A DNA stretch of 64,000 nt from Chelativorans salis (GTDB taxonomy: Bacteria; Pseudomonadota; Alphaproteobacteria; Rhizobiales; Rhizobiaceae): the NCBI RefSeq assembly GCF_025336525.1, contig NZ_JAOCZP010000002.1:62001-126000 (forward strand). Reading direction: 5' to 3'. The stretch's first letter is position 1. Each line of letters opens with the position of its first letter. A program made the position numbers and the translations under genes. Below the pieces are notes generated by a model that searched no databases, had not been told where the DNA came from, and saw only the letters and a program-made list of their open reading frames with translations. Of this stretch, positions 1-64,000 are shown piece by piece.

Positions 1-177
1 GAAGGACTGGACGTGCCGCTCAATGTGTCCGTCAGCGTCTAGCTCGCACAGACCGAGGCCGGTATGGGTTGCGCCGACGCTGCGGTCGATCACGGAACAG
101 CGCCTGAAATTCCGGGCGTGCTCGCGAAGGGCGGGAGTGAGCTTGATATCGGACGCGCGGGCGACGTAATGAACCAT
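1..177 (-). CDS. Cupin-type protein, N-terminal fragment (cut by window edge)
   Basis: An ATG at 177 opens 59 codons that run without a stop to base 1, so the 3' end lies outside the window. The protein begins MVHYVARASDIKLTPALREH and reaches GLGLCELDADGHIERHVQSF. This resembles the start of double-cupin proteins of the ureidoglycine aminohydrolase-like group, where a mixed strand segment leads into the first cupin. The family call is from recall of that N-terminal style, not from catalytic residues, which lie beyond the edge. The gene diverges from an XRE-cupin regulator about 100 bases away, a common arrangement of a cupin enzyme with its regulator. Confidence 0.55.
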   Translation of the reverse strand, partial: MVHYVARASDIKLTPALREHARNFRRCSVIDRSVGATHTGLGLCELDADGHIERHVQSF

Positions 178-198
178 AGAGCACCTTGCCGGGGCACT

Positions 199-229
199 GT
201 TCAGTATCAATGAACTTGTTTCATGAACA
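199..229. promoter_or_regulatory. Candidate operator between divergent cupin and XRE-cupin genes
   Basis: The short divergent gap carries overlapping dyads: TGTTCA at 199-204 facing TGAACA at 224-229, and TGAA at 211-214 facing TTCA at 220-223. The position between a regulator and its presumed target suggests a binding site for the XRE-cupin protein. The two dyads have different centres, so this is only a candidate. Confidence 0.3.
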
Positions 230-282
230 TTAACGGGCTAGGTGTCAAGAGCCGCGCTCCCGAAGAGGCATATCACAAGAAA

Positions 283-969
283 ATGACGAACGACGCTACA
301 ACAGGACAGAGCCGCCGCACCGCTTCGCCGGACGAGGAACGCGCGGGCGGTGAAGCGAACCAGCTTGACCTTCTAGCCATCGGCAACCGGTTGCGGGTGG
401 AGCGCGAACGCAGGAATGTCAGCGTGCGGGAGCTGGCGCGCAGGATCAACGTCTCGCCGAGCCTGATCTCGCAGGTCGAGCGCGGACTGGTGATGCCGTC
501 GGTGAGCACCCTGTGGTCGGTTGCCTCGGAACTCGACCTGACCATCGACGAACTGTTCAGCGTATCTGAACGTTCGAAACGGAAGGCCGGCCCGGAGGAA
601 CAAGGAGGCCCGGTGCAGCGCAGCCACAGCCGCAAGCGCATCCGCCTTTCGGGTGGCGTGGTCTGGGAGCGGCTTACGGCGCACGCGGACGACGAGGTCG
701 AGTTCCTCTACGTGGTCTACGAACCCGGAGCCGAATCCTGTCCGCCCGATTCCCTATTCCGCCACGGCGGCAAGGAATACGCCTATGTGATGTCAGGGCG
801 ACTCGGGCTGCAGATCGGGTTTGAGAAACACGAGCTCGAAGCTGGCGACTCGGTCTCCTTCAACGCGCAGACGCCGCATCGCCTCTGGGCCATTGGCGAC
901 GAGCCAGCAGTCGCCATCTGGGCGGTCATCAACCGGACAAACGACGGCCGGGTCTCCTTCGGGGGGTGA
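283..969 (+). CDS. XRE-family regulator with C-terminal cupin domain
   Basis: A DNA-binding regulator of about 228 residues. A helix-turn-helix lies near residues 30-90 of this start (NRLRVERERRNVSVRELARR, then SPSLISQVERG and a SVSTLW segment), followed by a linker and a C-terminal cupin_2 barrel with RHGGKEYAYVMSG and TPHRLW, the usual small-ligand sensor of this family. An in-frame ATG at 223 gives 248 residues but overlaps the candidate operator and has no Shine-Dalgarno; the ATG at 283 follows a GAAGAGG stretch and leaves room for a promoter, so it is preferred. It probably controls the divergent cupin gene; the ligand is unknown. Confidence 0.8.
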   Translation: MTNDATTGQSRRTASPDEERAGGEANQLDLLAIGNRLRVERERRNVSVRELARRINVSPSLISQVERGLVMPSVSTLWSVASELDLTIDELFSVSERSKRKAGPEEQGGPVQRSHSRKRIRLSGGVVWERLTAHADDEVEFLYVVYEPGAESCPPDSLFRHGGKEYAYVMSGRLGLQIGFEKHELEAGDSVSFNAQTPHRLWAIGDEPAVAIWAVINRTNDGRVSFGG

Positions 970-1120
970 GCGTGCGGCCGCGGGTCATCCCGCCCGGCTC
1001 AGGGCAGGGTGGACAGCAGCCCACGGCGAATTCCCGGATCACATCCAGCAGCGATCGCCAGTCTCCGATCCGGAGCCGGTGGTCGTCGCGATGAGCCAGA
1101 ACCCCGTCCTTCTTGCCAAC

Positions 1121-3823
1121 TCATTTTGTCCCCCTGGTGCTGACGCCGGACAGTGTCGGCAGGGTGATCACGAACTCCGCTCCGCGCTTGCTGTCGGCCA
1201 GCGTAAGCTTTCCGCCGAGCCGCTCCATGATCTGCCGACTGATGGCGAGCCCCAGCCCGGCGCCCACCTGGCGCGGCATCGGGCCGCGGGCGAAGCGCTG
1301 GAAAATTCGCTCGCGCTCCGATGCCGGTATGCCGGGACCATTGTCGCATACGCGGGCCTCGTAGACCCCTTTGTGCACCGAGCTCGACACCGTCACCACC
1401 GGGTTGGCATTGGTGTTGTACTTGATGGCGTTGGAGATCAGGTTGATGAACACTTGCGCCAGCTTGTCCCGGTTACCGCTGACGCTGCAGCGTCGCACGC
1501 GGCCCTTGCGCACCAGCTTCACGCCCGCCGCGCTCGCCAATGTCTCGCAACTGGCCATCGCCTGATCGAGTGCGGTGTTTGGATCGAAAGGCTCCACCGT
1601 CCAGTTCACATCCCCGTTTTCGAGCTGGCTGAGGTCGAGAATTCCGTCGAGCAACGTCGTCAGGCGGATGCTTTCAGCCTGGATGATGTGCAGGAAGCGC
1701 TCTCTGCGCTCCGGATCGAGAGAGGAATCGGACAGCAGTATGTCGCTGAACGAGCGGATCGAGGCCATCGGTGTGCGCACTTCGTGGCTTACCTGACTCA
1801 AGAATGCGTCCTTCTGCACGTCGATTTCGCGCAATTGCTCGTTGGCTTGCGCAAGCTCGACGGCCGTGGCCTCCACCTGCCACGATTTGCGTTCCAGCTC
1901 GGCCGAATAGGCGCGGATCTGCTCGGTCTCGTCGGCGAGCCGCTTGAGCTCTTCCACGCTGATTGTCTCGCTGGTGACGACGCTGGAAACGAGCGTGCGG
2001 GCTGTGGCCGCGCCGACGCTTCCGGCCAGCCGCTGCTCCACCTGGGAAATCAAAACGTCGCTGGCGATCGCCGAACGCCCCGGCGCCCCCTTTTGCGCAA
2101 AAAGGCCGAGCGCCTCCTTGGCGCCCAGCACACGGTTGGCGATGTGCTTTAGATCAGCGACGCGCGCCGTGCGCCGCATGACGGAGAGCTCGGAATCGGT
2201 CTGGCGCCGGAACACGTCGACAAAGAGCCGCGACTGGTAGCGCGCCAGGGGCGTCGGCTCCGAAAACACCGAAACACACACGAACAGCATTGCGTTGGTG
2301 AAAAGGCTCCAGAAGGTCGCGTGAACGAGAGGGTCCATGTTCTCGATCCCGAACAGCGCCTGTGGTTTTAGCCAATCGATACCCCAGGGGCCGTGAAGGA
2401 TAACACTCTCTGACATCAGGAACGCGCCGCCGAAGCTGGGCAGGAACAGCGTGTAGCCCCACAGCGCGAATCCGGCGACAAGCCCGGCTAGCGCGCCGCC
2501 ATGCGTGGCATTGCGCCAGAACAGCCCGCCGACCAGGCTCGGCAGGAACTGAGCGACGCCGCAAAACGAGATCAGGCCAATCGCCGCCAGCGCGTCGGAC
2601 GCACCGCTGAGAAAGAAATAGAGGAAGCCCAGGAACACGATGAAGACAATGCTGGCCCGCCGAGCGCCGAGGATGAAGCTTTGCATTGCCCGCGGGCTTG
2701 CCGCCGGTGCTATCGAAAGGCGCAGGGCGAGCGGCATGATCAGGTGATTGGAGATCATCGTCGACAGCGCGATGGAGGAGACGATCACCATGGACGTTGC
2801 CGAGGAAAAACCGCCCAGGAAGGCGAGCATCGCCATTGCATCCTGGTTGGCGCTGAGCGGTAGGGTGAGCACAAACAGGTCCGGGTTCGACCCGGTGGGA
2901 AGCCGGTTGAGGCCCGTCACCGCGATCGGGATAATGAAAAGACAGATCAGGAAAAGGTAGAGGGGAAACAGCCAGGACGCGGTCCTGATCTGGCTCTCAC
3001 TGGAATTCTCCACCACCGTGACCTGGAACTGGCGCGGCAGGCAGATCGCAGCCGCCCCTGCCAGGAAGCACAGTGTGATCCAACGAATGCCGAAGGCATC
3101 CTGTGGATTGGTCAGACTGACCGGCGCGTCGTTGAACACTGCGGCTGGCGAGCCCTGGATCGCGAAGATGATCCAGACGCCGACTACCAGCAGCGCGATG
3201 AGCTTGACGACCGCCTCCACGGCGATTGCCGCGATCACGCCGTGATGGCGCTCGTTGACGTCTATGTTGCGCACCCCGAAGATTATGGAAAAGGCGCAAA
3301 GCCCGGCCGCCAGCCAAAACGCGGTGGTGAAGTTCGGCTCGAGATTGGTGTTGGCGGCGGTCACGGCGCCGGCGGGGAAGGTGATGACCTGAAAGCTCGA
3401 TGTGAGCGCTTGTAGCTGCAGCGCGATATATGGGGCCGTCACCACCATCGCCATGATGGTGACCAGCGCCCCTAGCATCGGATCCTTGCCGAAACGCGCC
3501 GATATCAGGTCGGCGATGGAGGTCGTGTGGTAGATGCGACCGACCGTCACCAGCTTGCGCAAAAACACCCACCAGCCGACAAAGACGATCGTCGGCCCCA
3601 GATAGATCGTCAGGAATTCGAAGCCGTTGCGCGCCGCCGAGCCAACGGCGCCGAAGAAGGTCCACGACGTGCAGTAGATCGAGATCGACAGGGTGTACAC
3701 CAGCGGTGAGGACAGCCAGCCGGAGGGATCGCGCCTTGCGCGGCGGTCGCCCGCGAAGGCGACGGCGAAAAGGATCGCCACATAGCTCACGCAGACGAGG
3801 ATGACGAGATCGGTGGGCAGCAT
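1121..3823 (-). CDS. SLC5-STAC sensor histidine kinase (CrbS-like)
   Basis: A 900-residue membrane sensor kinase. The N-terminal half (about 1-560) is a sodium:solute symporter-like bundle of many membrane helices starting LPTDLVILVCVSYVAILF. A STAC-type linker follows (VADLKHIANRVLGAKEALG, then QRLAGSVGAATARTLVSSVV), then a coiled coil, a HisKA box SHEVRTPMASIRSFSD near residue 677, and a HATPase_c domain with DNGPGIPASERERIFQRF and GAGLGLAISRQI. No PAS or receiver domain is visible. STAC links SLC5 modules to histidine kinases that sense acetate-like carboxylates in CrbS proteins; the ligand here is inferred. The ATG at 3823 overlaps the stop of the upstream small gene (TGATG), so translation is coupled. 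Confidence 0.88.
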   Translation of the reverse strand: MLPTDLVILVCVSYVAILFAVAFAGDRRARRDPSGWLSSPLVYTLSISIYCTSWTFFGAVGSAARNGFEFLTIYLGPTIVFVGWWVFLRKLVTVGRIYHTTSIADLISARFGKDPMLGALVTIMAMVVTAPYIALQLQALTSSFQVITFPAGAVTAANTNLEPNFTTAFWLAAGLCAFSIIFGVRNIDVNERHHGVIAAIAVEAVVKLIALLVVGVWIIFAIQGSPAAVFNDAPVSLTNPQDAFGIRWITLCFLAGAAAICLPRQFQVTVVENSSESQIRTASWLFPLYLFLICLFIIPIAVTGLNRLPTGSNPDLFVLTLPLSANQDAMAMLAFLGGFSSATSMVIVSSIALSTMISNHLIMPLALRLSIAPAASPRAMQSFILGARRASIVFIVFLGFLYFFLSGASDALAAIGLISFCGVAQFLPSLVGGLFWRNATHGGALAGLVAGFALWGYTLFLPSFGGAFLMSESVILHGPWGIDWLKPQALFGIENMDPLVHATFWSLFTNAMLFVCVSVFSEPTPLARYQSRLFVDVFRRQTDSELSVMRRTARVADLKHIANRVLGAKEALGLFAQKGAPGRSAIASDVLISQVEQRLAGSVGAATARTLVSSVVTSETISVEELKRLADETEQIRAYSAELERKSWQVEATAVELAQANEQLREIDVQKDAFLSQVSHEVRTPMASIRSFSDILLSDSSLDPERRERFLHIIQAESIRLTTLLDGILDLSQLENGDVNWTVEPFDPNTALDQAMASCETLASAAGVKLVRKGRVRRCSVSGNRDKLAQVFINLISNAIKYNTNANPVVTVSSSVHKGVYEARVCDNGPGIPASERERIFQRFARGPMPRQVGAGLGLAISRQIMERLGGKLTLADSKRGAEFVITLPTLSGVSTRGTK

Positions 3824-4071
3824 CAGCCGACTCCGCCATCCCGTGGCGGCCTTTGGCCGGGCTTGCCGAGCCGCAGGGAGAACAGGAAGGCGGCCGCGAT
3901 CACGCACGCCCAGACGGCAAAAAGGTAGACAACGATCACCGGGATGCCGAGCAGCGTCGCTGGCTTTGCGAAGATCAGGACGACAGGCGGAACGAACAGC
4001 ACGATCGCGAAAAAGGGCAGCATCGATGCTGCGTCCCTGATGCCACGGGACCCGGCCTCGAAGCGTTCCAT
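3823..4071 (-). CDS. Small membrane protein between response regulator and kinase
   Basis: A protein of 82 residues, starting MERFEAGSRGIRDAASMLPF one base after the response-regulator stop and ending in a TGATG overlap with the kinase start. It has two hydrophobic helices (LPFFAIVLFVPPVVLIF and a second around IPVIVVYLFAVWACVIAA), with a basic C-terminal tail. Small two-helix proteins often accompany SLC5-type symporters and symporter-kinases, so an accessory subunit of the sensor is plausible. No enzymatic motif is visible. A longer reading from 4116 would overlap the response regulator and is less likely. Confidence 0.65.
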   Translation of the reverse strand: MERFEAGSRGIRDAASMLPFFAIVLFVPPVVLIFAKPATLLGIPVIVVYLFAVWACVIAAAFLFSLRLGKPGQRPPRDGGVG

Positions 4072-4072
4072 T

Positions 4073-4441
4073 TCACCGTCCTGCAAATTCCCCGACCCGC
4101 TTGACGACTTCGGCATTGGAATAGGGCTTGGTGATGAAGGAGTTGGCGCCGACCTTCGCCGCAGCCCGCCGATCCTGCGCTTGCCCCTTCGCGGTCAGTA
4201 CAATCACTGGCAGATGTGCGAGCTTGTCGTCCTGGCGCACGGCGCGCAGCACATCGAGCCCGTTCATGCCGGGAAGCATGATGTCCAGAACGACCACGGA
4301 GTAAGGTTGCTCGCGCAGCCGTTCAAGCGCCGCGCGACCGTCCGAGATCGAATGCACGTCGTAGTCGGCCCGCTCCAGAATGAAGCGGAGCGATTCGACG
4401 ATGTTCGGCTCGTCTTCCACAATCAGAATACGATCGGACAA
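4073..4441 (-). CDS. Single-domain response regulator (CheY-like)
   Basis: A 122-residue receiver domain with nothing after it. It shows the acidic pair in ILIVEDEPN, the phospho-acceptor aspartate in VVVLDIMLPGMNG, the conserved threonine in VIVLTAKG, and the lysine in FITKPYS. There is no DNA-binding or enzymatic output domain, unlike CrbR. The start is a TTG at 4441 preceded by an AGTGAGGG stretch. It follows the ScfR-type regulator by 35 bases and precedes the sensor genes, so the phosphoryl group from the SLC5-STAC kinase probably goes to this protein, whose partner is unknown. Confidence 0.88.
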   Translation of the reverse strand: MSDRILIVEDEPNIVESLRFILERADYDVHSISDGRAALERLREQPYSVVVLDIMLPGMNGLDVLRAVRQDDKLAHLPVIVLTAKGQAQDRRAAAKVGANSFITKPYSNAEVVKRVGEFAGR

Positions 4442-4476
4442 CCCTCACTCCCCACCTTTGAACCTTCCTACACGGG

Positions 4477-5982
4477 TCAAATGTCGGTGGCCATACGCCT
4501 TTTGTCCGAGATGTCCGAACCGGCAATTAGCGGCTCCTCCTGACGATATACGCACTCCTCTCGCGGGCAAAGGCGACACACGGTGCCGATCGGTACGACG
4601 GCGCTCCCCCGGTCCAGCCCATCGCCATAGACGACGCGGCCGGCCTCGCTTGCCGGACAGGCCATCATCACCGACAGAAGCTTGCGCGGATAGCCGACGC
4701 GCGGCGGAGTCTTGTCTACGGCACGGGCGAAAAACAGGAATTGGTCTCCCGAGGGCAGTTCGCCATATAGGCGCACCGTGATCTCCGGCGTCTGGAAGGC
4801 GCCGTAGATGACCCACAGCGGACAGGCCGTGGTGTATCGCGGCAGCGCCAGCCCGGGCAGCGGCAGCCGTTTGGTGACGTGGCCCGAAACGTCCGAGCGC
4901 ATGAAGGCAAATGGCACGCCTTCCGCGCCGGGCCTGCGCAGCGTCACCAGCCGGTGCGCAGCCTGTTCATAGGAAACGCCGAATTGCCGGCACAGCGCAT
5001 TAATGTCGTAACGGTGCCGCTCGGCTGCTTCGAGAAAGCGCTCATAGGGCATCAGCATCGCCCCCGCCAGATAGCTGTGGAGCGCCGCCCTGGCGAGGTC
5101 GCGCGACTCCTCCGACGGCAATGCTAAATGGCCGCTCACGATCTCCGCCACCGCTTCGCGCCCGATCCGGTGGGCCGTCTGTTTCATCAGCGCGAAGCGC
5201 CTGGTTTCTGGCGCTGCAACTGCATGGCCGCTTTCACTGAAACCCTCCCTAAGGGGCGCTGCATCTTCGAACCCGCCATGCGGAAACGATCCCGGAAAGC
5301 TCTCGGCAAGCGCCTCGAGTGCGGGGAAATGATTGTTCTCCTGAAGAATGAAGGAGTCGACGTGCTCACTCGGTGTCGCCGAGCGGATGCGCATTTCCGT
5401 ATTGTCGAAAAAGCCGAGAAGCGCCCGCGCGGTCTTCGAAAGCCTGGCACCGTCCGCCTGGACGATCGCATCGAACCGCCGCCGCTCCTCCTCGGACAGA
5501 TTGCCGCCAGCCAGGATTTCAGCCGCCGAACTCAGCGAGGCCGCGCTGGTCAGCATCTGGTGGACGTTCTCCCCCAGAAACGGGTCGCGGTTCAGACGGT
5601 CGGCGAGCGCCAGCACCGCCTGTCGCTGATCTTCATAAGCCCGGAACAGTCGCAGGATGAAATCGCTCCAGTCCGGATGTCGGCCGACCAGCTCCTCGGC
5701 ATTGGCGGGCCTCCCGCGGGCGTCACCGATTCGCGGATCCGCCGCCAGTTCCTCGAGCGCCTGCACGAGACGTCGCTCCGCTCCGCCGTCGAGCTGCGCG
5801 ATGCCCACATCGAGCTCGGCGCAGATCCTCTTCAGCAGCGCATCGCCCACCGGCCGGCGATTCCCTTCGATGAGGTTGAGATAGGGCGCGGAAATGCCAA
5901 CGCGCTGCGCCAGATCGGCCTGGGTCAGGCCCCGTTCCTTGCGATAGGCGCGGATCTTTAGCCCTGTCAGCTTCTGCGTCAT
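4477..5982 (-). CDS. ScfR-type XRE regulator (short-chain acyl / RamB-MccR-like)
   Basis: A 501-residue transcription factor. An XRE helix-turn-helix occupies about residues 5-60 (RAYRKERGLTQADLAQRVG, ISAPYLNLIEGNRRPVG). An alpha-helical middle and an IrrE/M78-like region follow, and the C-terminal DUF2083-type domain ends in a cysteine cluster, CRLCPREECVYRQEEP. This layout matches regulators that sense short-chain acyl-CoA (RamB, MccR, PrpR-like). The start at 5982 has GGGATTGAGGGCGG upstream and yields MTQKLTGLKIRAYRK; a longer reading to 6030 lacks support. It heads the kinase operon and diverges from an ABC importer, and probably controls both. Confidence 0.85.
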   Translation of the reverse strand: MTQKLTGLKIRAYRKERGLTQADLAQRVGISAPYLNLIEGNRRPVGDALLKRICAELDVGIAQLDGGAERRLVQALEELAADPRIGDARGRPANAEELVGRHPDWSDFILRLFRAYEDQRQAVLALADRLNRDPFLGENVHQMLTSAASLSSAAEILAGGNLSEEERRRFDAIVQADGARLSKTARALLGFFDNTEMRIRSATPSEHVDSFILQENNHFPALEALAESFPGSFPHGGFEDAAPLREGFSESGHAVAAPETRRFALMKQTAHRIGREAVAEIVSGHLALPSEESRDLARAALHSYLAGAMLMPYERFLEAAERHRYDINALCRQFGVSYEQAAHRLVTLRRPGAEGVPFAFMRSDVSGHVTKRLPLPGLALPRYTTACPLWVIYGAFQTPEITVRLYGELPSGDQFLFFARAVDKTPPRVGYPRKLLSVMMACPASEAGRVVYGDGLDRGSAVVPIGTVCRLCPREECVYRQEEPLIAGSDISDKRRMATDI

Positions 5983-6012
5983 ACCGCCCTCAATCCCTTT
6001 TTTTGATAATTT

Positions 6013-6094
6013 ATTACAAAAATACAGCATGTACCATAAAATAATTTACAAAAAAGATATGTTAAACCAAAGGCTTATTGTAAAATTTACGCAA
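6013..6094. promoter_or_regulatory. Candidate ScfR operators in an AT-rich divergent region
   Basis: The gap between the XRE regulator and the ABC importer is AT-rich and holds repeated half-sites: ATTACAAA at 6013-6020, TTTACAAA at 6045-6052, and the near-palindrome TTGTAAAATTTACGCAA at 6078-6094 with the core GTAAA-A-TTTAC. Regulators of the RamB/MccR type are known to bind TTTGCAAA-like repeats, so these are natural candidate sites for auto-control and for control of the importer. Confidence 0.4.
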
Positions 6095-6169
6095 AGCCGG
6101 CTATCTGCGGGGAGGCCGCGTGCGGTCAGTCCGGCATCTCGCCGGCAAGCATTCCATGGGAGGAACGTG

Positions 6170-7519
6170 ATGAAAATTCTATACCCGAACCGCCGAAAGA
6201 TACTGCAGCTCGGCGCCGCCGCCGGCGCGGCGACGTTGGCGACGCCTCATTTCTTTTCCAGGGGCGCATTCGCGCAGAGCATGGATTACCGCAATGCGCC
6301 GACAGGCGACACGGTGACGCTCGGCTTCAACGTGCCCCAGACGGGCGCCTATGCCGACGAGGGGGCGGACGAACTGCGCGCCTACCAGCTCGCGGTCGAA
6401 CATCTGAACGGCGAAGGCGACGGCGGGATGCTCAACACCTTCTCGTCCAAGGCGCTCGAGGGCAACGGCATCAACGGCAAGAAAGTGGCATTCGTCACCG
6501 GTGACACCCAGACCAAGTCGGATGCCGCCCGCGCATCGGCCAAGCGCATGATCGAGAATGACGACGCCGTCATGATCACCGGCGGTTCATCCTCGGGCGT
6601 GGCCATCGCCGTTCAGGGCCTGTGCCAGGAGGCCGGCGTCATTTTCATGGCCGGTCTGACCCACTCCAACGACACGACCGGCAAGGACAAGCGCGCCAAC
6701 GGCTTCCGCCACTTCTTCAACACCGAAATGACGGGCGCGGCCCTGGCACCGGTGCTGAAGAACGCCTACGGCACCGACCGCAAAGCCTACCACCTGACGG
6801 CCGACTATACCTGGGGCTGGTCGCAGGAAGAGTCGATCAAGAAATATACCGAGGGCCTCGGCTGGGAGACCGTTTCCGCCGTGCGCACGCCGCTCGGCGC
6901 CGGCGACTTCTCGCAATATCTGACGCCGGTTCTCAATTCGGGCGCCGACGTGCTCGTCCTCAACCACTATGGCAAGGACATGGTGAACTCCCTGACCCAG
7001 GCCGTGCAGTTCGGCCTGCGCGACAAGCAGGTCAACGGCAAGGACTTCGTCATCGTCGTCCCGCTGTATTCGCGTCTCATGGCTCAGGGCGCCGGCGAAA
7101 ACGTCAAGGGCATCTTCGGTTCCACCAACTGGCACTGGTCGCTGCAGGATGAGGGCTCGAAAGCCTTCGTGAAGTCCTTCGGCGAGAAATATGGCTTCCC
7201 GCCGTCCCAGGCCGCCCACACCTGCTACTCACAGGCGCTGCTTTATGCGGATGCCTGTCAGCGCGCCGGCACCTTCCAGCCTTCGGAAGTCGGCAAGGCA
7301 CTCGAAGGCTTCGAGTTCGACGGCCTCGGCAACGGCCCCGTCCTCTACCGCGCCGCCGATCACCAGTGCTTCAAGGACGTGCTGGTGGTGAAGGGCAAGG
7401 AGAACCCGTCCTCCGAATTCGACCTCCTCGAGGTCGTCGAGGTCACGCCGCGTGCCCAGGTCGAATACGATCCTGAGCTGCTCGGCGGCGAGCTCGGCCC
7501 GTACAACGACGGCGTCTAG
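6170..7519 (+). CDS. ABC transporter substrate-binding protein, Leu/Ile/Val type
   Basis: A 449-residue periplasmic binding protein of the type-1 fold used by branched-chain amino acid and amide importers. The start at 6170 has AGGA six bases upstream and gives a Tat-like signal with a twin arginine (NRRKILQLGAAAGAATLATP, cleavage near GAFAQ). The mature part has the receptor-type opening VTLGFNVPQTGAYADEGADE and an AYHLTADYTWGWSQEE segment in the second lobe. It is the first gene of the importer operon and is separated from the permease by a strong hairpin, which fits its need for high copy. The ligand cannot be read from the sequence; the neighbouring acyl-type regulator hints at an organic acid or amide. 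Confidence 0.85.
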   Translation: MKILYPNRRKILQLGAAAGAATLATPHFFSRGAFAQSMDYRNAPTGDTVTLGFNVPQTGAYADEGADELRAYQLAVEHLNGEGDGGMLNTFSSKALEGNGINGKKVAFVTGDTQTKSDAARASAKRMIENDDAVMITGGSSSGVAIAVQGLCQEAGVIFMAGLTHSNDTTGKDKRANGFRHFFNTEMTGAALAPVLKNAYGTDRKAYHLTADYTWGWSQEESIKKYTEGLGWETVSAVRTPLGAGDFSQYLTPVLNSGADVLVLNHYGKDMVNSLTQAVQFGLRDKQVNGKDFVIVVPLYSRLMAQGAGENVKGIFGSTNWHWSLQDEGSKAFVKSFGEKYGFPPSQAAHTCYSQALLYADACQRAGTFQPSEVGKALEGFEFDGLGNGPVLYRAADHQCFKDVLVVKGKENPSSEFDLLEVVEVTPRAQVEYDPELLGGELGPYNDGV

Positions 7520-7533
7520 CCCGTCCCACTGGC

Positions 7534-7573
7534 GTCCCGCTCCCGGCCACCGCCCGGCGGCCGGGAGCGGGAC
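7534..7573 (+). terminator. 15-bp GC-rich hairpin after the binding-protein gene
   Basis: Bases 7534-7548 (GTCCCGCTCCCGGCC) pair perfectly with 7559-7573 around a 10-base loop. No T-run follows. It lies 14 bases after the binding-protein stop and before the permease. It is more likely a partial terminator or a 3' mRNA stabiliser that raises the binding protein over the membrane subunits than an operon end. Confidence 0.7.
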
Positions 7574-7623
7574 ATCGCCTTGCAGCGGGTGGCGGAACCC
7601 GCGGAATTCCTCGGTTGTCGAAC

Positions 7624-8652
7624 ATGGATGCGATTTTTCTCCAGATACTCAACGGACTGGACAAGGGCGGCGCCTACGCGCTTATCGCCCTCGGTCTCAC
7701 GCTGGTCTTTGGCACGCTGGGCGTGGTCAACTTCGCGCACGGCGCGCTGTTCATGCTTGGCGCGTTTTGCGCGGTGACGCTGAACCGCCTCCTCAACATC
7801 TCTTTCGAGAGGGTGAGCGAGACGGAGAAGGACTTTCTCGGCAATCCGCGCGTCGAGAAGGTGCCCTATATCGAGCAATGGTTCGGGCCGGACTTAGCCG
7901 GATTCCTGCTCGACTGGTCCGTGCCGATTTCGATCCTGCTCACAATCGTCGTGATGGCGGTCATCGGTGTGGCGATGGAGCGGGGCCTGATCAAGCATTT
8001 CTACAAGCGCCCGCATGCCGACCAGATTCTCGTGACGTTCGGCCTAGCCATCGTTCTCCAGGAGATCGTGCGCCACTATTTCGGCGCCAACCCCATCCCG
8101 CAACCGGCACCGGATATCGTCGCCGGTGCGGCCAATGTCGGAAGCTGGCTCGGGCTCGGGGACAATGTCATCTATCCGTGGTGGCGACTCGTCTATTTCC
8201 TGTTCTCGGCCCTCGTCATATTCGCCGTCTTCGCCTTCTTGCAGTTCACCACCTTCGGCATGGTGGTGCGTGCCGGCATGCAGGACCGGGAAACCGTCGG
8301 CCTTCTCGGCATCAACATCCAGCGCCGCTTCACCGTCGTGTTCGGGCTGGCGGCGGTTGTCGCCGGGGTCGCGGGAGCCATGTACACGCCCATCCTGCCA
8401 CCCGACTACCACATGGGCATGGACTTCCTGGTCTTGTCTTTCGTCGTGGTTGTCGTCGGTGGCATGGGCTCGCTTGGCGGAGCGGTGCTGGCGGGCTTCG
8501 TGCTCGGGATTCTGCAGAGTTTCGCATCGATGAACGAGATCAAGTCGATCCTGCCCGGCATCGACCAGATCATCGTCTATCTCGTGGCAGTGATCGTATT
8601 GCTGACCCGGCCGCGCGGCCTGATGGGCCGCCGGGGCGTGGCAGAGGAGTAA
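7624..8652 (+). CDS. ABC transporter permease, LivH type
   Basis: A 342-residue inner-membrane permease of the branched-chain amino acid family. It has the usual opening LNGLDKGGAYALIALGLTLV with GTLGVVNFAHGALFMLGA, the cytoplasmic loop residues GMQDRETVGLLGINIQ, and GGMGSLGGAVLAGFVLGILQ near the C-terminus. The ATG at 7624 is chosen; an in-frame TTG at 7615 is possible, and neither has a strong ribosome site. An extra segment around residues 55-85 (SFERVSETEKDFLGN) is longer than in many LivH proteins. Its stop is followed three bases later by the LivM-type start. Confidence 0.88.
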   Translation: MDAIFLQILNGLDKGGAYALIALGLTLVFGTLGVVNFAHGALFMLGAFCAVTLNRLLNISFERVSETEKDFLGNPRVEKVPYIEQWFGPDLAGFLLDWSVPISILLTIVVMAVIGVAMERGLIKHFYKRPHADQILVTFGLAIVLQEIVRHYFGANPIPQPAPDIVAGAANVGSWLGLGDNVIYPWWRLVYFLFSALVIFAVFAFLQFTTFGMVVRAGMQDRETVGLLGINIQRRFTVVFGLAAVVAGVAGAMYTPILPPDYHMGMDFLVLSFVVVVVGGMGSLGGAVLAGFVLGILQSFASMNEIKSILPGIDQIIVYLVAVIVLLTRPRGLMGRRGVAEE

Positions 8653-8655
8653 GTG

Positions 8656-9840
8656 ATGCTGGGAACCTTTTCGCGCTCCGACTGGTTGCTGCTGGTCATA
8701 TTCAGTGCGGTCGTGCTGACCCTTCCATGGACCTTGGAGCCGATCGGCGCGGCCTATCCCGACCTGCTGCAGAAATTTGCGATCTACGGGATCTTCGCGG
8801 TCGGCTTCAACATTCTGTTCGGGCTGACGGGATATCTGTCGTTCGGCCATGCCGCCTTCCTCGGCGTCGGCTCCTATGCGGCCGTATGGTCCTTCAAGCT
8901 GCTGACGATGAACGTACTGCCGGCCCTGGCCCTGTCGATCGCGATTGCCGGCGTGTTCGCCCTCCTCATCGGCTATATCTCGCTACGCCGCGCGGGCATC
9001 TACTTTTCGATCCTGACGCTCGCCTTCGCGCAGATGAGTTACAATTTGGCCTACTCGGTACTCACGCCGATCACGAACGGCGAAACCGGCCTTCAGGTGC
9101 GTGCCATCCGTAAAAGCGCGGAAGTCTCGCTGCGCGACGGCGACGTGCGCATCATCGACCAGGCCCTGGGCATTCCGGAAGTCGGCGTCCCCATCACCAA
9201 CCTGTTCGGCATGAAGATGAGCGGCTATCCCGGCTTCTACTTCTGTGCCGTCCTGCTGATCGTCTGCTTCTTCATCGCCATGTGCATCTCGCGATCCAAT
9301 TTCGGCATGATGCTGAAGGCGATCAAATCCAACCAGAACCGGTTGAACTACACAGGCATCCATACCCGCCCCTATCTGATCGCCGCTTTCGTAATCTCGG
9401 GCATGTATGCCGGGCTGGCCGGCTCGCTCCTGTCCATCACCGATCCTATCGCGGGTGCAGAGCGCATGCAGTGGACGGCCTCCGGCGAGGTGGTCCTGAT
9501 GACGATCCTCGGCGGTGCGGGCACGCTCGTCGGGCCGGTGCTCGGCGCCGGCCTCATCAAATATGCCGAGCAGAAGGTCTCGTCCTGGAACGAGGGCATC
9601 CTGCACGGTGCATTCTCCTTCCTTCCGGAGCCGGTGCAGGATTTTGTCGTCGAATTCTTCTCCTTCTTCGTCGGCGAAGGGTGGCACCTGACGCTCGGTC
9701 TGATGTTCATGATCATCGTGATCTTTCTGCCCGGCGGCGTCATGGAGGGCTTCCGGCGACTGCGCCGGGCCTTCGCGAACGGCGCATCGCCGCCACCCCG
9801 GCCGGTGGCAACCACGACACCCATAGCAGAACGGGACTAG
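8656..9840 (+). CDS. ABC transporter permease, LivM type
   Basis: A 394-residue membrane subunit partnering the LivH-type protein. It carries the family sequence [20 protein letters not shown], the loop [20 protein letters not shown], and [20 protein letters not shown]. The ATG at 8656 has AGAGGAG at 8643-8649; the GTG three bases earlier is less likely. A segment of about 40 residues in the middle ([20 protein letters not shown]) and the long C-terminal part [20 protein letters not shown] make it larger than E. coli LivM-type minimal cores. Both features may mark a subfamily with an unusual substrate. Confidence 0.88.
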
Positions 9841-9844
9841 AACG

Positions 9845-10666
9845 ATGTCAGTGGCTGAAACGATAAGGGACGACGTCGCCGGTGAGCGGGGCTTCCAGAG
9901 CGACATTCCCGACAGGGTGCTGCATATCGATGACGTGCACAAAAGTTTTGCCGGTCTCCACGCGCTCTCCAACGTCGATCTCGACGTGCGCCAGGGCGAG
10001 ACCCATGCGATCATCGGCCCGAACGGCGCCGGCAAGTCGACGCTTCTCAATGTCTGCGTCGGCCGGATCGAGCCGGACCGCGGCGCCGTTGTCTTCGACG
10101 GCGACGCGCTGACGGGAAAATCGCCGCACGAGATCAACCAGCTCGGCGTGGCGCGGGTCTTTCAGACACCGGAGGTGTTCCTCGATCTTTCGGTTCTGGA
10201 AAACGTCATGGTGCCGGCGCTGTCGCGGCGCGACGGCCATTTCAAGCTCAATCCTTTTACCGCATTCTCCGGCGAAACCGAAATCCGCGACGAGGCGGAG
10301 GCGGTCATCGCCGATGTCGGCCTGAAGAACCGCATTCATATGACCGCCTCCAGCCTCTCGCGCGGCGACAAGCGCAGGCTGGAACTCGCCATGGGGCTGA
10401 TCCAGCACCCCAAGCTGCTGCTGCTCGACGAACCCACCGCCGGCATGGCGCGCCATGACACCAATGCGACCATCGATCTGCTCCGGAAGATCAAGGAACG
10501 CGGGATGACGAAGGTCATCATCGAACATGACATGCACGTGGTGTTTTCGCTTGCCGACCGCATATCCGTGCTGGCCGGCGGACGCATTATTGCGCAGGGC
10601 TCGCCTGAGGAAATCAAGAACAACCCGAAGGTCAAGGAAGCCTATCTCGGAGAGGAACAGGTATGA
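9845..10666 (+). CDS. ABC transporter ATP-binding protein, LivG type
   Basis: A 273-residue nucleotide-binding subunit. It shows Walker A GPNGAGKST near residue 58, a signature region SSLSRGDKRRLELAMGL with an atypical SRGDKR in place of SGGQQ, Walker B LLLLDEPTAGMARHDTN, and the switch histidine in VIIEHDMHVVF. The C-terminal extension (IIAQGSPEEIKNNPKVKEAY) is the LivG hallmark. Its last bases overlap the next gene as ATGA, so the two ATPases are translationally coupled. Confidence 0.9.
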   Translation: MSVAETIRDDVAGERGFQSDIPDRVLHIDDVHKSFAGLHALSNVDLDVRQGETHAIIGPNGAGKSTLLNVCVGRIEPDRGAVVFDGDALTGKSPHEINQLGVARVFQTPEVFLDLSVLENVMVPALSRRDGHFKLNPFTAFSGETEIRDEAEAVIADVGLKNRIHMTASSLSRGDKRRLELAMGLIQHPKLLLLDEPTAGMARHDTNATIDLLRKIKERGMTKVIIEHDMHVVFSLADRISVLAGGRIIAQGSPEEIKNNPKVKEAYLGEEQV

Positions 10667-11424
10667 ACATGGCCATGCAGGAGCCGAAACAGGCCGCCAG
10701 CCTCAACGTCGATCCCAGGTCGCACTATTTCGCAGTGCGCGGCTTGCAGGCCTACTATGGTGACAGCTACATCGTTCAGGACATTTCCTTCGACATCAAT
10801 GAAGGGGAGATCCTTGCGCTGCTCGGCCGCAACGGCGCCGGCAAGACATCGACGCTGCGCACGATCGCCCGCACCGATTCGCCGATGCTGCGTGAGGGCG
10901 AGATCTGGCTGAGGGGAGAGCCGGTCCACAAGATGCAATCCTTTGAAGCGGCGCGTCACGGCATCCAACTCGTTCCTGAAGACCGGCGCATCATTCCGGG
11001 CATGACCGTAGAGGAAAACCTCGATCTCGCCTGCATTTCCGGCGAGACCGGCTGGTCCTATGAGCGCATCTACACGCTTTTCCCGCGTCTCAAGGAGCGG
11101 CGCAGGCAGGAAGGCAACACGCTTTCGGGCGGCGAGCAGCAGATGCTTGCCATCGGCCGCGCGCTCGCCCGCGACCTCAAGCTGCTTCTCCTGGACGAAC
11201 CTTACGAGGGCCTCGCGCCGGTGGTCCGCCACGACATCGAGAAGGCTCTGATCGAAGTGCGCAACGCGGGCATTACCACGATCATCGTGGAACAGAACGC
11301 GGTCGCTGCGCTCAGGATCGCCGATCGGGCGATCATCCTCGACACCGGCGAACTGGTTTTTGACGGCTCGGCCAAGGAAGTCCTCGAAAAGGAAAGCCTG
11401 CGCCATGAATATCTCGCCATCTGA
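10663..11424 (+). CDS. ABC transporter ATP-binding protein, LivF type
   Basis: A 253-residue second ATPase. It shows Walker A GRNGAGKTSTLRT, signature TLSGGEQQMLAIGRALA, Walker B LLLLDEPYEGLAPVVRHDIE, and switch IIVEQN, all typical of LivF. An extra N-terminal stretch of about 25 residues (MNMAMQEPKQAASLNVDPRS) precedes the usual ATPase start. It is the last gene of the importer operon; a hairpin follows its stop. Together with the preceding four genes it makes a complete five-subunit importer. Confidence 0.9.
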   Translation: MNMAMQEPKQAASLNVDPRSHYFAVRGLQAYYGDSYIVQDISFDINEGEILALLGRNGAGKTSTLRTIARTDSPMLREGEIWLRGEPVHKMQSFEAARHGIQLVPEDRRIIPGMTVEENLDLACISGETGWSYERIYTLFPRLKERRRQEGNTLSGGEQQMLAIGRALARDLKLLLLDEPYEGLAPVVRHDIEKALIEVRNAGITTIIVEQNAVAALRIADRAIILDTGELVFDGSAKEVLEKESLRHEYLAI

Positions 11425-11429
11425 GCCGC

Positions 11430-11447
11430 GCGCATCCTGAGGTGCGC
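11430..11447 (+). terminator. Hairpin after the ABC importer operon
   Basis: GCGCA-T-CC at 11430-11437 pairs with GG-TGCGC at 11441-11447 around TGA, with one bulged base. There is no T-run. Its place 6 bases after the last importer stop, before a non-coding gap, suggests the operon's transcription end or a 3' stabiliser. Confidence 0.4.
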
Positions 11448-11814
11448 GGCGTTCAGGGCCTGTTGATACGACGGGATGAGGTGAGCGAGGGTGAGATGTA
11501 GGAACCATGAACATGAGATCGACCGACAGCCGATCTTCGCCGCCTCGGTACAGAGGCTGCCGCCGGCGGCCCGGCGATCTGGATCAGGGCGGTCTTGCTA
11601 CTCATGCGTTCAGTTTGAGGCTTTCCATGCGCCCATAGGCGGCCCGCGAGCCCTTGCGAATCGCTGATAATATACCGCTCAGCGTTTGTCCCGTTTGGGA
11701 CATGCGTCGCCCGCCGAGACATGAGAAGGCCAGATTGAATTGCCCGAAACCTGCTCTATCTCGCCCCACGAGATGACGTTCCCGGAGGCGGCTTGTTCCA
11801 CAGAGGAGGCTTTC
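11448..11814. other. Gap without a recognisable gene
   Basis: About 370 bases between the ABC importer and the sugar dehydrogenase. Short open frames exist on both strands, but none has a plausible ribosome site, domain or codon pattern. It contains a GCTGATAATATACCGC stretch near 11662 that could hold a promoter -10 element for the dehydrogenase. I see no insertion-sequence ends that I can pair. Confidence 0.35.
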
Positions 11815-13059
11815 ATGACACGCTTTGTGTCTCTGTTCGCGATAACAGCGGTCCTATGCGGTCCTGCCCTTGCCCAGACAAGCGGTGAGGGAACTGCCAG
11901 GGGTGAGACGGCTGAGACTTCTCTACCCAAGGCGCCTGACCAGGAGCCGGTGTTCGAAAACCAGACGCGAACGCCACTTCCTGCCGAGAAGACCGCCGTC
12001 GAAACCGAAACGATTGCTGAAGATCTGTCGAATCTGTGGTCGATGGAGTTCCTGTCCGATGGGGCTATGCTCGTGACCGCCAAGGAAGGCGACATGATGA
12101 TCGTTTCCTCCGAGGGCGAGGTGGGGGCGCCGATCGAGGGCGTTCCCGAGGTGATGTCCCAGGGCCAGGGCGGGCTTCTGGACGTCGCGCTCGCTCCCGA
12201 TTTCGACGAAACCGGTATGATCTATTTCTCCTTCTCCGAGCCACGCGAGGACGGCGGCAACGGGACGAGCGTCGCCCGCGCCCGTTTGGAAACGGACGGG
12301 TCAGGCACCGGAACGCTGCAGGATTTGGAAATCATCTTTCGGCAGACCCCGGCCTATGACGGGGACATGCATTTTGGCTCGCGCCTCGTTTTCGGGCCGG
12401 ATGACCATCTCTTTGTCACGGTCGGCGAGCGCTCCGATACACCCATCCGGGACCAGGCCCAGGATCTGACATCCGGGCTCGGCAAGATCTTCCGGATCAA
12501 TCCGGACGGATCTGCGCCCGAAGGCAACCCGTTCGCGCGGCACGCCGCGATCCAGCCTGAAATCTGGTCCTACGGCCACCGCAATATCCAGGCGGCCACA
12601 TTGGATCCGGAAGGTCGCCTCTGGACGGTCGAGCACGGGCCGATGGGCGGCGACGAACTCAACCGGCCGGAAGCGGGCCTGAACTACGGCTGGCCGGCCA
12701 TCACATACGGCCTTGATTATGGCGGCGCGCCCATCGGCCTCGGCCTCACCGCGATGGAAGGCATGGAGCAGCCGGTCTATTACTGGGATCCGGTCATCGC
12801 CCCGTCCGGGATGGCCTTCTACCAAGGCGAAGAATTTCCCGCCTGGGACGGCGCCGTCCTCATTGGCGGCCTGGTCAGCGAAAGCCTTGTCGTCCTTCAT
12901 TTGGAGGAGGGGCGGGTGACGAGCGAGGAGCGTATCCCGCTCGGAGCGCGCGTCCAGGACGTCAAGGTCGGGCCGGATGGTGCGGTCTACGCTATCACCG
13001 AAGCCGACAACAACAGCTCCAGCGCTATCATGCGCGTCACCAGCCAGGCAGGCGGCTGA
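11815..13059 (+). CDS. Periplasmic PQQ-dependent aldose sugar dehydrogenase (YliI-like)
   Basis: A 414-residue secreted beta-propeller of the glucose/sorbosone dehydrogenase family, which oxidises aldoses in the periplasm with PQQ. A signal peptide (TRFVSLFAITAVLCGPALAQ) is followed by a low-complexity acidic linker of about 40 residues. Family motifs are GQGGLLDVALAPDF, EIWSYGHRNIQAA and EHGPMGGDELNRPEAGLNYG, which supply the catalytic base and the cofactor and calcium contacts in homologues. The ATG at 11815 is preceded by AGAGGAGG. It stands alone between the ABC operon and a convergent IclR gene. PQQ dependence is inferred from the family; no PQQ biosynthesis gene is in the window. Confidence 0.88.
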   Translation: MTRFVSLFAITAVLCGPALAQTSGEGTARGETAETSLPKAPDQEPVFENQTRTPLPAEKTAVETETIAEDLSNLWSMEFLSDGAMLVTAKEGDMMIVSSEGEVGAPIEGVPEVMSQGQGGLLDVALAPDFDETGMIYFSFSEPREDGGNGTSVARARLETDGSGTGTLQDLEIIFRQTPAYDGDMHFGSRLVFGPDDHLFVTVGERSDTPIRDQAQDLTSGLGKIFRINPDGSAPEGNPFARHAAIQPEIWSYGHRNIQAATLDPEGRLWTVEHGPMGGDELNRPEAGLNYGWPAITYGLDYGGAPIGLGLTAMEGMEQPVYYWDPVIAPSGMAFYQGEEFPAWDGAVLIGGLVSESLVVLHLEEGRVTSEERIPLGARVQDVKVGPDGAVYAITEADNNSSSAIMRVTSQAGG

Positions 13060-13106
13060 CGAAACCCGCCTGAAAGGGCGACGCTCCTGGGAGCGCGCCG
13101 CCGGTA

Positions 13107-13121
13107 CTCTACAGCGTAGAG
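13107..13121. terminator. Small palindrome between convergent genes
   Basis: CTCTAC-AGC-GTAGAG forms a 6-bp stem with a 3-base loop, just after a second dyad CGCTCC-TG-GGAGCG. Both lie between the sugar dehydrogenase and the convergent IclR gene. No T-run is present, so a terminator role is only suggested by position. Confidence 0.3.
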
Positions 13122-13152
13122 CCTCAAGCGCGGAGCTAATAACGAGGTAGTG

Positions 13153-13962
13153 CTATCGTGCACCGCCAGTGATCATAGGGGCGAATGAAAGCTCCTTGCA
13201 AAAAGCAGTGAGCCGCTCGACAGCTTCTGATCTTGGCTGCACCACCGCCGGATCTGTTCCAATCAGGGTTATTACGGCCTGTGCTTCCCTCTGCCAGTCG
13301 AGGATCGGAGCGGCGATGGCGACAAGGCCCGGAATGAACTTGCCTTCCACCGATGCATAGCCCTGGGTGCGGATGGTCTGGACCATCTTGTCGATGTCCT
13401 CCTCCGTCGGTAGCAGATCGGGGGCAACCGCCGGGTTCTGGCGCGCATGGCGCAATTCGGCCTCCCGAAACGCTTGAAGGGGTGCAGGCGGAGCCCAGGC
13501 GAGGAAGGCGCGGCCAGTGGCGGAGTTGAGCAGCGGTAATGTAGTGCCGAGACCCATCGAGGTGACCATGGGGGAAGCCGCCCGCTCCCAACGGATGACG
13601 GTCGCACCTTGAGTTCCCCAGACGGAGAGGAGGGCAGTCAGGCCGGATTCGTCGCGTAAATCAGGCAGGGCGTCGGACGCGCGGTTGACGAAATCGTGGC
13701 GGGCAAGTGCTGAGAGGCCGAGTGTCACCGCCCCCGGACCCAAGTCATATTTGCCAGAGCGGCCGGCCTGTTCCACAAGGCCCGCATGATGGAACGACGC
13801 CAGGTAGCGGTGCACCTTACTTGGCGGCATTCCGCACTCGCGCGCCAACTCCGACAGGGACGCCGGAGCGCGGCGCTCGATCATGGCGTTCAGCAGTCGC
13901 AGTGCCGCGTCGAGCGATTGAATGCCGCCCGTATGCTCGTTGCCATTATCATCTTTGGCCAT
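13153..13962 (-). CDS. IclR-family regulator of the aromatic-acid locus
   Basis: A 269-residue IclR protein. A winged helix-turn-helix occupies about residues 12-75 (GGIQSLDAALRLLNAMIERR, LSELARECGMPPSKVHRYLA). The effector domain follows, with the family segment LLNSATGRAFLAWAPP and AIAAPILDWQ. Its start overlaps the end of the thioesterase gene by 14 bases, so it is in the same leftward unit. IclR proteins often control aromatic degradation; here the likely target is the divergent promoter near 14.4 kb. The effector (salicylate, gentisate or a CoA ester) is not deducible. Confidence 0.9.
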   Translation of the reverse strand: MAKDDNGNEHTGGIQSLDAALRLLNAMIERRAPASLSELARECGMPPSKVHRYLASFHHAGLVEQAGRSGKYDLGPGAVTLGLSALARHDFVNRASDALPDLRDESGLTALLSVWGTQGATVIRWERAASPMVTSMGLGTTLPLLNSATGRAFLAWAPPAPLQAFREAELRHARQNPAVAPDLLPTEEDIDKMVQTIRTQGYASVEGKFIPGLVAIAAPILDWQREAQAVITLIGTDPAVVQPRSEAVERLTAFCKELSFAPMITGGAR

Positions 13963-14365
13963 TGGCTTCCACTATCCCGCGCAGCGCCTCGATTTCCGCG
14001 GCGACCATACCCGTATCGCCAAGCTTGAACAGCCCTCGCACTTCTGTCCCCACAACAGCGAGCTGGCCGCCGACGCGGCCCTCATAGGCGAGTTGCAAGG
14101 TTTTGCGGCCCCATTCTTCGACGGAAAGAGTGAGGGACAGCAGATCGCCATTCCGCATCGGCCGGCGGAACTGAGCACTCGCTTCCATCAGCCCCAGACC
14201 GAGAGCCTCAAGCCTTTGGCAGAGGGCCTCATGGCCCCCGAATTGCCAGAGCCACTCATGGAAAGTGCGGTCGAACCAGGCGTAGACGTTCGGATAGAAG
14301 ACGATGCCCGCAGGGTCGCAATCGCCAAAACTGACTGAATAATCAAGGCTATGCGTGATCTCCAT
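13949..14365 (-). CDS. Hotdog acyl-CoA thioesterase, probable gentisyl-CoA thioesterase
   Basis: A 138-residue single hotdog-fold thioesterase of the 4-hydroxybenzoyl-CoA thioesterase/YbgC group. It shows the catalytic-aspartate motif SFGDCDPAGIVFYPNVYAWF near residue 18. The start at 14365 has GGAGCGG ahead of it; an upstream ATG at 14392 is less likely. In CoA-dependent gentisate formation the hydroxylase produces gentisyl-CoA, which must be hydrolysed before ring cleavage; this gene, divergent from the fused ligase-hydroxylase and 88 bases away, fits that step. The substrate assignment is from context. Confidence 0.82.
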   Translation of the reverse strand: MEITHSLDYSVSFGDCDPAGIVFYPNVYAWFDRTFHEWLWQFGGHEALCQRLEALGLGLMEASAQFRRPMRNGDLLSLTLSVEEWGRKTLQLAYEGRVGGQLAVVGTEVRGLFKLGDTGMVAAEIEALRGIVEANGQR

Positions 14366-14386
14366 TTTTCCGCTCCATGAAATATA

Positions 14387-14440
14387 TTGCATAATGTGAA
14401 AACCACTCTATCCTTTAGGTCAAGAAGTGTCGATCGACCT
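14387..14440 (+). promoter_or_regulatory. Candidate promoter and dyad for the aromatic catabolic operon
   Basis: TTGCAT at 14387-14392 and TATCCT at 14409-14414 are spaced by 16 bases and could be a weak sigma70-like promoter, as expected for an activated gene. Downstream, AGGTC (14417-14421) faces GACCT (14436-14440), a possible IclR site. The 88-base divergent gap must hold the control of both directions. The evidence is position plus modest matches only. Confidence 0.35.
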
Positions 14441-14452
14441 TTGGGAGGAGGC

Positions 14453-17200
14453 ATGGCGAACCTGTCCAGCATAGAGATTTTGGGAGGCGGTCCGGCGGGC
14501 CTTTATGCGGCGATCCTGCTGCGGCGGACGATGCCGGAAGTGCGGGTGCGGGTGACGGAACAGAATCCGCGAGGCGCTACCTTCGGCTTTGGCGTCGTCT
14601 TCTCGGATCAGGCACTGGACTTCCTCAGGGCCGACGATCCTGAGACGCATGATCTCGTAACGCCCTGTATGGAGCGCTGGCGGAACATGACGCTCAACCT
14701 GCCCGCCGGGCAGGTTATCCTCGACGGTGTCGGATTTTCCGCTATCGGCCGGCTGGAGCTGATCGAAATTCTGCGCAAGCGTGCTGAGGCGCTTGGCGTG
14801 GAGATGCGCTTCTCCTGCCAGGTGACGGCGCTTGATGAGCTGCAGGCCGATCTGATCGTCGGGGCGGACGGGCTGAATTCCTTGGTGCGCCGTTCGCTCG
14901 AGGCGGAATTCGCGCCGATGCTCGACCATTTCAGCAATCACTTCGCCTGGTTCGGTACGGAGCGACCCTTCGAGACGCTGACCCAGAGCTTCGTGACTAC
15001 CGACAAGGGCGCGCTCAACGCGCATCACTATCGCTTCGCCCCGAACCGCAGCACCTTCATCGTCGAATGTGATGCGGCGACCTTTGGCGCGTATGGCTTC
15101 GCGGACATGGATGAGGCGCAGAGCGCGCGGCTGTGCGAAACAATTTTTTCCGATGTCCTGGAAGGTGCGCCGCTGATCACCAACAAGTCGATGTGGCGGC
15201 AGTTTCCACGGCTGTGGTGCCGGAACTGGGCTGCCGGGCGGTACGTGCTTCTGGGTGATGCAGCCCACACCGCGCATTTCTCCATCGGTTCGGGCACGCG
15301 GCTGGCGATGGAGGATGCTATTGCGCTCGTCCGCTCGCTTGCTGCGCATAACGATCTGGACGAGGCGCTGGCCGCCTACCAGGCCGAGCGCCAGCCTATC
15401 GGGAAGAAGATCGTCGACGCCGCCAACACATCCGCCATCTGGTACGAGAGCTTTGCCGAGAAGATGGCGCTGGCTCCGGTCGATTTCGCCTTCGACTACA
15501 TCACCCGCTCCGGCCGCGTGGACATGGATCGTCTGCGCAAGATGGCGCCCGGCTTCATGGCCCGCTACGACGCCGAGAAGGCGGCAGAGGGGCGCGGCGC
15601 GCTGGCCGATCCGGTTGCGGACAACGTGCCCGGCGCGGTCGAGATCGGCTTCGACAAGGCGGCGCACCCGAACTGCTCCGCCATCCTGTGGGACAATCTC
15701 GAGCGCAACCCGGACAAGCCGGCGCTCATAGGGCCAGCCGGCACGATGACCTATGCGGAACTTGTGGCCGAGGCGGCGCGCTGGGGCAATGCCTTCATCG
15801 CTGCCGGGCTGAAGCGCGGCGAGCGTATCCCATTCTTCCTCGATGATACGCCGGTCTATCCGGCCACCTTCTTCGGAGCTGTGCGGGCGGGCTTCGTGCC
15901 CGTGCTGTTGAACACGCAAACGACGCCGGACACCCTGAACTTCTTCCTTAGGGATACTGGCGCACGGATTGCCCTCTGCGAGGCTTTGCTGGTGGATCGG
16001 TTCGGAGCGGAGACGCTGGAAGGCACCGCGCTCGAGCGGGTTGTAATCGCGAACGGGGAGGCCGAAGGGGCAGGTCGCATCGCAGCTGCGGATTTCCTTG
16101 CCGGGCGGCCACACGAACTTGCCTGCGCAGACACCGGGCCGGACGACATGGCTTTCTGGATGTATTCCTCGGGCTCGACTGGACGGCCCAAAGGCATCGT
16201 CCATCTGCACCACGACATAGCCTATACGCAAGCGTCCTTCGGCGAGCATGTGCTGAAGCTGCGGCCCGACGACATCTGCTTTTCGGTGCCGAAGATCTTT
16301 TTCGCCTACGGCTTCGGAAATGCGATCACCTTTCCCTTCTCAATCGGCGCGACCACGCTTTTGATGCCGGGACAGCCGCGCCCCAACGCGGTACTGGATA
16401 CGATCGAGCGTTTTCGCCCCACCGTACTTTTCGGCCTGCCGACGCTCTATACCGCGCTGGCCCGAGCCGAGGGTGCTGAGAAGCGGGACCTGAGTTCGCT
16501 GCGCCAGTCCATGTCGGCGGCGGAAATCTTGTCGCAGGATATCTATGATGCGTGGAAGGCGCTGACCGGGCATGGCCCTACCGAGGGGCTGGGCTCGACG
16601 GAGATGCTGCACATCTATCTGTCGAACAGCCTTGACGACCATAGGATCGGCTCGGCCGGCGCGCGCGTGCCCGGCTATGAGGTGCGCCTAGAGACGCCCG
16701 AGGGCAGGCCGGCGGCGCCCGGCGAGGAGGGCGTGATGTTCGTGCGCGGCCATTCCTCTGCGCCCTGCTACTGGAACCGGCCGGACAAGACCGGCGATAC
16801 GATGCGTGGAGACTGGCTCTACACCGGCGACCGCTTCATCGAGAAGGACGGGTACTTTTACTTCCAAGGCCGCGCCGACGAGCTGATCAAAGTGTCGGGC
16901 CAGTGGGTCTGGCCGCTCGAGGTGGAGCGCTGCCTGAACGAGCATCCGGACGTGCACGAATGCGTCGTCCTGGCTCACGAGATGGCCGACCGCCGGATGA
17001 CGCTCCGGGCCGTCGTGCGGCTGCGTGAGGGCAAGGCAGGCAGTGAGGAGCGGAGCGACGCACTGCGCGCCTACGTCAAGTCACGCCTGCAGCCCTACAA
17101 ATATCCGCGCATCGTCGAGTATGTCGCCGATCTGCCCAAGACCGGCACCGGCAAGATCGACCGGCAGGCATTGCTGCGGGCGAAAGAGAAAAGCGTGTGA
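14453..17200 (+). CDS. Fused FAD-dependent aryl-CoA hydroxylase / aryl-CoA ligase
   Basis: A 915-residue two-domain enzyme. Residues 1 to about 390 are a class A FAD monooxygenase like the salicylyl-CoA 5-hydroxylase / 2-aminobenzoyl-CoA monooxygenase N-terminal domain: ILGGGPAGLYAAIL dinucleotide fold, DLIVGADGLNSLVRRS, and GDAAHTAHFSIGSGTRLAME. After a short linker, residues about 402-915 are a benzoate-CoA-ligase-type adenylating enzyme with YSSGSTGRPKG, YTGDRFIEKDGYFYFQGR and the catalytic lysine in PKTGTGKIDR. The ATG at 14453 follows GGGAGGAGG. Expected chemistry: ATP- and CoA-dependent activation of salicylate or 3-hydroxybenzoate, then NAD(P)H- and O2-dependent ring hydroxylation to gentisyl-CoA. 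There is one uninterrupted frame with no stop between the domains. Confidence 0.88.
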   Translation: MANLSSIEILGGGPAGLYAAILLRRTMPEVRVRVTEQNPRGATFGFGVVFSDQALDFLRADDPETHDLVTPCMERWRNMTLNLPAGQVILDGVGFSAIGRLELIEILRKRAEALGVEMRFSCQVTALDELQADLIVGADGLNSLVRRSLEAEFAPMLDHFSNHFAWFGTERPFETLTQSFVTTDKGALNAHHYRFAPNRSTFIVECDAATFGAYGFADMDEAQSARLCETIFSDVLEGAPLITNKSMWRQFPRLWCRNWAAGRYVLLGDAAHTAHFSIGSGTRLAMEDAIALVRSLAAHNDLDEALAAYQAERQPIGKKIVDAANTSAIWYESFAEKMALAPVDFAFDYITRSGRVDMDRLRKMAPGFMARYDAEKAAEGRGALADPVADNVPGAVEIGFDKAAHPNCSAILWDNLERNPDKPALIGPAGTMTYAELVAEAARWGNAFIAAGLKRGERIPFFLDDTPVYPATFFGAVRAGFVPVLLNTQTTPDTLNFFLRDTGARIALCEALLVDRFGAETLEGTALERVVIANGEAEGAGRIAAADFLAGRPHELACADTGPDDMAFWMYSSGSTGRPKGIVHLHHDIAYTQASFGEHVLKLRPDDICFSVPKIFFAYGFGNAITFPFSIGATTLLMPGQPRPNAVLDTIERFRPTVLFGLPTLYTALARAEGAEKRDLSSLRQSMSAAEILSQDIYDAWKALTGHGPTEGLGSTEMLHIYLSNSLDDHRIGSAGARVPGYEVRLETPEGRPAAPGEEGVMFVRGHSSAPCYWNRPDKTGDTMRGDWLYTGDRFIEKDGYFYFQGRADELIKVSGQWVWPLEVERCLNEHPDVHECVVLAHEMADRRMTLRAVVRLREGKAGSEERSDALRAYVKSRLQPYKYPRIVEYVADLPKTGTGKIDRQALLRAKEKSV

Positions 17201-17302
17201 CGCGGAACGGCCTTAAGGCTCGGGGCGCCTGACACTTGAACTGGAATAGGTGAGCCGGGATTGCGCGGTGCGTCCGGCAGGTTTCGTCAAGGGAGGAATA
17301 AA

Positions 17303-18268
17303 ATGAAAATCACCAGCTATTTGTTGGCGGCAGGCTTGGCCCTGGGGCTCGCGGCGCCTGCAGCCGGGCAGGTCAGCTCCATCTCCACACCGCCGCAGGG
17401 ATCGGTGTGGAACACCATGGCGTCGGTCATGGCCGGTCAGGCACGCGAAAGCAGCAATATGCGCATGGTGGTGCAGCCCTACGGCGGCAACGCCCAGATG
17501 ATGCAGGCGTTGAATGAAGGCATTGCGGAGTTCTCGCTGAACGATGTGAACGACGTCATTTCCGCGTTTGAGGGTAGCGGCGAATATAGTGCCCCGATGC
17601 CCAATCTTCGCGCAGTTGCGCGGATCAACCCGTTCCCGGTCGGGCTCTATGTGAAGGAGAATTCCGGGATGACATCCGTCTCCGATCTCGCGGGCAAGAG
17701 CGTGCCTGCCGGTTGGGACGCCTTCACCATTGCGCGGTCGCACATCACCGCCATCCTCGCGGCCGGTGGGCTGACCTGGGATGATGTCAAGCAGGTACCC
17801 GTGCCTGAGCTGATCCGCGGCTCGGACGACATGGCCTCCGGCCGCGTCGACAGCGCCTTCTTCGCCGTCGGTGGGCCCAAGGTGGCCGAGGTCGACGCCT
17901 CGGTCGGCGGCGTCCGCTTCCTCACTGTGGAAGCCAATGACGAGACGCTTGCCAAGATCCAAGCAGTGCGGCCTGCCTTCTACTTTTCCGAGGTCGCTCC
18001 GGCGCCGGTGCGAGTTGGTGTCAAGGAGCCAATGATGTTCGTCACCTGGGACAACACCCTCGTCGCCGGGGCGCATGTGCCGGACGAGCAGGTCGAGGCC
18101 TTTCTGTCCGTCATCTTCGACAACGCCGAAGCCATCGGCAACGCCTACCCGCCGCTCAAGGCGCTCAATCTCGAGACTGCCTACAAGAGCTATCCGGGAC
18201 TGGAGTATCACCCCGGCGCCGTCGCCTTCTTCGAAGAGCGCGGCGTCAAGCAATCGGTCTCTGAGTAG
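17303..18268 (+). CDS. TAXI-family TRAP solute-binding protein
   Basis: A 321-residue periplasmic binding protein. The start at 17303 has GGGAGGAATAAA upstream and a Sec signal (KITSYLLAAGLALGLAAPAAG). The mature protein begins with the TAXI pattern (SISTPPQGSVWNTMASVMAG), with MRMVVQPYGGNAQMMQALNE and, further on, LAGKSVPAGWDAFTIARSHI. It delivers a carboxylate ligand to the adjacent fused TRAP permease using an ion gradient. Its place between the ligase-hydroxylase and the ring-cleavage genes suggests an aromatic acid such as salicylate or gentisate. A hairpin follows its stop. Confidence 0.88.
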   Translation: MKITSYLLAAGLALGLAAPAAGQVSSISTPPQGSVWNTMASVMAGQARESSNMRMVVQPYGGNAQMMQALNEGIAEFSLNDVNDVISAFEGSGEYSAPMPNLRAVARINPFPVGLYVKENSGMTSVSDLAGKSVPAGWDAFTIARSHITAILAAGGLTWDDVKQVPVPELIRGSDDMASGRVDSAFFAVGGPKVAEVDASVGGVRFLTVEANDETLAKIQAVRPAFYFSEVAPAPVRVGVKEPMMFVTWDNTLVAGAHVPDEQVEAFLSVIFDNAEAIGNAYPPLKALNLETAYKSYPGLEYHPGAVAFFEERGVKQSVSE

Positions 18269-18283
18269 CCTGAGGCCTCATGC

Positions 18284-18304
18284 GGGGCGGTGCGGAGCCG
18301 CCCC
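18284..18304 (+). terminator. GC hairpin after the TRAP binding-protein gene
   Basis: GGGGCGG at 18284-18290 pairs with CCGCCCC at 18298-18304 around a 7-base loop; the palindrome TGAGGCCTCA lies just upstream at 18271-18280. No T-run follows. The position between the binding protein and its permease again suggests dosage control within the operon. Confidence 0.6.
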
Positions 18305-18331
18305 TGCCAACCCAAACGGGAAGGGCACCGA

Positions 18332-20314
18332 GTGACCGACAAGATCATGCAAAACGCTGCCGGCTCCGCAATTGTTGAAGATGTGGGCGGTCCGGCATGG
18401 GTCCGGCACCTGATCCATGCGCTTGCCGGCACACTCACGCTGGTAGCCGTGGCACAGGCCGCCGATCTGCCGTCCCGGCTCGGCTACTCCTATTACACAG
18501 AGCAGTTCCTGGCGGTGATCCTGGGATTGAGCCTTGGGCTCGTGTTCCTGACCCGCCGGGCAAGGAGCACCGACAAGGCCGTTGCGCCTCCAATCGCAGA
18601 CCTGGTTCTCGCCGCGCTCGGCCTCGGCCTCTCTTTCTATGTTGCCTGGGCGTATCCAAGCCTGCTGGCCAATGCCATGCTGTTGCCGTGGAATGCGCTC
18701 GTCGCCGGCGGTCTTCTGTTCCTCCTGGTGCTCGAGGGGCTGCGCCGGACGGTTGGAATGACGCTCGTTATCGTCGTGCTGGCGATCGTGCTCTACGGGC
18801 TCGTCGGCCATCTCGTGCCGGGGGTACTGCAAACCCGCGAGGTCCAGCTTCCGCGCCTGGCCGTCTATCTCGCTTTCGATCCGAACGGCCTTTTCGGGGT
18901 AACGCTCAACGTCGCGGCCACAGTTGTCGTCGCCTTTGTTCTGTTCGGGCAACTCCTGCTGCGCTCAGGCGGTGCCGATTTCTTCAACGACATCGCGCTC
19001 GCCACCATGGGCCACAGGCGCGGTGGCTCGGCGAAGATCTCTATCGTCGCCTCGGCTCTTTTCGGCTCGATATCCGGCGTGGTGGTGTCGAATATCGTTG
19101 CGACCGGCGTGGTCACGATCCGGCTGATGATCAATTCCGGTTTCCGCCGCGCCACGGCGGCGGCAATCGAAGCGGTCGCCTCGACCGGCGGGCAGATCGC
19201 GCCGCCGGTCATGGGCGCTGTGGCCTTCCTGATGGCTGATATCCTGCAGAAGCCATACTCGGAGATTGTCGTGGCGGCGATCGTGCCGGCGCTGCTCTAT
19301 TATGTCGCGCTTTATGTGCAGGCTGACCTGCAGGCGGCAAAGCATGGCATAAAGCCGGTGGAGGGGGAGGATATCCCTCCGGTGGGCCGCGTCGTGACCC
19401 GCGGGTGGGTTTTCGCCTTGCCCTTCGCGGCGATCGTCGCGGCGCTGTTCTGGTTCAACCAGCGGGCGGAGACCGCGGCGCTTTGGGGCGGCGGTGCGGC
19501 CCTCCTGATCGGGCTTTTCATGGGCTACGGTAAGAGCCGCATGTCTCTGCGCGATCTCTGGAACGCAGCCGTTGAGAGCGGCCGGTCGATTATCGACATC
19601 ATCATGATCGCTGCCGCAGCCGGTTTCATCATCGGCGTGCTGAATGTGACGGGCCTTGGGTTCGCCGTGACATTCGCCCTGGTCGATCTGGGGCAGGGCA
19701 GTCTGCTGCTTCTCCTGCTGATCTCGGCGGCGGTTTGCCTCGTGCTCGGCATGGGCATGCCGACGGTGGGCGTCTACCTGCTGCTTGCAGTGCTCGTCGC
19801 GCCCTCGCTGATCGAAACCGGCGTGGAGCCGATCGCCGCGCACCTCTTCATCTTCTATCTCGGAATGATGTCCATGGTGACGCCGCCCATCGGCATCGGC
19901 GCCTTCTTCGCGGCGTCCATCGCCAAGGCGCCGCCGATGGCTACCGCGTTCGAGGCGATGCGCTTCGGGTGGACTGCCTATATCATTCCCTTCCTCTTCG
20001 TCTTCTCGCCCTCTCTTCTTTTGATCGGCGAGCCGGTCGACATCGTCCTGGCAGTTGTGACGGCGATCCTGGGGGTCTACGCGATCTCCAGCGCCTTTAT
20101 CGGCTGGCTTCATGGCCCGGCCGGTCCGGTGCGGCGCGTGCTGACGGGGCTCGCGGGTGCGGCGCTGCTCCTGCCGCCCGGAATCATCGGGGCCGCAACC
20201 CTCTGGTTCAATGCGGCGGGCATGGCAGCTCTGATCGTGCTCTGGCTGCTGGGGCGTGAGCGGACCGAAGCAGAATCACTCTCTGTGGGGGCGGAGAACA
20301 CAACCCGGATATGA
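18332..20314 (+). CDS. TRAP transporter fused 4TM/12TM permease
   Basis: A 660-residue inner-membrane TRAP subunit in which the small (DctQ-like) and large (DctM-like) parts are fused, the usual form with TAXI binding proteins. An amphipathic N-terminus precedes the first helices; the large domain carries GSISGVVVSNIVATGVVTIR and ASTGGQIAPPVMGAVAFLMA, and in the second half GMGMPTVGVYLLLAVLVAPS and MMSMVTPPIGIGAFFAASIA. The GTG at 18332 with GGGAAGGG at 18318-18325 is preferred to the ATG at 18347 and the GTG at 18290. It works with the preceding binding protein to import the locus substrate. Confidence 0.88.
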   Translation: MTDKIMQNAAGSAIVEDVGGPAWVRHLIHALAGTLTLVAVAQAADLPSRLGYSYYTEQFLAVILGLSLGLVFLTRRARSTDKAVAPPIADLVLAALGLGLSFYVAWAYPSLLANAMLLPWNALVAGGLLFLLVLEGLRRTVGMTLVIVVLAIVLYGLVGHLVPGVLQTREVQLPRLAVYLAFDPNGLFGVTLNVAATVVVAFVLFGQLLLRSGGADFFNDIALATMGHRRGGSAKISIVASALFGSISGVVVSNIVATGVVTIRLMINSGFRRATAAAIEAVASTGGQIAPPVMGAVAFLMADILQKPYSEIVVAAIVPALLYYVALYVQADLQAAKHGIKPVEGEDIPPVGRVVTRGWVFALPFAAIVAALFWFNQRAETAALWGGGAALLIGLFMGYGKSRMSLRDLWNAAVESGRSIIDIIMIAAAAGFIIGVLNVTGLGFAVTFALVDLGQGSLLLLLLISAAVCLVLGMGMPTVGVYLLLAVLVAPSLIETGVEPIAAHLFIFYLGMMSMVTPPIGIGAFFAASIAKAPPMATAFEAMRFGWTAYIIPFLFVFSPSLLLIGEPVDIVLAVVTAILGVYAISSAFIGWLHGPAGPVRRVLTGLAGAALLLPPGIIGAATLWFNAAGMAALIVLWLLGRERTEAESLSVGAENTTRI

Positions 20315-20380
20315 AGCATCTTGTGCACGGCGCATTCGATATGGGCCATGCAAGCTGAACCAAGGAACAAGGAAACAATA

Positions 20381-21079
20381 ATGTCCTACGTCTTTTCTCC
20401 CGTACCGACCGCGAGTGTGGCTGTCGCCGGAAGCCCGGACAGATTTCCGGTGCGGCGCATCTTCTGCGTCGGGAGGAACTATGCGGCCCATGCTCGCGAG
20501 ATGGGCAAGGATCCGGACCGCGAAGCGCCGTTCTTCTTCAGCAAACCGGCGGATGCCGTCGTGGATTCTGGCGAAACCGTCGCCTACCCACCGCAGACGG
20601 AAAATTTTCACTACGAGGCGGAACTGATCGTCGCGATCGGCACGGGCGGGCGCAATATCTCCGAAGCGGCGGCTTTGAGCCACGTCTGGGGTTACGCTAT
20701 CGGCAACGATCTCACCCGGCGGGATCTGCAGCTTCAGGCGCGGGACAAGGGGCGCCCTTGGGATTTCGGCAAGGCGTTCGACCGCTCCGCTGTGATCGGC
20801 CCGGTTCATCCCGTGGCGGCGGTCGGGCACCCGGACAAGGGCTCGATCCGGCTCACCGTGAATGGGGAGACGAAGCAGAACGGGGATCTCGCCGAGCTTA
20901 TCTGGTCGGTGCCCGAGATCATATCGATCCTTTCGCATTCCATCACGCTCGCGCCGGGCGACCTGATCATGACCGGCACGCCGGCAGGCGTCGGACCGCT
21001 GCTGCCGGGCGATACTTGCGTCGTCAGCATCGAAGGGTTGGGCGAAATCAGCACTCGGATCGGCCCCAGGGAAGAATAA
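20381..21079 (+). CDS. nagK: Fumarylpyruvate hydrolase (FAH family)
   Basis: A 232-residue fumarylacetoacetate-hydrolase-fold enzyme. It shows IFCVGRNYAAHAREMG, the metal-binding acidic cluster in NFHYEAELIVAIG, GYAIGNDLTRRDLQ, and GDLIMTGTPAGVGPL, all standard for fumarylpyruvate hydrolases (NagK type). It cleaves fumarylpyruvate to fumarate and pyruvate, the last step of the glutathione-dependent gentisate pathway. The start at 20381 has AAGGAA upstream. It is followed two bases later by the GST-type isomerase. The symbol is by analogy with the Ralstonia nag genes. Confidence 0.87.
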   Translation: MSYVFSPVPTASVAVAGSPDRFPVRRIFCVGRNYAAHAREMGKDPDREAPFFFSKPADAVVDSGETVAYPPQTENFHYEAELIVAIGTGGRNISEAAALSHVWGYAIGNDLTRRDLQLQARDKGRPWDFGKAFDRSAVIGPVHPVAAVGHPDKGSIRLTVNGETKQNGDLAELIWSVPEIISILSHSITLAPGDLIMTGTPAGVGPLLPGDTCVVSIEGLGEISTRIGPREE

Positions 21080-21081
21080 TA

Positions 21082-21729
21082 ATGAGCCTGACGCTGCATA
21101 ATTTCTTCCGGTCCTCTACCTCTACGCGGCTGCGCGCGGCGCTGAACCTCAAGGGCCTGGACTACACATACATGCCCTATGTCCTGCGGCGGGGGGACAC
21201 GCGCAAGCCGGAGTACCTGGCGATGAATCCGGCCGGCCTCGTGCCCGCGCTCGAGCGCGCCGACGGTACCGTCATGACGCAGTCGCTGGCGATTATCGAG
21301 TGGCTGGAGGAAACCCATCCCGAGCCTGCGCTGTTGCCGTCCGATCCCGATGGTCGGGCGCGGGTGAGGGCGCTCGCGATGATGATCGCCTGCGAAGTCC
21401 ATCCGCTCAACAATCTCCGGGTGCTCGGCTATCTCGCCAATCGTTTTGGCGCAGACGAGGCAGCGCAGAAGGAATGGTTCACCCACTGGGTGCAGACCAC
21501 CTTCGACGCCTTGGAGACGACGCTGTCGTTGGACGTGCGGACCGGAACATTCTGCCACGGCGACCAGTCCGGGCTCGCGGACCTTTGCCTTTACGCGCAG
21601 GTCTGGAACAACCGCCGGTTCGATATCGACACCTCGGCATGGCCGACGATCGGCCGCATTTTCGAGCGGCTGGACGCAATTCCCGCTTTCAAGAATGCGG
21701 CGCCGCCTAACCAGCCGGACGCGGCCTGA
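21082..21729 (+). CDS. nagL: Maleylpyruvate isomerase, glutathione S-transferase zeta type
   Basis: A 215-residue zeta-class GST. The N-terminal thioredoxin-like domain carries the signature serine cluster FFRSSTSTRLRAALNLKG and the glutathione-site segment NPAGLVPAL with QSLAIIEWLEE; the all-helical C-terminal domain includes CEVHPLNNLRVLGYL and SGLADLCLYAQVWN. It converts maleylpyruvate to fumarylpyruvate with glutathione as cofactor. It starts two bases after the hydrolase stop, so the two consecutive enzymes are made together. Maleylacetoacetate isomerase is the close alternative, but the gentisate context favours maleylpyruvate. Confidence 0.87.
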   Translation: MSLTLHNFFRSSTSTRLRAALNLKGLDYTYMPYVLRRGDTRKPEYLAMNPAGLVPALERADGTVMTQSLAIIEWLEETHPEPALLPSDPDGRARVRALAMMIACEVHPLNNLRVLGYLANRFGADEAAQKEWFTHWVQTTFDALETTLSLDVRTGTFCHGDQSGLADLCLYAQVWNNRRFDIDTSAWPTIGRIFERLDAIPAFKNAAPPNQPDAA

Positions 21730-21759
21730 GGATTCACCTCGTCACCAGGAGGACATACT

Positions 21760-22863
21760 ATGTTCGACGAGAAAGAAGACGCTCCCGCCCATGCCATGCA
21801 GCCGGAAGACACCCCGGAGCTGCGCGCGCTCTACAAGGGCTTCGAGGAACAGCATCTCCTGCCGCTGTGGACTCAACTGGGTGACCTGATGCCCGTTCAT
21901 CCGAAGCCGCGGGCGGTGCCGTATGTCTGGAAATGGGCTGAATTGCTACCGCTTGCGCAACGCTCCGGCGAACTCGTCCCGGTCGGGCGGGGCGGCGAGC
22001 GGCGAGCCCTCGGGCTTGCCAATCCAGGGCTTGGCGGGCATGCCTATGTCAGTCCTACGCTGTGGGCGGCGATCCAGTATCTGGGCCCCAAGGAGACTGC
22101 GCCCGAACATCGCCATTCGCAGAACGCCTTCCGCTTTGTGGTCGAGGGGGAGGGGGTCTGGACCGTGGTCAACGGCGATCCGGTGCGTATGAGCCGTGGC
22201 GATCTGCTGCTGACTCCCGGCTGGCATTTCCACGGCCATCACAACGACACCGACAAGCCCATGGCCTGGATTGACGGGCTCGACATCCCCTTCGCACAGC
22301 AGAACGATGTCGGTTTCTTCGAGTTCGGATCGGACCGCGTGACCGACTATGCGACGCCTCGCTTTTCACGCGGCGAGCGGCTCTGGTGCCATCCGGGGCT
22401 GCGCCCACTGTCGGGGCTTCGGGATACGGTCAGTTCCCCCATCGGCGCCTATCGGTGGGAGCATACAGACCGGGCGCTGACCGAACAGCTCCTGCTGGAA
22501 GAAGAGGGGCAGCCCGCGACGGTCGAGCAGGGCCACGCCGCCATTCGATACGTCAATCCCACAACGGGCGGCGACGTGATGCCGACGATCCGCTGCGAGT
22601 TCCATCGCCTGCGCGCGGGTACCGAAACGCCGACGCGGCGGGAGGTGGGCTCGACTGTCTTCCAGGTTTTCGAGGGTCGTGGCGGAGTTGTTATTGACGG
22701 CGTGACACACAAGCTCGACATCGGCGATATGTTCGTGATCCCGTCCTGGGTGCCGTGGTCCCTGCAGGCGGAGACGCAGTTCGATCTCTTCCGCTTCTCC
22801 GATGCACCGATCATAGAACGCCTGAACTTCGCCCGCACCCATGTCGACAGAGGGGAGCCGTGA
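21760..22863 (+). CDS. Gentisate 1,2-dioxygenase
   Basis: A 367-residue bicupin iron dioxygenase that opens the gentisate ring between C1 and C2 to give maleylpyruvate. The N-terminal cupin carries the metal-ligand histidines in APEHRHSQNAFRFVVEG and a late histidine set in PGWHFHGHHND; the second, degenerate cupin ends GDMFVIPSWVPWSLQ. The LWTQLGDLMPVHPKPRAVPY stretch and the helical N-terminus are typical of gentisate dioxygenases. AGGAGGA precedes the ATG. Its stop overlaps the next gene's GTG start (GTGA), coupling ring cleavage to the second isomerase. Confidence 0.92.
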   Translation: MFDEKEDAPAHAMQPEDTPELRALYKGFEEQHLLPLWTQLGDLMPVHPKPRAVPYVWKWAELLPLAQRSGELVPVGRGGERRALGLANPGLGGHAYVSPTLWAAIQYLGPKETAPEHRHSQNAFRFVVEGEGVWTVVNGDPVRMSRGDLLLTPGWHFHGHHNDTDKPMAWIDGLDIPFAQQNDVGFFEFGSDRVTDYATPRFSRGERLWCHPGLRPLSGLRDTVSSPIGAYRWEHTDRALTEQLLLEEEGQPATVEQGHAAIRYVNPTTGGDVMPTIRCEFHRLRAGTETPTRREVGSTVFQVFEGRGGVVIDGVTHKLDIGDMFVIPSWVPWSLQAETQFDLFRFSDAPIIERLNFARTHVDRGEP

Positions 22864-23651
22864 GCACGGCGCAAGAGGCGGCACGCGCCGCCTTGCGCCA
22901 GCGCCAGGGCCCGGGCGCTCGTTATGACGCGCCCGCTGCGCCCGCTCGTTCTCTCGACTGGGCGCGGCGTGGCACGGCCTATTTCGCGCGCCTGCTCAAT
23001 GACCTGTCGGATGCCGACCTCGATGCGCCCTCGGCGCTGCCCGGATTGTCGCGGCGTCACATCATCGCTCACATCGGCTATCAAGCGCGCACCTTGAGCG
23101 AGATCGTCGCCTGGGCGCGGACGGGGCAGGCCGGACCATTTCCACGGGTGGTGCAGGTGGCGGAAAGCGATATCGCGCTCGGCGTCACACTGCCCACACG
23201 CGCCCTGCGCTATCTGTTCGATCATTCGGAAGTGCACCTCAATGTCGAATGGCGCGATCTGACCGATGCCGACTGGGACGCTTGCGTTGTGGAGGACGCA
23301 GAGGGCCGGCGGATCGCGCTGCGCGAAACGCCGGAAACCCGTGCCCGTGCGCTCTGGCTCCATGCGGTGGACCTGAATGCGACCGGGCGCTTTACCGATA
23401 TGCCACCGGCATTCATTGATGCGCTGATCCGGCATTATGCAACGGCATATTCCGGCAAGGTCGATCTCGTTCTATCTCCGTCAGACCGGCAGCAGGAGGT
23501 TGTGATCGGCAATGCGACCGACATCACGGTGACAGGACGAGCGGCGGATATCGGCCGGTGGCTCTCAGGCCGGGGTGCCCGCGGCTTGCAGGTCCGTGGA
23601 GGACCGCTACCCGAAGGAATATCACCGGTCCCCGGCCTCATCGGCCTTTGA
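22860..23651 (+). CDS. MDMPI-type maleylpyruvate isomerase (mycothiol-enzyme family)
   Basis: A 263-residue protein of the DinB-fold, mycothiol-dependent maleylpyruvate isomerase family, unrelated to the GST isomerase two genes upstream. It has the four-helix N-terminal domain (LDWARRGTAYFARLLNDLSD, SRRHIIAHIGYQARTL) and the RALWLHAVDLN motif before a small C-terminal domain. In the Corynebacterium enzyme zinc is held by a His, a Glu four residues before a second His, and that His. Here His71 and His168 are present, but the Glu position is Ala164. The GTG start at 22860 overlaps the dioxygenase stop. It may be an isomerase with altered metal or thiol use, or a repurposed homologue. Confidence 0.8.
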   Translation: MSTAQEAARAALRQRQGPGARYDAPAAPARSLDWARRGTAYFARLLNDLSDADLDAPSALPGLSRRHIIAHIGYQARTLSEIVAWARTGQAGPFPRVVQVAESDIALGVTLPTRALRYLFDHSEVHLNVEWRDLTDADWDACVVEDAEGRRIALRETPETRARALWLHAVDLNATGRFTDMPPAFIDALIRHYATAYSGKVDLVLSPSDRQQEVVIGNATDITVTGRAADIGRWLSGRGARGLQVRGGPLPEGISPVPGLIGL

Positions 23652-23853
23652 GACGCGCGCATCAAGGTTAAAGCTCGCCTGCCGCTTCGCTGCTGGGGAT
23701 CGATCCCGTTACCCCCGCGCTTAGAGGATACGGCGCACCTCATCGGTCAGAATCCGGCTGATGCGTAGCTCGGGCTGGCTTTTCCGAACTTGTGAAGCCC
23801 GGATGGGCAGGACTGGAGCATCAATCCGACACTCCAGCATTCTATCGTTGCGT

Positions 23854-23960
23854 GCAAGAAATTTCATTCCATGAAAAAGTATGCAGGTCCGTTGACATGC
23901 TGCCAGATCTGCCATACGAACCTGGTACGCAATGAAATTCACTAACTGAAATTTCTTGCA
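23854..23960 (+). promoter_or_regulatory. Promoter with flanking 14-bp inverted operators
   Basis: TTGACA at 23892-23897 and TACGAA at 23915-23920 are 17 bases apart, a good sigma70-like promoter pointing at the sugar/polyol importer. It is bracketed by TGCAAGAAATTTCA at 23854-23867 and its exact reverse complement at 23947-23960, 93 bases apart start to start. A further dyad TTTCAT-TCC-ATGAAA covers 23863-23877, and GAAATT at 23934-23939 faces AATTTC at 23950-23955. One site upstream and one just past the expected start of transcription is the classic layout for repression by looping; the SorC regulator of this operon is the natural binder. Confidence 0.6.
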
Positions 23961-24018
23961 AAGGCGATGGAGCGCTGTCAGCCTCCATCGCGAGGAACGG
24001 TTCGAAGCGGAGGAGACA

Positions 24019-25026
24019 ATGAGAAAGATTGGACTTGCCGGGGCCTTGGCCGCGGCGACAATGGCGGTCGCGCCTGCATCGGCAGGCGAGAGCAAGTTTC
24101 AGTGCGAGCCAGGCGAGACGTATATCATGAACGTGATGGTCTCGGCTCATCCCTACTGGGTTCCGGTGTATCAGGGCTTCAAGCAGGCCGCCGAGGCGAT
24201 GGGCTGCGAGACGGTCTTCTCCGGCACGCCCGACTACGACATCACCAAGCAGATCGCTTCGTTCGAGCAGGATCTGGTGAAGCAGCCGGCGGGCATCCTG
24301 CTCCATCCCATGCAGTCGGACCCGTTCATCGAGCCGATCGACCGCGCCATCGAGAGCGGCGTCGAGGTCGTCACCTTTGCGGCGGATTCGCCCAATTCCA
24401 AGCGCACGGGCTACATCACCTCGGACAACCTTGCCGAGGCCAAGTTCGCGGCTGAGGAGATCGTGAAGCAGATCGGCGACAGCGGCGAGTATGCCGTGCT
24501 GGAGAATCCCGGTCAGAGCAACCACGATCTGCGTGTCACGGCGCTGATCTCCTACATGGAGGAGAACTACCCGAATATGAAGCTGGTCGGACGGCAGGCG
24601 ACCAACCAGGACAGCAACGCAGCCTACCGCGCGACCGCTTCCATCCTCCAGGCCAACCCCAATCTGGGCGCGCTATGGATTCCGGAAGCCGGCTCGGCGG
24701 AGGGCGCTGTCGCGGCCGTGCTGGAAGCTGAGGCGGATGTGCTGATCATGCATGCGGATATCACGCCGACGACGCTCGAGCACATCAAGGCCGGCAACAT
24801 CCACATGGCGCTCAACCCCAACCAGGGCATGCAGGGCTTCATGGGTTTCGTCGCCACCTTCATGGCGGCGCATCCAGACATGTTCGATCCGTTCAACGAC
24901 TACAAGGTCTCGGGCTACAACCCGATGCAGATCCCTTTCGTCGACAACGGCTTCGCGGTCATCACAAAGGAGAACGCCGCCTCCTTCGACCTGAACACGT
25001 ACATGGAAGGGCGGGACCCGAGCTAG
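24019..25026 (+). CDS. Sugar/polyol ABC transporter substrate-binding protein
   Basis: A 335-residue periplasmic binding protein of the ribose-type (peripla_BP_4) group. A Sec signal (RKIGLAGALAAATMAVAPAS) follows an ATG with GGAGGAGACA upstream. The mature part has MNVMVSAHPYWVPVYQGFKQ, then DYDITKQIASFEQDLVKQPA, and the hinge-side HADITPTTLEHIKAGNIHMA, all typical of pentose, tetritol or sugar-alcohol binders. It is the first gene of an operon with SorC regulator, kinase and dehydrogenase, so the ligand is likely a sugar alcohol or small sugar. Two cysteines in the mature N-terminal region (KFQCEPGET and MGCET) could form a disulfide. Confidence 0.88.
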   Translation: MRKIGLAGALAAATMAVAPASAGESKFQCEPGETYIMNVMVSAHPYWVPVYQGFKQAAEAMGCETVFSGTPDYDITKQIASFEQDLVKQPAGILLHPMQSDPFIEPIDRAIESGVEVVTFAADSPNSKRTGYITSDNLAEAKFAAEEIVKQIGDSGEYAVLENPGQSNHDLRVTALISYMEENYPNMKLVGRQATNQDSNAAYRATASILQANPNLGALWIPEAGSAEGAVAAVLEAEADVLIMHADITPTTLEHIKAGNIHMALNPNQGMQGFMGFVATFMAAHPDMFDPFNDYKVSGYNPMQIPFVDNGFAVITKENAASFDLNTYMEGRDPS

Positions 25027-25035
25027 GGCCCGGGA

Positions 25036-25089
25036 GCAACGCTCTAGAAGAGTTGTTGCCCGCGCCGCGCCGAGCGGGGCGGCGCGGGC
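25036..25089 (+). terminator. Tandem hairpins between binding protein and ATPase genes
   Basis: A first stem-loop at 25036-25059 (GCAACGCTCT over AGAG-T-TGTTGC with one bulge) is followed by a perfect 11-bp stem, 25058-25068 with 25079-25089, around a 10-base loop. The two share two bases, so they may compete. There is no T-run. They lie in the 114-base gap after the binding-protein gene and would favour its transcript over the downstream genes. Confidence 0.65.
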
Positions 25090-25140
25090 AGCCCGAAGCC
25101 GGCACGTTCCATCCCGACGCCAACCAAGCGGCAGTTAGCT

Positions 25141-26661
25141 ATGGAAGATGACCTGATCCTCAGGATCGCCAATCTGAGCAAGTCGTTCGGCCCCATCCGC
25201 GCGCTTCGCGGTGTCGACTTCGAACTGCGCAAGGGCGAGATCCATGCGATCGCCGGCGAGAACGGCGCCGGTAAGTCGACGCTGATGAATGTCATCGACG
25301 GCATCCTGCAGCCCGACAGCGGCGAGATCTTCATCGACGGCCGCCCGGTCACAATCGCGTCTCCGGCCGTGGCGCAGAACCTCGGGATCGGCTTCGTCCA
25401 CCAGGAAATCGCGCTTTGTCCCGATGTCACCATCGCCGAGAACATTTTCATGGCGGCGACGAACACCAGCCGCTCTATGCTGATGGACTATGCGGGCCTG
25501 GAGCGCAAAGCCGGAGAGGTTCTCCGGCGGCTGGGCGACATCGACCCGTCCGCGCTCGTGCGCACGCTTTCGATTTCCCAGCAGCAGCTTGTCGAGATCG
25601 CCAAGGCGCTGACCCTGGATTGCCGGGTTCTCATCTTGGATGAGCCGACGGCGGCACTGACCGAAAGAGAAGCGCAGATTCTCTTCGATATCATGCACAA
25701 GCTCGCGCAGCAGGGTATATCGATCATCTATATCTCGCATCGCATGGCGGAGATCTTCGATCACTGTGATCGCGTCTCCGTCTTCCGCGACGGCCAGTAC
25801 ATCACCACCCGGAACGTCGCGGAAACGACGCCGGGCGAGATCGTCAATGCGATGGTCGGTCGGGTGATCGACAACCTCTACCCGGACAAGCAGAGCGACG
25901 AGGAGAAGTCCGAGGAAATCATACTTGACGTCCGAAGCCTCACCGAGCGTGGCCGCTTCACGGACATCTCCTTCCAGCTTCGCAAGGGAGAGATACTGGG
26001 TCTCGCTGGACTTATCGGCGCTGGGCGAAGCGAAATCGTCAAGGGTATCTGCAGGCTAGGGGGTGAGGTGACGGGCGAAGTCTCGCTCAGGGGGCGACAG
26101 CTCGAACTCACACATTACAAGGACAGTATCGCCGAGGGCATCGTCTACCTCTCCGAGGATCGGAAGGGAGACGGCCTTTTCCTCGACATGTCCATTGCGT
26201 CGAATGTCTCCGCGCTTTCGGTGCGGCAGGTCGCGTCTTTCCTGGGCATCATTGATGACCGCAAGGAGGTCGCGCTGGCGGAGCGGCTGGGCAGCAAATT
26301 GAATCTGAAGTGCGGCCATGTCGGCCAGCCCGCATCTGCGTTGTCCGGCGGCAACCAACAGAAAGTGGCGATTGCTAAGATGCTGTCGGTCAATCCCCGC
26401 GTGATTTTCCTCGACGAGCCGACGCGCGGGGTGGACGTGGGCGCGAAGGCCGAGATTCATCGCATCCTGCGCGACCTTGCGCGCAGTGGGGTTGGCATCA
26501 TCGTCATCTCGTCTGAACTGCCGGAGCTGATCGGCGTCTGCGACCGCGTCCTGGTGGTGCGCGAGGGCCGCATCAGCGGCGAGGTGGCTGGAGAGGATAT
26601 GACCGAGGAGAAGATCATGTATCTGGCCTCGGTCACGGAAGAACGGCCGCAGGCGGTATGA
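25141..26661 (+). CDS. Sugar ABC transporter tandem ATP-binding protein
   Basis: A 506-residue RbsA/MglA-type protein with two ATPase halves. First half: [51 protein letters not shown]. Second half: a degenerate P-loop [16 protein letters not shown], then [15 protein letters not shown] and [17 protein letters not shown]. The conserved GRSE in the second P-loop is normal for the family. No strong ribosome site precedes the ATG at 25141. Its final ATGA overlaps a possible permease start. It energises import of the sugar or polyol. Confidence 0.92.
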
Positions 26662-26675
26662 GTGTGGAGGAGAAA

Positions 26676-27680
26676 ATGGCGATGACAATCACGCCGGCGG
26701 AAGGGAAGCGGCAGCCTGCGGGAGGCCTGGTCGATCTGCTGAAGCGGCTGCTTCGCATGCGCGAGACGGGTCTGATCCTGATCATTCTGACCCTGTTCGT
26801 CCTCATGTCCTTTGCTTCGCCGTACTTCCTGACATGGGTCAACATGCGGGCGATGGCGATGGCATTCGCCGTGGAAGGCATCGTCGTCGTCGGTATGACC
26901 ATCCTGCTGATTTCGGGCGGAATAGACCTGTCGGTCGGCTCGGTGACGGCGCTCGCCATGGTGATTGCCGGCCTGCTATTCCTGAGCGGCGTCGATCCGT
27001 GGACCGCATCGGCCATTTCCATAGCCGCCTGCACGGGTATCGGTGCCATGATGGGCTTCTTCGTCACCCGCGTCGGTCTGCATCACTTCATCGTATCGCT
27101 GGCCGTCATGGTGATCGCGCGCGGCGCCTGCCTGCTGGGCACCGGTGGCCGGCCGCTCGGGCTCTTCACGCTGCCGCCCGAGTTCAAGTTCATAGGACAG
27201 GGCTCGATCGGCGTGATCCCGGTCGTCATCCTGATCTTCCTGACCGTCGTCGTCTCCTTCGACTTCATGCTTCGGCGCACCACCATGTTCCGGAAGGTCT
27301 TCTACACCGGCAGCAACGAGAAGGCCGCCGCCTATTCCGGCATCCGCACCAAGAAGGTCGTGTTCCTGACCACGACCCTCTGCTCGGCGCTCTGTGGTGT
27401 CGCGGGCATCATCTACATGGCGCGCTTCGGTTCCGCTCAGCCGACATTCGGCATCGGCATGGAGCTGAACGTCATCGCGGCGGCTGTGATCGGAGGGGCA
27501 AGCCTGTCGGGCGGATCGGGCACGATCTTCGGCGCTATCCTCGGTACGATCCTGCTTTCAGTTGTCTCCAGTTCGCTCGCGCTTCTCGATGTCTCCGTCT
27601 ACTGGCAGGACATCATTCGCGGCTCGATCCTGCTCGCGGCGGTCTCGATCGACCACTACCTCAACAAGCGGCGCGGGTAA
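26676..27680 (+). CDS. Sugar ABC transporter permease (RbsC-type)
   Basis: A 334-residue inner-membrane permease of the ribose/xylose family. It has the characteristic opening after the first helices, ILLISGGIDLSVGSVTALAM, the cytoplasmic coupling loop TGSNEKAAAYSGIRTKKVVF, and VIAAAVIGGASLSGGSGTIF near the end. The ATG at 26676 sits behind GGAGGAG and is favoured; an ATG at 26658 overlapping the ATPase stop would add six residues. It completes the importer whose other parts precede it. Confidence 0.9.
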   Translation: MAMTITPAEGKRQPAGGLVDLLKRLLRMRETGLILIILTLFVLMSFASPYFLTWVNMRAMAMAFAVEGIVVVGMTILLISGGIDLSVGSVTALAMVIAGLLFLSGVDPWTASAISIAACTGIGAMMGFFVTRVGLHHFIVSLAVMVIARGACLLGTGGRPLGLFTLPPEFKFIGQGSIGVIPVVILIFLTVVVSFDFMLRRTTMFRKVFYTGSNEKAAAYSGIRTKKVVFLTTTLCSALCGVAGIIYMARFGSAQPTFGIGMELNVIAAAVIGGASLSGGSGTIFGAILGTILLSVVSSSLALLDVSVYWQDIIRGSILLAAVSIDHYLNKRRG

Positions 27681-27710
27681 CTGCTCGACCACATCCAATC
27701 GGTGAACGCC

Positions 27711-28677
27711 ATGGCAGAAAAAGAAGATTTCGAAGCGATCCGGCAGATCTACACGGTGCTCGTCCTTCACTTCATCGACGGCATGAAGCAGTCCGACATC
27801 GGCACCGCGCTCAACCTCTCGCCGTCGAAGGTGAGCCGGCTGATCACGCAGGGCCGCAAGCTCGGGATGGTCAAGATCGCCGTCGAGAGCCCCTTCCAGC
27901 ATCTGGTCGATCTCGAGAGGGATCTGGTGGAGGCGACGGGGCTGGGCAGCGCGGTCGTGACGCCGAGCGTCACCGGCAGCCCCGACACGACGCTGCAGCA
28001 GGTGGGCCGCGCGGCGGCCAACCAGTTGCTGGAGACCCTGCGGGACGGGGATGTGATCGCGATCACCGGCGGCAAGGCGGTCAGCGCCGTGGTGGAGAAC
28101 CTGGAGCCAGAGCGCTCATTCGACGTGACGGTGGTGCCGCTGACCGGCGGCGTGCAGGGCAAGTACTACACGGACGTCAATCATCTCGCCACGCGCCTTG
28201 CCGAACAGCTCGGCGGATCCACGATGCTCGTTCACGCGCCGCTCTTTGCCGAAAGTCGGGAACAGCGTGACATGCTGATGGAGATGGGATCGATCAAGGA
28301 GGTCTTCGATCTCGCCCGCAAGGCGGCCGTTGCGCTGGTTGGCGTCGGCTCCATCCTGACGCCGGGCTCCAGCTATTACGATCTCCATCCGGGTACCAAC
28401 CCGGATCGCGACCTGCTCGTCAGGAGCGGCGTGGTCGGCGAATTCCTGGCACATCTGATCCGGGAAGACGGTGCGATTGCAGACTACCCGCTCAATTCGC
28501 GCCTCGTCGCGCTGGAGCCGCGTGAGCTCGCGCAGTGCCGGCGCACGATCGGCGTTGCGGCCGGGGCCGAAAAGGTCCTGCCCATCCGGGCGGTGCTCAA
28601 CGGGCGCCTCCTGGATTCACTGGTCATCGATGAACAGACCGCTTCAGCGGTCTTGGAAACCAAAGGAAATGCACAGC

Positions 28678-28688
<11 letters not shown>
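27711..28688 (+). CDS. SorC/DeoR-type sugar-responsive regulator (EryD-like)
   Basis: A 325-residue SorC-family transcription factor. The N-terminal helix-turn-helix is in YTVLVLHFIDGMKQSDIGTA and LNLSPSKVSRLITQGRKLGM. The sugar-binding domain has the family pieces DVIAITGGKAVSAVVENLEP, VVPLTGGVQGKYYTDVNHLA and VALVGVGSILTPGSSYYD. Members such as EryD respond to phosphorylated intermediates of polyol use. The ATG at 27711 is used; a GTG at 27702 is possible. It is inside the operon it presumably controls, with the flanking inverted repeats near 23.9 kb as likely sites. Its end overlaps the next gene by 11 bases. Confidence 0.9.
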
Positions 28689-29673
<985 letters not shown>

Positions 29674-29733
29674 CTTTCCGACCCGGAACCAATTTCGCGA
29701 CACCGTCCTCCGTGGGCGGTGAACGGTGGACCT

Positions 29734-31464
29734 ATGCCTGAACAACGTGACGACAATCTTGACCAAATTCGCCGTAACGGCGCGTTCGACGTCGTCGTCG
29801 TCGGCGGCGGTATCAATGGCATCGGGGTCTTTCGCGAGCTGACGCTGCAGGGGCTCAGGGTTCTCCTCGTCGAGCGGCGCGATTTCTGTTCGGGCTGCAG
29901 TGCCGCCCCCTCGCGCATGATCCATGGCGGGCTGCGCTATCTTGAAAACGGTGAGTTCGACCTCGTCCGTGAGTCACTGCGCGAACGCGATGCGCTGCTC
30001 GTCAACGCGCCGCACATGGTGCGGCCGCTGGCGACGACGATCCCGATTGCCTCCGTCTTTTCCGGGCTGCTGAACAGTGCGGCGGGGTTTCTGGGTTTCA
30101 CCAGCAGGCCGGCAAGCCGCGGCGCATTGCCGATCAAGGTCGGGCTCTCCCTCTATGATTGGACCACGCGCAGACGCCGCCTGCTGCCGCGGCATCGCTT
30201 CCGCGGAGCGCGCGAGACCATGAGGCGCTGGCCCCGGCTGACGCGCCGTCTGCGCTACTCCGCCACCTACTATGATGCATGGATCAGCTATCCCGAGCGG
30301 CTCGGCGTGGAGCTGCTGCTCGACACCGCGCATCTTGCCTCAAGCAGCATTGCCCTGAACTACGCGGAAATCTCGGCGGACGGTGCGGGATACACCGTCA
30401 GGGACGGCGCAACGGGCGAGTGTCTTCCCGTGAGTGCCAGCGCCGTCGTGAACGCAACCGGCGCGTGGCTCGACGAGGCCGTGACGCAACTCGCCGCGCC
30501 GGAGTTGAAGACGGAGCCCTTCGTTTCGGGAACCAAGGGCTCGCATCTCATCCTCGACTGCGCGGCGCTCCATGAGGCGTTGGGCGGCCACATGCTGTTC
30601 TTCGAGAACGCGGACGGGCGTGTGTGCATCGTGTTTCCCTATCTCGGCAAGGTCCTGGCCGGATCCACTGACATCCGGGTTGAGGCGGCTGGTCGGGTGC
30701 ACTGCGAGCCGGAGGAGCGGGACTACATCCTCGACGCCCTGCGGCTGGTCTTTCCGGATATCGCCATTTCAGCCGAGCAGATCGTGTTCAGCTACAGCGG
30801 CATCCGCCCGCTGCCCAAGAGCGACCACGAGTTCACCGGCCGCATCTCGCGGGGGCACTTTGCTCACCGGCTCGACGGCCCGGTCCCTCAATTCTGCATG
30901 GTCGGCGGCAAATGGACGACCTTCCGCGCCTTCGCGGAGCAGACGGCCGATGCGGTGCTTGCCGAACTGGGCCGCCAACGGGTGCGGGACACGCTGGAGC
31001 TTGCTATTGGCGGTGGGGTCGGCTTTCCGGACGATGCTCGCGACCTTGAGCGTGACCTGTCCGCAGGCCACGGGATCAGCCGCGAACGCGCCGCCCACCT
31101 CGTAGATGCCTACGGCACGCGCGCCAAGGAGGTTCTGAACTTCTGTCTGGGCCGGGACGACGACAAGCCGCTCGACCAAGCCTGTCTGGTCACGGCAGCA
31201 GAGATCGTGTTTCTCATCAGGCATGAATTCGTCGCCGGACTGGGTGACATATTGCTGCGGCGCACGTCCCTGGCGATCCGGGGCGAGGTCTCGACGTCCC
31301 TGATCCGGCGCGTCGCCGAAATCGCCGCGGCTGAGCTCGGCTGGAGCGAAGCCCGCGCCAGGCGCGAAGCCGAAGCCTTCATCGACGAACTCGGCCAATA
31401 TCACGGCGTCTCGAAGGAAATGCTCGAACAACGCACCAGGAACAGGAGACTTGCATGCGCATAA
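29734..31464 (+). CDS. FAD-dependent polyol-phosphate dehydrogenase (GlpD/EryB-like)
   Basis: A 576-residue flavoenzyme of the glycerol-3-phosphate dehydrogenase family. The N-terminal Rossmann fold is VVVVGGGINGIGVFRELTLQ; the flavin region includes SRMIHGGLRYLENGEFDLVR; a GTKGSHLILD segment and SGIRPLPKS follow, then a helical C-terminal domain. GlpD oxidises glycerol 3-phosphate; the related EryB oxidises erythritol 4-phosphate, so with the FGGY kinase nearby this probably oxidises a phosphorylated polyol to a ketose phosphate and passes electrons to quinone. The ATG at 29734 is used. The end overlaps the aldolase gene by 10 bases. Confidence 0.87.
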   Translation: MPEQRDDNLDQIRRNGAFDVVVVGGGINGIGVFRELTLQGLRVLLVERRDFCSGCSAAPSRMIHGGLRYLENGEFDLVRESLRERDALLVNAPHMVRPLATTIPIASVFSGLLNSAAGFLGFTSRPASRGALPIKVGLSLYDWTTRRRRLLPRHRFRGARETMRRWPRLTRRLRYSATYYDAWISYPERLGVELLLDTAHLASSSIALNYAEISADGAGYTVRDGATGECLPVSASAVVNATGAWLDEAVTQLAAPELKTEPFVSGTKGSHLILDCAALHEALGGHMLFFENADGRVCIVFPYLGKVLAGSTDIRVEAAGRVHCEPEERDYILDALRLVFPDIAISAEQIVFSYSGIRPLPKSDHEFTGRISRGHFAHRLDGPVPQFCMVGGKWTTFRAFAEQTADAVLAELGRQRVRDTLELAIGGGVGFPDDARDLERDLSAGHGISRERAAHLVDAYGTRAKEVLNFCLGRDDDKPLDQACLVTAAEIVFLIRHEFVAGLGDILLRRTSLAIRGEVSTSLIRRVAEIAAAELGWSEARARREAEAFIDELGQYHGVSKEMLEQRTRNRRLACA

Positions 31465-32297
31465 GCACGAAAGCCCGCATGAACAGGATGTTCACCAATG
31501 GCGGCTGCCTCGACGTGGCGATCGATCATGGCGTCTGCAACGAGCCGAGCTTCATGGTCGGCCTCGAAGACATGACCGGCGTGGTCGACACGCTCATTGG
31601 CGCCAAGCCGGACGCCATCCAGATGGCCTACGGACAGGCCGACCTCCTGCAAAGCCGCCCCGAGAAGGACAAGCCGGCGCTCGTGATGCGCATCGACATG
31701 GGCAATCCCTACAATGCGCAGCGACATCGCGTGATGTGGTCTATGCTGCAGAACCATGAGGAGCCCATCATCGGCGCGCTGGAAATGGATGCGGCCTGCG
31801 TCGTCGTCAATCTGTTCATGCTTCCGGACGAGCCGGAGCTGTTCCGCCAGTGCGTGGAGAACATTGCCCGCGTGCGCGCCGCCTGCCACAAATACGGAAT
31901 GCCCCTGATGATCGAACCGCTGGTGATGCTGCCCAACGAAATGCGCGGCGGCTATCAGGTGGACGGCAACGCCGAGAGGATCGTCACTCTGGTGCGGCTC
32001 GCCTCCGAGATGGGCGCCGACATCATCAAGGCCGACCCGACGGAGAATGCCGAGGATTTCCACCGCGTGGTGGAAGCCGCCCGTGTGCCGGTGCTGGTGC
32101 GTGGCGGCGGCAAGGAAGACCTGAAGACGGTCCTGATTAAATCGGCCGCGCTCATGAAGCAGGGGGCGAACGGCATGGTCTACGGCCGCAACATCTACCA
32201 GCACGAAAACCCCAAGGCGGTCGTGAACGCGCTGATGGCAATGATCCATCAGGGCGCGGACGGCGAAGAAGCGTGGGAGATCTATAACCGTGGTTGA
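31455..32297 (+). CDS. DhnA/LsrF-type class I aldolase
   Basis: A 280-residue TIM-barrel aldolase family protein (DeoC/FbaB aldolase superfamily). It opens KARMNRMFTNGGCLDVAIDH, where the acidic DHG is typical of DhnA and LsrF proteins. The Schiff-base lysine is probably that in MGADIIKADPTENAEDF, followed by VPVLVRGGG for phosphate binding. The ATG overlaps the preceding gene and has CAGGAGA upstream. Its place between a polyol-phosphate dehydrogenase and a sugar kinase suggests cleavage of a ketose phosphate into two small carbonyl compounds; LsrF-like thiolase chemistry is an alternative. Confidence 0.83.
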   Translation: MRISTKARMNRMFTNGGCLDVAIDHGVCNEPSFMVGLEDMTGVVDTLIGAKPDAIQMAYGQADLLQSRPEKDKPALVMRIDMGNPYNAQRHRVMWSMLQNHEEPIIGALEMDAACVVVNLFMLPDEPELFRQCVENIARVRAACHKYGMPLMIEPLVMLPNEMRGGYQVDGNAERIVTLVRLASEMGADIIKADPTENAEDFHRVVEAARVPVLVRGGGKEDLKTVLIKSAALMKQGANGMVYGRNIYQHENPKAVVNALMAMIHQGADGEEAWEIYNRG

Positions 32298-33810
32298 AGA
32301 CAAGCGATATCTCCTGGGCCTCGACGCCGGCAACACGGTCATCAAGGCGGTTCTATTCGACCTCGAAGGCCGCCAACTGGCCATGTACGCGCTCGACGGC
32401 CAGTCCAGTACGCCGCATCCGGGCCACGTCGAGCGCGACCTCGATGAACTCTGGGCCAATGCCCGGGAAGCGATCGGCGCTTGCATCGAAAGGGCCGGGA
32501 TCGATCCGCGCCACATTGCGGGGATCGGCTGCGCCGGACATGGCAACGGTCTCTATCTGCTGGACAAAGCGGATCGGCCGTTGGCTGGCATCCAGTCACT
32601 CGACACCCGCGCTGCACCGCTGGCAGCCTCTCTTGCCGCCGCGAACGGTGACGCCCTTCATGCGATCTGCCTGCAGAAACCGTGGCCCTCGCAGACGCCA
32701 ACGCTGCTCGCCTGGGTGAAGGCGAACGCACACGACATCTATGCCCGTGCCGGCAGCCTCATGCTGTGCAAGGATTTCATCACCTTCCGCCTCACCGGCG
32801 AGCGCGTCAGCGAGATATCGGACATGTCGGGTTGCGGCCTCCTGCGCATGCCGGAGTGCGTCTACGACGACGATCTCCTGTCGCTCTACGGGCTGGAGGA
32901 CGCCAAGTCTCTCCTGCCGCGCCTGATCGATCCGGCGGAAGTTGCCGGCACGGTCTCGGCCAAAGCTGCCGCCGAAACAGGTCTGGCCGAGGGCACGCCG
33001 GTCATCGGTGGCTATTTCGACGTGGTGGCGAGCGCAATGGGCGCGGGGGCCGTCTCCAGCGGCGAAGCCTCCATCATCGCCGGAACCTGGTCGATCAACC
33101 AGGTGTTCTCGGACAAGCCGGTGGTCGACCCGAACGTCTTCATGGTTGCAGGCTTCAGCCCCGGCCGCTTCGTCAACGTCGAGTCGAGCGCCACGTCCGC
33201 CGCCAATCTCGAATGGTATGTGCGCGAATTCGTCGAGCGCGGCGGGCATCACGACGACCCCTTCGGCCAATGCAACGCGCTGGTCGGCTCGGTCACTTCG
33301 GCGGCCGACGATCCGCTCTTTCATCCCTTTCTCTACGGGTCAGGCCAAGGCGCGGATTTCCGGGCCGGCTTCTACGGCGTTGCCGGCTGGCACGGCGAGG
33401 GGCATCTGCTGCGCGCGCTCTTCGAAGGCGTCATGTTCGAGCATCGCCGCCACATCGAGGTTCTCGCCAGCGCCGGCGTGGCGTTCGACAGGGCGGTGAT
33501 GTCGGGCGGCGGTTCGCGCAGTCCGTACTGGCCGCAAATCTTCGCCGACGGTCTGGGCGTGCCGATCACGGTTGCCGAGGCGCGCGAGACGGGCGCATTG
33601 GGCGCGGCGATCGGGGCAGGCGTCGGTGCGGGGCTCTTCGCAGACTATGAAACCGGCATAGCGGCGATGGCGAGGCCCGGTGCAGAATTTGCGCCCGACC
33701 TCGCCATGAGGCACCACTACGACCGCCGCTACCGCATCTACAGTGGTCTCGCGGAGACCCTAAAGGAGTTCTGGGCCACACTCCCAAACGACACGATGGA
33801 GGAGCAGTGA
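32290..33810 (+). CDS. FGGY carbohydrate kinase (LyxK/EryA-like)
   Basis: A 506-residue two-domain sugar kinase. The phosphate-binding start is LLGLDAGNTVIKAVLFDLEG; the sugar site includes HPGHVERDLDELWANAREA; the ATP-site motif is AVMSGGGSRSPYWPQIFADG. The segments GTPVIGGYFDVVASAMGAGA, IIAGTWSINQVF and ESSATSAANLEWY are like L-xylulose kinase and erythritol kinase. It phosphorylates the imported sugar or polyol. The GTG start at 32290 overlaps the aldolase stop by 8 bases. Which polyol is used is not decidable from sequence. Confidence 0.88.
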   Translation: MVEDKRYLLGLDAGNTVIKAVLFDLEGRQLAMYALDGQSSTPHPGHVERDLDELWANAREAIGACIERAGIDPRHIAGIGCAGHGNGLYLLDKADRPLAGIQSLDTRAAPLAASLAAANGDALHAICLQKPWPSQTPTLLAWVKANAHDIYARAGSLMLCKDFITFRLTGERVSEISDMSGCGLLRMPECVYDDDLLSLYGLEDAKSLLPRLIDPAEVAGTVSAKAAAETGLAEGTPVIGGYFDVVASAMGAGAVSSGEASIIAGTWSINQVFSDKPVVDPNVFMVAGFSPGRFVNVESSATSAANLEWYVREFVERGGHHDDPFGQCNALVGSVTSAADDPLFHPFLYGSGQGADFRAGFYGVAGWHGEGHLLRALFEGVMFEHRRHIEVLASAGVAFDRAVMSGGGSRSPYWPQIFADGLGVPITVAEARETGALGAAIGAGVGAGLFADYETGIAAMARPGAEFAPDLAMRHHYDRRYRIYSGLAETLKEFWATLPNDTMEEQ

Positions 33811-33855
33811 ACACATGAGTCACAAATCCTCAATCGGCTCCGGAGTCTGAATGTC

Positions 33856-35502
33856 ATGTTACTACAGCCTCGTCGTCTCGATGGACGATACGACTACATC
33901 ATCATCGGAGCGGGCACGGCGGGCTGCGTCCTTGCCAATCGCCTGACCGAGGATCCGGGTACGAACGTCCTTCTGCTCGAGGCCGGCGGCAGCGACAACT
34001 ATCGCTGGGTTCACATCCCGGTCGGCTATCTCTACTGCATCGGCAACCCCAGAACCGACTGGATGATGAAGACTGCGGCCGAGCCGGGACTGAACAGCCG
34101 TTCGCTCGTCTATCCGCGCGGCAAGGTGCTGGGCGGATGCAGCTCGATCAACGGCATGATCTACATGCGTGGCCAGGCATCCGACTACGACCGTTGGCGG
34201 CAGATGGGGAACGCCGGCTGGGGTTGGGACGACGTCTTGCCTTACTTCCTGAAATCGGAAGACCATCATGCCGGGGCGGGCCCGATGCACGGCGCCCGCG
34301 GTGAATGGAAAGTCTCGAAACAACGGCTGTCGTGGGACATCCTGCATGCCGTCCAGGAAGGCGCCAGGGAGTTCGGCATCCTGCCGCGTGCCGATTTCAA
34401 CGACGGCGACAATGAAGGCTCCGGCTTCTTCGAGGTCAACCAGAAGGCGGGCGTGCGCTGGAACACCGCCAAGGGCTTCCTGCGCCCGGCAATGAAGCGG
34501 CCCAATCTGCGTGTCGTCACCCATGCCCAGACCGACGGCTTCATCATCGAGGGCAGGACGGTGACCGGCGTGCGCTTCCGCTGGAAAGGCAGGCTCCACG
34601 AGGCGAAGGCCGACGCGGAGGTGTTGCTTGCGGCGGGCAGCATCAACTCGCCCAAGATCCTAGAGCATTCGGGGATCGGCCGGCCGGACCTGCTGCGCAA
34701 CCTGGGGATCGAAATGGTCCATGAGAGCCCGGGCGTGGGAGAAAATCTGCAGGACCATCTGCAGATCCGCACGGTGTTTCGCGTCTCGGGCGCAAAAACC
34801 CTCAACACCATGCTGGGCAGCCCGTTGGGCAAGGCGCGCGTCGCCCTGCAATATGCGCTGAGCAGAACGGGGCCGATGTCGATGGCGCCCAGCCAGTTCG
34901 GCATGTTCACCAAGTCGGACCCGGCCATGGCGACGCCCGATCTGGAATATCACGTTCAGCCGCTGTCCACCGACAGGCTGGGCGATCCGCTGCATCCCTT
35001 CCCGGCGATCACCGTTTCGGTCTGCAATCTGCGACCAGAGAGCGTTGGCAGTGTGCATGTGCGCGACACCGACCCAGACAAGCAGCCGGATATCCGGCTG
35101 AACTACCTTTCAGCCGAAAGCGACAAGCGTGTGGCCGTGCAGTCGGTCCGGCAGGCAAGGCGGATCATGACTGCACGAGCACTTGCGTCCTACAGGCCGC
35201 AGGAAATCCTGCCGGGGCCAGCGAACGAGTCGGACGAGGACCTGCTTGCTAGGGTTGGCGACATCGCGACGACGATTTTCCATCCGGTGGGCACCTGCAA
35301 GATGGGGCAGGACAGCTCCGCCGTCGTCGGCGCCGACCTTCGCGTCCACGGCGTCGACCGCCTGCGTGTGATCGACGCGTCGATCATGCCCGTGATCGTC
35401 TCCGGCAATACGGCTTCGCCCGTGGTGATGATCGCCGAGAAGGCCGCTGACATGATCCGACGACCACCGATAGCGTCCCGGACGGCAGGCCCCGCCTCAT
35501 AG
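33856..35502 (+). CDS. GMC-family FAD oxidoreductase
   Basis: A 548-residue glucose-methanol-choline oxidoreductase. It has the FAD fold YIIIGAGTAGCVLANRLTED, the GMC signature RGKVLGGCSSINGMIYMRGQ, GSINSPKILEHSGIG, and C-terminal TIFHPVGTCKMGQD with SGNTASPVVMIAEKAADMI carrying the catalytic His and Asn. It is about the length of choline and alcohol dehydrogenases. It lies 45 bases after the kinase and is probably the last gene of the operon, acting as a cytosolic polyol or alcohol dehydrogenase that prepares or recycles an intermediate. No signal peptide is present. Confidence 0.88.
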   Translation: MLLQPRRLDGRYDYIIIGAGTAGCVLANRLTEDPGTNVLLLEAGGSDNYRWVHIPVGYLYCIGNPRTDWMMKTAAEPGLNSRSLVYPRGKVLGGCSSINGMIYMRGQASDYDRWRQMGNAGWGWDDVLPYFLKSEDHHAGAGPMHGARGEWKVSKQRLSWDILHAVQEGAREFGILPRADFNDGDNEGSGFFEVNQKAGVRWNTAKGFLRPAMKRPNLRVVTHAQTDGFIIEGRTVTGVRFRWKGRLHEAKADAEVLLAAGSINSPKILEHSGIGRPDLLRNLGIEMVHESPGVGENLQDHLQIRTVFRVSGAKTLNTMLGSPLGKARVALQYALSRTGPMSMAPSQFGMFTKSDPAMATPDLEYHVQPLSTDRLGDPLHPFPAITVSVCNLRPESVGSVHVRDTDPDKQPDIRLNYLSAESDKRVAVQSVRQARRIMTARALASYRPQEILPGPANESDEDLLARVGDIATTIFHPVGTCKMGQDSSAVVGADLRVHGVDRLRVIDASIMPVIVSGNTASPVVMIAEKAADMIRRPPIASRTAGPAS

Positions 35503-35586
35503 ATGCGTCGAGCTTTCTGGCATTGCCGCTTTCGCACTGAAGAACGCTTTCCGCAAGCGCCCAACATCACCTCTCTTTTGCGGGTG

Positions 35587-35972
35587 ATGTTCGTCGGCTG
35601 GCTTCAGGGGCGGCTCGAGCGGGCGCGGACGTTCGCCGGTCCGGCTATGGTCGACAGTCTCGTGCAGGCTTCGCCCGTGCCCGCCTTCGCCCTGGGCGAG
35701 GACAAGCGGATCATCGTCTACAACCAGCCCTTCCTGAACTTCATGTGCGCACGCCTTCCCATTGGCACGGAAGGGACCACGGCGCGCAATCTTCGTCTTT
35801 CACTCGACGTGCAGATCGGCGAGCTGACAAGGCTCTCACAGAGAACAAGAATCGGCCGGTTGCTACAGGTTTCTTGCTTGCCGTCGACGACCGGCGCATC
35901 CGCGGCCGGCTCAATCTCGTATTGGCGCCGAACATGGAGCAGACGGTCGTGATCGGCTATGTGCTGCTGTGA
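35587..35972 (+). pseudogene. PAS-domain protein broken by a frameshift
   Basis: An in-frame start at 35587 reads as a PAS-like domain (VDSLVQASPVPAFALGEDKR, IIVYNQPFLNFM) up to about NLRLSLDVQIGELTRL near 35830. The frame then turns to nonsense, while the +2 frame continues the same fold (TENKNRPVATGFLLAVDDRR, RGRLNLVLAPNMEQTVVIGY) to a stop at 35972. The two halves join as one PAS domain of about 125 residues, so a one-base change near 35830-35845 split it. It lacks any output domain and lies between the polyol operon and a GGDEF-EAL gene. A sequencing error is the alternative. Confidence 0.55.
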
Positions 35973-36115
35973 AGATCAGCGGCATACTGCGCCCTCTTCT
36001 CTTCGCTCCACTCTTCGGAAACGCGGTGCTGACCGCGGAACCATCGCATCGCTATTTCACCGCCGCAAGGATCGACCGCCCGCCTTGTGAACCTCGAGGT
36101 GCGGTGCTGGGGGAG

Positions 36116-38527
36116 TTAGGCGGCGCCTTGCCTCAAGAGATGCAACTCATGCTTTTGATGAGTGGCTGCGATGCCAGTCTGGCTCGTGTACTGCTCAAAT
36201 TCGGCGATCGGAGCTGGATGAGCGAGAAAATAACCTTGCATGGCGTCGCAGCCCTCCTGCCGTAAGAAGCTCAGTTCACCTTCCGTTTCTACACCTTCCG
36301 CCAGCACCGGCAGCCGCAGGCCACGCGCAAGCCCGAAAACCGCACGCATTATGGCTGCTGCTTCCTCGTTGGTATGCACGGACCGAATGAAGGATCGGTC
36401 CACCTTGATCTTATCGAAGGGGAAGGCGCGCAGGTTGGTGAGCGACGAATAGCCGGTCCCGAAGTCATCCATCGCTATACGCACGCCGAGAGCTTTCAGC
36501 TTGCCCAATGCCTCTAGCGCACGCCCGACATCCTTGATGAGTGTCGACTCTGTGATCTCCAACTCAAGTCGAGATGGCTCAAGGCCGGTTTCTCGCAATA
36601 TCTCATCGACCAGTTCCGGCAGATTGCCGCTGTGAAGCTGCATGACAGAGACGTTGACGGCGATCGCCAGCGGCCTTTCCCAGCGCACAGCTTCGGCGCA
36701 GGCGGTACGCAATACCCATTCGCCGATCTGTAGAATCGCACCGCATTCCTCCGCCATCGGAATGAATTCCGCTGGGGGAATATGACCCCTGGTGGCGTGA
36801 TTCCAGCGAAGCAGCGCCTCGAATCCGAATACCTGACTTGACTGCAGATCCGCCTGTGGCTGATAGGCCACGCTGAGTTCATCGCGCATGATCGCATGGC
36901 GAATGTCATGCTCGAGCTGACGACGGTTGCGCAGGCAGGCGCCCATGGACGGTTCGAAGAAGCGAAACACACCTCGGCCGTCCGACTTGGCTTCGTAAAG
37001 GGCGGCATCCGCATAGTTGAGGAGCGTTTTGCCGTCCGCGGCGTCGTTCGGAAAAACCGCAATGCCGATACTGGTCGCGACCGTGGCGCCTGACGGCAGG
37101 CCCTCGCCATCACCATCGAACGCGTCCAGAATAGCTTCGGCGGTAAGCGCCGCGTACTCGGGGCTTGGGAGCCCGGGAGCAATCAAGGCGAACTCGTCGC
37201 CGCCCAGACGCGCAACCATCTGGCCGGGCCGGAGGACACCTTTGATTTTTCCGGCCACGAATTGGAGCACGGCATCGCCGGTCAGGTGACCGAAGAGATC
37301 GTTGATTTCCTTGAAGCGGTCGAGATCGAGAAGCAGCACCGCTACGCATTTGCCGGTGCCGCGATTGGACGCAAGTTCGTCCTCCAGCTTCTTGTTGAAA
37401 CTGGTGCGGTTCGGCAAGGCCGTTAGAGGATCATGGTGAGCAAGGAAATAAATTTCCTCCTCGGCCCTTTTCCGCTCGCGAATGTCTCGAACCGCGAGGA
37501 CCTGATGCGGCTTCCCGGAATAGATGATGTCGTGCCGAATGAGTTCCACCGGGATCGAATTGCCGTCCGTGACACGAAGCGGCGCCTCCAGAGGTGCGTG
37601 TATCGTGCTGGACAGTTTATCGAGGGTGAAGGTGGGAAAGAAGGCCTCGAGCGACTTTCCGACCGTCTCCGAGCCATCGGGGCAGGCGAGCGACGTGAAG
37701 CTGTGGTTGGCCTCCACGATTTGCATGTTGTCGCAGACGACGAGCCCCTCGACGGCGGCGTTAGCAAGCTCGCGCATGCGCGCCGCTTCGCCGGAGCTGC
37801 GGCGGTCCCGCAGGTCCAGCGCAAGGCCGGCGGCCGTCATGACGATGATGCCGATCGACACGATTGCGATCCCGACCGCCATCCAGCCTGCCGGCAGCGC
37901 CAGTTTCGAGACAGCGACGCTCGGGTCGGGGACGATAGCGGCCGCGGCCATGGCGGTGAAATGATGGCTGCAGATGGCGACCGTCAGCAAAGCCGCGCCG
38001 ATCACCTTCCATTTGATCGTGCTGGCGCGAAGGGCCAGTGCGAGGGCGAGGGCGCCGAAGCCGCCTCCCAGCGCGATAGAGGCGGCAACCAGCGGCGCAT
38101 CCCAGATGATTCGTCCCGCAATCTCGAAGGCGGCCATACCGGAATAATGCATGACGGCGATGCCGCCGCCGACGACCGCGCCCCCGATCCAGCGTCCATG
38201 CCGCAGGCGAGGTGAAATGGCCAAGGATAGTCCAACCCCCGTCAGCACGACTGCCGCAATGAGGGAGAGAACGGTGAGAATGACATTGTAGCCGCTTGGC
38301 ACGGCGGGCTGGAAAGCCAGCATCGCGATGAAGTGCGTCGCCCAAATGCCGAAGCCAGTGGCAATTGCCGCGACCGCTAGCCAGATTCGACGCATCGTCG
38401 ACGAGCTGTTGCCGGCGTGGTGCAGGAGATTGATGGCCGTGAACGATGCCAGAAGGCAAACAAACGCGGCCAGCAGAACCAGACGCAGATCGTGCTGCGT
38501 CGCGATGCAGCTGTAGACCTTCAGCAT
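36116..38527 (-). CDS. MHYT-PAS-GGDEF-EAL cyclic-di-GMP protein
   Basis: An 803-residue membrane protein that may make and break cyclic di-GMP. Seven or so helices at the N-terminus carry three MHYT-type motifs (ATHFIAML, AVMHYSGMAAF, CSHHFTAMA), thought to bind copper or sense gases. A PAS domain follows (residues about 250-370), then GGDEF with an intact RLGGDEFALIAPG and EAL with FGFEALLRWNHATRG and DDFGTGYSSLTNLR, so both activities look intact. It is one of two GGDEF-EAL proteins flanking the Tad pilus genes. It points left and does not overlap neighbours. Confidence 0.9.
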   Translation of the reverse strand: MLKVYSCIATQHDLRLVLLAAFVCLLASFTAINLLHHAGNSSSTMRRIWLAVAAIATGFGIWATHFIAMLAFQPAVPSGYNVILTVLSLIAAVVLTGVGLSLAISPRLRHGRWIGGAVVGGGIAVMHYSGMAAFEIAGRIIWDAPLVAASIALGGGFGALALALALRASTIKWKVIGAALLTVAICSHHFTAMAAAAIVPDPSVAVSKLALPAGWMAVGIAIVSIGIIVMTAAGLALDLRDRRSSGEAARMRELANAAVEGLVVCDNMQIVEANHSFTSLACPDGSETVGKSLEAFFPTFTLDKLSSTIHAPLEAPLRVTDGNSIPVELIRHDIIYSGKPHQVLAVRDIRERKRAEEEIYFLAHHDPLTALPNRTSFNKKLEDELASNRGTGKCVAVLLLDLDRFKEINDLFGHLTGDAVLQFVAGKIKGVLRPGQMVARLGGDEFALIAPGLPSPEYAALTAEAILDAFDGDGEGLPSGATVATSIGIAVFPNDAADGKTLLNYADAALYEAKSDGRGVFRFFEPSMGACLRNRRQLEHDIRHAIMRDELSVAYQPQADLQSSQVFGFEALLRWNHATRGHIPPAEFIPMAEECGAILQIGEWVLRTACAEAVRWERPLAIAVNVSVMQLHSGNLPELVDEILRETGLEPSRLELEITESTLIKDVGRALEALGKLKALGVRIAMDDFGTGYSSLTNLRAFPFDKIKVDRSFIRSVHTNEEAAAIMRAVFGLARGLRLPVLAEGVETEGELSFLRQEGCDAMQGYFLAHPAPIAEFEQYTSQTGIAATHQKHELHLLRQGAA

Positions 38528-38901
38528 AGACTATCCATTGATAACTGCCGCCCCCATATAATCCCTAGAGAACGTTCGATTCGAAGCCATAAGGAAACGT
38601 TACATGGAACCGATGCAGACATTGCTCTGCTCCAGGAGCGCGACCCTTGGCTTCCGCCGCACTCACGGATCTGGACACGCGTGAAGAGGCGGGCTCTTTT
38701 ACCTGGCCCTTCATACTGGAAGCAGTTGTGCCGTGCCATTAAGCTTGGTGGACTAGGTCAACCGGAAATGTGGCCGGGAGAGTTCTCCTGGTACGGCGGT
38801 CATACGCACCGCTGACCTCTTGGCGATTGCGGTATTTACCATACCTCGCGAGTGGCCGAGCCGAACATGTCTGTGCGGCTGGCTTTCATGAGGACGATAG
38901 G
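38528..38901. other. Gap without a recognisable gene
   Basis: About 370 bases between divergent genes, the GGDEF-EAL protein and a lipoprotein. Frames of 60-130 codons cross it, but none has a domain or ribosome site, and they mostly overlap the neighbouring genes' coding sequence. It should hold both promoters; I see no convincing -35/-10 pair. Confidence 0.35.
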
Positions 38902-40026
38902 GTGACGCCGGCTGTACGACGCTTGTGCGGATTGCTTGTGGCGGTGCTCACATGCATGGTCGCTGCGGGCTGCCAATCCTCCACGGATGCGCTTGGCGTC
39001 GGCAGCGGGGAGGCCGCGCGGGGCCCATCGGTGGAGACCGTCGGCGACGGCTCCGCGGTGATCGCCTTGTTGCTGCCGCGCTCGGCAAAGGATGCCGCCG
39101 ACTATCGCGACGGGGCGGCGCTGGCGGTGGAGGATCTTGGCGGGGAGCGGATCAGCCTGACCATCTATGACACGGGCCGTGCCGGAGAGGCAGCGGCTGC
39201 CCGTGCGGCGGAGGCCGCCTCGCAAGGGGCACGGCTCGTCATCGGGCCGGTCTCCGCTACGGAGGCCGAGGCGGTGGCCGCGATTTCTCCGGACAAACGG
39301 CCTCCGGTGCTGTCGCTGGCGACGAATGCTGTGCCGGCCGCGCCGGATCTCTTCACCTTCGCCTCGGACGAAGTGGACAGTGCGCTGGATGTGGCCGCCT
39401 ATGCGGCGGCCACGGGAGAAAAGAACATCCTCGCGGTCGTGCCGCCGCGTCCGCCTGCACGGTCTCTGGAGCGGCTGAGGAAGGGCATCGGTCAGCGGGG
39501 CGGCGCGCTTGTCGATGTGGTGGAGTATGCCGGCGGCAGGATTGAGGTTTCAAAGTCCGATATCGGAAAGGCCGATGCGGTGCTCATCCTCGCCGACGCT
39601 GCGCCGGCGGCTGCCGTTGCCGCCCTGCGCGCCACGGGCGGGCTTGCGCTGGATGCCCTGACCCTGGGCACCTCCGCCTGGACCAGGGAAGACCATGCCG
39701 CACCCGTGCTGGACGAGGCGCTGCTTGCCCTTCCGGACCAAGCGAGCCTGAAGCTCGTCGCCGACCGTTTCCGGGAGGCCCATCGGCGGCCGCTGTCGAT
39801 GCAGGCGGCCTATGCCTACGACGCAACGGCGATCGCTGCCGGCATCGTGCGCGCGAAGGGCGCGGAGGCGCTTTCGGCGGCCACTCTGCGGGCCGATCCC
39901 GGGTTCCGAGGTGCAACCGGCACCTTCCGCTTCAATGCGGATGGATCCGTGGAGAGACTTTTTTCGATCTACCGCCTCTCCGGCGGCAAGCCGATACTGC
40001 AGGATCCCGCGCCCGAAAGCTTCTGA
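38902..40026 (+). CDS. LpoA/penicillin-binding-protein-activator-like lipoprotein
   Basis: A 374-residue lipoprotein with a type-1 periplasmic-binding fold. The lipobox is in VAVLTCMVAAGCQSS. The mature part opens VIALLLPRSAKDAADYRDGA and has a second lobe with GARLVIGPVSATEAEAVAA and PVLSLATNA. This matches proteins annotated as penicillin-binding-protein activators or receptor-family lipoproteins in Hyphomicrobiales. The GTG at 38902 is the start that leaves the signal sequence at the N-terminus; the longer frame from 38770 has no signal. It is the first rightward gene before the Tad region; a direct pilus role is not shown. Confidence 0.75.
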   Translation: MTPAVRRLCGLLVAVLTCMVAAGCQSSTDALGVGSGEAARGPSVETVGDGSAVIALLLPRSAKDAADYRDGAALAVEDLGGERISLTIYDTGRAGEAAAARAAEAASQGARLVIGPVSATEAEAVAAISPDKRPPVLSLATNAVPAAPDLFTFASDEVDSALDVAAYAAATGEKNILAVVPPRPPARSLERLRKGIGQRGGALVDVVEYAGGRIEVSKSDIGKADAVLILADAAPAAAVAALRATGGLALDALTLGTSAWTREDHAAPVLDEALLALPDQASLKLVADRFREAHRRPLSMQAAYAYDATAIAAGIVRAKGAEALSAATLRADPGFRGATGTFRFNADGSVERLFSIYRLSGGKPILQDPAPESF

Positions 40027-40140
40027 GGATCCTTTCCTGTGATAGCAATCGAGGCTGGGAGGGCAGGGCGTCTTGCGGTGAAGGGCATCTCCCGCAGCAG
40101 AAGTGTTCCGGACATATCCGGCCGTCTGTCCGCGCCGGCG

Positions 40141-40359
40141 TCAATCCGTGCGCACCGCTGACACACGCTCGAGGCATGGCTCGGGGATGGCGGGCCAGAT
40201 GGCTTCCTCGCATGCGCGCCTCTGCTCGGTCTCGGCGCGGATCACCGGAGCGGCCTCGATCCTCTGCTGCAGTGCGCCGATTTCCCTTGCCAGGAGAGAG
40301 GCTTGCATCGCAAGCACGATGAGAACCGGAATCTGCAGGCCGAGGAAGATGTTCTTCAT
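40141..40359 (-). CDS. Small membrane-anchored protein
   Basis: A 72-residue open frame whose ATG at 40359 has AGAGGAAA just upstream. It has one N-terminal hydrophobic helix (IFLGLQIPVLIVLAMQASLL) and a charged tail with two cysteines (RACEEAIWPAIPEPCLERV) that could pair outside the membrane. No family is recognised. It lies between the lipoprotein and TadD-like genes on the opposite strand. Confidence 0.5.
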   Translation of the reverse strand: MKNIFLGLQIPVLIVLAMQASLLAREIGALQQRIEAAPVIRAETEQRRACEEAIWPAIPEPCLERVSAVRTD

Positions 40360-40509
40360 GATTTCCTCTTGCGCGCGGAGGCTTCACATTATTGCTTATC
40401 GGTAACACTCGTTTCAGGATTTTCGGGGATTATCAGAAAACCCCTTGGCTTCGATAATGATACGCCTGTATTGTGCCTGAATTGGGGGAACTAAAAAAGT
40501 GAGTGCCAG

Positions 40510-41025
40510 TTGCGCCATCTTTGCCGGAGTCTAGCTGTCCTTCTTCTAGGTAGCGCGTTTTTGGCTGCGTGCCAGTCCACCGATCTAGCGGATATGTCCT
40601 CGTTCGGCGACAGTGCCGCATCCATAAAGGACCTTCCGGACGTCTCCTACTATAAGAATGATGAACTGCTTGCCCAGGGCAATGTGCAGTTCAAGGAGAA
40701 GAACTACGGCAAGGCCTACGCACTGTACAAGCGCGCGGTGGAAGTCTTCCCGAACGACCCGGCGGCGTGGTTGGGTTTTGCTGCCTCGGCAGACCAGCTC
40801 GGCCGGTTCGACACGGCGGACACGGCCTACCGCAAGCTTGCCCCGATGATCGGGAACCGGCCGGAATACTACAACAATGTCGGCTACTCCTATCTTCTGC
40901 GCGGCAATCTTTTGCAGGCGCGGCGTAATTTCCTGAAGGCCTACGAGCTGGACCCCACAAACATCACGACGGCGAACAATCTCGAGCTTCTGTCGAATAG
41001 CGCGTCCCTCGCCCAGCGGGGCTGA
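40510..41025 (+). CDS. TadD-like TPR lipoprotein
   Basis: A 171-residue lipoprotein with signal and lipobox SLAVLLLGSAFLAACQS, then tetratricopeptide repeats (NYGKAYALYKRAVEVFPNDP, YYNNVGYSYLLRGNLLQARR). TadD and the like support assembly of the Tad secretin and pilus. The only in-frame start is a TTG at 40510, since a stop lies 18 bases upstream; an in-frame ATG would lose the signal. Location upstream of the pilus genes supports the role. It is followed 86 bases on by a coiled-coil membrane protein. Confidence 0.8.
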   Translation: MRHLCRSLAVLLLGSAFLAACQSTDLADMSSFGDSAASIKDLPDVSYYKNDELLAQGNVQFKEKNYGKAYALYKRAVEVFPNDPAAWLGFAASADQLGRFDTADTAYRKLAPMIGNRPEYYNNVGYSYLLRGNLLQARRNFLKAYELDPTNITTANNLELLSNSASLAQRG

Positions 41026-41111
41026 TGGCGCCGCATGCTTCCGGCCGAAGGCGCCGTGTGCTAATTTGACGTCTCCGGCACCGCGCCGGAGACATGCGCA
41101 AGGAGCCATCG

Positions 41112-41687
41112 GTGCGTGCCTTCCTTGATAGCAGGCTCTCCCCCCCGGACGAGGCGGGCCGGCCGCACGCCGGCGGGGAAGCGCAGCGTGCCGCCGCGCG
41201 CGGCGGCATCGTCTTCAGCCTGATATCGCTGGCGCTGGCCGTGCTCATGGCGGTGACCCTCTACTACATCCTGCAGTCGGTGCGCGAGCTTTCGGCGCTT
41301 GAATCCCGGCTCTCCGAGCTCAACCAGTTCGAGAGACGGCTGTCGGGGAAGATCGACAAGGTCAATGAAGGCGTGCAGGCACAGATCGACCGCCTTGCTT
41401 CCAATGTGTCGGGGCTTTCGGGGGAGGTCGGCCGGCTGCAGGTGGAGGTACAGGAGGTGCGGCGCAAGCTGCAGGCCCTGACCGAGGAGCTCGAAAACGG
41501 TGCGGCCTTCTCGTCTGTCGTGCTGCCCGAGGCAGAGGACGAGCCCTCGCGCAGTACGACTATCTCCGCCCCGCCGCCTCCACGCGCCGAGGACCGCTCA
41601 GCCGCCTCCTCCCGACCGGGCGGCTCTTGGCGCTTCGAGCGCATCGAAACACCTGACGGCAAGGTTACGTATTCGAGGGTGCGGTAG
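41112..41687 (+). CDS. Membrane protein with coiled coil, unknown function
   Basis: About 191 residues from a GTG at 41112 that sits six bases after AAGGAG; an ATG at 41094 is an alternative adding six residues. A short cytoplasmic tail leads to one membrane helix (IVFSLISLALAVLMAVTLYY), then a long coiled coil (SRLSELNQFERRLSGKIDKV, SGLSGEVGRLQVEVQEV), then a proline-rich, disordered end with a final GSWRFERIETPDGKVTYSRV motif. No known domain. Coexpression with pilus genes is a guess from position. Confidence 0.7.
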   Translation: MRAFLDSRLSPPDEAGRPHAGGEAQRAAARGGIVFSLISLALAVLMAVTLYYILQSVRELSALESRLSELNQFERRLSGKIDKVNEGVQAQIDRLASNVSGLSGEVGRLQVEVQEVRRKLQALTEELENGAAFSSVVLPEAEDEPSRSTTISAPPPPRAEDRSAASSRPGGSWRFERIETPDGKVTYSRVR

Positions 41688-41840
41688 GGCTGTAGGGAAC
41701 CTCCTGGCTCGGCGCCGACCACTTTCTTGCAAACTCTCCTTTGGAAATCGCATGAGAGGGGCAGGGGCCAGCTCCCGCGCACTCTTACCCATTCTTTACC
41801 CCTCACGGCGGATGATCCTTCTGCGAACGGGGATCGAATC

Positions 41841-42404
41841 ATGATCGGGCGGGTGGTGAAGTTTCTTGAGGTGGCGCCGGTGGCTGTGTTTGCGCTGGCG
41901 GCGGCGTTTGTGGCGAGCAGCATGGCGCTCGCCCTCCGGCCGGCGGAGCCTGCCGCCTGGCAAGCCTTCATGACGCTGCTGCCCGTCATGCGCGAACCGG
42001 TCTATCTCATCACCGGGCTTGCCGGCGCGAGCCATGGCGGCGCGCTCCTGCTCTTTGCCGCGGTGGCACTCGCCGGATGCCTGCTCCTGATGTCCGCGGC
42101 GAGGCTGACGCATCTTCGCTTCTTCTATTCCCACGGAGCTTTTCTGGCGCTTCTCTACGCCATGGGGCAGGCCAGGGTCTTCCAGGCGGGTTCGGAGGCT
42201 GTGGCTTATGGCGAGGCCTCGCTTCTCGACTGGTCGCTCGACCTTTCCAGGTTCCCCGCCTACGGTGTGGTGCTGTTCGGACTGACGGCAGCGCTGTGCC
42301 TCGCGTGGCACGCGGCCATGTTGCACGACATGGCGCGCGCCCGTGCCGTCGCACGCGATACGCGGGCACGGGTGGCGGAGGCGCTGCGGCAGGTGAAGGG
42401 ATAG
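41841..42404 (+). CDS. Polytopic membrane protein of unknown function
   Basis: A 187-residue protein with about four membrane helices (VAVFALAAAFVASSMALAL, GGALLLFAAVALAGCLLLM, FYSHGAFLALLYAMGQ, GVVLFGLTAALCLAWHAAML) and a basic C-terminal tail. No domain is recognised. The ATG at 41841 matches the start of the hydrophobic region; a longer upstream frame from 41727 adds only non-specific sequence. It converges with the CpaA peptidase gene. Confidence 0.65.
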   Translation: MIGRVVKFLEVAPVAVFALAAAFVASSMALALRPAEPAAWQAFMTLLPVMREPVYLITGLAGASHGGALLLFAAVALAGCLLLMSAARLTHLRFFYSHGAFLALLYAMGQARVFQAGSEAVAYGEASLLDWSLDLSRFPAYGVVLFGLTAALCLAWHAAMLHDMARARAVARDTRARVAEALRQVKG

Positions 42405-42440
42405 GCTGCTGGCCTGCGATTTCAGGTGCCCGCGTCGAGC

Positions 42441-42968
42441 TCACCCCCCGACATACGTCCCGTACATCACCACCAGCGCGGCCCCCACGATGACCACACC
42501 GTAGGGCACCTTTCCCGTCTTACGGATCTCGTCGAGGCGCAGGACGCCGGGGACGAACTGGAGGCGCAGCGGGATGGGCAGCTTCAGGAGGAGGTAGGCC
42601 AGCACGCCGAAGACGGTCAAAAGCACGGCGAAGGGCAGAAGCAGGGTCCAGCCGACGAAGAGGCCGACGGGAAAGAGCAGCTTGGCGTCGCCCGCCCCCA
42701 TCATCCCGATCATCCACAGTGCAAAGCCGATCAGGAAGAGGAGCAGCCCGGCGGCGAGGTCGCCGTAAAGGCTGGGGCGCATGCCGTCGAGCTCTGCCAG
42801 CACATCCCCCTCCTGCGGCGTCATCCAGCGCACGAGCGCCAGCGCCGCATAGGCCGCGACAAGCGCCAGAACGACGGCGTTGGGGATCTTCCAGCGCGTG
42901 AAATCCTCATAGGCCGCATAGATCATCAGCCCGGCGGCGATGATGGCGATGGGAAGCTCGGCGCTCAT
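42441..42968 (-). CDS. cpaA: Prepilin peptidase CpaA/TadV
   Basis: A 175-residue membrane aspartyl protease that cleaves Flp pilin and the TadE-like pseudopilins. It has a first catalytic Asp in AAYEDFTRWKIPN and the second in the GAGDAK motif (MIGMMGAGDAKLLFPVGLF). Six or so hydrophobic helices surround these. It lacks the methylase part found in large PilD enzymes, as is usual for TadV. It points away from the pilin, separated by a 500-base AT-rich control region. Confidence 0.9.
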   Translation of the reverse strand: MSAELPIAIIAAGLMIYAAYEDFTRWKIPNAVVLALVAAYAALALVRWMTPQEGDVLAELDGMRPSLYGDLAAGLLLFLIGFALWMIGMMGAGDAKLLFPVGLFVGWTLLLPFAVLLTVFGVLAYLLLKLPIPLRLQFVPGVLRLDEIRKTGKVPYGVVIVGAALVVMYGTYVGG

Positions 42969-43296
42969 AAACGGACCCCCTGCAGTGCACCTGAGAAACC
43001 TGAAACGACGGCACGGACCGCCGCCCGATTCGTCTCACGCAATGCCCTCAATCTCATCTTCCACCTCATAAATTAATCACAATAAAACTCGAACACCATT
43101 TCACTATCAGACGGACAATAATTCGTCTTCCGAAGAAAATGAAACAGATTTTTACATGCGGGCCAGTATAGCATGTTATGCGGCGCGAGCCGGCGTGAAA
43201 GATGCCGAAGCTACCCCTCCAGATGCTGGGAGCAGCGGAATTCCCCGAAAAAGGCGCCTTTCGCCGCTGGCTATGCGCTTGATTATTCAGGGGATT

Positions 43297-43341
43297 CTGT
43301 CATAGAACTGTCATAAAGCTGTCAGTTTTAGTCAAGATAAG
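43297..43341 (+). promoter_or_regulatory. Pho-box array and promoter upstream of Flp pilin
   Basis: CTGTCA occurs at 43297, 43308 and 43319, exactly 11 bases apart: CTGTCAT-AGAA-CTGTCAT-AAAG-CTGTCAG. This is the PhoB-box consensus (7-base CTGTCAT repeats with 4-base AT-rich spacers) as two overlapping boxes. Ten bases after the last repeat lies GATAAG at 43336-43341, a plausible -10 at the same distance as in E. coli phoA. A second AT-rich hexamer TATACT is at 43361-43366. PhoB control of the pilin is inferred from the match. Confidence 0.7.
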
Positions 43342-43401
43342 TCTTTTTGTTTATTTACCATATACTATTTTGAACAGTCGATTTGATTGACCGGTTTACA
43401 G

Positions 43402-43416
43402 TTAAAGGGGTATTAA
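43402..43416 (+). promoter_or_regulatory. CtrA-type box TTAA-N7-TTAA before Flp pilin
   Basis: TTAA at 43402-43405 and TTAA at 43413-43416 are separated by exactly seven bases (AGGGGTA), the full CtrA consensus of alphaproteobacteria. It lies 72 bases before the pilin ATG. CtrA activates pilA in Caulobacter. If transcription starts near 43348 the site would be in the leader, so it may act on another start or repress. The surrounding AT-richness raises the chance of a random match. Confidence 0.45.
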
Positions 43417-43487
43417 TGAAGCCTGTCGGCGGAGGGGTCTCTCGCAGGCGGATTGTAAAAAACACATGTCATGTAGGGGTAAGAGTC

Positions 43488-43688
43488 ATGACCAAAATCA
43501 CCAACATCATCGGCGCATTCGCCCGCGAAGAAGACGGCATCGCGCTTTCTGAATATCTGGTGCTGCTCGGCCTTCTAGTAGGTGGCGTAATTGCAGCAGT
43601 GACCGCGGTCGGTGGTAATCTTTCGTCTGCCTGGACTAGCTGGGGCACTTGGTTCGGCACTGAACTCAGCGCGCCGGCTGGCACCTGA
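43488..43688 (+). CDS. pilA: Flp/Fap pilin
   Basis: A 66-residue Flp-type pilin, the structural subunit of the Tad pilus. It has a short leader followed by the cleavage motif REEDGIALSEYLVLLGLLVG: peptidase cuts after Gly, leaving Glu5-Tyr6 in the mature protein. The hydrophobic stretch continues GVIAAVTAVGGNL, and the tail has two tryptophan segments (SAWTSWGTWFG). The ATG at 43488 follows GTAGGGGTAAG. A terminator-like hairpin lies 25 bases past the stop, then cpaB. Predicted control by PhoB and CtrA is described at the promoter entries. Confidence 0.92.
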   Translation: MTKITNIIGAFAREEDGIALSEYLVLLGLLVGGVIAAVTAVGGNLSSAWTSWGTWFGTELSAPAGT

Positions 43689-43712
43689 TTCTGGCATCGT
43701 AGTGGATATAGA

Positions 43713-43738
43713 GGAGGCGCGCTTTCTGGCGCGCCTCC
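43713..43738 (+). terminator. 10-bp GC hairpin between pilin and cpaB
   Basis: GGAGGCGCGC at 43713-43722 pairs perfectly with 43729-43738 around TTTCTG. It is followed by AATAAC rather than a T-run. It would stop or protect most pilin messages, allowing far more pilin than assembly proteins, as expected for a pilus operon. Confidence 0.7.
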
Positions 43739-43796
43739 AATAACAAAAAATCTCGACACGCTTCTGCGTGGCGTGGGGCGCCTTGGGGGTGATCCG

Positions 43797-44771
43797 ATGC
43801 GTGGTTCAACCTTAATCAGTCTCGTCGTGTCCGCACTTTTTGCCGCGGTCGCCGTTTTCGGCGTGCGTACCTATCTCGCGGATCAGCGCAATGCGCTCCT
43901 GGGCCAGGGCGCGGCAGAGGCCGCACCGCAGCACACGATTATCGTCGCGGCCAGGGAACTGCGCTTTGGCCATCCAGTCCGTGATGAAGACCTGAAGCTG
44001 CTCCCTTGGCCCAGCAAGAATCTCCCCGAGGGTGGCTTTGCCACCAAGGAAGACCTTTTGGGCACCGGCAAGGACGCAGAAACGCGCTACGTCATGTCGG
44101 CGATCGAGAGGGACGAGCCTGTCCTGGCCGGCAAGATCACCGGTGCCGGCGGGCGCGCCACGCTTTCGGCCGCGCTTTCGGAGGGCATGAAGGCCGTCTC
44201 CATCCGCGTCAACGACGTCTTGGGCGTGGCCGGCTTCGTGCTGCCGGGCGACCGCGTCGACGTGCTTCTCACGCGGAATATGCGCCAGAACGACAGCGAG
44301 CAGACCTATGTGGACGTGCTCCTGCAGGGCGTGAAGGTGCTCGCTATCGACCAGGTGGCCGACGACCGCAAGGACCAGCCCTCCGTCTCCAAGACCGTCA
44401 CCTTCGAGGTGACGACGGGCGAGGCGCAGATGCTAACGCTCGCCGCCAATGTCGGCACGCTGTCGCTGACGCTGCGCAACGTGGCGTCCGCCGGCGTCGA
44501 GCAGACGCGGCCCATTACGCTTGCCGATCTCGGCGGCGGCCCGATGTCGCAGACACTGAAGAATGAGATGTCGCAAGAAGAAAAGGACCGCCTCGGCACG
44601 CTAGAGCGCATGGTGACCGAGATGCTCAACAGGAAACCCGAGCAGGTGGTCGTGGAAAAGGAAGTTGTTGTGGAAAAACAGGTCCCCGTTCTGCCGCCGG
44701 CCCCCGATTTCGTGGTTGTGGGGGTGACAAGGAACGATGGACGGAAAGAATACAGATTCGAAACGCAATAA
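43797..44771 (+). CDS. cpaB: Flp pilus assembly protein CpaB/RcpC
   Basis: A 324-residue protein with one N-terminal helix (STLISLVVSALFAAVAVFGV), then a SAF-like domain (AARELRFGHPVRDEDLKLLP), and a region GVAGFVLPGDRVDVLLTRNM typical of CpaB. It sits at the periplasmic base of the secretin and helps pilus stability. A late charged segment EQVVVEKEVVVEKQVPVLPP precedes the end. The ATG at 43797 has GGGGGTGAT upstream; a GTG at 43773 is less likely. It is followed by the secretin gene after 48 bases. Confidence 0.88.
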   Translation: MRGSTLISLVVSALFAAVAVFGVRTYLADQRNALLGQGAAEAAPQHTIIVAARELRFGHPVRDEDLKLLPWPSKNLPEGGFATKEDLLGTGKDAETRYVMSAIERDEPVLAGKITGAGGRATLSAALSEGMKAVSIRVNDVLGVAGFVLPGDRVDVLLTRNMRQNDSEQTYVDVLLQGVKVLAIDQVADDRKDQPSVSKTVTFEVTTGEAQMLTLAANVGTLSLTLRNVASAGVEQTRPITLADLGGGPMSQTLKNEMSQEEKDRLGTLERMVTEMLNRKPEQVVVEKEVVVEKQVPVLPPAPDFVVVGVTRNDGRKEYRFETQ

Positions 44772-44819
44772 ATCAGCAACTTCTTTGCGCGACCATGAAG
44801 CTTTCGAGGGGCGGTTCAA

Positions 44820-46334
44820 GTGTCTTTGTGTCGAGATAAACTGGGAAGAGGCAGCACTTCTTTCCGCAAATCGAGAATAAGGGCGGCAGCCGCCCTTCTC
44901 ATGACGGGTCTTGCCGCGTTTGCCGTGGCGCTGCCGGCGGGCCCGCTTCACGCACAGGAAATGCGGGTCAACCTCGGCGGCGGGACGGTAACGCAGGTCA
45001 CCGTTGCGCCGGGCTCCACCAGGACGCTGAGGACCAGCCAGAGCTTTGCCGATATCGTGGTGGGCGACTCCGACGTCGCCGACGTGGTGCCGCTGACGGA
45101 CCGCTCGCTTTATGTGCAGGGCCGGCGTTCCGGCGCCACCAACATCTCGCTCTACAGCGAGGGCAAGAATCTGCTCGGCGTGATCGACGTGCGCGTGCGG
45201 CTCGACTACATCGAGCTTGCTGCGCAGATCCAAAGTGCGGTGCCGAGTGCTGAGATCAGTGTCTCCAACGTAAACGACCGCATCCGGCTTTCCGGCACGG
45301 TGAAGGACGGGCGGGACCTGGCGCGGGTGCTCGAGATCGCCCAGCAATATTCGCCCGAGCCCGTCATCAACCAGCTTCGCGTCCTCGACGCTCAGCAGGT
45401 GATGCTGGAGGTGCGCGTCATCGAGGCCTCGCGGCAGGCCGGGCGCGACCTCGGCATCGGCTTCACCGGTGCGCATGCCGCCAACGGGCTGTTCACCCTT
45501 CACCCACGGCTTGGCCTCGGCGTCGATGACGATGGCGTGCTTCAGCGCGAGATCAGCGGCGTATCGACCGCCAACGGCACACCCTTCGGCCAGCTCATCG
45601 CCAAGGTTCTGGAGATCTCCGGCTGGCGCATCGACATCGTCATCAACGCGCTGGAGGCCAAGGGGCTGGTGCGGCGGCTGGCGCAGCCGAACCTGATGTC
45701 CATGAGCGGCGAGACGGCGAGCTTCCACGCCGGCGGCGAGGTGCCGATCTCGCGCGTGGTGCAGGGCACGACCGGAGCCACGGCGACGGAGACCGACTAC
45801 CGGCCCTTCGGCGTACGGCTGGAGTTTACGCCCATCGTGCTCGACAACGGGCTGATCAACCTGCACATCGTGCCGGAGGTTTCCGATATCGACCGCTCGA
45901 TCTCCGTCAACGGCAATCCGGGCTTCCGCTCGCGCCGGGCTGAGGCGACGATCGAATTGCGCGACGGGCAGAGCTTCGCCATGGCAGGCCTGCTGGAATC
46001 GGTCAACGCCAGCGACGTGCAGCAACTCCCGTGGCTGGGGCAGGTGCCGGTGCTCGGCGCCCTGTTCCGCTCGACGAGCTTCCAGAAGCGCGAATCCGAC
46101 CTCGTGATCGTGGTGACCCCGCGCCTCGTGCAGCCGGCCTCGCCTGACAAAAAGCTCTATTCGCCACTCGACCAGACGCGGCCGGGCAACGACGTGGAGA
46201 TGTTCCTGCTCGGCATGCTGGAGGTGGACAAGGACATGATCCGCCGCTTCCGCAACGGCGAAGGCGTGATCGGGCCCTACGGGCACATCATCGATCTGGA
46301 ATTCGGAGGCGCCCATGCGGTCGGCAAGAAGTAA
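44820..46334 (+). CDS. cpaC: Tad pilus secretin CpaC/RcpA
   Basis: A 504-residue outer-membrane secretin forming the pilus channel. It has a signal region (LLMTGLAAFAVALPAGPLHA), an N-terminal BON/STN-like domain (VTVAPGSTRTLRTSQSFADI, SLYVQGRRSGATNISLYSEG), a second N-domain (AEISVSNVNDRIRLSGTVKD), then the secretin core (MLEVRVIEASRQAGRDLGI, ALEAKGLVRRLAQPNLMSMS, GETASFHAGGEVPI, LINLHIVPEVSDIDRSISV). The start is GTG at 44820 with GAGGGG upstream; a TTG at 44826 is possible. The end overlaps the next lipoprotein gene by 20 bases. Confidence 0.92.
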   Translation: MSLCRDKLGRGSTSFRKSRIRAAAALLMTGLAAFAVALPAGPLHAQEMRVNLGGGTVTQVTVAPGSTRTLRTSQSFADIVVGDSDVADVVPLTDRSLYVQGRRSGATNISLYSEGKNLLGVIDVRVRLDYIELAAQIQSAVPSAEISVSNVNDRIRLSGTVKDGRDLARVLEIAQQYSPEPVINQLRVLDAQQVMLEVRVIEASRQAGRDLGIGFTGAHAANGLFTLHPRLGLGVDDDGVLQREISGVSTANGTPFGQLIAKVLEISGWRIDIVINALEAKGLVRRLAQPNLMSMSGETASFHAGGEVPISRVVQGTTGATATETDYRPFGVRLEFTPIVLDNGLINLHIVPEVSDIDRSISVNGNPGFRSRRAEATIELRDGQSFAMAGLLESVNASDVQQLPWLGQVPVLGALFRSTSFQKRESDLVIVVTPRLVQPASPDKKLYSPLDQTRPGNDVEMFLLGMLEVDKDMIRRFRNGEGVIGPYGHIIDLEFGGAHAVGKK

Positions 46335-46593
46335 GGCCGCGCTGGCGCTGGTGAGCGCGCTGCCGCTCGCAGGCTGCGCCGACTATCTCAACAATCGCGA
46401 TACCGTGACGCTCGGCGCCGGCAACGCGATGGAGGCCAATGTCGGCATCCACACGATCGACCCGTTCCCGCCGCATGCGGACCGGGTCTACATCCCCGGC
46501 GATGGGCCGGCCGTGGCGCGCGCACAGCGCATCTACCGGCGCAGTCAGGTACCGGCGCAAACCGCGCAGGGAGCGCAGACGGAAGGCAACTGA
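46315..46593 (+). CDS. Small lipoprotein after the secretin, possible CpaD substitute
   Basis: A 92-residue lipoprotein with lipobox in ALVSALPLAGCADYL, then NRDTVTLGAGNAMEANVGIH and DPFPPHADRVYIPGDGPAVA, and a disordered glutamine-rich tail. The gene overlaps cpaC by 20 bases, so it is translated with it. In other Tad loci the gene here is cpaD, a longer lipoprotein of over 200 residues; this is much shorter and may be a reduced pilotin-like partner of the secretin. Function inferred from position only. Confidence 0.7.
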   Translation: MRSARSKAALALVSALPLAGCADYLNNRDTVTLGAGNAMEANVGIHTIDPFPPHADRVYIPGDGPAVARAQRIYRRSQVPAQTAQGAQTEGN

Positions 46594-46676
46594 ACGGGGG
46601 AAATAGGGGCACAAGGGCTGCGGCGGCCCTCAAGGCCAGTGTTTTGGGTACGGCGCAAGGCGCGCCGGGGGCTGGG

Positions 46677-48212
46677 ATGAAACGCATTGCCCTATCATTC
46701 GCCGCGGAGGCACGCGGCTACGTTGCAGCACTCTCGCTGATCGCTATGCCGCTGCTGCTCGGTTTTTCCCTGCTTGTCATCGACATGGGGAGGGGGAACA
46801 ACCTGCACACGGACCTGCAGAACGCCGTGGACGCGCTGGCGCTTGCCGGGGCGCGGGAGCTGGATGGCGGAGAAGAATCGATCTCTCGAGCCGACACGGC
46901 GATTGCGGACCTTCTCAACAATCAGGCGCGCTTCTCTGACGGAGGTGGAGTCATCATCGACGAGACTGAAGTAACAGTCGTCTACCTGAGGGCCATCCCC
47001 GCAAGCGACGATGATCCGATCGACGCGGACTGGATCGCGGCCAATCAGACGACCGACGGAACGGAGGCCGAATATGTCCTCGTCCGATCCAATCCGCGGC
47101 AGATGACCTCGCTCTTCCCGCTACCGGTGGGGCTGACCAACGACACGATCACGATGCAAGCCGAGGCGGTGGCGACCTACGACGCCGCAGCTTGCGAAGT
47201 CACACCGCTCTTCATCTGCAATCCGTGGGAAGACGAGGTTCCGACTTTGCGTGAGCGTTTCGTCGAGGGTGACCTTTACGCGCGCCAGATCACGATGACC
47301 GGCGATGGGAGCACCTCCGCTGGCCCGGGCAACTTCGGCTTCCTGCGCGTTGGCGGCCAGGGTGCAAGTGTCCTTGGCGAGGCGCTTGCCACCAACCAGC
47401 CCAACGCCTGCTACTCGACGGACAACATTCAGACGGAGCCGGGCGGCAACTGGGGCCAGGTCGACGGCCTCAACACTCGGTTCGACGTCTACCAAGGCAA
47501 CTTCGGCACCAAGAAGAACGACTACAACTATCGGCCTGCAAAGAACATCCGAAAGGGCGCGCGCAACCCTGACAGTAACCAAGCCTGCAACGGCTACACG
47601 GCGGAGACGGATCTGGAAAAGGCCCGGGCCCTTCCCGACGGCAATCCCGAACTTGAATTCCAAGGCAATGGCACGCTGTACTCGGCCGACTGGTTTCCCG
47701 AACTCCAAGACTATTGGCGCATCAATCATCCGGCGCATGTGCCTAGCGGCACCGTTCAGGTCCCGGATATCCCGAAAACAAGCTATCCGGGTGAGGGAAC
47801 ACCTTCCACGCCTTCGCGATACGACATCTACAACTATGAGATCGAGCAGACGTTGGACGAGGTGAGCGGGGAGAACCTGCTTGGCCACCCGAACTATGCC
47901 AATCCGACAGGGCATCGGGCGCCCAACGGCGAGCGCGGCAGTCCGCAATGCTACACAGGTACGCCCGACAACGGCGAGCTCGACCGCCGCGTGATCTTCG
48001 CCGCCGTCGTGAACTGCGGTGCCGCCGACCTGTCCGGCCAGTCAACCATCGCGCCGGCCCATATCGAGGGCTTCCTGACGATGTTCCTGACGAAGCCGGT
48101 CACCGGAGGCTCGGTCAAGAAGCTCTCGATGGAGGTGGTCGACTTCTCCGGCTACGACGGCAACAACACGCTGGATCTGTCCCTGCGCGAAGAATCGTTT
48201 CTCGTGAGGTGA
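46677..48212 (+). CDS. tadG: TadG-like pilus assembly protein
   Basis: A 511-residue protein with one N-terminal hydrophobic helix of the Tad type (ARGYVAALSLIAMPLLLGFS, LLVIDMGRGNNLHTDLQNAV, DALALAGARELDG) and a long extracytoplasmic part rich in Asn, Thr and aromatic residues (CYSTDNIQTEPGGNWGQVDG). Eight or so cysteines in the exterior part (VTPLFICNPW, QPNACYSTD, NQACNGYT, SPQCYTG) suggest disulfides. No VWA metal site is obvious. The ATG at 46677 has GGGGGCTGGG. Its TGA overlaps the next ATG (TGATG). Confidence 0.83.
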   Translation: MKRIALSFAAEARGYVAALSLIAMPLLLGFSLLVIDMGRGNNLHTDLQNAVDALALAGARELDGGEESISRADTAIADLLNNQARFSDGGGVIIDETEVTVVYLRAIPASDDDPIDADWIAANQTTDGTEAEYVLVRSNPRQMTSLFPLPVGLTNDTITMQAEAVATYDAAACEVTPLFICNPWEDEVPTLRERFVEGDLYARQITMTGDGSTSAGPGNFGFLRVGGQGASVLGEALATNQPNACYSTDNIQTEPGGNWGQVDGLNTRFDVYQGNFGTKKNDYNYRPAKNIRKGARNPDSNQACNGYTAETDLEKARALPDGNPELEFQGNGTLYSADWFPELQDYWRINHPAHVPSGTVQVPDIPKTSYPGEGTPSTPSRYDIYNYEIEQTLDEVSGENLLGHPNYANPTGHRAPNGERGSPQCYTGTPDNGELDRRVIFAAVVNCGAADLSGQSTIAPAHIEGFLTMFLTKPVTGGSVKKLSMEVVDFSGYDGNNTLDLSLREESFLVR

Positions 48213-48679
48213 TGATCATGCCGCGGCTCATGCAGATATTCGCACAGTTTCGCCGGGAGGAGCGAGGTGCGGTGCTTGCCGAGGCGATCATCGTCATACC
48301 GTTCGTGACGATATTTACCGCAGGCATCCTCGAATTCGGCAACATGTTCTGGCAGAAGGAACAGATCGAGACGGGGCTGCGCGATGCGGCGCGCTATCTG
48401 GCACGATGCCAGACGAACCCGTCCTTTGCCGCGAACTGCAACCAAACAGTCGCGCTGAACATCGCCTATTACGGCACCGCTTTGCCGGGCGACGGCACGC
48501 CACTGCGGGTCCCCGGCTGGGGACCCGATGCAAGCGAGATCACGATCAGCGAGCCTGTTGCGGGCGTCATCCGTCTGGCGACCGGCCATGATTACGAATC
48601 CTCGCCGCTGTTCGGTTGGCTCGGAATCAGCGCGATCACCATCGAGGCCTATCACGACCAGAGGTACATCGGATGGTGA
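48212..48679 (+). CDS. tadE: TadE-like minor pseudopilin
   Basis: A 155-residue pseudopilin. The N-terminal processing motif is REERGAVLAEAIIVIPFVTI, with Gly then a Glu at the expected fifth position, followed by a hydrophobic stretch. The exterior domain has a cysteine pair (LARCQTNPSFAANCNQTV). The start at 48212 overlaps the tadG stop by one base; a second ATG at 48218 is possible. It is expected to be cut by CpaA and to help initiate the pilus. The next gene starts at 48673, overlapping its end. Confidence 0.87.
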   Translation: MIMPRLMQIFAQFRREERGAVLAEAIIVIPFVTIFTAGILEFGNMFWQKEQIETGLRDAARYLARCQTNPSFAANCNQTVALNIAYYGTALPGDGTPLRVPGWGPDASEITISEPVAGVIRLATGHDYESSPLFGWLGISAITIEAYHDQRYIGW

Positions 48680-49308
48680 GAGCGGGGTTCAGATCATTTC
48701 TGAAGGAGCAGTCCGGCATCAGCCTGGCCGAAGGGATGATCGTGCTCCCGCTCGTCGTCCTTGTCTTCGCGGCGTTCGTCGAGTTCGGCTACGCCATGTT
48801 CCAGTGGAACCAGACAGTGAAGGCGCTGCAATACGGGGTGCGGCTTGCGGCGGTTTCCAATTCACTTGCAACGGACTTCGACCCGAGTGCCGCTATCAGC
48901 ACGGCCGACACCACCCTCGTAGGCGAGTCGGTTCCGGTCGGAGTGCTCGGACCATGGACATGCGGGCCAAACCGCACGGGCTGCGACAATGCCGCGCTCA
49001 ACCGCATCGTCTACGGAGGCAGTGGCACCACTTCCTGCCAGCCCGTCGGAGCCGGCGGGACAAGGCCAGCCCTGTGCCAGCTCAACCCGCGCATCGAGGC
49101 AGAGAACATCGTCGCTACTTACGAACTTTCCGGCCTGGGCTACTACGCCCGCCCGAACGGCGCGGTGGTCACCATCCGAATGGAAGTCCAGGGCGTCACC
49201 TTCGACCTGCCGATCCTCGGCGCGCTGCTCGGCCTCAATACGATCACCATCCCCGCCATGCCCGTCACCGTGACGAGCGAGGATCTCAACACCAACTCGG
49301 GAGCATGA
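48673..49308 (+). CDS. Second TadE/TadF-like minor pseudopilin
   Basis: A 211-residue pseudopilin with the processing region KEQSGISLAEGMIVLPLVVL and a hydrophobic helix. Two or more cysteines (PWTCGPNRTGCDNAALN, GTTSCQPVG, ALCQLN) lie in its exterior domain. ATG at 48673 overlaps the preceding stop. With the previous gene it makes the two minor subunits (TadE/TadF positions) usual in Tad loci. Its larger size and cysteine-rich loop are somewhat longer than typical TadF. Confidence 0.83.
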   Translation: MVRAGFRSFLKEQSGISLAEGMIVLPLVVLVFAAFVEFGYAMFQWNQTVKALQYGVRLAAVSNSLATDFDPSAAISTADTTLVGESVPVGVLGPWTCGPNRTGCDNAALNRIVYGGSGTTSCQPVGAGGTRPALCQLNPRIEAENIVATYELSGLGYYARPNGAVVTIRMEVQGVTFDLPILGALLGLNTITIPAMPVTVTSEDLNTNSGA

Positions 49309-49333
49309 GGATGTTCCCAAGGACCCACAGCCG

Positions 49334-50479
49334 ATGACCACACACATGAATTTCACGCGAAGGGTCCGTATCCTGATCGTCTCGAACGACGGGGCGGTCT
49401 CGGAGTTCATGCAGAACTCGCTCTCCGCGCTGTCCCACTACGACACCGAGCTTGTCCCGCTGGAGGCGGCGTCCGGGGCGCGTAGCGGGATCAAGCCTGA
49501 GAACTACGACCTCCTGGTCGTCGATGTGGGCGACGGGGCAGTGCTGGAAGGCGGGGCAGTCACCGAACTGCGCCGGCGCTTTGCAGAAACGCCGCTGATC
49601 CTGGTCTCGGAACTGCTCTCCGACCAGCGCATGCGGCTGCTCTTCCGCCTCAACGGCAACGATTGGCTGAAGAAGCCGCTCGAGCGGAAAGCTTTCTTGG
49701 AATCCATCTCCAGCCACATACAGCTCGCGTTTTCCGGCGACAACCGCGTGCATGCGGTGGTCGCGGCGGTCGGTGGAGCGGGCGCGACCTCGATCGCCAT
49801 CAGCCTTGCCGACGGCCTGACGCGCGCCAAGCGCCGGCAGGAGCGGACCGTGGCGCTGTTCGACCTCGATTTCTCCACCGGCGCCTGCGGGCACTATCTC
49901 AACACGCTCAACGACTACGACCTAAAACCAGTCATCGCCAATCCGTCGCGCGTGGACCTCGAATTCATCGATATCATAAAGAAGAAGCACGAGAGCGGCT
50001 TCTCGCTGCTTTCCTTTAGGCAGCCGGGCGTCATCCTGTCGTCGACGGGCAGCGAACTGGTGCTTCGGATGCTCGACGTCGTTTCCTTCCAGAACAACCA
50101 CACCGTGCTTGACGTGCCGTATTACGAGACAAGTTGGAAGAGCGACCTCCTGCGCGCCGTCAACTCGATTTCGCTGGTGACGGAGCTGACCATTCCGGCG
50201 CTGCGCCAGGCGAAGGACCTTTATGCTAGAATCCGGGAACTGAGGAATGACGATCCGCCGATCCAGATCATCGTCAACAAGCACCGCAGGCGCCTCTTCA
50301 GCTTCGGCATCGGCAAGAAGGATACCAAGCGCGTCTTCAAGCAGACTGCGACCTTCCTGATCGAGGACGACTGGAGCACGCTCTCAGAGGCCGCCAATCG
50401 TGGTGTGCTGCCGGTGGAGGTGAATGCGCGATCGAAGTTCGTGAAGCGGATCGAGAAGCTGGCGGAGGGCGTGAAGTGA
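49334..50479 (+). CDS. cpaE: CpaE/TadZ-type ATPase-like localisation protein
   Basis: A 381-residue protein with an N-terminal receiver-like domain (VRILIVSNDGAVSEFMQNSL, NYDLLVVDVGDGAVLEGG) and a C-terminal MinD/ParA-like domain. The nucleotide-binding loop reads VAAVGGAGATSIAISLADG: the deviant Walker A lysines are missing (no KGG at the front and Ala in place of Lys before Thr). DLDFSTGACGHYLN and NHTVLDVPYYETS are the other motifs. CpaE places the pilus at a cell pole in Caulobacter. ATP use is doubtful here. Its stop overlaps the L,D-transpeptidase GTG (GTGA). Confidence 0.87.
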   Translation: MTTHMNFTRRVRILIVSNDGAVSEFMQNSLSALSHYDTELVPLEAASGARSGIKPENYDLLVVDVGDGAVLEGGAVTELRRRFAETPLILVSELLSDQRMRLLFRLNGNDWLKKPLERKAFLESISSHIQLAFSGDNRVHAVVAAVGGAGATSIAISLADGLTRAKRRQERTVALFDLDFSTGACGHYLNTLNDYDLKPVIANPSRVDLEFIDIIKKKHESGFSLLSFRQPGVILSSTGSELVLRMLDVVSFQNNHTVLDVPYYETSWKSDLLRAVNSISLVTELTIPALRQAKDLYARIRELRNDDPPIQIIVNKHRRRLFSFGIGKKDTKRVFKQTATFLIEDDWSTLSEAANRGVLPVEVNARSKFVKRIEKLAEGVK

Positions 50480-51096
50480 GCGCGTCGAGCGCCGTATTCC
50501 GGCTAGTTCGAGGGGCGAGGAGCCTTGCCGGTTGGGCAGCCCCGAAGGGGGTGCGAACGGCCTCCGGCTTCTCTCTTCTGACACTGCTGCTTTCCGCGCC
50601 GATTCCCGGCGAGGCCTATGCCGACAGCGTCCCGCGCACCCATGGGCCGGTGACGAAGCGGATCGTCGAGCGCCAGACTGGGGAAGCGCCGGGCACCATC
50701 CTGATCTCGCACGCGGCCCGCGCTCTCGACTTCGTCCTCGGCCCGCAGAAGGTTGCGCGTTATTCGATCGGAGTGGCGCGGGACGGGTTTGTATGGTCGG
50801 GCACCGTGCGCGTGGGCGCCAAGGCGGAATGGCCCGATTGGCGGCCACCGGCGGAGATGCGCCGGCGCGACCCGAGTCTGCCCGAGATGGTGCCGGCGGG
50901 GCCGTACAATCCGTTGGGCGCGCGGGCGATCTATCTCTTCAAGAACGGCAAGGACACGCTCTATCGCATCCACGGCACAAACGACGCGCCCTCGGTCGGC
51001 GGCTTCGTCTCTTCCGGCTGCTTCCGGATGACGAATGCCGACGTGATGGAGCTTTACCGGAATGTGCCGATCGGGGCCAAGGTCGTTGTCGAGTAG
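50476..51096 (+). CDS. L,D-transpeptidase (YkuD) inside the pilus operon
   Basis: A 206-residue enzyme with a signal-like N-terminus (GFSLLTLLLSAPIPGEAYA) and a YkuD domain. The catalytic motif is GTNDAPSVGGFVSSGCFRMT, with the Cys nucleophile and His in YRIHGTND. It makes or edits peptidoglycan cross-links or attaches proteins to peptidoglycan. The GTG start overlaps the CpaE stop, and CpaF follows after 19 bases, so it belongs to the pilus operon. Such enzymes are not core Tad proteins; it may open or anchor the wall around the pilus. An ATG does not occur before the signal. Confidence 0.87.
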   Translation: MSASSAVFRLVRGARSLAGWAAPKGVRTASGFSLLTLLLSAPIPGEAYADSVPRTHGPVTKRIVERQTGEAPGTILISHAARALDFVLGPQKVARYSIGVARDGFVWSGTVRVGAKAEWPDWRPPAEMRRRDPSLPEMVPAGPYNPLGARAIYLFKNGKDTLYRIHGTNDAPSVGGFVSSGCFRMTNADVMELYRNVPIGAKVVVE

Positions 51097-51115
51097 CAGT
51101 GTGTAGGGGGCTGGC

Positions 51116-52552
<1,437 letters not shown>

Positions 52553-52560
52553 GTGCCATC

Positions 52561-53514
52561 ATGGAAATCATTCTCATCTATGCCGCTGTCTTCGTTGCCG
52601 GGCTGATCCTGTTCGACCGGCTCTTGCGGACGCTCTTCAGGACGACGAGCCGCAGCAAGGCGCTTAATCGCCGGCTGAAGCTGCTGGATACGGAGGAGGA
52701 CCACTTGGCCGTGTATCAGAGCATGGTCAAGGAGCGTGCGCTCGACTACAACCGCCATTCGACTCGGCTCGTCCTGTGGCTGCGGCGCCTCTTTGCTCAG
52801 TCGGGCCTGAGAGTGAACCTTCTGCGCATCGCGCTCTACGGGATCGGCGGTGCCGCCGTTCTTTGGCTGGGACTCGGGCTTCTCACGAGCTCGACGATGA
52901 TCAAGCTCGTGCTGATCGCCGCCACACTGGCGGGCCTGCCCATCTTCATCATGTATCGCGCGCGCTCGAAGCGCATCGGCAAATTCACCGTACAGCTTCC
53001 CGGCGCCCTCGACGTGGTCAACCGAAGTCTGGCCTCGGGCCATCCGCTGCCGTCGGCAATCGCACTGGTCTCGCGTGAGCTGCCGGATCCGGTGGGTACG
53101 GAGTTTGGTATGCTGAGCGACGAACTCACCTACGGCACGGATCTCGACGATGCCATGCTGAACATGATCGAGCGCGTGGGGGCTGAAGACCTTAAATTGC
53201 TCGCCATCTCCATGAGCGTGCAGCGAGGCACGGGCGGCAATTTCGTGGAGATACTGGAGAACCTCGCCAATGTCATCCGTGACAGGGCGATGCTTCGGGC
53301 GAAGGTGAGAGCGCTTTCGGCGGAGGGGAGGATAACCGCGATTGTCATGTCCGCCTTCCCGCTCCTGCTATACTTCATGATTAACGCGCTTTCGCCCACC
53401 TATTTCAACCCGGTCTGGGAGAGCGGATACGCGCATGTGGTCTTGTCGGTCGGTGTCGTTGTGATGCTGATCGGCAACTTCATCCTCTACAAACTCGTCC
53501 ACTTCGATTTCTAG
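52561..53514 (+). CDS. tadB: Tad pilus inner-membrane platform protein TadB
   Basis: A 317-residue T2SF-type platform protein. A first helix near the N-terminus (IILIYAAVFVAGLILFDRLL) and a central pair (LRIALYGIGGAAVLWLGLGL, IKLVLIAATLAGLPIFIMY) surround a cytoplasmic region with the core FTVQLPGALDVVNRSLASGH and DLKLLAISMSVQRGTGGNFV. The last helices include HVVLSVGVVVMLIGNFILY. It works with TadC and CpaF. Confidence 0.9.
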   Translation: MEIILIYAAVFVAGLILFDRLLRTLFRTTSRSKALNRRLKLLDTEEDHLAVYQSMVKERALDYNRHSTRLVLWLRRLFAQSGLRVNLLRIALYGIGGAAVLWLGLGLLTSSTMIKLVLIAATLAGLPIFIMYRARSKRIGKFTVQLPGALDVVNRSLASGHPLPSAIALVSRELPDPVGTEFGMLSDELTYGTDLDDAMLNMIERVGAEDLKLLAISMSVQRGTGGNFVEILENLANVIRDRAMLRAKVRALSAEGRITAIVMSAFPLLLYFMINALSPTYFNPVWESGYAHVVLSVGVVVMLIGNFILYKLVHFDF

Positions 53515-53526
53515 CAGGTGGCGGCG

Positions 53527-54471
53527 ATGAACGAATCTCTCATACTGCTGGCCACCTTCGTCGGGGTCCTTCTGCTTTCGACCGTCGTCCTCCGCGGTAT
53601 CACGAGCCGGCGCGAGGTTACGAGCCGCCTTGCAGAGGTGACGCAAGAGGAGGCTGCGGGCACCTCGCTGTTCTCCGAAGAGGACCTTTCAGACGTCTTG
53701 GAAAAGGACAGCCGTCTGATCAAGCACTATTTCGATGTGATCCGCACGGACACGAATCCTGACTCGCTTTCGAACCGACTGATCCGCGCGGGGTTCTTCT
53801 CCCCCCAGGCGCTTCCAATTTTCCACCTCGTGCGGGCATCGGTCGGACTTTTGACATTCCTGGCCGCGTTCTTCCTCGTCGACGCCTATGTGATCTCGGC
53901 CTCCAGAACGGTTGCCATCATTGTCTCAATGTTCGCTGGCGCCTTCGCCTTCTTCATCACCAATGTCGTGCTGGAGCGGATGGGCGTGGCCAAGGAGCGG
54001 GATTACCGGCGGCTGTTTCCGGACTTCATGGACATGCTGATCGTCTGTGTGGATGCGGGCCTCAGCATAGAGGCAGCGGCGGATCGGGTGGCACGCGAAT
54101 TCATGTCGACACGCCCCGACTTCGGCATCCATCTTTCGATCATGATGCTCGAGGTGCGCGGCGGACGGCGGCTGCGCGATGCGCTGTCCAATCTGGCCGA
54201 CAGGCTGCGTATCGACGAAGCCAAGTCGCTCGCGGTCCTGTTCCGGCAGTCAGAGGAGCTCGGTTCAAGTGTGACCAAGAGCCTGCGCGTCTACAGCAAG
54301 GAGATGCGCCAGATGCGGATTGTCCGGGCGGAGGAGAAGGCGAACGCGCTTCCAATCAAGATGCTGTTCCCGCTCGCTGCCTTCTTGTTCCCGATGAGTC
54401 TGATTATCGTGCTGGTACCCATCGTGATGCGCGTCGTCTCGCTGCTGGTCGGCTTGTCGCCAGCTCTGTGA
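53527..54471 (+). CDS. tadC: Tad pilus inner-membrane platform protein TadC
   Basis: A 314-residue second platform protein with the T2SF domain (RRLFPDFMDMLIVCVDAGLS, IEAAADRVAREF, VLFRQSEELGSSVTKSLRVY). Helices cover the N-terminus, a central pair and the C-terminal LFPLAAFLFPMSLIIVLVPI. The ATG at 53527 has AGGTGGCGG upstream; a GTG at 53518 is possible. It is the last gene of the run that starts with the pilin. Confidence 0.9.
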   Translation: MNESLILLATFVGVLLLSTVVLRGITSRREVTSRLAEVTQEEAAGTSLFSEEDLSDVLEKDSRLIKHYFDVIRTDTNPDSLSNRLIRAGFFSPQALPIFHLVRASVGLLTFLAAFFLVDAYVISASRTVAIIVSMFAGAFAFFITNVVLERMGVAKERDYRRLFPDFMDMLIVCVDAGLSIEAAADRVAREFMSTRPDFGIHLSIMMLEVRGGRRLRDALSNLADRLRIDEAKSLAVLFRQSEELGSSVTKSLRVYSKEMRQMRIVRAEEKANALPIKMLFPLAAFLFPMSLIIVLVPIVMRVVSLLVGLSPAL

Positions 54472-54618
54472 GGTAGTGGGGCGAGGGGAGGCGGGCGGAG
54501 ACGAACCACGTTGTCTCGGTCCACAAGGCGACGCGTTGAGTCCGACTGCAGCCGCTGGCGGGCCTGAGGTAACAATGCGTCCCCAATGGGAGGAATCTGC
54601 ACCTAGAGCCGTCCGAAA

Positions 54619-55317
54619 CTAAAAATCAGGACCCTCTGATTGATAGAGGCGCGGTTCATTGCCTCGGGAGAAAAGAACGCAGGGTCCACTTGATCCGCGT
54701 GGGTCGTAGCCGAAGCCCTTGGACGCCAGCGCTTGCGTGATATCGCGGATGCCGGCGAGTCCGTAAAGGTGGTCGTGCAATTCTAGGAAGATTCGCTCGA
54801 CACCGGGTAGCTCCGCCTCGATCAGGAGATCCCGTTCCGCCCCCTCGATATCCATGACGATGACGTCGATCTCGTGTTGAGAAATGAATTGATCAATGTT
54901 GACCGAGGGTATCGTCAGAATCTCGTCATAGGGACCTTGGTGCTCCACAATCGATGACATCCACAGATCCTTGCGCGCATAGAATATGAAGTCTCGTGGT
55001 GGTCCGGCGGCTAGAATGCCTTGGGTAAGGGTTACATTTTCGAGATTGTTCGCTTCGATGACGCGTCGTGCGAGGCGAACGGACGAAGGGTTTGCTTCGA
55101 AGCTCCAAACGTGAACGCCCTCGATGCCAGCGATCAGCGCGGTAAGGATGCCGATACCGCTGCCCAGCTCGAGCACGCGATCATGCGGGCGCACTGATTT
55201 GAAAACCCACCGCGCTTCTTTGGCCTCGTACGTGCCGTTTGACAACGCCTGCCAGATTTCAGGAGAAAGCTCCGTTGGATCAAGCGGCACTTTGACCCCG
55301 TGCACGGTCAGTGTCAT
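54619..55317 (-). CDS. FkbM-family methyltransferase
   Basis: A 232-residue SAM-dependent enzyme. The SAM-site motif is HDRVLELGSGIGILTALIAG; then VWSFEANPSSVRLARRVIEA, the FkbM-like VNIDQFISQHEIDVIVMDIE (with DIEGAE) and FLELHDHLYGLAG. It methylates hydroxyl groups of polysaccharides or natural products in known relatives. It faces left, convergent with tadC, and has AT-rich non-coding DNA on its right. No other sugar-surface genes are near, so its substrate is unknown. Confidence 0.85.
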   Translation of the reverse strand: MTLTVHGVKVPLDPTELSPEIWQALSNGTYEAKEARWVFKSVRPHDRVLELGSGIGILTALIAGIEGVHVWSFEANPSSVRLARRVIEANNLENVTLTQGILAAGPPRDFIFYARKDLWMSSIVEHQGPYDEILTIPSVNIDQFISQHEIDVIVMDIEGAERDLLIEAELPGVERIFLELHDHLYGLAGIRDITQALASKGFGYDPRGSSGPCVLFSRGNEPRLYQSEGPDF

Positions 55318-55929
55318 GGTTGCAGATCCTTTTGTTGTATAAATGGCCCTGCCTGAACAGTTTCGCCGTTGGCTCGCCTTCCGTATTCCTTCATATGCAG
55401 CGGAGTCGATACTGAACGGTTTGCCCGCTTGCCTGCAAATCTTTCATAGTTCGTTCCAGGCTGTCGCGGGCGTGAATTGTTCAGGTTTTCTACTCATGTA
55501 CAGGCAGCCTCAGATAGTGAAATTTGGCTATGAAAGATTTTGGTGCACCGCTGACCTAGTTCAGACATGGTATGGGTGCGTCAGAAGTCGTTGAGAAATG
55601 ATATTGTGAAGAATGGGAGCCAAGTTGTATATCATTTCCGTAGTCCGTTTATCGCCATGAGAATTGATCGCGTGTAAGTGTGAGGTCCATTCAAGGCGAT
55701 TGGATTATTTCTTAGAATAAGAAAATTGCTGGCGATTGAATGCGACATGATCACAACCCATAGGTAGTATATAAAACCTTTCCAAGTTGATCTATTACTG
55801 ATGGTGGAATGAGAGCGATCTGAGAGACGCTCATATCCGATTGCAAAAACCCTATCGCAGTGCCAATACTTTTTTGATGTGGATCTAGGATCCACACGGG
55901 AAAGCATCGGCTTAGGAAGGAATCTCGCT
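55318..55929. other. AT-rich gap, 612 bases, no recognisable gene
   Basis: This stretch is clearly lower in GC than the surrounding genes. A frame of 83 codons from 55343 and a leftward frame of 192 codons that runs into the next gene have no domain, ribosome site or plausible codon use. It may contain promoters or a decayed insertion; I see no repeat pair at its ends. Confidence 0.4.
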
Positions 55930-56460
55930 ATGCTCCGGCTCCAGTTTTCGTTCCTCCAACCCGCACTTCTGTGTCTGGCGATTCTATCGACCTCTTTCGC
56001 CTCTGCAAGATCGGAGGGTGGTGAGCTTGCCCCACCGACGGAGCAGCCGATCCTTACGATTGAAGGAAATATCGGAGTGACAAACGCGGAAGGCAAGGCG
56101 CTTTTCGACCGCCCCATGCTTGAAGCGATGGGTATGGCCACCATTGAAACCACGACGCCTTGGTTCGACGGTCCGGTCAAATTTGAAGGCGTGCCGGCGG
56201 ACCGGATCATGGAGGTGGTTGCCGCCGATGGGACAGAAGTCGTTGCAGTCGCGCTGAATGACTACCGCACAACAATCCCGCTGGCCGATTTCGAGGAACA
56301 TGGGGTGATCCTGGCGCTCAAGCGCGGTGGTGAATACATGCAAGTGAGCGACAAAGGGCCACTGTTCATTGTCTATCCGTACGACAGCGATCCGCAACTC
56401 CACAGCCAGCAATTCTATGCGCGTTCGGTTTGGCAACTGGCACGACTAATCGTGCGCTAA
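55930..56460 (+). CDS. Secreted SUOX-fold (molybdopterin-binding-like) protein
   Basis: A 176-residue exported protein. A signal peptide (LQPALLCLAILSTSFASARS) precedes a domain resembling the molybdopterin-binding SUOX fold: ILTIEGNIGVTNAEGKALFD, TTTPWFDGPVKFEGVPADRI, and FIVYPYDSDPQLHSQQFYAR. The mature part contains no cysteine, so the Cys ligand of molybdenum in true SUOX enzymes is absent. It precedes a membrane GGDEF-EAL protein by 18 bases, and such small SUOX-like proteins occur beside signalling genes. A periplasmic ligand sensor is plausible; an enzyme is unlikely. The ATG at 55930 has AGGAAGGA upstream. Confidence 0.75.
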   Translation: MLRLQFSFLQPALLCLAILSTSFASARSEGGELAPPTEQPILTIEGNIGVTNAEGKALFDRPMLEAMGMATIETTTPWFDGPVKFEGVPADRIMEVVAADGTEVVAVALNDYRTTIPLADFEEHGVILALKRGGEYMQVSDKGPLFIVYPYDSDPQLHSQQFYARSVWQLARLIVR

Positions 56461-56478
56461 ACCTGTTTGGTCGTGTCA

Positions 56479-58473
56479 ATGCCCCCCCCTTCACGTCTGC
56501 GCCAAGGGATTGCCTTCAGGATGCTGGAGGCAATTCTCATCGCCACGATCATCATCTTCGCGCTCGCCGCCGGCTACATGTCTTTTCTGATTTTCGAGCG
56601 GCAGGAATCCTTGAGCAAGGCTTCCCGCTACGATGTCTCCTGGAGTGCCAGTCAAGGCGTCAACGAGTTCGTACGGCTGCTTCAGCGCGTTACCGCGCTG
56701 GCTGAGGAGCCCACCACACCGCGCCAGGAGGAGGTGCAGCTGCGCTTCGATATCCTGAAGGGGCGTCTGAATCTCTTCAGGAGCGGTGATTTCGAGAGGT
56801 TCGTCAACCAAACGGAGGAGCGGCAGGCGATCGTGGGGCGGTTGAACGACCTCGTTGAGCAGTTGGACGAAATGATCGGTCGTGTCGATGATCCGGAGAC
56901 GGCGCAGCGCATCCTGCGTTTGATGGCACCGTTGGAAGCCGATCTAGTCGGCCTGGCCTCCGAAGCCGCCTATTTCAGCAGTGTTGAAATCACTCAATTT
57001 GAGAATGAGCTCCTGCAACTCCACCGGAATTTTTCTCTAGTAGCGTTGGGCTTCTTTCTGTGCGGCCTGGCTTTTATTGCGCTACTTGGCTGGCACAATC
57101 GCCTGCTGACAAGAACGCATCTGAGGCTCAGAGCAGCCAATCGGGATCTTCGACGCGCCTCCGATGATCTGACCCGCATGGCGCACTACGATCTGTTGAC
57201 TGGGCTGCCTAACCGTCTGCTGCTGCGCAAGCATTTGGAGGAGATGTACACCAGTGCCGGCGGTAGGATCGCCCGAGGCAGCAGAGCGCTCATGTGCCTC
57301 GACTTGGATAACTTCAAGAACGTTAACGACACCCTCGGCCATCCGGCCGGAGATGCGCTGTTACGCGAGGTTGCCACACGCATTACCAACCTCGTCAGCC
57401 AAAACGGCATGGTCGCTCGCCTTGGTGGCGACGAGTTCGTCATCATTCTATCGAATATCGGAGTTGAGGACGCCGCTGCGCTTGCAGGGAGCTTGGTTGA
57501 AGCGATAGGGAAACCATACGAACTTGAAGATCATCAGGTCGTTGTCGGAACGAGCATTGGAATAGCATTTGCACCCGACGCAGCCGGGGATCCGGACAGC
57601 CTGTTGAAGGACGCCGATCTGGCGCTCTACCGCGCTAAGGACGATGGTCGCGGAACCTATCGTTTTTTTGAACCCGAGATGGATGCACAACTGCAGCGCA
57701 GGCGCATGCTCGAGCTTCAGCTTCGCTCGGCGAACTTCGACACGGACTTCGAGCTGCTCTTCCAGCCGCTCGTTGATCTGCAAACGAAGAAGGTCACCAC
57801 AATCGAGGCGCTATTGCGGTGGACCAGCACGTTTCACGGGACTGTCGCTCCAGACGAATTCATCCCTATCGCTGAAGATAGCGGCTTGATTGTCCCCCTT
57901 GGCGCATGGGTGTTGGAAAAGGCCTGTACACTGGCATCGGATCTTCCCCCATACATCAACGTCGCCGTCAACCTTTCAGCCACACAGATACGTCGTTCCA
58001 ACGTCGTCGACACCATCTCCACAATTCTCTCGGAGACCGGCTTGTCACCCGATCGACTTGAGGTCGAAATCACTGAAACTCTCCTGCTTGACGACAACAG
58101 GGAGGTCAATTCGGCGCTTCGCCAGTTGCGCGCGCTCGGCGTACGCATTTCACTCGACGACTTCGGCACCGGATATTCCTCGCTTGCCTATCTGAGAAGG
58201 TTTACAGTCGATAAGGTAAAGATCGACCGATCTTTCGTGGCTGATATTGTGGGCGACCCCGATCACCTTGCGATCGTGCAGGCAATTGTCGGGCTCACTC
58301 ATGCACTGGGGATGACTTCGGTCGCTGAGGGGCTGGAAACCGAGGAACAACTGTTGCTCATCCGCGCCAGCGGTTGCGACGAGGCTCAGGGATATCTCTT
58401 CAGCCCGCCAGTTCCAGAAGACGAGATCAAGGAATTCCTCGCCCGCCGAGGCTGGAAGCTGAGGGTCGCTTAG
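56479..58473 (+). CDS. Membrane GGDEF-EAL cyclic-di-GMP protein
   Basis: A 664-residue protein with a membrane helix near residues 15-37 (LEAILIATIIIFALAAGYMS), a periplasmic part of about 150 residues, a second helix (FSLVALGFFLCGLAFIALLG), a coiled linker, a GGDEF domain with an intact RLGGDEFVIILS, and an EAL domain with TTIEALLRWTSTFHG and DDFGTGYSSLAYL. The ATG at 56479 is used; TTG 56467 and GTG 56473 are alternatives. It is coupled to the SUOX-like periplasmic gene just before it, which could feed a signal to its periplasmic part. Second such protein near the pilus genes. Confidence 0.9.
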   Translation: MPPPSRLRQGIAFRMLEAILIATIIIFALAAGYMSFLIFERQESLSKASRYDVSWSASQGVNEFVRLLQRVTALAEEPTTPRQEEVQLRFDILKGRLNLFRSGDFERFVNQTEERQAIVGRLNDLVEQLDEMIGRVDDPETAQRILRLMAPLEADLVGLASEAAYFSSVEITQFENELLQLHRNFSLVALGFFLCGLAFIALLGWHNRLLTRTHLRLRAANRDLRRASDDLTRMAHYDLLTGLPNRLLLRKHLEEMYTSAGGRIARGSRALMCLDLDNFKNVNDTLGHPAGDALLREVATRITNLVSQNGMVARLGGDEFVIILSNIGVEDAAALAGSLVEAIGKPYELEDHQVVVGTSIGIAFAPDAAGDPDSLLKDADLALYRAKDDGRGTYRFFEPEMDAQLQRRRMLELQLRSANFDTDFELLFQPLVDLQTKKVTTIEALLRWTSTFHGTVAPDEFIPIAEDSGLIVPLGAWVLEKACTLASDLPPYINVAVNLSATQIRRSNVVDTISTILSETGLSPDRLEVEITETLLLDDNREVNSALRQLRALGVRISLDDFGTGYSSLAYLRRFTVDKVKIDRSFVADIVGDPDHLAIVQAIVGLTHALGMTSVAEGLETEEQLLLIRASGCDEAQGYLFSPPVPEDEIKEFLARRGWKLRVA

Positions 58474-58921
58474 CCAGCGCGGGTCGATCGCTGAGCGGTT
58501 TTCGCGCGTGCGCATCCCTCGGCGGTACCCTATTCGGAGGCGGCGGCATGGGAGATCGACCTGGCGATGTTGAAGTAGGTCGAGGAGGCCTTCCAGCACA
58601 CCGAGAGGATCCTCACCGAGTGCCGTGCCGATCTTGAGCATGACGGCAGAACTGCTGCTCGAAGAGGAAACGATCGCCGCTGCCGACTTCCTACCGACAC
58701 CGTCAAGGCAAAGCCGGCTGAAACTCCACGGAGTCCGGACCTGAAAGTCGTCATCGCAAGCGGTTAGACTGAGAAATGTCGGTCGCAGACGTCCGGCGGG
58801 GGAGGAGGGGCCTATGGCACCAGGGGCGGCGAAGGTCAGCAGACACAAGCAGCCAGGCTCATGCGCTATGCCCAATTTGGACACGGCAGGGGAACGTAGG
58901 GAACAAAAAATCGACCCTGCA
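58474..58921. other. Gap with possible decayed coding remnant
   Basis: About 450 bases without a supported gene. A rightward frame from about 58531 reads AWEIDLAMLK, then a TAG at 58576, then 62 more open codons to 58767; the surroundings look protein-like but match no family I recognise. It could be the remnant of a small gene. No repeats or RNA structure stand out. Confidence 0.25.
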
Positions 58922-58948
58922 TGTCACACTTGTAGATTCTGTCTCGTC
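58922..58948 (+). promoter_or_regulatory. ECF41-type promoter of the CMD-ECF41 operon
   Basis: TGTCACA at 58922-58928 and CGTC at 58945-58948, spaced 16 bases, fit the published target motif of ECF41 sigma factors (TGTCACA in the -35 region, CGTC in the -10). It lies 30 bases before the CMD-family start. This makes auto-activation of the operon by its own sigma factor likely. Confidence 0.75.
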
Positions 58949-58978
58949 ATGGTGTCGAAACTAACGGAGGATCCAATC

Positions 58979-59449
58979 ATGACTGCCAAACTCGATCCCT
59001 TTACCGCGGCCCCGTCGCTCATGAAGAGCTGGACTGGCACTTCGGTTGCCATCGCTTCCAGCCTAGAGCCGAGCCTCATCGAACTCGTCAAGATCCGCGC
59101 CTCGCAGATCAATGGCTGCGCCAATTGCATCAATATGCATACAGTGGAAGCGCGCGCGAAGGGGGAGACCGAACAGCGCATCCACCTCTTGTCGGCCTGG
59201 CGTGAGGCACCTTGCTATACCGATCGGGAACGGGCTGCGCTCGGCTGGACCGAGGCGCTGACACGGCTCTCAGAGGGGCACAACCAAGAAAGCGCATATG
59301 AACCTTTGGAGGCTCTGTTCACGGAAGAGGAGCAGGTCAATCTCACATTGATGATCAATGTCATCAACGGGTGGAACCGCCTCGCAGTCGGCTTCGGCCT
59401 GTGGGTCGATCCAGCGGTTGCAAAGGCCAATGCTCAGGCGGCTGCCTGA
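58979..59449 (+). CDS. Carboxymuconolactone decarboxylase (AhpD-like) family protein
   Basis: A 156-residue all-helical protein with the redox motif SQINGCANCINMHTVEARAK (CxxC then His), typical of AhpD-like members of the CMD family. These proteins act as peroxidatic or thiol-disulfide enzymes. The ATG at 58979 has CGGAGG upstream. The TGA overlaps the sigma factor ATG (TGATG), so both are translated together. This gene pair is the classic ECF41 target set, where CMD proteins, oxidoreductases or epimerases are controlled by the sigma factor. Confidence 0.88.
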   Translation: MTAKLDPFTAAPSLMKSWTGTSVAIASSLEPSLIELVKIRASQINGCANCINMHTVEARAKGETEQRIHLLSAWREAPCYTDRERAALGWTEALTRLSEGHNQESAYEPLEALFTEEEQVNLTLMINVINGWNRLAVGFGLWVDPAVAKANAQAAA

Positions 59450-60306
59450 TGGCGGAGGTCGCGAACGAGGACGCAGCGGCGGGTTTCGACCCGCTGCGCC
59501 CAAAACTCATGCGCGTTGCCTATCGCATGCTCGGCTCTGTTGCCGATGCCGAGGATATTGTCCAGGAGGCCTTTATCCGCTGGATGAGGACTGACCGCGG
59601 CGAGGTGCGAGAGCCCGAGGCATTCTTGCGCCGCACGGTCACGCGGCTCTGCCTTGATCAGCTCAAATCGGCGCGACGCAAGCGCGAAATATATATCGGT
59701 CCCTGGCTTCCCGATCCCGTTGTGGAAGATGAGGAAGAGGAAGACGTTACCTTGCCGCTGATGCTTGCGTTGGAACGCCTTTCCCCGCTCGAGCGGGCCG
59801 CCTTCTTGCTGCACGACGTGTTCGGGATGGGTTTCGAGGAAGTAGCGGCCACGGTCCAGCGCGACCCAGCTGCCTGCCGTCAGCTGGCCAGCCGCGCGCG
59901 CAGCCATGTCCGAGAGGCGAGGCCGCGGTTTCAGGTCGACACACAACGAGGCATCGAGCTTGCGAAGGCATTCTTCACCGCCTCCCGCAGCGGCGACATG
60001 AAGACGCTTGGTACGATGTTGGCGGCCGATGTCAGCGTCCATGCTGATGGTGGAGGCAAGCGTCCAGCAGCTACGGAGCCGATCGTCGGTTTCCACGCCG
60101 TGATGAAAGTGCACGAAAAGCTGGCGGCTCTGTTCAGAACGAATGGTTCGAAGCTTATTCGCGCTGGATTCGTAAACGGGCTGCCGGGCTTTGTCACGCT
60201 AGAGGCTGACGGTGAAATCCAGACGACTGCCCTTGAAATCGAGGACGGAAAGGTCACCGCGATCTATGTGGTGCGGAACCCGGACAAGCTGAGGCATTTG
60301 CACTAG
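59449..60306 (+). CDS. ECF41-family sigma factor with C-terminal SnoaL-like domain
   Basis: A 285-residue extracytoplasmic-function sigma factor. Region 2 (RVAYRMLGSVADAEDIVQEA) and region 4 (LSPLERAAFLLHDVFGMGFE, EVAATVQRDPAACRQLASRA) are followed by a SnoaL-like C-terminal domain. The ECF41 signatures are present: GPWLPDP in the linker, DGGGK, and NPDKL near the end. In this group the extension, rather than an anti-sigma factor, tunes activity. No anti-sigma gene is nearby. The matching promoter is seen ahead of the operon. Confidence 0.92.
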   Translation: MAEVANEDAAAGFDPLRPKLMRVAYRMLGSVADAEDIVQEAFIRWMRTDRGEVREPEAFLRRTVTRLCLDQLKSARRKREIYIGPWLPDPVVEDEEEEDVTLPLMLALERLSPLERAAFLLHDVFGMGFEEVAATVQRDPAACRQLASRARSHVREARPRFQVDTQRGIELAKAFFTASRSGDMKTLGTMLAADVSVHADGGGKRPAATEPIVGFHAVMKVHEKLAALFRTNGSKLIRAGFVNGLPGFVTLEADGEIQTTALEIEDGKVTAIYVVRNPDKLRHLH

Positions 60307-60349
60307 GTTCCACTGTTAGGCTCTCCGGGCGCGCGCGTTGTGCTGAAGT

Positions 60350-61789
60350 TTATTCCTTTGCCGCCGCCAATGCGCGTTCCAGCACGTCGAATACTCGAAG
60401 GTCGCTCATCTGGGAGACGTTGAAGCGCATGAAGCTGGAGGCGGTTTGCGAGACGCTGAAGACGTCGCCGGGCGCAAGTACGAGATCTTCGGTAAGGGCA
60501 GCACGGGCGATCGTCGCAGCATCCCGGCCATCCGGCAGGCTGCACCAGAGATAGAAGCCGCCGCGCGGCATCAGCCAGGGCGAGATGTGGAGGTTCTCCA
60601 GCCTTGCTGCCGTATCGCGCCGGGCGCGGGCAAGCCGTCGGCGCACAGCCTCCAAATGCTTGCGATAGCTCCCATCGCTGAGGGCCGCGAAGACCACCTC
60701 CGCGGCAGCCGGACTGACGCCCCCAAAGTTCGTTGCGACCTGGAGGTCGATTAGTGCCTCGATCCACCCCGCACGCGCGGCGATGTAGCCGCAGCGGATC
60801 GAGGCTGACAGCGTCTTTGAATAGCTGCCGATGCGTATGACACGCGAAAGCCCGTCGAGCGCTGCCAAGCGCGGCGACGGTTCGGGCTCAAAATCGGCAA
60901 AAATCTCATCCTCGACGATCGTCACGTCATGCGCGGCCGCGACGTTCAGCAACCGATGGGCAACCTGTGGCGAGAGCGTTGCGCCGGTAGGGTTATGGAG
61001 GGCAGAGTTGGTGATGTAGAGGCGCGGACGGTATGTCGCTACCACCTCGCCGAAGCGGTCCATGTCCGGTCCGGTGAGCGTGTAGGGAACTCCGACCATC
61101 GTTGCCTGGTGAGCGCGCAGAAGTGCCTGAAAGTTGAAGTAGCACGGATCGTCGACCACCACAGTGTCGCCAGGTCTGATAAGGAGGCGGCAGATGAGGT
61201 CGATCGACTGGGTGCCTGATCCCGTGAGGAGGATCTGGTCGGGGCTCGCCTCCAGCCCTTCACCGGCAAACTGACGTGCGAGCAGGCGGCGCAGTGTGAG
61301 GTGGCCGCGCGTGGCGCCATAGTCAGAGAGTACCCCGTCGTTAGCTCTGGCAAGTTTGCGAACGGCGCGGCGGATCGCGGAGTTCGGCATCCAGTCGGCT
61401 GGCAGCCAGCCGCAGCCGGGCTTCGCCACGATCGCGTCCGCATCGAGCGACTGGCGCGATACCCATAGCGGATCGATCGCCCGGTCGAGCTTCGGCCCGA
61501 TTTCGGCGAGAGTCGGTGGGGGCGCGGCGCTCGCGACATAGAAGCCCGAGCCCCGCCGGGCGCGGATCATCCCTTCGGCGGCGAGACGGTCATAGGCTTC
61601 GACCACGGTGGATGGGGAGACGCCCATGGTCGCCGCGAAGCTGCGGATGGAGGGCAGCCGGTCACCGGTTGTCAGCGCACGGCTTGCTATCCTTCCACGG
61701 ATCGCCTCCATCACCTCGACCGTGCGCGTTCCTGGACGTCTTTGCAGCAAACGCCGTCTCCCCTTATCCGTATGGTCACCTTGATCCAT
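60350..61789 (-). CDS. MocR/PdxR-type GntR-aminotransferase regulator
   Basis: A 479-residue transcription factor of the MocR subgroup. A winged GntR helix-turn-helix (VMEAIRGRIASRALTTGDRL, MGVSPSTVVEAYDRLAAEG) joins a fold-type-I aminotransferase domain (QILLTGSGTQSIDLICRLL, TNSALHNPTGATLSPQVAHR) with the PLP lysine in IRIGSYSKTLSASIRCGY. It binds PLP but is a regulator. It diverges from an EamA exporter, with an inverted ATCCATACA / TGTACTGGAT element between the starts, so it probably controls that gene in response to an amino compound or PLP. Confidence 0.9.
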   Translation of the reverse strand: MDQGDHTDKGRRRLLQRRPGTRTVEVMEAIRGRIASRALTTGDRLPSIRSFAATMGVSPSTVVEAYDRLAAEGMIRARRGSGFYVASAAPPPTLAEIGPKLDRAIDPLWVSRQSLDADAIVAKPGCGWLPADWMPNSAIRRAVRKLARANDGVLSDYGATRGHLTLRRLLARQFAGEGLEASPDQILLTGSGTQSIDLICRLLIRPGDTVVVDDPCYFNFQALLRAHQATMVGVPYTLTGPDMDRFGEVVATYRPRLYITNSALHNPTGATLSPQVAHRLLNVAAAHDVTIVEDEIFADFEPEPSPRLAALDGLSRVIRIGSYSKTLSASIRCGYIAARAGWIEALIDLQVATNFGGVSPAAAEVVFAALSDGSYRKHLEAVRRRLARARRDTAARLENLHISPWLMPRGGFYLWCSLPDGRDAATIARAALTEDLVLAPGDVFSVSQTASSFMRFNVSQMSDLRVFDVLERALAAAKE

Positions 61790-61814
61790 ACAGTTTGGGA
61801 GAATTGTACTGGAT
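61784..61814. promoter_or_regulatory. Candidate MocR operator between divergent genes
   Basis: ATCCATACA at 61784-61792 faces TGTACTGGAT at 61805-61814 with a one-base indel. It lies on the MocR start codon and before the exporter promoter region, so one site could control both directions. The match is short and imperfect. Confidence 0.3.
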
Positions 61815-61870
61815 TGTTTCTATCTCTGCCAGCCACCGGCGGCTACGAGCTATCCGAGATCGGAGGCTTC

Positions 61871-62731
61871 ATGAAAGCGGCTACAGCAGGTTGGGGGAGC
61901 GGGTTCCTCGGCGTGATGATATTCAGCGGTTCGCTCCCGGCGACACGGGTGGCCGTCGGCGGCTTTTCGCCGATGTTCCTGACTTCGGCGCGCGCGGTGA
62001 TCGCCGCGCTGCTCGGGCTGGTGTTGCTCTGGATGCTGCGGCAGAAGCGGCCTGCGCGGGGCGACATCGGCTCGCTCACCGTCGTTGCTCTGGGCGTCGT
62101 GGTTGGCTTCCCGCTCCTGACGGCGCTTGCGCTGCAGCATATCACTTCGGCGCATTCAATTGTCTTTATAGGCCTGCTGCCGCTTTGCACCGCGATTTTC
62201 GGTGTGCTGCGCGGCGGGGAGCGGCCGAAGCTGGCCTTCTGGCTGTTCTCGATCGCCGGCAGTCTTCTGGTTGCTGGCTTCGCGCTGGCCGAGAGCGGTT
62301 CAGCGTCGCTGACGGGCGATCTTCTGATGATTGCGGCGATTCTGCTCTGCGGGCTTGGTTATGCCGAAGGCGCCACGCTCTCGCGCCGTCTCGGCGGCTG
62401 GCAGGTGATCTCGTGGGCGTTGGTGCTGGCGCTGCCGGTTATGGCCATCCTCGCGCTGGTGACAATTCCCGTGAACTGGAGCGGGGTCGGAACACCTGCC
62501 TGGATTTCGCTCGCCTATGTCTCAGTGTTCAGCATGCTGATCGGTTTCGTTTTCTGGTATCGCGGGCTTGCGCTCGGCGGCATCGCCGGGGTTGGACAAT
62601 TGCAACTCCTCCAACCCTTTTTCGGACTTGCGCTAGCCGGGTTGCTTCTTGGTGAGCCGGTCGCCTGGACGATGATCGCCGTCACGGGGCTAGTCGTACT
62701 TTGCGTCGCCGGTGCCAAACGCTTCGCGTGA
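61871..62731 (+). CDS. EamA/DMT-family exporter
   Basis: A 286-residue inner-membrane transporter with about ten helices in two repeats of the EamA type (GFLGVMIFSGSLPATRVAVG, ALALQHITSAHSIVFIGLLP; AYVSVFSMLIGFVFWYRGLA, GVGQLQLLQPFFGLALAGLL). Members export amino acids or metabolites. The ATG at 61871 is used since it starts the first helix; the longer frame from 61742 overlaps the regulator. It diverges from the MocR gene, which probably controls it. The end converges with a flavin reductase. Confidence 0.85.
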   Translation: MKAATAGWGSGFLGVMIFSGSLPATRVAVGGFSPMFLTSARAVIAALLGLVLLWMLRQKRPARGDIGSLTVVALGVVVGFPLLTALALQHITSAHSIVFIGLLPLCTAIFGVLRGGERPKLAFWLFSIAGSLLVAGFALAESGSASLTGDLLMIAAILLCGLGYAEGATLSRRLGGWQVISWALVLALPVMAILALVTIPVNWSGVGTPAWISLAYVSVFSMLIGFVFWYRGLALGGIAGVGQLQLLQPFFGLALAGLLLGEPVAWTMIAVTGLVVLCVAGAKRFA

Positions 62732-62884
62732 GTCAACATTGGTGACGAACGCCTGCTTCCGAGCTGCGATCGGTGGTGATGTCATCCTGCACTAATGGCC
62801 AATCGATCTCCTTCGCGTGAAATGCCGACGCTGAACGTTGCCAGCCGCCGCTTTTTTGCCGAAGCAGCGCCCAAGCCACCTTGG

Positions 62885-64000
62885 CTAAAGCATGTGTCCT
62901 ATGTCGGATGCGCCCGTTGGATAGGCGAAGATCGTCTGCTTAAGGGCTGAAGCCGTTAGATTGTTTCGAATCGCGAGGGCGAACAGGTTTATGACCTCAT
63001 CCACATGCGGGCCAACAAGATGGGCGCCGAGAATGCGTCCGCTACCTTCCTCCACGATCATTTTGAAGCCGTAAACGGATTCGGCTGTCTGCCGGGCGGT
63101 GAACCAATCCGAGGCTTTTCCTATATTTTTTCGAAATTTTAGCCCCTTACGACTGGCTTCCTCCTCGCTCAGCCCCACCGCGGCTATTGGCGGAATGGTG
63201 AAGGCGACACTGGGCACGCCGCGATAGTCGGGCTTGTGCCGGTTACCGTCGAGCAGGTTTCTTGCGACCACCTCGGCGTCATGGCTGGAGACGGGAGTAA
63301 GCGGCGGGCCAAGCTGCGCGGCATCCCCTGCCGCGTAGACGGCAGGATTCGATACGCTTTGGAGGTAATCGTTGAGCTGCAGGCGTCCATCCTTGACCGA
63401 GGTACCGGCGCGGTCGAGATCGAGGCTCCCCAAGTTTGGTACGCGTCCGGCGGCATGCACTACGAGGTCGGCTTCGATTGTCACCTCACCTGCCGCTGAT
63501 GCGGCCGTAACGCGGTATCCGGTGCTGGTCTTATCAACGGCCTCGACACTCGTCTTGGTCTGTGTGTCGATCCCCAGCGCCCGAAACTTCTCCATTAGCC
63601 AATCAACGAGCTCCGGCTCGAAATGCTTCAGCAGGCGTTCGCCCCGCTGCAGGATCGTAACCTGCGCACCAGCCAGTGCTGCAATGTGGGAAAATTCGGC
63701 GGCGATATAGCCGCCGCCGACCATAACAATGCGTTCAGGTAGGCTTTTAAGGGCAAGGAACTGTTCGCTCGTAATGAGATGTTCCTCTCCGGGGATACCA
63801 AGCCGCACCGGCTCTGCGCCGGCTGCGATCAGCGCACGCCGTGCCTCTAGGCTGTTTCCTTCCACATTCAAACTGTTCGGGCCGGTGAAACGGGCATGCC
63901 CGTGAAAAGCGTGAATGCCCTTCTCGGCGTAGCTCTTCTCCTGCTTCGCCGGCACGGGGTCGGTAAAGCTGCGCTTGAAGGCATTTAGTTCCGGCCAGTT
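62885..64000 (-). CDS. Pyridine-nucleotide disulfide oxidoreductase, C-terminal part
   Basis: A leftward gene whose 5' end lies beyond base 64000; 372 codons are visible and open to the edge. The visible part has the NAD(P) site RIVMVGGGYIAAEFSHIAAL, the FAD site SNPAVYAAGDAAQLG, and the dimer domain IPPIAAVGLSEEEASRKGLK with IFAYPTGASDIGHML. The redox CxxxxC site is missing from view. The stretch NWPELNAFKRSFTDPVPAKQ in the visible beginning matches the glutathione/mercuric reductase-like group. A specific substrate is not assignable. Confidence 0.85.
   Translation of the reverse strand, partial: NWPELNAFKRSFTDPVPAKQEKSYAEKGIHAFHGHARFTGPNSLNVEGNSLEARRALIAAGAEPVRLGIPGEEHLITSEQFLALKSLPERIVMVGGGYIAAEFSHIAALAGAQVTILQRGERLLKHFEPELVDWLMEKFRALGIDTQTKTSVEAVDKTSTGYRVTAASAAGEVTIEADLVVHAAGRVPNLGSLDLDRAGTSVKDGRLQLNDYLQSVSNPAVYAAGDAAQLGPPLTPVSSHDAEVVARNLLDGNRHKPDYRGVPSVAFTIPPIAAVGLSEEEASRKGLKFRKNIGKASDWFTARQTAESVYGFKMIVEEGSGRILGAHLVGPHVDEVINLFALAIRNNLTASALKQTIFAYPTGASDIGHML

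Follow-up and report, generated by a model that had tools for sequence, protein, structure and literature searches.

A fused hydroxylase-ligase in a CoA-dependent gentisate gene cluster of Chelativorans salis

Described CoA-dependent routes and the gene content of the locus

In the sdg route of Streptomyces, salicylyl-CoA is converted to gentisyl-CoA, and the ligase and the hydroxylase are encoded by separate genes. NIH-shift clusters for 4-hydroxybenzoate, found in Brevibacillus and haloarchaea, carry a three-gene set of ligase, flavin hydroxylase and thioesterase. A "CoA-mediated gentisate pathway" with sdgC is named for Massilia in a passage of PMC13215587, and the cehGHI salicylate route of Rhizobium sp. 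X9 (Zhou et al., 2021, doi 10.1111/mmi.14771) is known here as cited in PMC11335346.

The window is a 64,000-nucleotide stretch of Chelativorans salis DNA. Nine open genes were found at 13153-23651 (Table 1): the eight listed in a first-pass annotation, all of them open frames that match their families, and an IclR regulator gene. The gene set was confirmed to contain a CoA-dependent gentisate route, with a candidate gene for each reaction that leads from a hydroxybenzoate, by way of its CoA ester and gentisate, to fumarate and pyruvate. The pathway was previously known from relatives; in the window a single protein combines its first two enzymes.

The proposed route would run as follows: the acid would be taken up by the TAXI-TRAP system, and the C-terminal half of the fusion would convert salicylate, ATP and CoA to salicylyl-CoA. 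The N-terminal half would then use O2, FAD and NAD(P)H to hydroxylate this ester at the ring position para to the hydroxyl already present. The resulting gentisyl-CoA would be hydrolysed to gentisate by the divergent hotdog thioesterase, and the ring would be opened by a conventional gentisate 1,2-dioxygenase. The maleylpyruvate formed would be isomerised to fumarylpyruvate by the GST-type enzyme and cleaved to fumarate and pyruvate by the FAH hydrolase. IclR may respond to the acid or to an intermediate.

Table 1. Features of the gene cluster (positions in the window)
Feature	Coordinates	Strand	Basis and remarks
IclR-family regulator	13153..13962	-	IclR_C and HTH_IclR; 14-base overlap with thioesterase gene
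Hotdog-fold acyl-CoA thioesterase, probably gentisyl-CoA thioesterase (CehI type)	13949..14392	-	4HBT; divergent from fusion gene
Fused hydroxylase-ligase, 915 aa	14453..17200	+	Open frame from 14387; likely ATG 14453
N-terminal half: flavin monooxygenase, CehH type, presumed salicylyl-CoA 5-hydroxylase	14462..15610	+	FAD_binding_3
C-terminal half: benzoate-CoA-ligase family, CehG type, presumed salicylyl-CoA ligase	15662..17200	+	TIGR02262
TAXI-family TRAP solute-binding protein	17303..18268	+	Open frame from 17261; TIGR02122
Fused TRAP permease	18290..20314	+	TIGR02123
Putative fumarylpyruvate hydrolase, FAH family	20381..21079	+	Open frame from 20321; PF01557
Putative glutathione-dependent maleylpyruvate isomerase (zeta GST, NagL type, maiA-type)	21082..21729	+	TIGR01262
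Putative gentisate 1,2-dioxygenase, bicupin, close kin of Pseudaminobacter salicylate dioxygenase (SDO)	21760..22863	+	Alignment to 2phd, 3nst
MDMPI-like protein, incomplete metal site	22860..23651	+	TIGR03083; alignment with 2nsf

The cluster was compared with the RefSeq-labelled cehI-cehH-cehG locus of Agrobacterium tumefaciens Sta004 pAt1 (L054), in which genes for IclR, thioesterase, divergent hydroxylase, ligase, FAH, GST, cupin dioxygenase and MDMPI-like protein lie in identical order. The two differ in that the hydroxylase and ligase of L054 are separate genes, and in the TAXI-TRAP importer inserted in the window. The three peripheral functions are 50-73% identical: cehI 50% (at the same position and strand, beside IclR), cehH 70% over 98% of the query, and cehG 73%. 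Labelled homologues in identical order at these identities point to salicylate, and the window cluster may be a fused variant of the cehGHI type that works like it. The complete order with the fusion and the importer also occurs in Nitratireductor sp. OM-1 plasmid pOM-1 (L057; hydroxylase half 71% and ligase half 75% identical to the window) and in Nitratireductor luteus (L058; 88% and 91%), and the complete order with the fusion in locus L061.

The precedent offered by the first-pass annotation, the Streptomyces route, has the same salicylyl-CoA to gentisyl-CoA logic but is incomplete: the closest known system is the alphaproteobacterial cehGHI route, a closeness that rests on the names RefSeq gives to this gene order. 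The nearest relatives of the hydroxylase are alphaproteobacterial proteins, both cehH-labelled and unlabelled, and it is 34 and 40% identical to Streptomyces plasmid records (two listed of five). When the plasmid collection was searched for near-identical copies of the L054 cluster, no X9 record stood among the 9 matches listed.

Properties and history of the fused hydroxylase-ligase

Both halves of the fusion were recognised by profile search: FAD_binding_3 scored 76.6 bits on the flavin monooxygenase half, and TIGR02262 scored 479.8 bits (cut-off 375) on the ligase half. The motifs of both halves, including the GxGxxG-type, GADG and GDA motifs of the hydroxylase half, do not vary across 20 aligned fused proteins. 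A structure model was of moderate quality (mean pLDDT 79.4, pTM 0.52) and the mutual placement of the halves in it is unreliable; the modelled N-terminal half matches VioD, and the best Foldseek match of the modelled ligase half is the anthranilate-CoA ligase 4wv3. Alignment of the ligase half to benzoate-CoA ligases gave a match at the overall level only.

The fusion claimed in the first-pass annotation is real and widespread, and is not peculiar to the window. The hydroxylase half was found in 13 of 151 same-family genomes, in 7 of which (own genome included) it is part of one frame of more than 900 residues; the fusion occurs in 12 (own genome among them) of 18 family genomes picked for carrying the dioxygenase; and it is a single frame in 21 of 84 related loci. 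An assembly slip was ruled out by this recurrence.

A different bifunctional enzyme was also considered, the flavin monooxygenase-old yellow enzyme type (FMO-OYE) of NF006101, whose model name, "bifunctional salicylyl-CoA 5-hydroxylase/oxidoreductase", we take to denote the 2-aminobenzoyl-CoA monooxygenase/reductase type. Its N-terminal flavin monooxygenase is related to that of the window, but its C-terminal partner, presumably an old-yellow-enzyme-type domain, is replaced here by an AMP-forming ligase. NF006101 scored 376.7 bits against a cut-off of 1078, with profile positions 3-387 of 768 covered, and this enzyme was ruled out by both the score and the extent of the match.

Protein trees were built from the window, 43 loci of a set of 80 (the best 80 of 581 relatives) and 30 other loci, with L087 excluded as it has no ligase match (73 rows). 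For a second tree 11 rows were removed: the long rows L014, L018, L020, L024 and fused L088, and the copies or near-copies L048, L075, L132, L165, L168 and L171. All trees were quick trees with SH-aLRT support and no bootstrap. A locus was called split when its best ligase match lay outside the hydroxylase frame and on no other ground; in a few (L133, L137) that match is distant or lies on the opposite strand. In the trees the separate RefSeq-labelled CehH and CehG genes fall inside the fused clade, an arrangement most simply explained by one fusion and one later fission; the 73-row tree carries a long-branch warning among its outer rows, and in the reduced tree the five named outgroup rows do not form one side of any branch. 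The trees suggest that the two-gene form in some relatives arose by breakage of the fused gene, and they run against the first-pass description of the route as "compressed", which implied a late fusion. They provide a candidate example of gene fission within a catabolic operon, and the fusion itself provides a single protein for a one-pot assay of the CoA-dependent salicylate route and of CoA-ester hand-over.

The titles and abstract openings listed by searches of an open-licence paper library mentioned neither a fused salicylyl-CoA ligase-hydroxylase nor CoA genes beside the Pseudaminobacter dioxygenase.

The dioxygenase and the starting acid

The window dioxygenase scored 276.8 bits on TIGR02272, below the cut-off of 442.1. 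Its closest solved relative, by a strong alignment match, is the proven salicylate/gentisate dioxygenase of Pseudaminobacter (2phd, 3nst), a member of the same bicupin family, so the cut-off seems to exclude this branch. The histidine motif stretch EHRHSQNAF is present, and Ala85 and Trp104 (SDO numbering) are retained. The position aligned to SDO residue 106 is Ala in the window, unlike the Gly106 of SDO. In a passage of PMC11109138 on Ferraroni 2013, Ala106 is reported as the state that oxidises gentisate alone, so that a gentisate-forming step would be required beforehand.

Direct cleavage of salicylate, with the CoA enzymes serving another acid, would fit the 83.6% identity (roughly 84%) to the copy of genome G576, which equals the solved Pseudaminobacter enzyme at 364 of 365 residues; Ala106 in place of Gly106 makes this very unlikely. 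The G576 gene lies within the same cluster type, with a two-gene hydroxylase and ligase.

A prediction that genomes with this dioxygenase but no hydroxylase-ligase would carry Gly106 failed: all 4 such genomes of the 18 have Ala106, and the sole Gly106 is that of G576. Because the dioxygenase occurs in these 4 genomes without the hydroxylase-ligase, in one of them some 5 kb from a 3-hydroxybenzoate 6-monooxygenase gene, the lower half of the pathway by itself does not identify the acid.

Indirect evidence favours salicylate over 3-hydroxybenzoate as the starting acid. 3-Hydroxybenzoate would be activated to its CoA ester and hydroxylated at C6, likewise para to the hydroxyl, to gentisyl-CoA before hydrolysis. 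The best-scoring ligase equivalog is indeed the 3-hydroxybenzoate-CoA ligase HbdA, and no 3-hydroxybenzoate 6-monooxygenase over cut-off was found in the own genome; but the HbdA score (368.6 bits) is far under the cut-off of 1000 and nearly equalled by the RefSeq-labelled cehG (364.5 bits), a direct 3-hydroxybenzoate 6-monooxygenase lies close to this dioxygenase in the relative G559, and clusters of this type, named for salicylate, include one with a salicylate dioxygenase (G576). We consider 3-hydroxybenzoate an unlikely substrate.

Still less probable is 4-hydroxybenzoate, converted to gentisate by 1-hydroxylation of the CoA ester and side-chain migration. The trio of ligase, flavin hydroxylase and thioesterase matches that of the NIH-shift clusters, but PobA (4-hydroxybenzoate 3-monooxygenase) is over cut-off in the own genome, so another route serves this acid, and the hydroxylase is nearest to alphaproteobacterial proteins, with 34-42% identity to haloarchaeal plasmid proteins (four among the matches listed) that are not established NIH-shift enzymes. 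None of the eight best FAD_binding_3 proteins of the genome matched salicylate 1-monooxygenase at E 1e-60.

Gene order and homology point to salicylate. With good confidence, we read the locus as a regulated cluster for salicylate catabolism that belongs to the cehGHI kind and whose first enzyme is a single chain, and the bacterium probably lives on salicylate via CoA-bound intermediates.

At the DNA level the G576 cluster shares 98.4% identity with an Agrobacterium cluster, and their dioxygenases differ at two residues, one of them 106. Direct salicylate ring cleavage has until now been studied in made mutants; with this natural pair its origin can be tested in its own gene context. Tentatively, and as somewhat less than probable, we propose that the fusion represents an ancient salicylate-to-gentisyl-CoA synthase in one chain, handing salicylyl-CoA between its halves, that separate CehH and CehG are later fission products, and that a single Ala-to-Gly change at 106 in one separate-gene cluster gave the Pseudaminobacter salicylate 1,2-dioxygenase, making the CoA steps dispensable where they are still carried. 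If so, the Gly106 dioxygenase would be a short cut around the CoA steps in an organism that still carries them.

Thioesterase, isomerases, importer and regulator

The thioesterase matches the 4-hydroxybenzoyl-CoA thioesterases 5wh9 and 1bvq and has the stretch FGDCDPAGIV in common with 1bvq. In 10 of the 21 fused loci no thioesterase of 40% identity was found within 13 kb, so in these loci hydrolysis may proceed differently or be encoded elsewhere.

The best PDB relatives of the FAA hydrolase are 6j5y and 4maq ("putative fumarylpyruvate hydrolase"). Of the two isomerases proposed in the first-pass annotation, the GST stands (TIGR01262, 262.5 bits, cut-off 171; best PDB relatives 2v6k and 2jl4, maleylpyruvate isomerase) and the MDMPI-like protein is doubtful. 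The metal triad of mycothiol-dependent maleylpyruvate isomerase, which we take to be His52, Glu144 and His148, aligns (with 2nsf) to His, Ala and His, and the full triad is found in none of 16 orthologues, two of which are partly covered yet fail at the first His. The protein is probably not an active mycothiol-type isomerase.

The adjacent importer is present as annotated (TAXI solute-binding protein, TIGR02122, 146.6 bits, cut-off 84; TRAP permease, TIGR02123, 544 bits, cut-off 321), with solute-binding neighbours 75-87% identical in L055, L057, L058 and L061. It is optional for the cluster type, being found in 8 of the 84 related loci.

The IclR gene was missing from the first-pass gene list; IclR genes 56-85% identical to it lie at the matching place in L054, L055, L057 and L058.

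Gene content of the cluster and its relatives

The first-pass annotation described a complete CoA-dependent gentisate locus, and the cluster is indeed real and complete, comprising nine genes in two divergent units. It is of a known kind, in a variant where hydroxylase and ligase are fused into one chain (the fusion). The window lies on contig C12 of a 5.66 Mb genome. Coordinates of the cluster, the surrounding genes and the related features are collected in the table below.

Features of the window and of related genomes
Feature	Coordinates	Strand	Remarks
ABC transporter parts, branched-chain-amino-acid type	6029-9840		Upstream; binding protein, permease
Glucose/sorbosone dehydrogenase-type protein	11740-13059		Immediately ahead of the IclR gene
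Cluster, first unit	within 13153-23651	-	IclR, hotdog thioesterase
Cluster, second unit	within 13153-23651	+	Fusion, TAXI solute-binding protein, fused TRAP permease, FAH hydrolase, zeta-GST, bicupin dioxygenase, MDMPI-like protein
Fusion start	14453	+	Likely ATG
MDMPI-like protein	22860-23651	+	
Sugar or polyol unit, by appearance	23956-35502		Peripla_BP_4 binding protein, sugar-binding-domain protein, aldo-keto reductase, DAO-type oxidoreductase, DeoC-type aldolase, FGGY kinase, GMC oxidoreductase
Flp (tight-adherence) pilus-type genes	43773-52552		RcpC/CpaB, secretin, T2SSE ATPase
766-residue frame, own genome	G000:C16:252722-253846		FMO-OYE-type size
G576 dioxygenase	L178:6437-7531 (L178 = G576:C19:32000-50000)		Within a complete ceh-type CoA cluster
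G559 3-hydroxybenzoate 6-monooxygenase	L180:14851-16104		DctM-type TRAP permease between it and the dioxygenase

Agrobacterium tumefaciens Sta004 carries the same genes on its plasmid pAt1, where RefSeq labels cehI (gentisyl-CoA thioesterase), cehH (salicylyl-CoA hydroxylase) and cehG (salicylyl-CoA ligase); these names presumably derive from the Rhizobium sp. X9 route. The pAt1 ceh genes adjoin an IclR gene and precede FAH, maiA, cupin and MDMPI-like genes. Work on the route of Rhizobium sp. X9 (Zhou et al., 2021) is cited in a 2024 eLife paper (PMC11335346).

Relatives were compared across 84 hydroxylase-bearing loci (80 on named contigs and 4 on plasmids): 21 were fused, 53 had a ligase match outside the hydroxylase frame and 10 had no ligase match. 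In 5 of these loci (three with the fusion, two without), every one of the nine other functions, the ligase included, had a counterpart of at least 40% identity no more than 13 kb from the hydroxylase; the TAXI-TRAP importer was present in 8 of the 84. Nitratireductor sp. OM-1 carries the fusion in the full gene order of the window. Salipiger abyssi has separate hydroxylase and ligase genes (two-gene form) with the TAXI-TRAP importer. For a PAH cluster of Sagittula sp. MA-2, the published gene order likewise runs TAXI-TRAP, NagK, NagL (PMC11705938).

Ten fused loci (L060, L066, L067, L069, L072, L074, L078, L081, L086 and L088), some of them on short contigs, had no thioesterase of at least 40% identity within 13 kb. 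Loci L089-L126, mainly from Bradyrhizobium, mostly carry hydroxylase and ligase as two genes, the hydroxylase being 56-61% identical; many of these loci also have a gentisate dioxygenase of another type (34-38%) and, on the opposite strand, a GST. At the relative locus L161, a branched-chain-amino-acid-type ABC transporter comes after the ceh-type cluster.

The MDMPI-like protein matches the solved protein Cgl3021 (2nsf), a mycothiol-dependent maleylpyruvate isomerase with metal ligands His52, Glu144 and His148. The window protein has His, Ala and His at the aligned places; none of 16 MDMPI-like orthologues has the full triad. Five of the 16 keep the first His, and two of the 15 that extend to the Glu position keep that residue. 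Because this triad is incomplete, the GST-type enzyme is likely the isomerase. Of the two isomerases previously annotated, the second is thus doubtful; the MDMPI-like protein probably has some other role, since its gene is kept adjoining the dioxygenase.

The hydroxylase-ligase fusion and its history

The likely start of the fusion is close to where its homologues begin and gives 915 residues. The N-terminal ~380 of these make up a VioD-related flavin monooxygenase and the C-terminal ~490 a member of the benzoate-CoA-ligase family; the predicted model resembles both VioD and anthranilate- and benzoate-CoA ligases. Across 20 aligned fused proteins, no variation was seen in the FAD motifs or in the P-loop, STE, TGD and GTGK motifs of the ligase. 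The hydroxylase was found (E up to 1e-90) in 13 of 151 same-family genomes, in a frame of more than 900 residues in 7 and in a short frame in 6. The 766-residue frame elsewhere in the window's own genome has a hydroxylase part that is 37% identical.

All trees were quick and built without bootstrap. The fused label needs two changes, forced by starred branches, both in the 73-row hydroxylase tree (31 fused and 42 unfused rows) and in the 62-row tree of hydroxylase and ligase joined (27 fused and 35 unfused); hydroxylase alone and ligase alone, on the same 62 rows, need two changes each. A single clade of fused rows was rejected by the AU test (p = 9e-57 joined, 1e-74 ligase, 2e-4 hydroxylase). 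Ten two-gene rows are nested in the fused clade, beside the fused loci L065 and L170, and include the RefSeq-labelled ceh genes of L054 (pAt1) and L055, and those of genome G576. The gap between the matched pieces is 134-269 bases in the nested ten versus 56-146 in other two-gene rows, and leaders before the ligase vary among the nested ten (which were examined along with nine further rows).

The most economical account is a single fusion and a single fission; if no fission took place, some seven or eight independent fusions would be required, counted on the 62-row joined tree. There may have been more than one fusion, because the branch uniting all fused rows and the nested ten (support 94 joined, 79 ligase alone) is starred in neither tree. 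The fused state seems, on these trees, older than the nested two-gene state, which is a new proposal.

Dioxygenase residue 106 and the starting acid

Aligned with the Pseudaminobacter salicylate 1,2-dioxygenase (2phd; Gly106), the window dioxygenase has Ala106, as in the solved G106A variant. A 2024 paper (PMC11109138) gives 3nw4 as the Pseudaminobacter enzyme and, citing Ferraroni 2013, names gentisate as the only substrate that the G106A enzyme oxidises. Among relative loci, Ala106 was present in 17/17 dioxygenases at least 78% identical; the other 37 matches above 80 bits were 34-38% identical and are not comparable at residue 106.

Ala106 was likewise present in 17 of the 18 family genomes with this dioxygenase, the sole Gly106 being that of G576. 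The G576 enzyme is 83.6% identical to that of the window and identical to 2phd at 364/365 positions. Its cluster contains IclR, thioesterase, two-gene hydroxylase and ligase, FAH, GST, dioxygenase and MDMPI-like genes and is 98.4% identical in DNA to the A. tumefaciens cluster (7,775 aligned bases); the two dioxygenases differ at 2/365 residues, positions 5 and 106. Gly106 would most simply be the derived state, because Ala occurs in 17 other family genomes and 17 relative loci. The well-studied salicylate dioxygenase appears, judging from sequence, to be a one-residue offshoot of the gentisate dioxygenase of this cluster type, a relationship we propose as new. Gly106 had been expected where the CoA enzymes are absent, and this expectation failed: all four genomes without them have Ala106.

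Salicylate is the favoured substrate on two grounds: the cluster has RefSeq-named relatives, and one such relative contains the salicylate dioxygenase. The window's own genome encodes a 4-hydroxybenzoate 3-monooxygenase (666.9 bits, cut-off 538.7) and no 3-hydroxybenzoate 6-monooxygenase over the cut-off (best 280 bits versus 459). In G559, a related genome without the fusion, ~5 kb separate a 3-hydroxybenzoate 6-monooxygenase (590 bits, over the cut-off) from a dioxygenase of this kind; the lower pathway therefore serves more than one acid, G559 having the lower pathway of the window with a different upper step.
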